From Promethearchaeota archaeon (lineage in GTDB: Archaea; Asgardarchaeota; Lokiarchaeia; Sigynarchaeales; SOKP01), in assembly GCA_019057775.1 (NCBI GenBank), contig JAHLWT010000278.1, positions 1-20,554 of the forward strand: a DNA stretch of 20,554 nucleotides. The letters run 5' to 3'. Position numbers and translations under genes: made by a program. This document shows positions 1-20,554 of this stretch, piece by piece (position 1 is the stretch's first letter; the number at the start of each line of letters is the position of its first letter). A model generated the notes under the pieces. That model was not told the origin of the DNA and searched no databases. It worked only from the letters and a program-made list of their open reading frames with translations.

Positions 1-2
1 GT

Positions 3-32
3 AACTTGCAACAAGACGACCGAAGGGAGTCT
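3..32 (+). repeat. 30-bp direct repeat, left copy (leader with ribosome binding site)
   Basis: This is identical over 30 bases to 444-473. It contains GGGAG, the ribosome binding site of the gene starting at 36, and an imperfect hairpin (AGAC, tandem G-A mismatches, CC, loop GAA, GG, GTCT) at 14-32. The copy may extend past the left edge of the window. Confidence 0.9.
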
Positions 33-35
33 CTT

Positions 36-476
36 ATGTCCAACTACAAAAAACTTAAAGTCTGGGAAGATGCCCATCAATTTACTGTAGACATTTACAA
101 TATTACTCAGAAATTCCCCAATAACGAACAATATGGACTGACTTCTCAAATCAGAAGATCATCATCATCTATCCCAACAAATATTGTAGAAGGATGTGGG
201 CAATTGGACAATGGTAATCTAATTAGATTCTTAGGAATAGCCAAAGGCTCTGCCTTTGAAACAGAATATCAGCTATTACTTTCTAAGGATTTAAATTATA
301 TAACCAACGAAGAATATAAATTTTTATTAGCAGAAATTCAATCAATTATTCGTAGACTAACTAATCTTATTAAATCTCTAAAAAACCATAAACCAAAAAC
401 CATAAACCAAAAACAAGTTTTAAACCCGAAACCCGTAACCCGAAACTTGCAACAAGACGACCGAAGGGAGTCTTAA
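36..476 (+). CDS. Four-helix-bundle protein, bS23 / 23S rRNA intervening-sequence family
   Basis: The protein is about 146 aa. The N-terminal pattern (KLKVWEDAHQF, then YGLTSQIRRSSSSIPTNIVEG, then FLGIAKGSAFETEYQL) is typical of the small four-helix-bundle family first known from ORFs inside 23S rRNA insertions. Its biochemical role is generally unknown. I chose ATG 36 because GGGAG at 25-29 lies six bases upstream; the frame is open back to a TTG at 6, but that start would make the ribosome binding site coding. The canonical fold ends near residue 116. The remaining ~30 residues (NHKPKTINQKQ to LQQDDRRES) are translated heptanucleotide repeats followed by the second copy of the flanking 30-bp direct repeat, so the tail is probably not functional protein. 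The stop is one base before the next ATG, and that gene's ribosome binding site lies inside this ORF. The layout looks like a cassette inserted into a gene leader. Family assignment is firm; function is unknown. Confidence 0.85.
   Translation: MSNYKKLKVWEDAHQFTVDIYNITQKFPNNEQYGLTSQIRRSSSSIPTNIVEGCGQLDNGNLIRFLGIAKGSAFETEYQLLLSKDLNYITNEEYKFLLAEIQSIIRRLTNLIKSLKNHKPKTINQKQVLNPKPVTRNLQQDDRRES
383..452 (+). repeat. Degenerate heptanucleotide tandem repeat
   Basis: Ten consecutive 7-nt units can be read: AAACCAT and AAACCAA alternating twice, AAACAAG, TTTTAAA, then CCCGAAA, CCCGTAA, CCCGAAA and CTTGCAA. The array lies in the 3' end of the four-helix-bundle ORF and runs directly into the right copy of the 30-bp repeat. 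The bases before the left copy (GTAA at 1-4) fit the same series, so another array may lie just outside the window. Confidence 0.75.
444..473 (+). repeat. 30-bp direct repeat, right copy (leader with ribosome binding site)
   Basis: This is identical to 3-32. Here it encodes the end of the four-helix-bundle ORF and supplies GGGAG at 466-470 for the regulator starting at 478. The two copies bracket the four-helix-bundle gene exactly. After each copy the sequences diverge just before the start codon. Confidence 0.9.
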
Positions 477-477
477 A

Positions 478-1083
478 ATGCCCAAACCCGAACTTGACAC
501 TCTCTTAGAACTAAAACAAAATCCTTCTCTATCCCAGCGCTCTCTCGCTCATCGTCTTAATATTTCCCTTGGCCTTACCAACGCCATCATAAAAAACCTA
601 ATTCACCGCGGCCTAATCAAAGCCAAAAAAGATACCGGAAGAAAGCTTTTATACATTATCACTCCTAGGGGTATGGCAAATGTCAGCCGCTTAATGTATA
701 GCCGTTTCCAGGAAACCCTCCATTATTATCATTACACCAAGGATCTACTTACTGCTTACTTAATGAAACTCTACCAACAAGGAGAAAAAACGATAAATAT
801 TTATGGTACAGGTCAGCTTGCTGAAATCACTTACTATGCCGGAATAAGCACCCCTTTAAAATTAAATGCAATTATAACCGATAATCTATCTAAAGAAAAA
901 TTCTTAAGTCATCAAACCATTTCTATATCAAATTTTCTATCTCAATACTCTAACCATACTAATCTCTCCAGTAAAAAAACAATCATACTTTCTACCGATA
1001 ACTCGGAGAAATTAACCAAAGAAATAAATAAATATAAAAATATCCAAATAATCAACATAGAAAATATCCTTAAAAATTCGTAA
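478..1083 (+). CDS. Winged helix-turn-helix (MarR-like, EPS-associated type) regulator with C-terminal GxG domain
   Basis: This is a 201-aa protein. Residues 17-60 form a winged helix-turn-helix (SLSQRSLAHRLNISLGLTNA, then LIHRGLIKAKKDTGRK as the wing). It resembles the short MarR-like regulators found beside exopolysaccharide loci. Those are usually about 100 aa; this one adds a second domain with IYGTGQLAEI at 108-117, which looks like a Rossmann or CoA-binding-like nucleotide loop. That part is inference. It probably binds DNA and senses a nucleotide or nucleotide-linked ligand. The start at ATG 478 is set by GGGAG at 466-470 inside the 30-bp repeat. No glycosyltransferases are in the window, so any polysaccharide link would depend on genes to the left. 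No dedicated target site is evident. Confidence 0.75.
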   Translation: MPKPELDTLLELKQNPSLSQRSLAHRLNISLGLTNAIIKNLIHRGLIKAKKDTGRKLLYIITPRGMANVSRLMYSRFQETLHYYHYTKDLLTAYLMKLYQQGEKTINIYGTGQLAEITYYAGISTPLKLNAIITDNLSKEKFLSHQTISISNFLSQYSNHTNLSSKKTIILSTDNSEKLTKEINKYKNIQIINIENILKNS

Positions 1084-1537
1084 CAGGAGGCACTCTTTAT
1101 CAATAAGTACATTGTTTAGTTTTCAGTATAAATTATGGAGAAAGTACAAATATTTTACTAGAAGGAGAAAAAATATATAATTATTTATAGTCAGATAATA
1201 AATGAATTTTATTAGTTAATAAACTGTTTTTCTGGACAAAAAATTGAGTAATTGAATAAATAGAAATGAAATTCTTTTTTGTAGAATAATAAAATAGTAA
1301 CAAATATTATTATTTGAAATACAGCATATATTTAAGTTAGACAAATTGTTTAGATTATAAAAATAAAAAAGAGGAAAAAGGGATAAGGATCAGTTAAATA
1401 AATAAGTGGCAATAAATTTGTGATTAAAAGAAGGATTTTTGATATTTTTGCCGAATATAATAATAAATATAAAATTATAAAAATTATCTAACATAGTATA
1501 AAAAATATATTATACAATAATGTGAAAGGAGTATCAG
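1084..1537. other. Gene-poor AT-rich gap
   Basis: No ORF, RNA gene or clear terminator was found. A good AGGAGG sits at 1085-1090 with no usable start after it, and another AAGGAG near 1162; these could be remnants of lost genes. A 6-bp inverted repeat GTATAA/TTATAC (1496-1515) lies just before the next ribosome binding site, but such repeats arise easily by chance in sequence this AT-rich. The gap separates the regulator from the sulfur-related block. Confidence 0.5.
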
Positions 1538-2737
1538 TTGAAGAACCTTATTTTATTAACCATAGATACCTTAAGAAAAGATATTTTAGGGTGTTATGGA
1601 AATAAAGATGAACTAACCCCCTTTATAGATTCTTTGCAGAATAAATGTATTAAATTTACAAACGCTCAATCTACCGGTCCTTATACTCAAGCTTCCTTTC
1701 CTGGCATTCTTACATCTTCTTATTATCTTGAATATGGTAGGCAAAAAAAGTGCTCACCAAAAAGAACTCTCATTTCAGAAGTCCTAAAAAAATCTGAAAT
1801 TACTACTGCCGCTTTTCATTCCAATCCTTACCTTTGTGGTTATTTTGGTTGGGATAGAGGTTGGGATGTTTTTTATGATTCTATGCAAGATGAAGTAAGT
1901 GATAAAATTCCTTATATTAGGGGAGATGGTATTAATGATAAAGTGGATCAATGGCTTTCCTCGTATATTGAAAATGATAATTATCGTCCCTTCTTTTTAT
2001 GGACACATTATATGGATGTACACGAGCCTTATATTCCTACAAAAGAATATTTAAACAAGGTAGATCCTTCAATTAATCTTTCTGAAGATGAAATGTTGGA
2101 TTTGTTCAAAAATATAATACTTAAGAGAGATGTATCAAATAAAAAAACAGTAAAACTTTTAAAAAAACTTTACGATGCCGGAGTGTGTGAAACTGATAAT
2201 TATGTTAAAGAATTTTTTAACATATTGGAAAAATATAATGTTTTAAAGGATACAGTTGTAATTATCACTACTGACCATGGAGATGAATTTGGTGAACATA
2301 ATGGTCTTTCTCATGATGGCAAAATGTATTCTGAACTTATTAGTTCCCCTTTACTTATTTACAGGTATAATCGTACCCAGGGTGAGGTGTGTGATAACCT
2401 TGTTAGCAATATTGATATCCCTCCTACCATACTTTATCTCTTTGGTCTTGAATCATTTGAGAAATTTAGAGGGCATTCCATGCTTCCTTTAAAGAGTTAT
2501 CCTCAAAATGGAGTCTTCGGAGAAGCGATTGGTAAAACTAGTAATCATGAAAAGGAAACTGATAAACCCATATACTTCTATCAGGAAAATGACCTAAAAA
2601 TAATTTACAGAGAAGCCAATCAGAGTTGGGAAATGTATAACCTTAGCGAAGATTCCCAAGAGTTAAATAACTTGATCAAAACCTCTACTAAGAGTGAATA
2701 TATGAAGAAAAAATTAATGACTTATATAAATAGATAG
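1538..2737 (+). CDS. Alkaline-phosphatase-superfamily (sulfatase-fold) hydrolase, Thr-nucleophile type
   Basis: This is a 399-aa protein starting at TTG 1538, six bases after AAAGGAG at 1525-1531. Metal-site features of the superfamily are present: LLTIDTLRKD with Asp10 near the N terminus, and TTDHGDEFGEH with Asp246, His247 and His254, followed by SHDGKMY with His259. At the nucleophile position the segment GPYTQASFPGILTS aligns with the WTxPSHASLLTG form, which makes Thr50 the likely nucleophile. There is no C/S-x-P-x-R motif for formylglycine conversion, so a classical sulfatase is unlikely; phosphatase, phosphodiesterase or phosphonate-type hydrolase activity is more plausible. There is no signal peptide, so it should be cytoplasmic. 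It is clearly more distant from the hydrolases at 3637 and 9316 than they are from each other. It is followed 40 bp later by the CysD/CysH-like gene, probably in one operon. The substrate is unknown. Confidence 0.85.
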   Translation: MKNLILLTIDTLRKDILGCYGNKDELTPFIDSLQNKCIKFTNAQSTGPYTQASFPGILTSSYYLEYGRQKKCSPKRTLISEVLKKSEITTAAFHSNPYLCGYFGWDRGWDVFYDSMQDEVSDKIPYIRGDGINDKVDQWLSSYIENDNYRPFFLWTHYMDVHEPYIPTKEYLNKVDPSINLSEDEMLDLFKNIILKRDVSNKKTVKLLKKLYDAGVCETDNYVKEFFNILEKYNVLKDTVVIITTDHGDEFGEHNGLSHDGKMYSELISSPLLIYRYNRTQGEVCDNLVSNIDIPPTILYLFGLESFEKFRGHSMLPLKSYPQNGVFGEAIGKTSNHEKETDKPIYFYQENDLKIIYREANQSWEMYNLSEDSQELNNLIKTSTKSEYMKKKLMTYINR

Positions 2738-2777
2738 CAATAAAATAAAAAAATAAAAAATAAAAAGGAGAATTAAA

Positions 2778-3605
2778 ATGAACGAAGAAGTAAAGAAAAA
2801 GAACAAGGAATTAATAGAAAAATCAAAGCAAGTAGTGCGTGAAACCTTTGAGAAATTTGATCCGGCAAAATGTGCTATTACCTGGACCGGCGGAAAAGAT
2901 AGCACCACTAATCTTTGGATTATTCGTCAAGTATGTATAGAGGAAAACATTGATCTCCCTCAAGTTATTACCATCGATGAAGGTGATGCTTTTCCGGAAA
3001 TAACCGATTTCCTAGTTAGCATTTCTAAAAAATGGCACATAGACCTGAATTGGTTATGTAATTTTAATATGCTTAGGTGTTGTCAAAGTCACTTAGGGAA
3101 TGATATCCAGGTAAAAGATTTGGATGAACGTAATCAAGCTGAACTCAAGCGTATTGAATTTGAATTTAAATCATTTCCCTTTGAAGCAGAATCATATGCT
3201 GGTAATCATCTAATGAAGACAGTGGTGCTTAATAAATTTATCGAACAGAGCAAAACTGAATTGTTATTTATGGCCTTACGAAGAGATGAACAAGCAGCAA
3301 GGAAAGAAGATGAATACTTTACTCATCATGAAGCTGGGCATCTGATGCCGGAACATACCAGGGTTTCTCCCATCTTGCATTTTACCGAAAGAGATATCTG
3401 GGATAATACCCATTTACATAATCTTCCTTACTGTCCCCTCTATAAGATAGGCTATCGTTCTTTAGGAGCAAGAAGTAGTTCTAACCCAGGAGAAGTCGGT
3501 ATCCCTGCCTGGGAACAGGATTTAGAAAATATACCAGAGAGAGCTGGTAGAAGACAAGACAAAGAAAAGGCAATGGAAAGATTAAGGAAGTTGGGGTATA
3601 TGTAA
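2778..3605 (+). CDS. PP-loop adenylyltransferase/reductase family protein (CysD/CysH-like)
   Basis: This is a 275-aa protein. TGGKDS at 37-42 is the PP-loop that binds ATP or the adenylyl part of APS/PAPS. RRDEQAARKE from residue 168 and the ending from 254 (ERAGRRQDKEKA, then a GYM terminus) match the CysD small subunit of heteromeric ATP sulfurylase better than CysH. The ECGLH cysteine motif needed for thioredoxin-dependent PAPS reduction is absent. The stretch PLYKIGYRSLGARSSS is nonetheless reminiscent of CysH. Cys94, Cys101 and Cys102 are present mid-protein. No CysN GTPase partner is in the window, and a homomeric Sat is encoded at 13800, so this is an orphan whose reaction cannot be read from sequence. 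Automated annotation would probably say PAPS reductase family. The gene sits between two hydrolases in the same direction, with AAAAGGAG upstream. Confidence 0.8.
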   Translation: MNEEVKKKNKELIEKSKQVVRETFEKFDPAKCAITWTGGKDSTTNLWIIRQVCIEENIDLPQVITIDEGDAFPEITDFLVSISKKWHIDLNWLCNFNMLRCCQSHLGNDIQVKDLDERNQAELKRIEFEFKSFPFEAESYAGNHLMKTVVLNKFIEQSKTELLFMALRRDEQAARKEDEYFTHHEAGHLMPEHTRVSPILHFTERDIWDNTHLHNLPYCPLYKIGYRSLGARSSSNPGEVGIPAWEQDLENIPERAGRRQDKEKAMERLRKLGYM

Positions 3606-3636
3606 ACTTAAAATACGACATAAAGGAGATATAGAT

Positions 3637-4899
3637 ATGTCCAAGAGAAATATCATTATCATCAGTTTAGACGAGGTTCGTCCTGACCATTTGAGTTGTT
3701 ATGACTACCAAAAGATAAATACTCCATCCATTGATCAGGTAGCCAAGGAAGGAGTAAAATTTGAAACCTGTATTTCATCAGCTGATTTTACTCCAATTGC
3801 TATGGGGTCGGTAATTACGGGAAAATATCCCAATAAGCATGGAATGAGAAACCCCTACTCTTATTTAATAGGACCTTCTATTGCTACTATCTTGAAAAAA
3901 TATGGTTATAAAACTGCTGGTTTTGTAGGTAATGGTCTATTATCAAAAAAACATGGCTTTTCCGAAGGTTTTGATTTTTGGAATGAAACTTCTAGGGAGA
4001 CTAGCTGGTTAGAGATTCAATATCCTGGAGCTGAGAGTGAGGAAATGTTCTATGAAGGAAACTACTGGGTAGAAGAATTTTTCAAATGGTTAAAAGAGAA
4101 CTACCAAGAAAAGTTCTTTATCTGGGGACATCTTTATGAGACTCACGAAGGTTCAGCATACTCACTCATTAAAAAAGGATTAATAAAAGAAGGAGAGCTT
4201 TCGGAATTTAATTATTACGATGCCAAAATAAAAATGGCTGACGAAAAATTAATAGGTAGACTATTAGACACTTTAAATAAGTTATCTATAGCTGATAATA
4301 CAACTCTGGTGGTAATGAGTGACCATGGAACTAATCTTGGCGAACATCCTGTAAAAGATATTCCTTGGCGAAAAAAGGGAACCAGATACCCACAACATAC
4401 TACTATGTATGACCATGACCTAAAAGTGACTATGATTATCAAGGGTGAAGGTTTGCCTAAAGGAAAAGTCATTAAAAATATGGTGCGTTCTATTGATTTA
4501 GTTCCCACTATATTGGATTTAATTGGTTTACCTGCCAAAGAATATGATTTTGATGGTCAAAGTATGTTGTCGGTAATTAATAAAAATGAGACAAGGGACG
4601 AAGTATATTCTGAAGATTTATTTGAATCAAGAGGCAAGGGAGCACTACAATCAGTAAGAACCAAAGATTTTAAATTTATACGTAATTTAACTTTAGGGGA
4701 AGAAGAATGTTATGATTTAAATAGTGATCCCCAAGAGCAAAATAATCTGTTTCAGAAAACCGATAAAGAAAAATTAATCACCCTAAGGAAAAAGATGAAT
4801 GTTTTTCTTAAAACCGAAGTTGCACCTAAAAAAGAATTTTCTCAAAAAGAAAAGGAAGTCATTAATCAAAGACTGAGAGCGCTGGGATATATAGAATAA
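3637..4899 (+). CDS. Alkaline-phosphatase-superfamily (sulfatase-fold) hydrolase, cassette 1
   Basis: This is a 420-aa protein with no signal peptide. Asp12 in IIIISLDEVRPDHLS and Asp229-His230 with His237 (MSDHGTNLGEH) plus His254/His260 (YPQHTTMYDHD) supply the expected metal ligands. The nucleophile region SADFTPIAMGSVITGKYPNK puts Thr52 where formylglycine sulfatases have Cys or Ser, and no CxPxR motif is present. It is therefore sulfatase-like in fold but probably a Thr-nucleophile phosphatase or phosphodiesterase acting in the cytoplasm. It is the first gene of a hydrolase-tctC-tctB-tctA cassette and a close paralogue of the protein at 9316. The first 179 nt after the start codon are about 97% identical between the two genes, while the rest is visibly more divergent, which points to local gene conversion. 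An imported anion processed by this enzyme is a reasonable guess. Confidence 0.87.
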   Translation: MSKRNIIIISLDEVRPDHLSCYDYQKINTPSIDQVAKEGVKFETCISSADFTPIAMGSVITGKYPNKHGMRNPYSYLIGPSIATILKKYGYKTAGFVGNGLLSKKHGFSEGFDFWNETSRETSWLEIQYPGAESEEMFYEGNYWVEEFFKWLKENYQEKFFIWGHLYETHEGSAYSLIKKGLIKEGELSEFNYYDAKIKMADEKLIGRLLDTLNKLSIADNTTLVVMSDHGTNLGEHPVKDIPWRKKGTRYPQHTTMYDHDLKVTMIIKGEGLPKGKVIKNMVRSIDLVPTILDLIGLPAKEYDFDGQSMLSVINKNETRDEVYSEDLFESRGKGALQSVRTKDFKFIRNLTLGEEECYDLNSDPQEQNNLFQKTDKEKLITLRKKMNVFLKTEVAPKKEFSQKEKEVINQRLRALGYIE

Positions 4900-4920
4900 C
4901 ACTGCTCCCAAATCATATTA

Positions 4921-4991
4921 AGGAGGTGATGTTAATTATTACAAGATTATAGAATCTTAAGTTAATTTTAATATTTTTAGGAGGTAACAAA
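4921..4991 (+). promoter_or_regulatory. Leader before tctC with orphan Shine-Dalgarno site and 7-codon mini-ORF
   Basis: AGGAGGTGAT at 4921-4930 is a full-length Shine-Dalgarno match far upstream of tctC. An ATG at 4929 opens a 7-codon frame ending in TAG at 4950-4952, although the spacing from the AGGAGG is only two bases. A 6-bp inverted repeat AAGATT/AATCTT lies at 4943-4958. The true tctC site AGGAGG follows at 4980-4985. The same arrangement recurs before the second tctC at 10629-10700. Confidence 0.45.
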
Positions 4992-5963
4992 ATGAGAAGA
5001 TTTATAGTAGTGTTAACGATAATTTCTCTTATGTTGTTAGTAGGAAGCTTGGCAATCGGGGCGCAGGAAGAGTATCCTACAAAACCGATAAAGGGTATAA
5101 TTTCTTTATCAGCAGGAGGAACAACAGATATTGTTGCTCGTACGCTTGCTCCCTATATGGAAGAGTATTTAGGGCAGCCTTTAGTATTAATAAATACACC
5201 AGGTGCAAACGGGACAATAGCAGTTGCAGATGTTGCAAAAAGGGATCCTGATGGCTATACCTTTGGATGGTGTAATTTACCCACACTAGTAATTCATAGT
5301 CAGTTAAGAGAATTACCTTATGATGCGAAAGAACTTGGATATGTAGCTTCTCCAATGCCCTATGAATACATGGTTCTTGTTAGAAATGATGCGCCTTGGA
5401 AAACTTGGGAAGATTTTATTAAATATGCCAAAGAGCACCCTCGTATGATAGTATATGGTACCCCGGGTCTTGGTTCAACCAATCATTTAGCCTTGGAATA
5501 CGTAGCCATGAAAGAGGGTATTGAATGGAACCCAATACCATTCAAGGGAAATCCAGAATCAATTGCAGCATTACTTGGAGGACATGTTGATGCTTGTAAT
5601 ACTTCTACTACAGCAGCAGTTTCAGCACTTCAATCAGGAGAAGTCAGACCACTTATAGTGTTGAGTAATAAAAGATTAAATCTTTGTCCGGATGTACCTA
5701 CAATCATGGAAAAGGGATATGATTTTTATCAATATTCTTGCATGGGGGCAATATTTCCACCTGGCACACCAGAGAATATAAGAACTAAACTTGAAGAAGC
5801 AATCAAATATGCCTGTAGTAAACAAGAAGTTAAAGAGAAGGCTGAAAAAAGCTTGTTTGTAACTATTGACTTTAAACCTGGTGCTGAATATCGAGAATTA
5901 GCAGAGCGGTATTATAAGGTTTGGGGTGATGTTTTAAGACAAGTAGGAATATTGAAAGATTAG
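4992..5963 (+). CDS. tctC: Tripartite tricarboxylate transporter substrate-binding protein (Bug/TctC), cassette 1
   Basis: This is a 323-aa periplasmic receptor for a Tct-type secondary transporter. The signal peptide has RR at 2-3, a hydrophobic core at 4-21 and probable cleavage after Ala24. The mature protein opens with YPTKPI and carries the Bug-family phosphate-loop-like stretch AGGTTDIVARTLAP and LGQPLVLINTPGANGT, then DPDGYTFG. Such receptors bind carboxylates and related organic anions; the ligand cannot be told from sequence. The 91-bp gap to the hydrolase upstream holds a leader with an orphan Shine-Dalgarno site. A strong terminator follows the gene, so it is probably made in excess over the membrane subunits. 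The mature part differs greatly from the second receptor at 10701 although the signal peptides are similar. Confidence 0.93.
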   Translation: MRRFIVVLTIISLMLLVGSLAIGAQEEYPTKPIKGIISLSAGGTTDIVARTLAPYMEEYLGQPLVLINTPGANGTIAVADVAKRDPDGYTFGWCNLPTLVIHSQLRELPYDAKELGYVASPMPYEYMVLVRNDAPWKTWEDFIKYAKEHPRMIVYGTPGLGSTNHLALEYVAMKEGIEWNPIPFKGNPESIAALLGGHVDACNTSTTAAVSALQSGEVRPLIVLSNKRLNLCPDVPTIMEKGYDFYQYSCMGAIFPPGTPENIRTKLEEAIKYACSKQEVKEKAEKSLFVTIDFKPGAEYRELAERYYKVWGDVLRQVGILKD

Positions 5964-5996
5964 TGAAAAGTTATAAAAAATGAGCGATGTTTTATA

Positions 5997-6050
5997 ATTG
6001 TTAGGGAAGCATGCTTTTTATAGTATTGCTTCCCTAACAATAGTTTTTTT
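5997..6050 (+). terminator. Hairpin terminator between tctC and tctB, cassette 1
   Basis: A perfect 15-bp stem (5997-6011 with 6027-6041) and 15-nt loop are followed by a run of seven T at 6044-6050. This is a textbook intrinsic terminator inside the transporter operon. It probably lets some transcripts stop after the binding protein. The second cassette has a counterpart at 11684-11735. Confidence 0.9.
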
Positions 6051-6142
6051 GTGGAATTAGATACCTTGAAACGAGGTTAAGTTTTAACGGATTAAAGAAA
6101 AAAATTTACTAGAAAAAATATAAGGAAGTTAGGATAATATAA

Positions 6143-6646
6143 TTGAAAATTGGAAGAGAAACAAAAATTGCCTCAGGTTTAATAGTTTTTTGTTTATTTA
6201 ATTATTTTTACTTAATACCTTCTCAGGTTATCAATCAAGGATCGGTCCCAACATATCCATTTATCGTAAATACTTTAATTTTGCTTTCTTCAGTTGGATA
6301 TTTTTTCCAAAGCATTTTTCAAAATACTATTACTACTAAAGAAGCAGATAGTCAAAAAAATAAAGATGCGCAGAAAAAACAGAAAAACAACGCACAGAGG
6401 GCAATTGTTATAATAATTCTTATAGGAATTTGGGTATTAGCGCTTGATTATATTGGTTTTCTGTTATCAACAATAATATTTCTAGCAGGAAGTATTATTA
6501 CATGTGGTTCACGTAATTATACTAAAGTAGTTATAATATCAATTTTATTCCCACTATTCATGTATTTTCTTTTTAGGGGAGTATTAAAAACAACTTTACC
6601 GGAAGGTTTTTTGGAGAATATATTAGAAAAAATAATTTTTGGCTAG
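6143..6646 (+). CDS. tctB: Tripartite tricarboxylate transporter small membrane subunit TctB, cassette 1
   Basis: This is a 167-aa integral membrane protein with four hydrophobic segments (about 10-28, 40-60, 85-125 as a long pair, 128-150) and a polar, Lys/Gln-rich loop near 68-84. Length and topology fit TctB, whose sequence is poorly conserved. Identity rests mainly on position directly before tctA. The start is TTG 6143 with AGGA at 6131-6134. The gene lies after the tctC terminator, so it depends on read-through or its own promoter. It should work with TctA in sodium- or proton-driven uptake. Confidence 0.82.
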   Translation: MKIGRETKIASGLIVFCLFNYFYLIPSQVINQGSVPTYPFIVNTLILLSSVGYFFQSIFQNTITTKEADSQKNKDAQKKQKNNAQRAIVIIILIGIWVLALDYIGFLLSTIIFLAGSIITCGSRNYTKVVIISILFPLFMYFLFRGVLKTTLPEGFLENILEKIIFG

Positions 6647-6676
6647 TAATTTAGAGTAAATTTTGGAGACTTCATA

Positions 6677-8206
6677 ATGAGTGATTTTATTCCTAATTTA
6701 ATTAGTGGGATTAATTATGCTTTTAATATTACAAATATTTTAGGGATTTTAGGAGGGTATTTTATAGGAGTAATTGTTGGCGCTACACCAGGACTTACCT
6801 CAGTGATGGCTATTGTTTTATTGCTCCCCTTTACTTATACTTTAAGCCCTCTATTTGCAATAGCGGGTTTAATGGGTTGTTATAAAGGAGGCGTCTATGG
6901 TGGTTCTATTACTGCAATATTATTTAATATTCCTGGAACCCCAATGGCAGCAGCAACTTCTTTTGATGGTTACCCCATGAAATTGAAAGGCGAAGGATTA
7001 AGAGCTTTAGAAATGGCGCTTTTTGCATCTGTTATAGGAGGCACTCTTAGTAATTTATTATTACTATTTACCGCACCGCCTTTAGCTCGCATAGCTTTGA
7101 AATTTGGTCCTGCCGAAGTTGCAGCATTAATATTTTTTTCATTAACTGTTGTTACTGGCCTTATGGGCGATACCCCTTTAGAAATATGGAAAGGTTTAGT
7201 TTCATTAGGAGGAGGACTATCTTTTGCTATGATTGGACTAGATATGATGACTACAACAAGAAGATATGGATTTGGAATAGTTGAATTAGATAGTGGAATA
7301 AATTTTGTTACTGCCATAGTTGGTTTATTGGCTTTATCAGAAGTATTGATCCAAGTTGAGAAAATAATAAATTTAAATTTATCTAATCTAAAAGACGAAA
7401 TACAATTATTTAAGAAGCCTACATGGAAATCTAGAAAAAATGATATTAAAATATGTGCTATAGATATTTTAAGATCGTCACTTGTGGGCTCATTTATAGG
7501 AGCCCTTCCAGGTCTTGGCGCTACCACTGCTGCTTTTATGAGTTATGGTGAAGCAAAAAGAGCCTCTAAACACCCGGAAACTTTTGGTAAAGGTGAAATA
7601 AAAGGCGTAGCTGCTCCCGAAGCAGGTAACAATGCAGTATGTGCTGCAAGCTTAATACCTTTGGTAACTTTAGGTATTCCCGGAAGCATAGTAGCTGCTG
7701 CTTTATTTGGTGCTTTTATGATACAAGGAATGATGCCGGGCCCTATGCTTATGAAAACACATCCTGAAGTACTTTATGGATTATTTTTTTTGATGATACT
7801 AACTGATATATTGGGAGGAGTTTTAGTGGCGTATCCATTTATACACGTAGCTACACGTTTACTTAGAAAAATAGATTATACAATACTTTTCCCAATCATT
7901 ATAGTGCTTTGTGGTATAGGGACATATGGAATAAATTTTAGTATATTTGACATTAAAGTTATGTTAATTTTAGGGGTACTTGGATATATAATGAGAAAAA
8001 CTGGTTTTACTGTTCCTGTTTTTTTATTAGCTTTTATTTTAGGCCCCTTTCTTGAGCGTAATCTAAGGACTGCACTTCTTATATCTCGAGGTAGTTTATT
8101 CATATTTTTAAAAAGTCCAATTGCAATGATTCTATTAAGTTTGGGTGTAGTTTCACTTATATTGTCATTTAGGAAGAAATTAAAAAAGAAAAAAGAGGTC
8201 ATATAA
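6677..8206 (+). CDS. tctA: Tripartite tricarboxylate transporter large permease TctA, cassette 1
   Basis: This is a 509-aa polytopic membrane protein of normal TctA length. The two family signature halves are visible: VGATPGLTSVMAIVLLLPFT from residue 34, and IGALPGLGATTAAFMSYGEA with KGVAAPEAGNNAV and LVTLGIPGS in the second half. It forms the transport path, receiving substrate from the TctC protein at 4992. It starts 30 bp after tctB, with GGAG at 6665-6668. It ends with a basic cytoplasmic tail (RKKLKKKKEVI). Its closest relative in the window is the TctA at 12197, at clearly moderate identity, so the two cassettes are old or have diverged in specificity. Confidence 0.95.
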   Translation: MSDFIPNLISGINYAFNITNILGILGGYFIGVIVGATPGLTSVMAIVLLLPFTYTLSPLFAIAGLMGCYKGGVYGGSITAILFNIPGTPMAAATSFDGYPMKLKGEGLRALEMALFASVIGGTLSNLLLLFTAPPLARIALKFGPAEVAALIFFSLTVVTGLMGDTPLEIWKGLVSLGGGLSFAMIGLDMMTTTRRYGFGIVELDSGINFVTAIVGLLALSEVLIQVEKIINLNLSNLKDEIQLFKKPTWKSRKNDIKICAIDILRSSLVGSFIGALPGLGATTAAFMSYGEAKRASKHPETFGKGEIKGVAAPEAGNNAVCAASLIPLVTLGIPGSIVAAALFGAFMIQGMMPGPMLMKTHPEVLYGLFFLMILTDILGGVLVAYPFIHVATRLLRKIDYTILFPIIIVLCGIGTYGINFSIFDIKVMLILGVLGYIMRKTGFTVPVFLLAFILGPFLERNLRTALLISRGSLFIFLKSPIAMILLSLGVVSLILSFRKKLKKKKEVI

Positions 8207-8493
8207 AAAGATATTTTATTTCCTTTTAATATAAATAGCTTAGAAATCTACAAGGAAAGTAATTAAAATTAGAGATGTATGATTTAAATAAAAATCTACT
8301 ATAAGAAATAAAGGATATTGTTAATTGCTTTCTAGAACCAAAGAGCCATAGAAGAAACTAAGATCAAAAATAGAAAAAGTAAGGCAAAAATAAAATAAGA
8401 TGGAAAAAGAATAGGGGATAATCAGCTAAGTTAATAATAATTCAAATAAGTTAGGATATGTGTAAAATTATATATAGAATAGAGGTGCGAGAT
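8207..8493. other. AT-rich intergenic spacer before the comA-like gene
   Basis: The 287 bp between tctA and the comA-like gene hold no ORF, no repeat and no clear terminator. This is the largest gap between 3606 and 13799. It could hold a separate promoter for the comA-like gene, but I see no convincing -35/-10 pair. Confidence 0.4.
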
Positions 8494-9270
8494 ATGTATA
8501 ACCGTCTTTTTTCAAATATTCCTTTTAAAAGGCGAAGGGTTAAACCAAGAGAATCGGGTCTCACTGTTATTATTGATCGAAAATTAGGTGTAAAGGCTCA
8601 AGAGGACTTTTTGAAATTAGCCGCAAATTTTTTAGATATAGCTAAGATTATGGTTGGTGTTTCAGCCTTAATTAAATCTCAAACCTTAAAAAAGAAAATT
8701 GACTTGTATCACCAACACAAAGTTTTAGCCTTTCCCGGAGGACAGTTTTTAGAATATGCAATATCCAAAGACAAAGTGCGAGAATATTTTTCAGATATAA
8801 TTAAAGCTGGATTTATATTAGTGGAAGTATCAGATAATCTAATAGATATTTCCCCTGATAGAAAGTGTGACCTTATCAAGATGGCTACTCAAGAATATGG
8901 TTTAAAAGTCTTGGGGGAGACCGGGAGTAAAAAAGTATCCTCGGATATAAAACTATTAATTAAAGACATTAAGGATTGTCTTAATTGTGGTGCTTGGAAG
9001 GTAATGTTTGAAGCTGCTGAATTATTTGAAAATGGTATATTCAAAAGTAATTTAATCAAGGCAATTTTAAAAGAGGTAGATATTAAGAATATCATTTTTG
9101 AGCTTCCCGGTCCCTGGATTCCCAAGATCACAGTTTCTGATATCTATTCTCTAATGAGTTGGTTAATAGAAAATTTGGGTACAGAGGTTAATATTGCCAA
9201 TGTTGACCCTGATGATATTCTTTGTCTGGAAGCAGAAAGAACTAATTTAGGTGTCCATATGAAATTTTAA
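8494..9270 (+). CDS. comA: Phosphosulfolactate synthase (ComA/YitD family) homologue
   Basis: This is a 258-aa protein. ComA adds sulfite to phosphoenolpyruvate to give phosphosulfolactate, the first step of coenzyme M synthesis in methanogens and of sulfolactate synthesis in spore-forming bacilli. Family landmarks appear in order: KPRESG (17-22), PGGQFLEYAI (81-90), VEVSD (110-114), GETGSKK (141-147), IIFELPGP, and the ending VNIANVDPDDILCLEAERTN. The sequence is divergent: the VKFGWGTS segment of bacillar homologues reads AKIMVGVS here, so activity should not be taken for granted. I chose ATG 8494, eight bases or so after GAGGTG at 8482-8487; ATG 8458 is in frame but has a poor site. It lies between the two hydrolase-transporter cassettes and is the strongest pointer to sulfonate chemistry. 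No ComB phosphatase is seen; a neighbouring hydrolase might fill that role (inference). Confidence 0.82.
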   Translation: MYNRLFSNIPFKRRRVKPRESGLTVIIDRKLGVKAQEDFLKLAANFLDIAKIMVGVSALIKSQTLKKKIDLYHQHKVLAFPGGQFLEYAISKDKVREYFSDIIKAGFILVEVSDNLIDISPDRKCDLIKMATQEYGLKVLGETGSKKVSSDIKLLIKDIKDCLNCGAWKVMFEAAELFENGIFKSNLIKAILKEVDIKNIIFELPGPWIPKITVSDIYSLMSWLIENLGTEVNIANVDPDDILCLEAERTNLGVHMKF

Positions 9271-9315
9271 TATTATATCATATAAAGGAATTATAAATAA
9301 AAAGGAGAAATAAAT

Positions 9316-10578
9316 ATGGCCAAGAGAAAGATCATTATCATTAGTTTAGACGAGGTTCGTCCTGACCATTTGAGTTGTTATGGCTACCAAAAGATAAATA
9401 CTCCAGCCATTGATCAGGTAGCCAAGGAAGGAGTAAAATTTGAAACCTGTATTTCATCAGCTGATTTTACTCCAATTGCTATGGGATCGGTAATTACTGC
9501 TAAATATCCCAATAAACACGGTGTTAGAGATGCTTATTCTTATTTAACTGGACCAACAGTTGCTCAAATTTTAAGAGAAAATGGTTATAAAACTGCTGGC
9601 TTTGTTGGGAATGGACTTTTAGCTAAAAGACATGGTTTTGCAGAAGGTTTTGATTTTTGGGATGAGGCTTCCAAAGATACTAGTTGGCTAGAAGTGCAAT
9701 ATCCTAATTCTGGAAATGATGAAATTATTTATGAAGGAAACTATTGGGTAGAAGAATTCTTTAAATGGCTAAAAGAAAATTACAAGGAAAATTTCTTTAT
9801 CTGGGGGCACCTTTATGAAACCCATGAAGGTTCAGAACATTCACTCCTTAAGAAGGGATTAATAAAAGAAGGTGAATTAGCAGAGTTTAATTACTATGAT
9901 GCTAAAATTAAAATGGCTGATGAAAAATTAATAAATAGATTAATCGTTACTTTAAAAGAATTAAGTATATACAAAAATACTACTTTAGTAGTAATGAGTG
10001 ATCATGGAACTAATCTGGGTGAACATGCAGCAAAAGATATTCCATGGCGAGAAAAGGGAACAAGATATCCTCAACATACTACTATGTATGACCATGACCT
10101 TAAAGTAGCCATGATTATAAAAGGAGAAGGTTTGCCTGAAAGAAAGAAAATTGAAGGTATGGTACGTTCCATTGATTTGGTGCCTACCTTATTAGATTTA
10201 GCGGGCATCCCTAAAGAAGGGTATGATTTTGATGGTTTAAGTATGTTACCGGTAATTGAAAAAGATGAAGCAAGAGAAGAGGTTTATTCTGAAGATCTAT
10301 TTGAACCAAGAGGTGAAGGGGCCTTACAGTCAATTAGGACTGAAGAATTTAAATTTATGCGCAATTTGACTTTAAATATCGAAGAATATTATAATTTACT
10401 TAAAGACCCTCAAGAAAAGAATAATATTTTAGACCAACAGGATAAAGAGACTATCATTAATTCAAGAAAGAAACTAAATGCTTATCTTAAAACCAAGGTC
10501 ACTACCGGCAAGAAATTTTCTCAAAAAGAAAAAGAAATTATTAACCGAAGATTAAGAGCACTGGGATATATAGAATAA
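9316..10578 (+). CDS. Alkaline-phosphatase-superfamily (sulfatase-fold) hydrolase, cassette 2
   Basis: This is a 420-aa protein, the same length as its paralogue at 3637 and very similar throughout (for example DEVRPDHLSC, SDHGTNLGEH, TTMYDHDLKV and the C-terminal RRLRALGYIE). The probable metal ligands Asp12, Asp229, His230 and His237 are kept, as is Thr52 in the nucleophile segment SADFTPIAMGSVIT. The formylglycine motif is again absent. There is no signal peptide. It is preceded by AAAAGGAG and begins 45 bp after the comA-like gene, so the two may be cotranscribed. It heads the second hydrolase-tctC-tctB-tctA set. Conservation of this enzyme across both sets, while the receptors diverged, suggests the same chemistry on different imported substrates. 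The substrate is unknown. Confidence 0.87.
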   Translation: MAKRKIIIISLDEVRPDHLSCYGYQKINTPAIDQVAKEGVKFETCISSADFTPIAMGSVITAKYPNKHGVRDAYSYLTGPTVAQILRENGYKTAGFVGNGLLAKRHGFAEGFDFWDEASKDTSWLEVQYPNSGNDEIIYEGNYWVEEFFKWLKENYKENFFIWGHLYETHEGSEHSLLKKGLIKEGELAEFNYYDAKIKMADEKLINRLIVTLKELSIYKNTTLVVMSDHGTNLGEHAAKDIPWREKGTRYPQHTTMYDHDLKVAMIIKGEGLPERKKIEGMVRSIDLVPTLLDLAGIPKEGYDFDGLSMLPVIEKDEAREEVYSEDLFEPRGEGALQSIRTEEFKFMRNLTLNIEEYYNLLKDPQEKNNILDQQDKETIINSRKKLNAYLKTKVTTGKKFSQKEKEIINRRLRALGYIE

Positions 10579-10620
10579 GATTACTTTTTTAGAGATACTG
10601 AGGACTACTACAAAGTAAAT

Positions 10621-10700
10621 TAAGGAGAAGGAGGTGGTGCTAAATACATTAAAAGTATAGAGTATTGAGTAAATCTTAATATTATTAGGAGGTAAAAAAA
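10621..10700 (+). promoter_or_regulatory. Leader before second tctC with orphan Shine-Dalgarno site and 7-codon mini-ORF
   Basis: AAGGAGGTG near 10627-10635 precedes a GTG-started 7-codon frame (GTG CTA AAT ACA TTA AAA GTA TAG) beginning at 10636. The true site AGGAGG at 10688-10693 then precedes tctC. Length, order and part of the sequence match the leader at 4921-4991, so the layout was conserved after cassette duplication. Confidence 0.4.
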
Positions 10701-11669
10701 ATGAGAAAATTTGTAGTTATGTTAGTAATAATTTCCCTGGTGTTGTCAATAGGAAGCTTGACTATTATAGCAGAGGAGAAGTATCCAACTAAGCCAATAA
10801 CTTTTAACGTAACCTCTGGAATTGGAGGAATGACTGATGCAAGTTCACGGATACTTGCGGATAAGTTGAAAAAAGTAGTCGGGCAACCAATAGCTGTGGT
10901 AAATAAACCAGGTGGAGGTGGACTGGTTGGACTAATGACTTTCATTGCCAAAGAAGCAGATCCTTATGTCTTAATTGTTACCGTAACTGCACATCTTAAT
11001 GCAGCACCTTTCTTAGAAGCAGAACCTATTGAAACAGATAATTTAATCTTTGTGGGAAGCTACATGCCCCAAGAGCGAATCCTCTTTGCTCAGATGGATG
11101 CTCCCTACAAAACATGGGAAGAATTTGTTGCTTATGTTAAAGAACATCCCGGAGAAGTGAGTGTAGGGAGTGGAAATTGTCAGTGGACACTTGAGGTTAT
11201 GAAATCAATAGCGGTAATTGAAGGATTGGACATGAATTATGTTCGCTTTAAGAGTGGAGCAGAAGGTTCATCAGCTATTCTTGGGCGTCATATAGATGTA
11301 TGTGAAACTGGTGTGGGAACTCCTGCATATCAAGCTGCAAGAGCAGGCGAATTGAGGATAATACTTAATTGTGGTTCAGGAAGCGTTCCTCATTTTCCTG
11401 AGGTACCAAATGTTTTAGATAAAGGTTATCCCTTTGCATCAAGAATTGAGTATGGAATTGTAATGCATGCTGATGTTCCAGAATCAGTCCGGCAATTTTG
11501 GGAAGATGCCTTAAGGGGCGCAATGGAAGATCCGGTTATACTTGAGAAGTTTTTAGCATTAGGTCTGGTACCACGTTTTCTCCCTGGAGCACTCTGGAAA
11601 GAAGTCGCCATTAGAGATATTGAAATGGCCTACGAGCTTCTGGAGTATAATAAGGCTCTTGAACAGTAA
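10701..11669 (+). CDS. tctC: Tripartite tricarboxylate transporter substrate-binding protein (Bug/TctC), cassette 2
   Basis: This is a 322-aa receptor. The signal peptide (RK at 2-3, hydrophobic 4-22, likely cleavage after Ala24) closely resembles that of the cassette 1 receptor. The mature start YPTKPI is the same, and VGQPIAVVNKPGGGGLVG is the family ligand-loop region. Beyond that the mature sequence differs widely, including the ligand-facing SGIGGMTDASSRILAD in place of SAGGTTDIVARTLAP. A different anion specificity is therefore likely. The gene is followed by a perfect-stem terminator, as in cassette 1. It is probably exported by Sec and soluble in the periplasm or envelope space, which would imply a two-membrane or functionally equivalent cell envelope. 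Confidence 0.92.
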   Translation: MRKFVVMLVIISLVLSIGSLTIIAEEKYPTKPITFNVTSGIGGMTDASSRILADKLKKVVGQPIAVVNKPGGGGLVGLMTFIAKEADPYVLIVTVTAHLNAAPFLEAEPIETDNLIFVGSYMPQERILFAQMDAPYKTWEEFVAYVKEHPGEVSVGSGNCQWTLEVMKSIAVIEGLDMNYVRFKSGAEGSSAILGRHIDVCETGVGTPAYQAARAGELRIILNCGSGSVPHFPEVPNVLDKGYPFASRIEYGIVMHADVPESVRQFWEDALRGAMEDPVILEKFLALGLVPRFLPGALWKEVAIRDIEMAYELLEYNKALEQ

Positions 11670-11683
11670 TGATTTAATAAAGT

Positions 11684-11735
11684 AAACAGTAAAAGAGGAA
11701 AGTAGTATAATTTCCTCTTTTACTGTTTTGTTTTT
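11684..11735 (+). terminator. Hairpin terminator between tctC and tctB, cassette 2
   Basis: A perfect 18-bp stem (11684-11701 with 11711-11728) has a 9-nt loop and is followed by TTTTG and TTTTT (11726-11735). It sits at the same place as the terminator in cassette 1, but stem and loop sequences are unrelated. Position is conserved while sequence is not, which argues for selection on partial termination after tctC. Confidence 0.88.
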
Positions 11736-11745
11736 GGGAAGCAAA

Positions 11746-12186
11746 ATGAATAAAGATCAAAAATTTGGGATAATTCTATTAATTTTCTGTCTTATCTTGT
11801 GGTTTTTTATAATACCCACACAAATTTCAAGTACGAAAGATGCAGTTTACCCGAGATTTGTAAATGTGTGGATAGCCATTTGTGGAATTTTGCTAATAAT
11901 AAAGAGTTGGAAAAGTACCGAGAAAATAATCTTATATGAATCGAAGGATGAGAAGGGGATAATTCGAGTTGTTGCGACAGTATTAATATTTCTAATTTAT
12001 ATCTTTATGATTGATTTTTTAGGATTTTTTATTTCGAGTTTTATATTCATAATAATCCTTATGTTAAGTTTTGGAGTGAGACAATGGATAAAACTTATTT
12101 CAGTGCCCATTATAATATTATTATTTTTGTATTTTTTAATTAAAAAAATATTATTTTTTCCTTTACCTGAAGGAATATTTTTCTAA
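11746..12186 (+). CDS. tctB: Tripartite tricarboxylate transporter small membrane subunit TctB, cassette 2
   Basis: This is a 146-aa membrane protein from ATG 11746, which has GGGAA at 11736-11740. The frame also opens at TTG 11728, but that codon lies in the terminator stem and T-run, so I rejected it. Hydrophobic segments occur near residues 7-25, 36-55, 75-110 (long) and 112-135, matching the topology of the TctB at 6143. The ending LPEGIFF resembles TLPEGFLE of the first copy. Identity rests on topology, size and position between tctC and tctA. Confidence 0.82.
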   Translation: MNKDQKFGIILLIFCLILWFFIIPTQISSTKDAVYPRFVNVWIAICGILLIIKSWKSTEKIILYESKDEKGIIRVVATVLIFLIYIFMIDFLGFFISSFIFIIILMLSFGVRQWIKLISVPIIILLFLYFLIKKILFFPLPEGIFF

Positions 12187-12196
12187 AGGAGAAATT

Positions 12197-13699
12197 ATGT
12201 TTGAAAATATAGCAGCTGGGATGCATATGGTTTTACAATTAGATAATATTTTAGCAGCTCTGTTTGGTGTAACAACAGGAATAATAGTAGGAGCTATTCC
12301 GGGATTTACAGATACTATGGCTATGTGTTTACTAATCCCATTTACTCTCTATCTACGTCCCATAGCTGCGATTGCCATGCTAATGGGTCTTTCTAAAGGA
12401 GGCAATTTTGGTGGATCTATTCCAGCTATTTTATTTAACGTACCAGGCACTCCCCAAGCAGCGGTTACTGCGCTCGATGGGTATCCCTTGTCAAAACAAG
12501 GTAAAAGCGGTAAGGCTTTGAAAATAGCGCTTTATGCCTCTACTATAGCTGATACTTTAAGTGATTTTATTCTATTGTTCTTAGCCGCACCAGTAGCTAT
12601 GATTGCCTTGAAAATAGGGCCACCAGAATATGCTATGATAATTCTTTTTTCTTTAGCAGTTATTGGTTCAGTAGGAAGTGAAAATCTCTTAAAAGGAATG
12701 ATTGCCACAGGATTTGGCTTACTGTTTGCGGTAGTTGGACTTGACCCACTTTCTGCTGGTCGTCGTTTCTGTTTTGGTTCGATAGAATTAACTGCTGGGT
12801 TTGCCTTAGTTCCTATGGTCATTGGTCTTTTAATCGTCTCAGAGACTTTCCGGCAAATAGAAATAGGGATAGCAGATAAGATTTTAAAGAAAGATATTTT
12901 AAATAAGTTACCAAAAACTGTTGATCCCAGAAATCACCAGGTTAGTTTTACTGAATTCAAGAACTGTTTACCATCAATCCTTGGTGGATTAGGAATAGGT
13001 TCAGCAATAGGTATTATCCCCGGAATTGGAACCACCGTGGCTTCTTATTTAAGCTACACCTATACTAAAAAATCATCTAAACATCCTGAACGTTTTGGGA
13101 AAGGTGCTTTGGAGGGAGTATCAGCTGCTGAGGCAGGAAATAATGCAGTTGTGGGACCAAATCTAATTCCCTTGATTACTCTGGGGATACCAGGAAATCT
13201 GGCTGCAGCTCTTATTTTAGGGGCTTTTATGATTCAAGGTTTAGTCCCGGGTCCCTTATTTATGCAGCAACATGCTCCTATGCTTTATGCGTTATTTATT
13301 GTATTAATTATAAGTAACATATTTACGTTTGCTGTAGGAAGTATCTTCTTGAAATTTGCTAGAAAATTAGTAAATGTGCCTAAGCCAATATTATATCCAG
13401 CGATTATGGTTTTTGGTGTTATTGGGTCCTATGTATTCAGGAACAGTTTGTTTGATGTTAAAATGATGCTTTTTTTAGGGGTGGTTGGTTATATTTTGAC
13501 AAAATTTGAAATCCCTCTTCCTCCCATATTGGTGGCTTTTATTCTCGGAGAGATCCTTGAGAGAAAAATACGACAATCACTTCTCATATCTCGAGGAAGT
13601 CTGTCCATCTTCTTCACTCGACCCATTGCGCTTACCTTTTTGATTTTAACTATAGTTGCCATAATAATATTGGGTACCAGGTTTAAAAGAAAAAAATAA
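12197..13699 (+). CDS. tctA: Tripartite tricarboxylate transporter large permease TctA, cassette 2
   Basis: This is a 500-aa permease with about a dozen hydrophobic segments. Family signatures are VGAIPGFTDTMAMCLLIPFT from residue 31, GNFGGSIPAILFNVPGTPQA, and IGIIPGIGTTVASYLSYTYT with GVSAAEAGNNAVVG and ITLGIPGN in the second half. The start at ATG 12197 follows AAAGGAG at 12186-12192 and nearly abuts tctB, so the two are translationally close. It pairs with the receptor at 10701. It ends in a basic tail (RFKRKK). It is the last gene of cassette 2; Sat begins 100 bp later with no terminator visible in between, so read-through into sat is possible. Confidence 0.95.
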   Translation: MFENIAAGMHMVLQLDNILAALFGVTTGIIVGAIPGFTDTMAMCLLIPFTLYLRPIAAIAMLMGLSKGGNFGGSIPAILFNVPGTPQAAVTALDGYPLSKQGKSGKALKIALYASTIADTLSDFILLFLAAPVAMIALKIGPPEYAMIILFSLAVIGSVGSENLLKGMIATGFGLLFAVVGLDPLSAGRRFCFGSIELTAGFALVPMVIGLLIVSETFRQIEIGIADKILKKDILNKLPKTVDPRNHQVSFTEFKNCLPSILGGLGIGSAIGIIPGIGTTVASYLSYTYTKKSSKHPERFGKGALEGVSAAEAGNNAVVGPNLIPLITLGIPGNLAAALILGAFMIQGLVPGPLFMQQHAPMLYALFIVLIISNIFTFAVGSIFLKFARKLVNVPKPILYPAIMVFGVIGSYVFRNSLFDVKMMLFLGVVGYILTKFEIPLPPILVAFILGEILERKIRQSLLISRGSLSIFFTRPIALTFLILTIVAIIILGTRFKRKK

Positions 13700-13799
13700 A
13701 ATAACCAGATTGAATTATTTTTCATTAAAAGTCTAAACTAATTTAATATTATCCACTTCTATTTCTTTTGCGTTATCAAGTTAAGAAAGGAAACTAAAA

Positions 13800-15077
13800 A
13801 TGAAAAATATAGGACATGGTGGTAAAGAGATCGTAGAGAGGATATTGCCACCTATAGAATCAAAGAAACGAATTAGAGAGTTAAAACGAATAGCAGTCAC
13901 TGACCGAGTAGCCAGGGAATGCATTGATCTTGCTTATGGTTTTTTTACCCCCTTACAAGGTTTTATGGGAAAAGGTGATGTTGATTCAGTATGCGAAAAA
14001 ATGACAATAATGAATGGAACACTTTGGCCCATTCCTATTGTATTTGATATCACCAATAAGGAAATTAAAGAAAAAGGGATTAAAAGGACAGATACTATCC
14101 TGCTTACTTATCATGGCCATGCTTTGGCGATATTGGAGATAGAAGAAATTTTTAATTACCATAAATTAAATCTTGAACAGGCTGTATTAGGCACAACTGA
14201 TTTAGAACATCCGGGAGTAAAGATGTACAATACTTTAAAAGATACTTTTATTAGCGGTAAGGTTACCTTAGTAAATGAGATAAAGTTTAATCCTCCCTTT
14301 GATAAATTTTGGTATACGCCAAAACAATTAAGAAAAATATCCACCGAAAAAGGTTGGGAAAGAATAGTTGCTCATCAAACCAGAAATGTTCCCCATACTG
14401 GTCATGAATGGCTAATGAAAGGAGCCTGGTTTTCTGCTAATGGAGACCTTCCGGTAGAAAAAATAAAAACAGGAATATTAGTCAGTTGTATAATTGGACC
14501 AAAACGCCTTGGCGATTATATAGACGAAGCTATCCTTTTAGGTCATCAAAAATTACATGATGCTAAATATTTTAGAGATGATATTCATATGGTATCTTTT
14601 GTACTGTGGGATATGCGTTATGCTGGACCCAAGGAAGCCCTTCTTCACGCTATTATCAGGAGTAATCTAGGGTGTACCCATCATATGTTTGGCAGAGACC
14701 ATGCCGGGGTAGGTAGTTATTATGACCCCTATGATGCCCACCGAATATTTGATCAAATCCCTAAAGATAGCCTAAATATAAAACCAGTTCGTATTTTAGA
14801 ATGGTGGTATTGCCCTATATGTGGGGAGGTAACTTATTCTGGTTTATGTGGACATGATAAAAAAAGACAGGGATTTAGCGGCACTATGATTAGGAGTATG
14901 ATACAGGATAAGGTAAAACCAACCAAACTCATCATGAGACCAGAAGTATTTGATATGGTACTGGAAAGTGCTGATAAATATGGTTTTGGTTCTCCTTTTT
15001 GTACCGAAGAATATCTGAACAAGAGACAAGCAGTATTTGAAATTCCTAAATTACAAAATAGAAAGATAATAGCATAA
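13800..15077 (+). CDS. sat: Sulfate adenylyltransferase (ATP sulfurylase, homomeric Sat)
   Basis: This is a 425-aa enzyme that converts ATP and sulfate to APS and pyrophosphate, or runs in reverse. The nucleotide and sulfate motif QTRNVPHTGHE starts at Gln193 and GRDHAGVG at 298-305. Cys338, Cys341, Cys350 and nearby His352 form a CxxCx8C zinc-site pattern like that of bacterial and thermophile Sat proteins. There is no fused APS-kinase domain. The length is normal for a prokaryotic homomeric Sat. Assimilatory or sulfation use fits the nearby cysC and cysQ; no APS reductase (aprAB) is in the window. The 3' third of the gene is duplicated at 16906-17217. Confidence 0.95.
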   Translation: MKNIGHGGKEIVERILPPIESKKRIRELKRIAVTDRVARECIDLAYGFFTPLQGFMGKGDVDSVCEKMTIMNGTLWPIPIVFDITNKEIKEKGIKRTDTILLTYHGHALAILEIEEIFNYHKLNLEQAVLGTTDLEHPGVKMYNTLKDTFISGKVTLVNEIKFNPPFDKFWYTPKQLRKISTEKGWERIVAHQTRNVPHTGHEWLMKGAWFSANGDLPVEKIKTGILVSCIIGPKRLGDYIDEAILLGHQKLHDAKYFRDDIHMVSFVLWDMRYAGPKEALLHAIIRSNLGCTHHMFGRDHAGVGSYYDPYDAHRIFDQIPKDSLNIKPVRILEWWYCPICGEVTYSGLCGHDKKRQGFSGTMIRSMIQDKVKPTKLIMRPEVFDMVLESADKYGFGSPFCTEEYLNKRQAVFEIPKLQNRKIIA

Positions 15078-15123
15078 TCCTTAATTTATAATTTCTATTT
15101 TTTATATGATGCTCCTCTATCAG

Positions 15124-15139
15124 TCCCACGAAAGTGGGA
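15124..15139 (+). repeat. REP-like short hairpin
   Basis: TCCCAC, a GAAA tetraloop and GTGGGA form a 6-bp hairpin followed by ATCCAGGAGTG. Similar TCCCxCGAAAGxGGGAATCCA palindromes are dispersed in many bacterial genomes. An A-rich rather than T-rich stretch follows, so it is not a good terminator on this strand. Confidence 0.5.
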
Positions 15140-15282
15140 ATCCAGGAGTGAAAAAAAATAAACTTTCGCATCCATGGGAATAATAAAATAGATTTTAAGA
15201 AAAAAATATTTTAAGATTTTTAGAGAATGGCAATATTATGAAAAAAATAATAATATTAATTTTATAATCAGGGAGATAAAAA

Positions 15283-15582
15283 ATGGCAGAAAATTATCCT
15301 ATTAATATATGGATTAATGAGGAAAGGAATGAAAAACTATGCCAAGTTGAAATTGATAATTTAGCTAAAGATGTATTAGCAGGTATGAAGGTCCTCCAAT
15401 TGCAATGTACCGAGAAACAAAAGGATAAAATTTTAAAGCTCTATCCGATGGCTAAATTCGATAGTTCTACTACCAAAAGCATTGAGCTACTTCCAGCTGA
15501 AGTGAAAGAAAAATTATTCAATTTAATCATAGAACAAAAGAGCTTAGATATTATAAAAGAGTTTTTAAAAAGTATAAAATAA
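15283..15582 (+). CDS. Hypothetical protein (99 aa), downstream of sat
   Basis: I do not recognise this protein. It has a good ribosome binding site (GGGAG at 15271-15275) and starts at ATG 15283. It is polar and probably mixed beta/alpha: a short N-terminal strand (INIWINEE), a middle helix (EIDNLAKDVLAGMKVLQL), then Lys-rich helices toward the C terminus. Two cysteines (Cys20 and Cys42) are present. There is no signal peptide or membrane segment. It lies between sat and a permease fragment, and the whole interval that carries it (15091-15589) is missing from the second, partial copy of the sat-permease junction at 17244-17251. It may have a sulfur-related role by association only. Confidence 0.65.
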   Translation: MAENYPINIWINEERNEKLCQVEIDNLAKDVLAGMKVLQLQCTEKQKDKILKLYPMAKFDSSTTKSIELLPAEVKEKLFNLIIEQKSLDIIKEFLKSIK

Positions 15583-15705
15583 ATTTATAAAAAAGCTACT
15601 TTGTATAACTTTTAAATTCCTTTTCTTTAATTAGATTTATCAAGGAACAAAAAAAATCTTCAATGATTAATTATGTAAGCTTTATTGGAGTAGGTTTTAT
15701 TATCG
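15582..15705 (+). pseudogene. 5' fragment of a TauE/SafE permease gene plus its upstream region
   Basis: The sequence 15582-15705 matches 17244-17367 with no gaps (offset 1662) and only a few substitutions. It includes the ribosome binding region and the first 14 codons of the permease gene starting at 17325. After ATTATCG the similarity stops abruptly. The frame from ATG 15663 runs only 38 codons to a stop at 15777-15779 and shares just MINYVSFIGVGFII-type residues with the permease. This is a truncated gene copy. Confidence 0.85.
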
Positions 15706-15767
15706 AATATGGAGACCTGATTATTTCTGTGATAGCAGGTAGTAATAAGTGTAAAAGCTTACTTAAG

Positions 15768-15835
15768 CTTAGATATTAAGAGCCAATTAAAAAAGATCGA
15801 TAATAATCTTATATCTAAGTTTTTTCTTTTTTTAA
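15768..15835 (+). terminator. Intrinsic terminator after the sat region
   Basis: CTTAGATATTAAGA (15768-15781) pairs with TCTTATATCTAAG (15807-15819) with one bulged base. A T-rich run (15820-15833, with one C) follows. It would end transcripts coming from sat and the 99-aa gene before the permease at 15944. Confidence 0.75.
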
Positions 15836-15943
15836 AATATTATTATTTTTGATATTTCGTTTTAAAAATGTATATAGATTACAAATAGTTACCAATTAAA
15901 ACTATCTTTTTTAAAAACTTCGCTTTTGGGATATAATAACTAA

Positions 15944-16687
15944 ATGATGAATCAATTTATTATTGGATTAATATTTTTCTTTACAAGTTTGGTATACTCA
16001 ACATTTGGTTTTGGATATGCAATGATTTCTATCCCACTCTTATCTTTAGTTCTAGCATTAAAAACCGCAATTCCTCTTTCTCTTTTAATGGGCTTAGGAA
16101 TAAGTTGTTATTTAGTAATTTCCTCTTATAAAGATATAAAACCAAAACAGATCTTATATTTATTAATTGGAAGTGCAATGGGCGTTCCTTTTGGTGTATT
16201 TATACTTAAAAATACTTCGCCAGAGATATTAGAAATTGCAATTAATGCAGTAATAATCACTAGTGCAATAATACTTTTTTTGAAACAAGGTAAAAATATA
16301 ATTTCTGTTAATACAAAACTAATTACTATTCTAGTTGGTTTTTTAAGTGGTTTTTTAGGGGGTAGCACAGGTATTTCTGGTCCACCCGTAATTTTGTATG
16401 GTTTAAACCAAAAATGGGAGAAAAAAACATTTAGGGGTAATTTGCTTACTTATTTTGCTATATGGGGTATTTATACAAATATTGGTTACTTTCTCATAGG
16501 TTTGGTTAATTTTGCGACATTCTTTAAGTATATTATTCCAAGTTCAATTGGGCTAATTTTTGGAGCTATTTCAGGAAAAGTACTATGTAAAATAATTCCC
16601 CAAAAAAAATATTATAAAATTTGTTGGATTTTAATTATTGCTTTAGCTTTTTTTGGAATAGTTAAGGCAATTATCAAAACAATATAA
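15944..16687 (+). CDS. TauE/SafE-family membrane permease (247 aa)
   Basis: The protein is 247 aa with about eight hydrophobic segments. The twin family motifs are visible: FGFGYAMISIPLLSLVL near residue 21 and SGFLGGSTGISGPPVILYGL near 133. TauE/SafE proteins are proposed to export sulfite, sulfoacetate or related anions, but many members have other or unknown substrates. The start is ATG 15944 (a second ATG follows at once). No Shine-Dalgarno site is visible; a TATAAT at 15932-15937 sits so close that the transcript may be leaderless. It is not closely similar to the permease at 17325. A terminator lies upstream and duplicated fragments lie on both sides. Confidence 0.85.
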   Translation: MMNQFIIGLIFFFTSLVYSTFGFGYAMISIPLLSLVLALKTAIPLSLLMGLGISCYLVISSYKDIKPKQILYLLIGSAMGVPFGVFILKNTSPEILEIAINAVIITSAIILFLKQGKNIISVNTKLITILVGFLSGFLGGSTGISGPPVILYGLNQKWEKKTFRGNLLTYFAIWGIYTNIGYFLIGLVNFATFFKYIIPSSIGLIFGAISGKVLCKIIPQKKYYKICWILIIALAFFGIVKAIIKTI

Positions 16688-16905
16688 AGTAAGGAGAAAA
16701 ATACAATATGGTACATATTCTTTTATTTTTATGAGACAGGGTATTCTATATGGTACTATTATCATTAGAAACAGCGAAGATGATCTTCGGGAATAGTTAT
16801 CTAACTTGTTTGACTAGATAGCTAACTAATCTACCAATTAATTTATTATTTGCAAGACATGATGCATGAGGTTTGCAAAACGCAAAAACCTTTACAAAAA
16901 CTTAG
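16688..16905. other. Intergenic remnant region
   Basis: AAGGAG at 16691-16696 precedes ATG 16708, which reads only eight codons before a stop at 16732-16734, as if a gene had been cut off. A small hairpin CGAAGA/TCTTCG lies at 16775-16789. Imperfect inverted repeats near 16796-16830 look like debris of rearrangement. No transposase or other recognisable product is present. Confidence 0.4.
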
Positions 16906-17217
16906 ATATTTGACTAGATTCCTAAAAATAGCCTAAATATAAAACCAGTTCGTATTTTAGAGTGGTGGTATTGCCCTATATGTGGGGAGGTAACTTATTC
17001 CGGTCTATGTGGACATATCAATAAAAAACAGACTTTTAGCGGCACTATGATTAGGAGTATAATACAGGATAAGGTAAAACCAACCAGACTTATCATGAGA
17101 CCAGAAGTATTCGATATGGTAATGGATAGTGCTGATAAATATGGTTTTGGTTTCCCATTTTGCACCAAAGAATATCTAAGCAAGAGACAAGCAGTGTTTG
17201 AAATTCCTAAATTATAA
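16906..17217 (+). pseudogene. sat: Truncated sat (3' fragment of sulfate adenylyltransferase)
   Basis: The DNA from about 16906 to 17251 matches 14745-15090 at a constant offset of 2161 with no gaps. It reads as the C-terminal part of Sat (SLNIKPVRILEWWYCPICGE to QAVFEIPKL) and stops at TAA 17215-17217, eight residues earlier than the intact gene because CAA became TAA. The N-terminal two-thirds, including both nucleotide motifs, are missing and there is no start signal. The zinc-site cysteines remain. Some changes alter amino acids (for example DKKRQGF to INKKQTF). Confidence 0.92.
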
Positions 17218-17324
17218 AATAAAAAGATAATATCATAATCCTTAATTTATAAAAAAGCTACTTTGTATAACTTTTAGATTCCTTTTCTTTAATTAGATTT
17301 ATCAAGGAGCAAAAGAAATCTTCA

Positions 17325-18221
17325 ATGATTAATTATATAAGCTTTATTGGAATAGGTTTTATTATCGGTATTCTCTCTGGTTTATTTGGAGTAGGTGGAG
17401 GATTTCTTTTGGTGCCTTTGTTAAATGCAGTTTTTAACATTCTCTATAATATTGCGATAGGGAGTAGTCTTTGTCAAATGGTAGGAACTTCTTCTGCTGC
17501 TAGCTTAAAACATAAAGATTATGGGAATATAGATTATAAACTGGCTGGATTTATCTTAATGGGTTCAATGATAGGCGTCGAATCAGGAGCACGAGTCCTG
17601 ATGCGGCTAAAAAGTGCAGGAACTATTATGATTCGTGGCTCTACCGTTAGCAAAATGGACCTTTGGATAAATATAATCTACATAGTCCTTCTCTCTCTGG
17701 TAGGAATTTCTATGTTTCTCGAAAGTAAAAAGGCAAAAAAAAGAGCACCTCGTGGGGGAGTAGTAGACACTATATTTTCTCAAAAGATTCAAAATATCAC
17801 GATTCCACCACTTACTTTCTTACCTATCTCAAAGGTAAAATCTATTTCTATTTGGAATTTAATTTGTTTGGGATTTGGAGTAGGAATGCTATCCGGACTT
17901 TTAGGAATAGGAGGAGCTTTTATTATGAATCCTGCTTTAATTTACTTAATTGGAGTCCCAACAAGTGTAGCTATTGGGACAAGTCTTTTTCAGACTATAT
18001 TTATCTCGGGATATGGAGCCTTAACTCATTTTTTTAAGGGAAATGTAGATTTTACACTGGTTGTTTATATTTTGTTGGGATCTTTAATTGGCTCTCAAGT
18101 GGGTGTAAAAATACACAATGAGTTAAGAGGAGCAGATATAAGATATTACTTTTCTTTGGTGATTTTTATTGCTACAGGAATTGTTTTGTTTAAATTTCTT
18201 TTTACTATAGGTTTTCTATAA
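17325..18221 (+). CDS. TauE/SafE-family membrane permease (298 aa)
   Basis: This is a 298-aa polytopic protein made of two homologous halves, each with a glycine-rich hairpin motif: SGLFGVGGGFLLVPLLNAVF near residue 20 and SGLLGIGGAFIMNPALIYLI near 190. A basic cytoplasmic loop lies between them (KKAKKRAPRGG). It belongs to the TauE/SafE family of proposed anion exporters (sulfite, sulfonates), in keeping with a sulfur locus. AAGGAG at 17304-17309 precedes ATG 17325 with a rather long spacing of 15 bases. Its upstream region and first 14 codons are duplicated at 15582-15705. It follows the sat fragment, so the ancestral order was probably sat then this permease. It is distinct from the permease at 15944. 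Confidence 0.9.
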   Translation: MINYISFIGIGFIIGILSGLFGVGGGFLLVPLLNAVFNILYNIAIGSSLCQMVGTSSAASLKHKDYGNIDYKLAGFILMGSMIGVESGARVLMRLKSAGTIMIRGSTVSKMDLWINIIYIVLLSLVGISMFLESKKAKKRAPRGGVVDTIFSQKIQNITIPPLTFLPISKVKSISIWNLICLGFGVGMLSGLLGIGGAFIMNPALIYLIGVPTSVAIGTSLFQTIFISGYGALTHFFKGNVDFTLVVYILLGSLIGSQVGVKIHNELRGADIRYYFSLVIFIATGIVLFKFLFTIGFL

Positions 18222-18271
18222 TTCAATCGGGAAAAATATCGACTCTTAGCTTAGCAGTGAAGCTATTCCAT

Positions 18272-18300
18272 TTGACATCACCATATTCTTATAATATAAT
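18272..18300 (+). promoter_or_regulatory. Consensus sigma-70 promoter
   Basis: TTGACA (18272-18277) and TATAAT (18295-18300) are separated by 17 bases, an exact match to the housekeeping consensus. It reads toward the GIY-YIG and cysC-cysQ genes. An overlapping TATAAT at 18290-18295 is too close to the -35 to be preferred. No gene starts right after it; the first intact ORF begins about 300 bases downstream. Confidence 0.7.
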
Positions 18301-18329
18301 ATCTGTAAGTTCATATCCTGAACATTAAC

Positions 18330-18417
18330 CAGCAGATTGGCAGACTGTTTCTTGATTTTGATTTTGTTTTGTATTTGATTGGTAGATTGGTTGATTAAAA
18401 TAAATTGGTAGATTAAA
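18330..18417 (+). repeat. Degenerate short repeats of TGGTAGATT type
   Basis: Variants of TTGGTAGATT and GATTGGT recur irregularly (CAGATTGGCAGAC, GATTGGTAGATTGGTTGATT, AATTGGTAGATT). They precede the first inverted-end element, as the heptanucleotide array at the left edge precedes the 30-bp repeat. Unit length is not regular and the call is by eye. Confidence 0.45.
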
Positions 18418-18448
18418 AAATTATTTAGCCGAGCTTGCCCTGTTAAAT
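18409..18448 (+). repeat. 40-bp direct repeat flanking the GIY-YIG cassette, left copy
   Basis: This matches 18839-18878 with two mismatches at a constant offset of 430. The right copy encodes part of the C terminus of the GIY-YIG protein (RLKNYLTVLALLN). This left copy is therefore a remnant of the same coding end or the target of the insertion. Confidence 0.8.
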
Positions 18449-18531
18449 TAAAACGAAATATGGAAAATATAATAAAAAAATAATATAAATAAAATATATC
18501 TAATAATTAAAAAAATACTTATTTAACAGGG
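18438..18531. repeat. Inverted-end element A (94 bp)
   Basis: It begins CCCTGTTAAAT and ends ATTTAACAGGG, perfect 11-bp inverted ends, with an AT-only-like core similar to element C. It is immediately followed by AGG, so the end forms AGGGAGG, a ribosome binding site for the truncated four-helix-bundle frame. Confidence 0.85.
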
Positions 18532-18534
18532 AGG

Positions 18535-18612
18535 ATTGATTCATTATCAACAATAAAATCATTTGAAGACTTACCTGTCTGGCAAGACGCCCGTATGCTT
18601 AATTTAAAATGA
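18535..18612 (+). pseudogene. N-terminal fragment of a four-helix-bundle (bS23-like) gene
   Basis: The frame from 18535 reads IDSLSTIKSFEDLPVWQDAR followed by MLNLK and a stop at 18610-18612. STIKSFEDLPVWQDAR is the typical N terminus of the bS23-like family (compare KKLKVWEDAHQF at the left edge). No ATG remains in the expected place, and the rest of the protein is absent. The stop overlaps the first codon of the GIY-YIG gene, so the fragment was probably cut by insertion or recombination there. Confidence 0.75.
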
Positions 18613-18905
18613 TGTTTTATACATATGTTCTTATAAGCAAAAAAGATAATAAATTTTATGTTGGCTACGCAGAAGATTTGAAAAGAAGAATTGAACAACA
18701 CAATAACGGTAAAGTTAAGTCAACTCAGCATAGAAGACCACTTGAATTGATTTATTATGAAGCTTGTTTAAACCAAAAAGATGCGATACACAGAGAAAAA
18801 TATTTAAAAACAACCTTTGGTAAAAAATATATCCGAAATAGATTAAAAAATTATTTAACCGTGCTTGCCCTGTTAAATGAAAACCTTATATTAGATAAAA
18901 AATAA
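18609..18905 (+). CDS. Small GIY-YIG domain nuclease-like protein (UPF0213/YhbQ type)
   Basis: The protein is 98 aa, a single GIY-YIG domain. FYTYVL and FYVGYAEDLKRRIEQHNNGK carry the Tyr, Tyr, Gly and Arg positions of the family. STQHRRPLELIYYEA and AIHREKYLK supply the expected Glu and Arg/Lys residues. These stand-alone proteins are presumed DNA endonucleases, though most are uncharacterised. ATG 18609 or the next ATG 18612 is the start; no strong ribosome binding site precedes it, and it may depend on coupling with the upstream fragment, whose TGA overlaps. The last ~20 residues are encoded within the 40-bp direct repeat and element B, so the natural C terminus may be shorter. The gene probably belongs to a mobile cassette rather than to sulfur metabolism. 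Confidence 0.85.
   Translation: MMFYTYVLISKKDNKFYVGYAEDLKRRIEQHNNGKVKSTQHRRPLELIYYEACLNQKDAIHREKYLKTTFGKKYIRNRLKNYLTVLALLNENLILDKK
18839..18878 (+). repeat. 40-bp direct repeat flanking the GIY-YIG cassette, right copy
   Basis: This lies inside the 3' end of the GIY-YIG gene and overlaps the start of inverted-end element B. It pairs with 18409-18448. Together they bracket a 430-bp unit that holds element A, the four-helix-bundle fragment and the GIY-YIG gene. Confidence 0.8.
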
Positions 18906-18959
18906 CGAGTAACTAATACAAGATTTATTTATTAACTAAAAAATACCTATTTAACAGGG
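18868..18959. repeat. Inverted-end element B (92 bp)
   Basis: The ends are CCCTGTTAAAT and ATTTAACAGGG. The core (with TTATATTAGATAAA and TTAACTAAAAAATACCT) resembles element D rather than A or C. Its first part is translated as the end of the GIY-YIG gene. Confidence 0.85.
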
Positions 18960-18998
18960 ACTGCCCTATATAATGTACTAACTATTTAAAAGGGCCTG

Positions 18999-19092
18999 CC
19001 CTGTTAAATTAAAATAAAATATTTAAAATATAATAAAATAATAATATATATGAAAAATATCTAATAATTAAAAAAATACTTATTTAACAGGA
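18999..19092. repeat. Inverted-end element C (94 bp)
   Basis: It starts CCCTGTTAAAT and ends ATTTAACAGGA, with one base changed from the consensus end. The core contains ATATCTAATAATTAAAAAAA as in element A. The 39-42 bp spacers before and after both end in ATTTAAAAGGGCCTG. Confidence 0.85.
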
Positions 19093-19134
19093 AATAAATA
19101 CAGTATAGACTAAATAAACATTTAAAAGGGCCTG

Positions 19135-19227
19135 CCCTGTTAAATTAAAACGTTATATTAGATAAAGAATAACATGTACATTAATATAAATTTTAGTTTT
19201 TAACTAAAAAATACCTATTTAACAGGG
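19135..19227. repeat. Inverted-end element D (93 bp), supplies the cysC ribosome binding site
   Basis: The ends are CCCTGTTAAAT and ATTTAACAGGG, with a core similar to element B. The terminal AGGG joins AGG to form AGGGAGG at 19224-19230, five bases before the cysC ATG. The region 18906-19235 otherwise holds only elements B, C, D and their spacers. Confidence 0.85.
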
Positions 19228-19235
19228 AGGAAAAA

Positions 19236-19879
19236 ATGTCACAAAAATTTATTGTCCCACATAAAGGAATTATCAAGAAAGAAGATAGAAAAATATTAAA
19301 CGCTCATAAGTCTGCAATTTTATGGTTTACAGGTTTTTCCTGTGCAGGCAAATCCACACTTGCTTATAAAGTTGAAGAAAAACTTTTCGAAAGGGATTGA
19401 GAGCTTATGTGCTCGATGGAGATAATGTAAGAACCGGATTAAATAAAGACCTTGGTTTTTCTGCAGAAGATAGAGAAGAAAATATTAGAAGAATCGGTGA
19501 AGTAGCTAAACTTTTTGTTGATGCAGGATCAATAGTAATGGCGGCTTTTATATCTCCCTACGAAAAAGACAGAGAATTTGTAAGAAGTATTGTAGAGGAT
19601 GATGAATTTATAGAAATTTATATAAAATGTTCTTTAAATGTTTGTGAACAAAGAGATGTAAAAGGATTTTATAAAAAAGCACGACAAGGTATAATAAAAA
19701 ATTTTACTGGAATAGATGATCCTTACGAAGAGCCAGAACATCCTGAAATAATAGTTGAAACTGATGAAATGAACATAGAAGAAAGTGTAGAAAAAATTAT
19801 GAATTATTTAGAGGAAAAAGGATATATTAATAAATGGAAAGGGGAATCAATCCTAAAAGAAGTAATAGATACTAAATAA
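19236..19879 (+). CDS. cysC: Adenylyl-sulfate (APS) kinase, interrupted by a one-base frameshift
   Basis: APS kinase phosphorylates APS to PAPS in the cytoplasm. Reading from ATG 19236 (AGGGAGG at 19224-19230), the first part carries the P-loop GFSCAGKS at 33-40, and runs to a TGA at 19398-19400. The +1 frame continues at once with [20 protein letters not shown], then [20 protein letters not shown] and [12 protein letters not shown], all standard CysC motifs. Adding one G to the GGG at 19393-19395 would give [12 protein letters not shown], as in normal enzymes, and a protein of about 214 aa, close to the usual ~200. So this is a recent frameshift, a sequencing error in a homopolymer, or less likely recoding. 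A TTG at 19397 could start only the C-terminal part, which lacks the P-loop. Cys36 in the P-loop replaces the usual Gly. cysQ follows 17 bp later. Confidence 0.88.
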
Positions 19880-19896
19880 AAATAAGGAAAACCTTT

Positions 19897-20554
19897 ATGT
19901 TCGAGAATATCGATATTCAAAAAATAAATTCCATCGCTAAAAAAGCAGGCGATGAAATTATGAGGATTTATCAGCAGGATTTTGATGTAGATTATAAGGC
20001 TGATAATTCACCTTTAACCAAGGCAGATATTAAATCAAACGAAATTATAACTGAAAGTTTAAAAGATTTATATCCGGAAATACCTATTCTTTCTGAGGAA
20101 AACAAAGAAGTACCCTACAATATAAGAAAAAATTGGGAATACTTCTGGCTTATTGACCCCCTTGACGGAACTAAAGAATTTGTTAAAAAGAACGGAGAGT
20201 TTACGGTAAATATAGCCCTGATTCATAAAGATACTTCAGTATTAGGTGTAATATATGCTCCTGCACTTGAAAGATTATATTACGCTCAGAAAGAAAAAGG
20301 GGCATTTAAACAAGAAAAAGGCGCTATTACTAAAAAACTACCAATTTATAGTAATTCCAATAATAATAACTCTCTTAAAGTTATAGTGTCTAAATCACAT
20401 TACAATCAAGAAACCAGAGAATTTGTTAATAATTTGAAAAATCAATATGAAAATATTGAATTTATCAACATTGGCAGTTCTTTAAAATTTTGTCTTATCG
20501 CAGAAGGAAAAGCAGATATTTATCCTCGCTTAGCTCCTACTATGGAGTGGGATA
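19897..20554 (+). CDS. cysQ: 3'(2'),5'-bisphosphate nucleotidase CysQ, partial (right edge)
   Basis: CysQ removes the 3' phosphate of PAP (and PAPS), clearing the by-product of sulfotransfer or PAPS reduction. It is a Mg-dependent inositol-monophosphatase-family enzyme. From ATG 19897 (AAGGA at 19884-19888) the frame stays open for 219 codons to the edge of the window. Metal-site motifs are SEEN at 66-69 and DPLDGTKEF from Asp87; GSSLKFCLIAEGKADIYPRL and the final PTMEWD, the start of the WDxAAG motif, follow. The full protein should be about 260-270 aa, so roughly the last 45 residues are missing. It is in an operon with cysC, which fits a PAPS-producing pathway. Confidence 0.93.
   Translation, partial: MFENIDIQKINSIAKKAGDEIMRIYQQDFDVDYKADNSPLTKADIKSNEIITESLKDLYPEIPILSEENKEVPYNIRKNWEYFWLIDPLDGTKEFVKKNGEFTVNIALIHKDTSVLGVIYAPALERLYYAQKEKGAFKQEKGAITKKLPIYSNSNNNNSLKVIVSKSHYNQETREFVNNLKNQYENIEFINIGSSLKFCLIAEGKADIYPRLAPTMEWD

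Follow-up and report, generated by a model that had tools for sequence, protein, structure and literature searches.

The window, that is the whole stretch of 20,554 nucleotides analysed here, carries the following features:

1538..2737, +, S0, sulfatase-fold protein with Thr at the nucleophile position (GPYTQASFPGILTS), core gene (PF00884, 132 bits)
2778..3605, +, CysD-like PP-loop protein, predicted adenylyltransferase, core gene (PF01507, 88.1 bits)
3637..4899, +, H1, Thr-type sulfatase-fold hydrolase/transferase, cassette 1 (PF00884, 130 bits)
4992..5963, +, TctC-1, TTT transporter substrate-binding protein (PF03401, 192 bits)
6143..6646, +, TctB-1, start codon uncertain (PF07331, 74 bits)
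6677..8206, +, TctA-1 (PF01970, 454 bits)
8494..9270, +, ComA-like protein, from a group that lacks E-[AG]-R-E-S-G (PF02679, 203 bits)
9316..10578, +, H2, Thr-type sulfatase-fold hydrolase/transferase, cassette 2 (PF00884, 121 bits; tree)
10701..11669, +, TctC-2, substrate-binding protein (PF03401, 94 bits)
11728..12186, +, TctB-2, start at 11728 or 11746 (PF07331, 64 bits)
12197..13699, +, TctA-2 (PF01970, 456 bits)
13800..15077, +, Sat, ATP sulfurylase, core gene (PF01747, 251 bits)
15283..15582, +, DUF6955 small protein, Sat companion (PF22271, 106 bits)
15944..16687, +, TauE/SafE-family permease 1 (PF01925, 107 bits)
16906..17252, +, remnant of a second sat gene (347 nt, 90% identity to the 3' part of sat)
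17325..18221, +, TauE/SafE-family permease 2 (PF01925, 162 bits)
19236..19879, +, cysC (APS kinase) in two frames, 19236-19400 and 19397-19879 (PF01583, 191 bits, second piece)
19897..20554, +, cysQ, truncated at the window end (TIGR01331, 277 bits)

According to the first-pass annotation, the order hydrolase-TctC-TctB-TctA occurs twice in one direction, with a ComA homologue between the copies, and a CysD/CysH-like gene as well as sat, cysC and cysQ lie nearby. Profile matches bear out this description, with every gene on the + strand and cysC split, and the Pfam scores of the cassette genes (TctA, TctC, TctB, ComA and PF00884) lie far above their cut-offs. TctC, TctB and TctA are all present in two full sets, as in TTT (TctCBA) transporters, but here the partner is a Thr-type sulfatase-fold enzyme. 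The term "duplicated cassette" holds for the repeated order and not for the copies, which are not sisters. Between cassettes 1 and 2, protein identity is 77% for the hydrolase, 35% for TctC and 26% for TctB, and TctA-1 is 73, 59 and 53% identical to the TctA of three further loci (L001, L017 and L003) versus 47% to TctA-2; TctCBA-1 is closer to transporters from other phyla than to TctCBA-2. In a hydrolase tree of 90 sequences (83 of the 120 listed homologues outside the window's own set, five loci and both window copies, with L005, L006 and 35 of the listed hydrolases omitted), H1 and H2 fall into separate supported sets (20 rows, 96/84, and 14 rows, 98/95), each of which includes proteins from elsewhere. 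On the strength of the identities and the tree, we reject the idea that the entire cassette was recently duplicated in tandem. A known defence system was also considered for the window and rejected.

The linkage of hydrolase and TctCBA recurs in L001, L003 and L017, which come from an aerophobete, an acetomicrobium and an atribacterial-phylum genome. As in the window, ATP sulfurylase is present in two of these three loci; at L017, none was seen within the 20 kb examined. The better-conserved core is S0 beside the CysD-like gene, often with Sat and DUF6955: S0 adjoins the CysD-like gene in 10 of 11 CysD-like loci, several of which stop at contig edges, and Sat is found in seven, DUF6955 in five, H in five and TTT in four. 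Other importers are an ABC transporter in L019 and a TRAP transporter in L025. Arylsulfotransferase-family genes occur in five of the 11 loci (L002, L018, L019, L024 and L025) and PF01663 genes in three (L002, L018 and L019). In L020 the CysD-like gene and DUF6955 are separated by an adenylate kinase, and DUF6955 and TauE by a HIT protein; these two intervening proteins are from families of AMP/ADP-type enzymes. Distant CysD-like relatives (34-45% identity) are carried on seven plasmids. Among the five plasmid neighbourhoods read, which do not take in the plasmid matches numbered H5, H7, H10 and H14-H20, none has sat and only that of Halopiger has sulfatase-family genes listed, so the wider CysD-like family is not tied to the module.

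All three sulfatase-fold enzymes, H1, H2 and S0, belong to the PF00884 fold family (121-132 bits). In the H family D12, T52, D229 and H230 are invariant across 25 aligned rows, as are P53, A55 and M56 (25/25), and the S0 rows whose nucleophile stretch was examined read T-Q-[AS]-S-F. The C/S-x-P-x-R signature of Cys/Ser-type (S1) sulfatases was not found in the H or S0 rows examined. Judged by eye, neither H nor S0 has a signal peptide, and the substrate is therefore likely handled inside the cell, after import. Organosulfate utilisation loci pair Cys/Ser-type sulfatases with an importer. The window resembles them in its PF00884 enzyme plus importer, but has Thr in place of Cys/Ser, enzymes that are cytoplasmic by eye and, in addition, Sat, DUF6955 and the CysD-like gene.

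The CysD-like protein shares the PP-loop GGKDS with CysD and FAD synthase (TGGKDST in 20/20 aligned members). Its nearest solved relatives are FAD synthase, CysD and APS/PAPS reductases, and its best match in sequence and fold is FAD synthase, which adenylylates FMN. The marks of APS/PAPS reductase (CysH), a C-terminal catalytic Cys motif or Fe-S cysteines, are absent across the 20 aligned members, and the protein scores below the CysH model TIGR00434 (46.3 bits, cut-off 165.1). A CysH-type identity was rejected because of the missing cysteine motif, and with its ATP-type PP-loop the protein is thus unlikely to be a source of sulfite. It also falls below the CysD model TIGR02039 (45.9 bits, cut-off 396.6); its C-terminus is similar to that of CysD by eye (ER.GR..D...ME..R..GY), yet that piece scores only 0.3 bits, and a gene for the partner CysN was not seen within the window.

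Sat exceeds the NF003166 and TIGR00339 cut-offs and aligns with a solved ATP sulfurylase. In the sat-aprBA operon of sulfate reducers represented by L043, the gene order is Sat-DUF6955-AprB-AprA; DUF6955 is placed between sat and aprBA and so accompanies Sat where APS is the currency. Sat and DUF6955 of this operon are 65% and 59% identical to those of the window, which has S0 and the CysD-like gene rather than aprBA. Unlike in sulfate reducers, no sulfite reductase (PF01077) was above cut-off in 11 genomes related to the window (10 with the CysD-like gene and G066 with H only, the window's own genome not being among them), with one sub-threshold match in G003; the control matched 11/14. APS kinase (PF01583) was above cut-off in three of the 11, at full length only in G001 and as ∼50 residues in the others. 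AprB had no match in the 11 genomes and likewise none in the control genomes, and PF12139 does match the AprB of L043. Four of the 11 genomes are labelled MAG and completeness figures are lacking, so that these absences are soft.

The cluster is well supported, and its function is what we infer from it. The recurring gene set probably acts on activated sulfate. Our best explanation, which we hold tentatively, is that S0 and the CysD-like gene, which Sat and DUF6955 often join, make up an adenylyl-sulfate (APS) module, to which import-and-processing cassettes are attached, in the window two of hydrolase plus TctCBA. This reading starts from what was observed, namely the gene set, its recurrence and the classical Sat partners missing, as tested, from related genomes. 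According to this model, the TTT transporter would bring in an organic anion bearing a sulfate (or related) ester, and the cytoplasmic Thr-type enzymes would remove the ester group and hand it on, so that it ends on AMP, as APS. Sat would turn APS into ATP and sulfate, alongside a CysD-like enzyme that supplies or uses pyrophosphate and AMP, and the TauE-family permeases would export the oxyanion. We infer here a sulfate ester as the substrate, group transfer and not hydrolysis by the Thr-type enzymes, a Sat reaction in the direction of ATP, and the part assigned to the CysD-like protein. We think that anionic esters, once imported, may be processed in the cytoplasm via adenylyl sulfate, possibly yielding ATP. 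One may speculate further that uncultured fermenters use Thr-type sulfatase-fold transferases in the cytoplasm to move the sulfuryl group of imported anionic sulfate esters (for example aryl sulfates) onto AMP, and that Sat then makes ATP from the adenylyl sulfate so formed, with no sulfur redox chemistry, a specific scheme that is rather unlikely. A point against the model is that simple alkyl sulfate esters have a transfer potential far below that of APS, which could therefore be fed by activated donors alone, for instance aryl sulfates. Several observations also sit against an APS module: cysC (split) and cysQ in the window fit a PAPS route, the glycan genes near two plasmid CysD-like relatives fit sulfation and not breakdown, the Thr-nucleophile members of this superfamily act, to our knowledge, on phosphate esters, and no Sat was seen in the 20 kb examined at L017.

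Alternatively, Sat may make APS, and S0 and H may be sulfotransferases that, directly or via the CysD-like protein, decorate a glycan or a small metabolite, the importers bringing in the acceptor. Formation of a sulfate ester from APS runs downhill, cysC and cysQ are within the window, and S0 relatives occur on seven haloarchaeal plasmids, where six of the seven are annotated as sulfatase. CysD-like relatives lie near glycosyltransferase and NDP-sugar genes on a Halopiger plasmid and near a sulfotransferase gene on a plasmid of Desulfolutivibrio sulfodismutans; in L033, epimerase and acyltransferase genes are ∼8 kb away from the relative. However, glycan-building genes are close by in just two of the five plasmid neighbourhoods, and the linked importers (TTT in four loci, ABC in L019, TRAP in L025) suggest uptake. 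Moreover, 10 of the 11 genomes are without a full-length APS kinase, which would leave PAPS sulfotransferases there without a donor, and we consider sulfation unlikely.

The chemistry could also be that of phosphorus, with H and S0 as Thr-type phosphodiesterases or phosphotransferases, a CysD-like protein that adenylylates phosphate or phosphonate, and import of phospho-organic anions. The Thr at the nucleophile position without the C/S-x-P-x-R signature, the FAD synthase match and the PF01663 genes in three loci are consistent with this. However, the cluster also holds Sat, DUF6955 and TauE, which indicate sulfate instead, and five of the 11 loci have arylsulfotransferase-family genes; phosphorus chemistry seems to us quite unlikely.

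Ordinary scavenging, in which H would hydrolyse imported organosulfates and Sat, CysC, a CysH-like protein and CysQ would assimilate the sulfate as a sulfur source, is improbable. It would explain why a PF01507 gene shares one window with sat, cysC and cysQ, and sulfatases have been reported from marine sediment bacteria, including Dehalococcoidia (PMC6129605). Against it stand the count of sulfite reductases above cut-off (0/11 genomes) and of full-length APS kinases (1/11), the 20 CysD-like members with no CysH-type cysteine motif, and the window's cysC, which is split across frames.

The first-pass annotation had proposed that sulfite is fixed onto phosphoenolpyruvate at this locus. The start of the ComA-like protein was set at 8494 and not at the ORF start 8458, most close relatives being 258 aa long. 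The protein matches PF02679 (203.3 bits, cut-off 25.2) and is 31% identical to a Xanthobacter plasmid homologue, but stays under the equivalog cut-off of TIGR03849, the model named for archaeal ComA (168.6 vs 280 bits). The motif E-[AG]-R-E-S-G, presumably required for activity, is present in 4/4 solved PF02679 sequences and in the Xanthobacter and Mycolicibacterium plasmid homologues (L041, L042); it is absent from the window protein, which has E-A-A-E-L-F instead, and from 25/25 aligned rows. Some PF02679 proteins that bear the name "phosphosulfolactate synthase" thus form a group that lacks a motif of the solved enzymes. PF02679 was found in none of the seven genomes of loci L001-L007 and in none of 50 atribacterial-phylum genomes, of which only G007 and G054 carry cluster genes; this amounts to eight cluster-bearing genomes (G007 is in both sets), G059, G061, G066, G068, G671 and G699 lying outside the search. 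The stretches examined of the 10 further CysD-like loci likewise showed no ComA match. A link to the hydrolase does appear in contig sizes: five of 14 distinct ComA metagenome contig sizes of at least 7 kb equal a hydrolase contig size (mean chance 0.04), in a comparison of ComA rows P0001-P0045 among 120 listed of 361 with the best 120 of 335 hydrolases, which also took in the best 120 of 2660 CysD-like proteins. The shared sizes are 16314, 19706, 14596, 7109 and 39875 nt. Of the first-pass proposal, the linkage of hydrolase with tctCBA is supported and the fixation of sulfite onto phosphoenolpyruvate is weak; the ComA-like gene, tied to the hydrolase by these contig sizes, would be an accessory of this lineage. 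That the ComA-like protein adds sulfite to phosphoenolpyruvate, or in reverse frees sulfite from an imported sulfonate, with TTT moving sulfonates, is very doubtful; the PF02679 score, the equal contig sizes, the TauE-family genes after sat and a Natrinema ComA-like relative beside TauE, flavin-dependent oxidoreductases and a TRAP transporter are set against the missing motif, the missed TIGR03849 cut-off, the absences from genomes and loci, and a CysD/CysH-like protein unlikely to provide sulfite.

An ATP sulfurylase in a genome is readily annotated as sulfate reduction or assimilation. Sat and DUF6955 recurrently joined to a CysD-like protein and Thr-type enzymes, in genomes with no sulfite reductase found, suggest that uncultured bacteria put adenylyl sulfate to yet another use. 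If sulfate esters do yield ATP in this way, this would be a new energy-yielding reaction, a substrate-level phosphorylation from organosulfates, and one possibility is that organisms with the module live on sulfated organic compounds in a new manner.

Both the gene cluster and the fact that it recurs have good support. The forward strand of the window starts with genes for a 23S-rRNA-intervening-sequence-type protein, a wHTH regulator, the sulfatase-fold protein S0 and a CysD-like PF01507 protein, continues with a first hydrolase (H1), TctC-TctB-TctA, a ComA-like protein, a second hydrolase (H2) and a second TctC-TctB-TctA, and then carries Sat, DUF6955, two TauE-family permeases, a GIY-YIG protein, a split CysC and CysQ. 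The gene order and coordinates given in the first-pass annotation were correct. Two regions stand out towards the 3' end:

16906-17367, between the two TauE genes: sat remnant and repeat
19236-19879: cysC in two frames, break near 19397

The former holds 347 nt of a second sat (90% identity to sat) and a 124-nt repeat of the stretch 3' of DUF6955 (96% identity), and was therefore probably once duplicated, with one sat then lost. The cysC split may be either an assembly error or a real frameshift. Around the GIY-YIG gene and 5' of cysC (18440-19230), ATTTAACAGGG / CCCTGTTAAAT ends alternate, and two stretches (61 and 64 nt) carry both; these ends resemble integron attC cores, a resemblance that is a lead only.

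At E 1e-50, CysD-like genes define 11 loci (the window, L001, L002, L003, L007, L017, L018, L019, L020, L024 and L025). S0 adjoins in 10 of these, accompanied by Sat in 7, DUF6955 in 5, hydrolase H in 5, a TctC-TctB-TctA (TTT) transporter in 4, and ComA in the window alone (1/11). The Sat proteins of L003 and L025 form a separate branch (33-34% identity), yet are complete PF01747 proteins. Pfam searches of chosen proteins found arylsulfotransferase-family genes in at least 5 loci (L002, where H is also present, L018, L019, L024, L025), PF01663 in at least 3 (L002, L018, L019) and TauE in at least 3 (window, L020, L024), these being lower bounds since chosen ORFs were searched and L002, L007, L018, L020 and L024 lie on short contigs. 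In L020 (1/11) the run also includes genes for an adenylate kinase and a HIT protein. An ABC importer in L019 and a TRAP importer in L025 give a picture as if various import modules served one core. The aerophobete cluster is followed downstream (L001, 9083-15018) by two genes of the lactate-racemase family and by genes for a 2-hydroxyacid dehydrogenase, an HpcH/HpaI aldolase and an RraA-like protein, a set that hints at a hydroxy acid as the product.

Among species genomes the CysD-like family is rare and scattered, as judged from its low counts at E 1e-50 in four phyla (1/400, a sample; 2/50; 4/17; 1/185) and one order (3/84), the starting genome of each search included. At E 1e-20, it matches 2660 metagenome and genome protein clusters. 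The hydrolase was found at E 1e-80 in 1/50 genomes from the phylum to which the atribacterial locus belongs and in 2/17 from the aerophobete phylum. A scan of genome contigs gave 8 loci, two with distant sulfatase-fold proteins only and six with the hydrolase family at 46-76% identity (titled Aerophobetes, Dehalococcoidia, Acetomicrobium, Falkowbacteria, Spirochaetota and Azospirillum).

The second cassette is not simply a duplicate of the first. Identity between copies is 77% for H, 35% for TctC, 26% for TctB and 47% for TctA. A tree of 90 hydrolases places H1 and H2 in different supported sets, each with other metagenome proteins, and the hydrolase of L017 (atribacterial phylum) groups with H1. 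TctA-1 is closer to its counterparts in L001 (73%), L017 (59%) and acetomicrobium L003 (53%) than to TctA-2, as is TctC-1 (76%, 55% and 52%) than to TctC-2. Three hydrolases and two ComA-like proteins alike have a longest source contig of length 16314, so multi-cassette arrangements probably recur.

The PP-loop of the CysD-like protein is of the ATP type (TGGKDST in 20/20 aligned rows), and the CysH-type cysteine motif is absent from these 20 rows. Its best sequence and fold match is FAD synthase, followed by FMN adenylyltransferase, CysD and APS reductase; the C-terminus resembles that of CysD by eye, a piece scoring just 0.3 bits. Relatives at 34-45% identity occur in 7 plasmid records. Among five neighbourhoods read, in incomplete gene tables, none had sat; a Halopiger plasmid carries the gene amid several sulfatase-family and glycosyltransferase genes (the one with sulfatase-family genes), and Desulfolutivibrio sulfodismutans has a sulfotransferase gene (1/5). 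These neighbourhoods count against one pathway for the whole family, and they feed a rival explanation, sulfation.

In both H and S0 the nucleophile is a Thr by position, and neither protein contains the C/S-x-P-x-R signature. Known Thr-type members of this superfamily act on phosphate esters, and the substrate could therefore be other than a sulfate ester. Phosphorus chemistry is a further rival, as is scavenging.

The sulfonate model of the first-pass annotation, with sulfite fixed onto phosphoenolpyruvate and sulfonates transported, also remains a rival. The ComA-like protein passed PF02679 and failed TIGR03849. It lacks the E-[AG]-R-E-S-G motif, as do 25/25 rows of its alignment; the motif is found in four solved sequences and in homologues from Xanthobacter and Mycolicibacterium. 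The Xanthobacter CoM enzymes are reported to have been examined in vitro (PMC11507031). L042 presumably holds the enzyme concerned. When equal contig size is taken to mean the same contig, as a proxy, and among listed rows only, 5/14 distinct ComA contig sizes of at least 7 kb equalled a hydrolase contig size (mean chance 0.04), which speaks for a linkage of ComA; hydrolase and CysD-like lists shared 5 sizes (mean chance 0.11), and ComA and CysD-like lists none. Against linkage, PF02679 was found in 0/7 genomes of L001-L007 and 0/50 of the atribacterial phylum, searches that together cover 8 cluster-bearing genomes and leave out six others. Plasmid genes of Natrinema, Arthrobacter and Chelativorans (L038, L039, L040) are named phosphosulfolactate synthase and lack R-E-S-G; their clusters look catabolic, with importers, oxidoreductases or TauE.

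Eleven genomes, ten with the CysD-like gene and one with H only, the window's own not among them, were searched for known sulfate pathways. PF01077 exceeded its cut-off in 0/11 (25.6 of 27 bits in G003), the control search being positive in 11/14 named genomes. PF01583 exceeded its cut-off in 3/11 and reached E 0.001 in 4/11, spanning the model in G001 only and about 50 residues elsewhere. AprB was found in 0/11, a weak result as the control was silent too. As far as tested, in genomes of unreported completeness, the cluster is not sulfate reduction or assimilation. One further record bears on DUF6955:

NZ_CP061967.1 10001-21844 (L043): Sat-DUF6955-AprB-AprA

Both Apr proteins exceed NCBIfam cut-offs, and the arrangement is that of a sulfate reducer; the unannotated record is labelled as a Klebsiella pneumoniae plasmid, which is probably wrong, the contig being mislabelled or a contaminant. 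In this single case, the order ties DUF6955 to Sat within an adenylyl-sulfate (APS) pathway. Where L043 has aprBA, the window-type cluster has S0 and the CysD-like gene. Our best guess at the mechanism is that APS would be made from an imported ester, and that Sat would then yield ATP from it.
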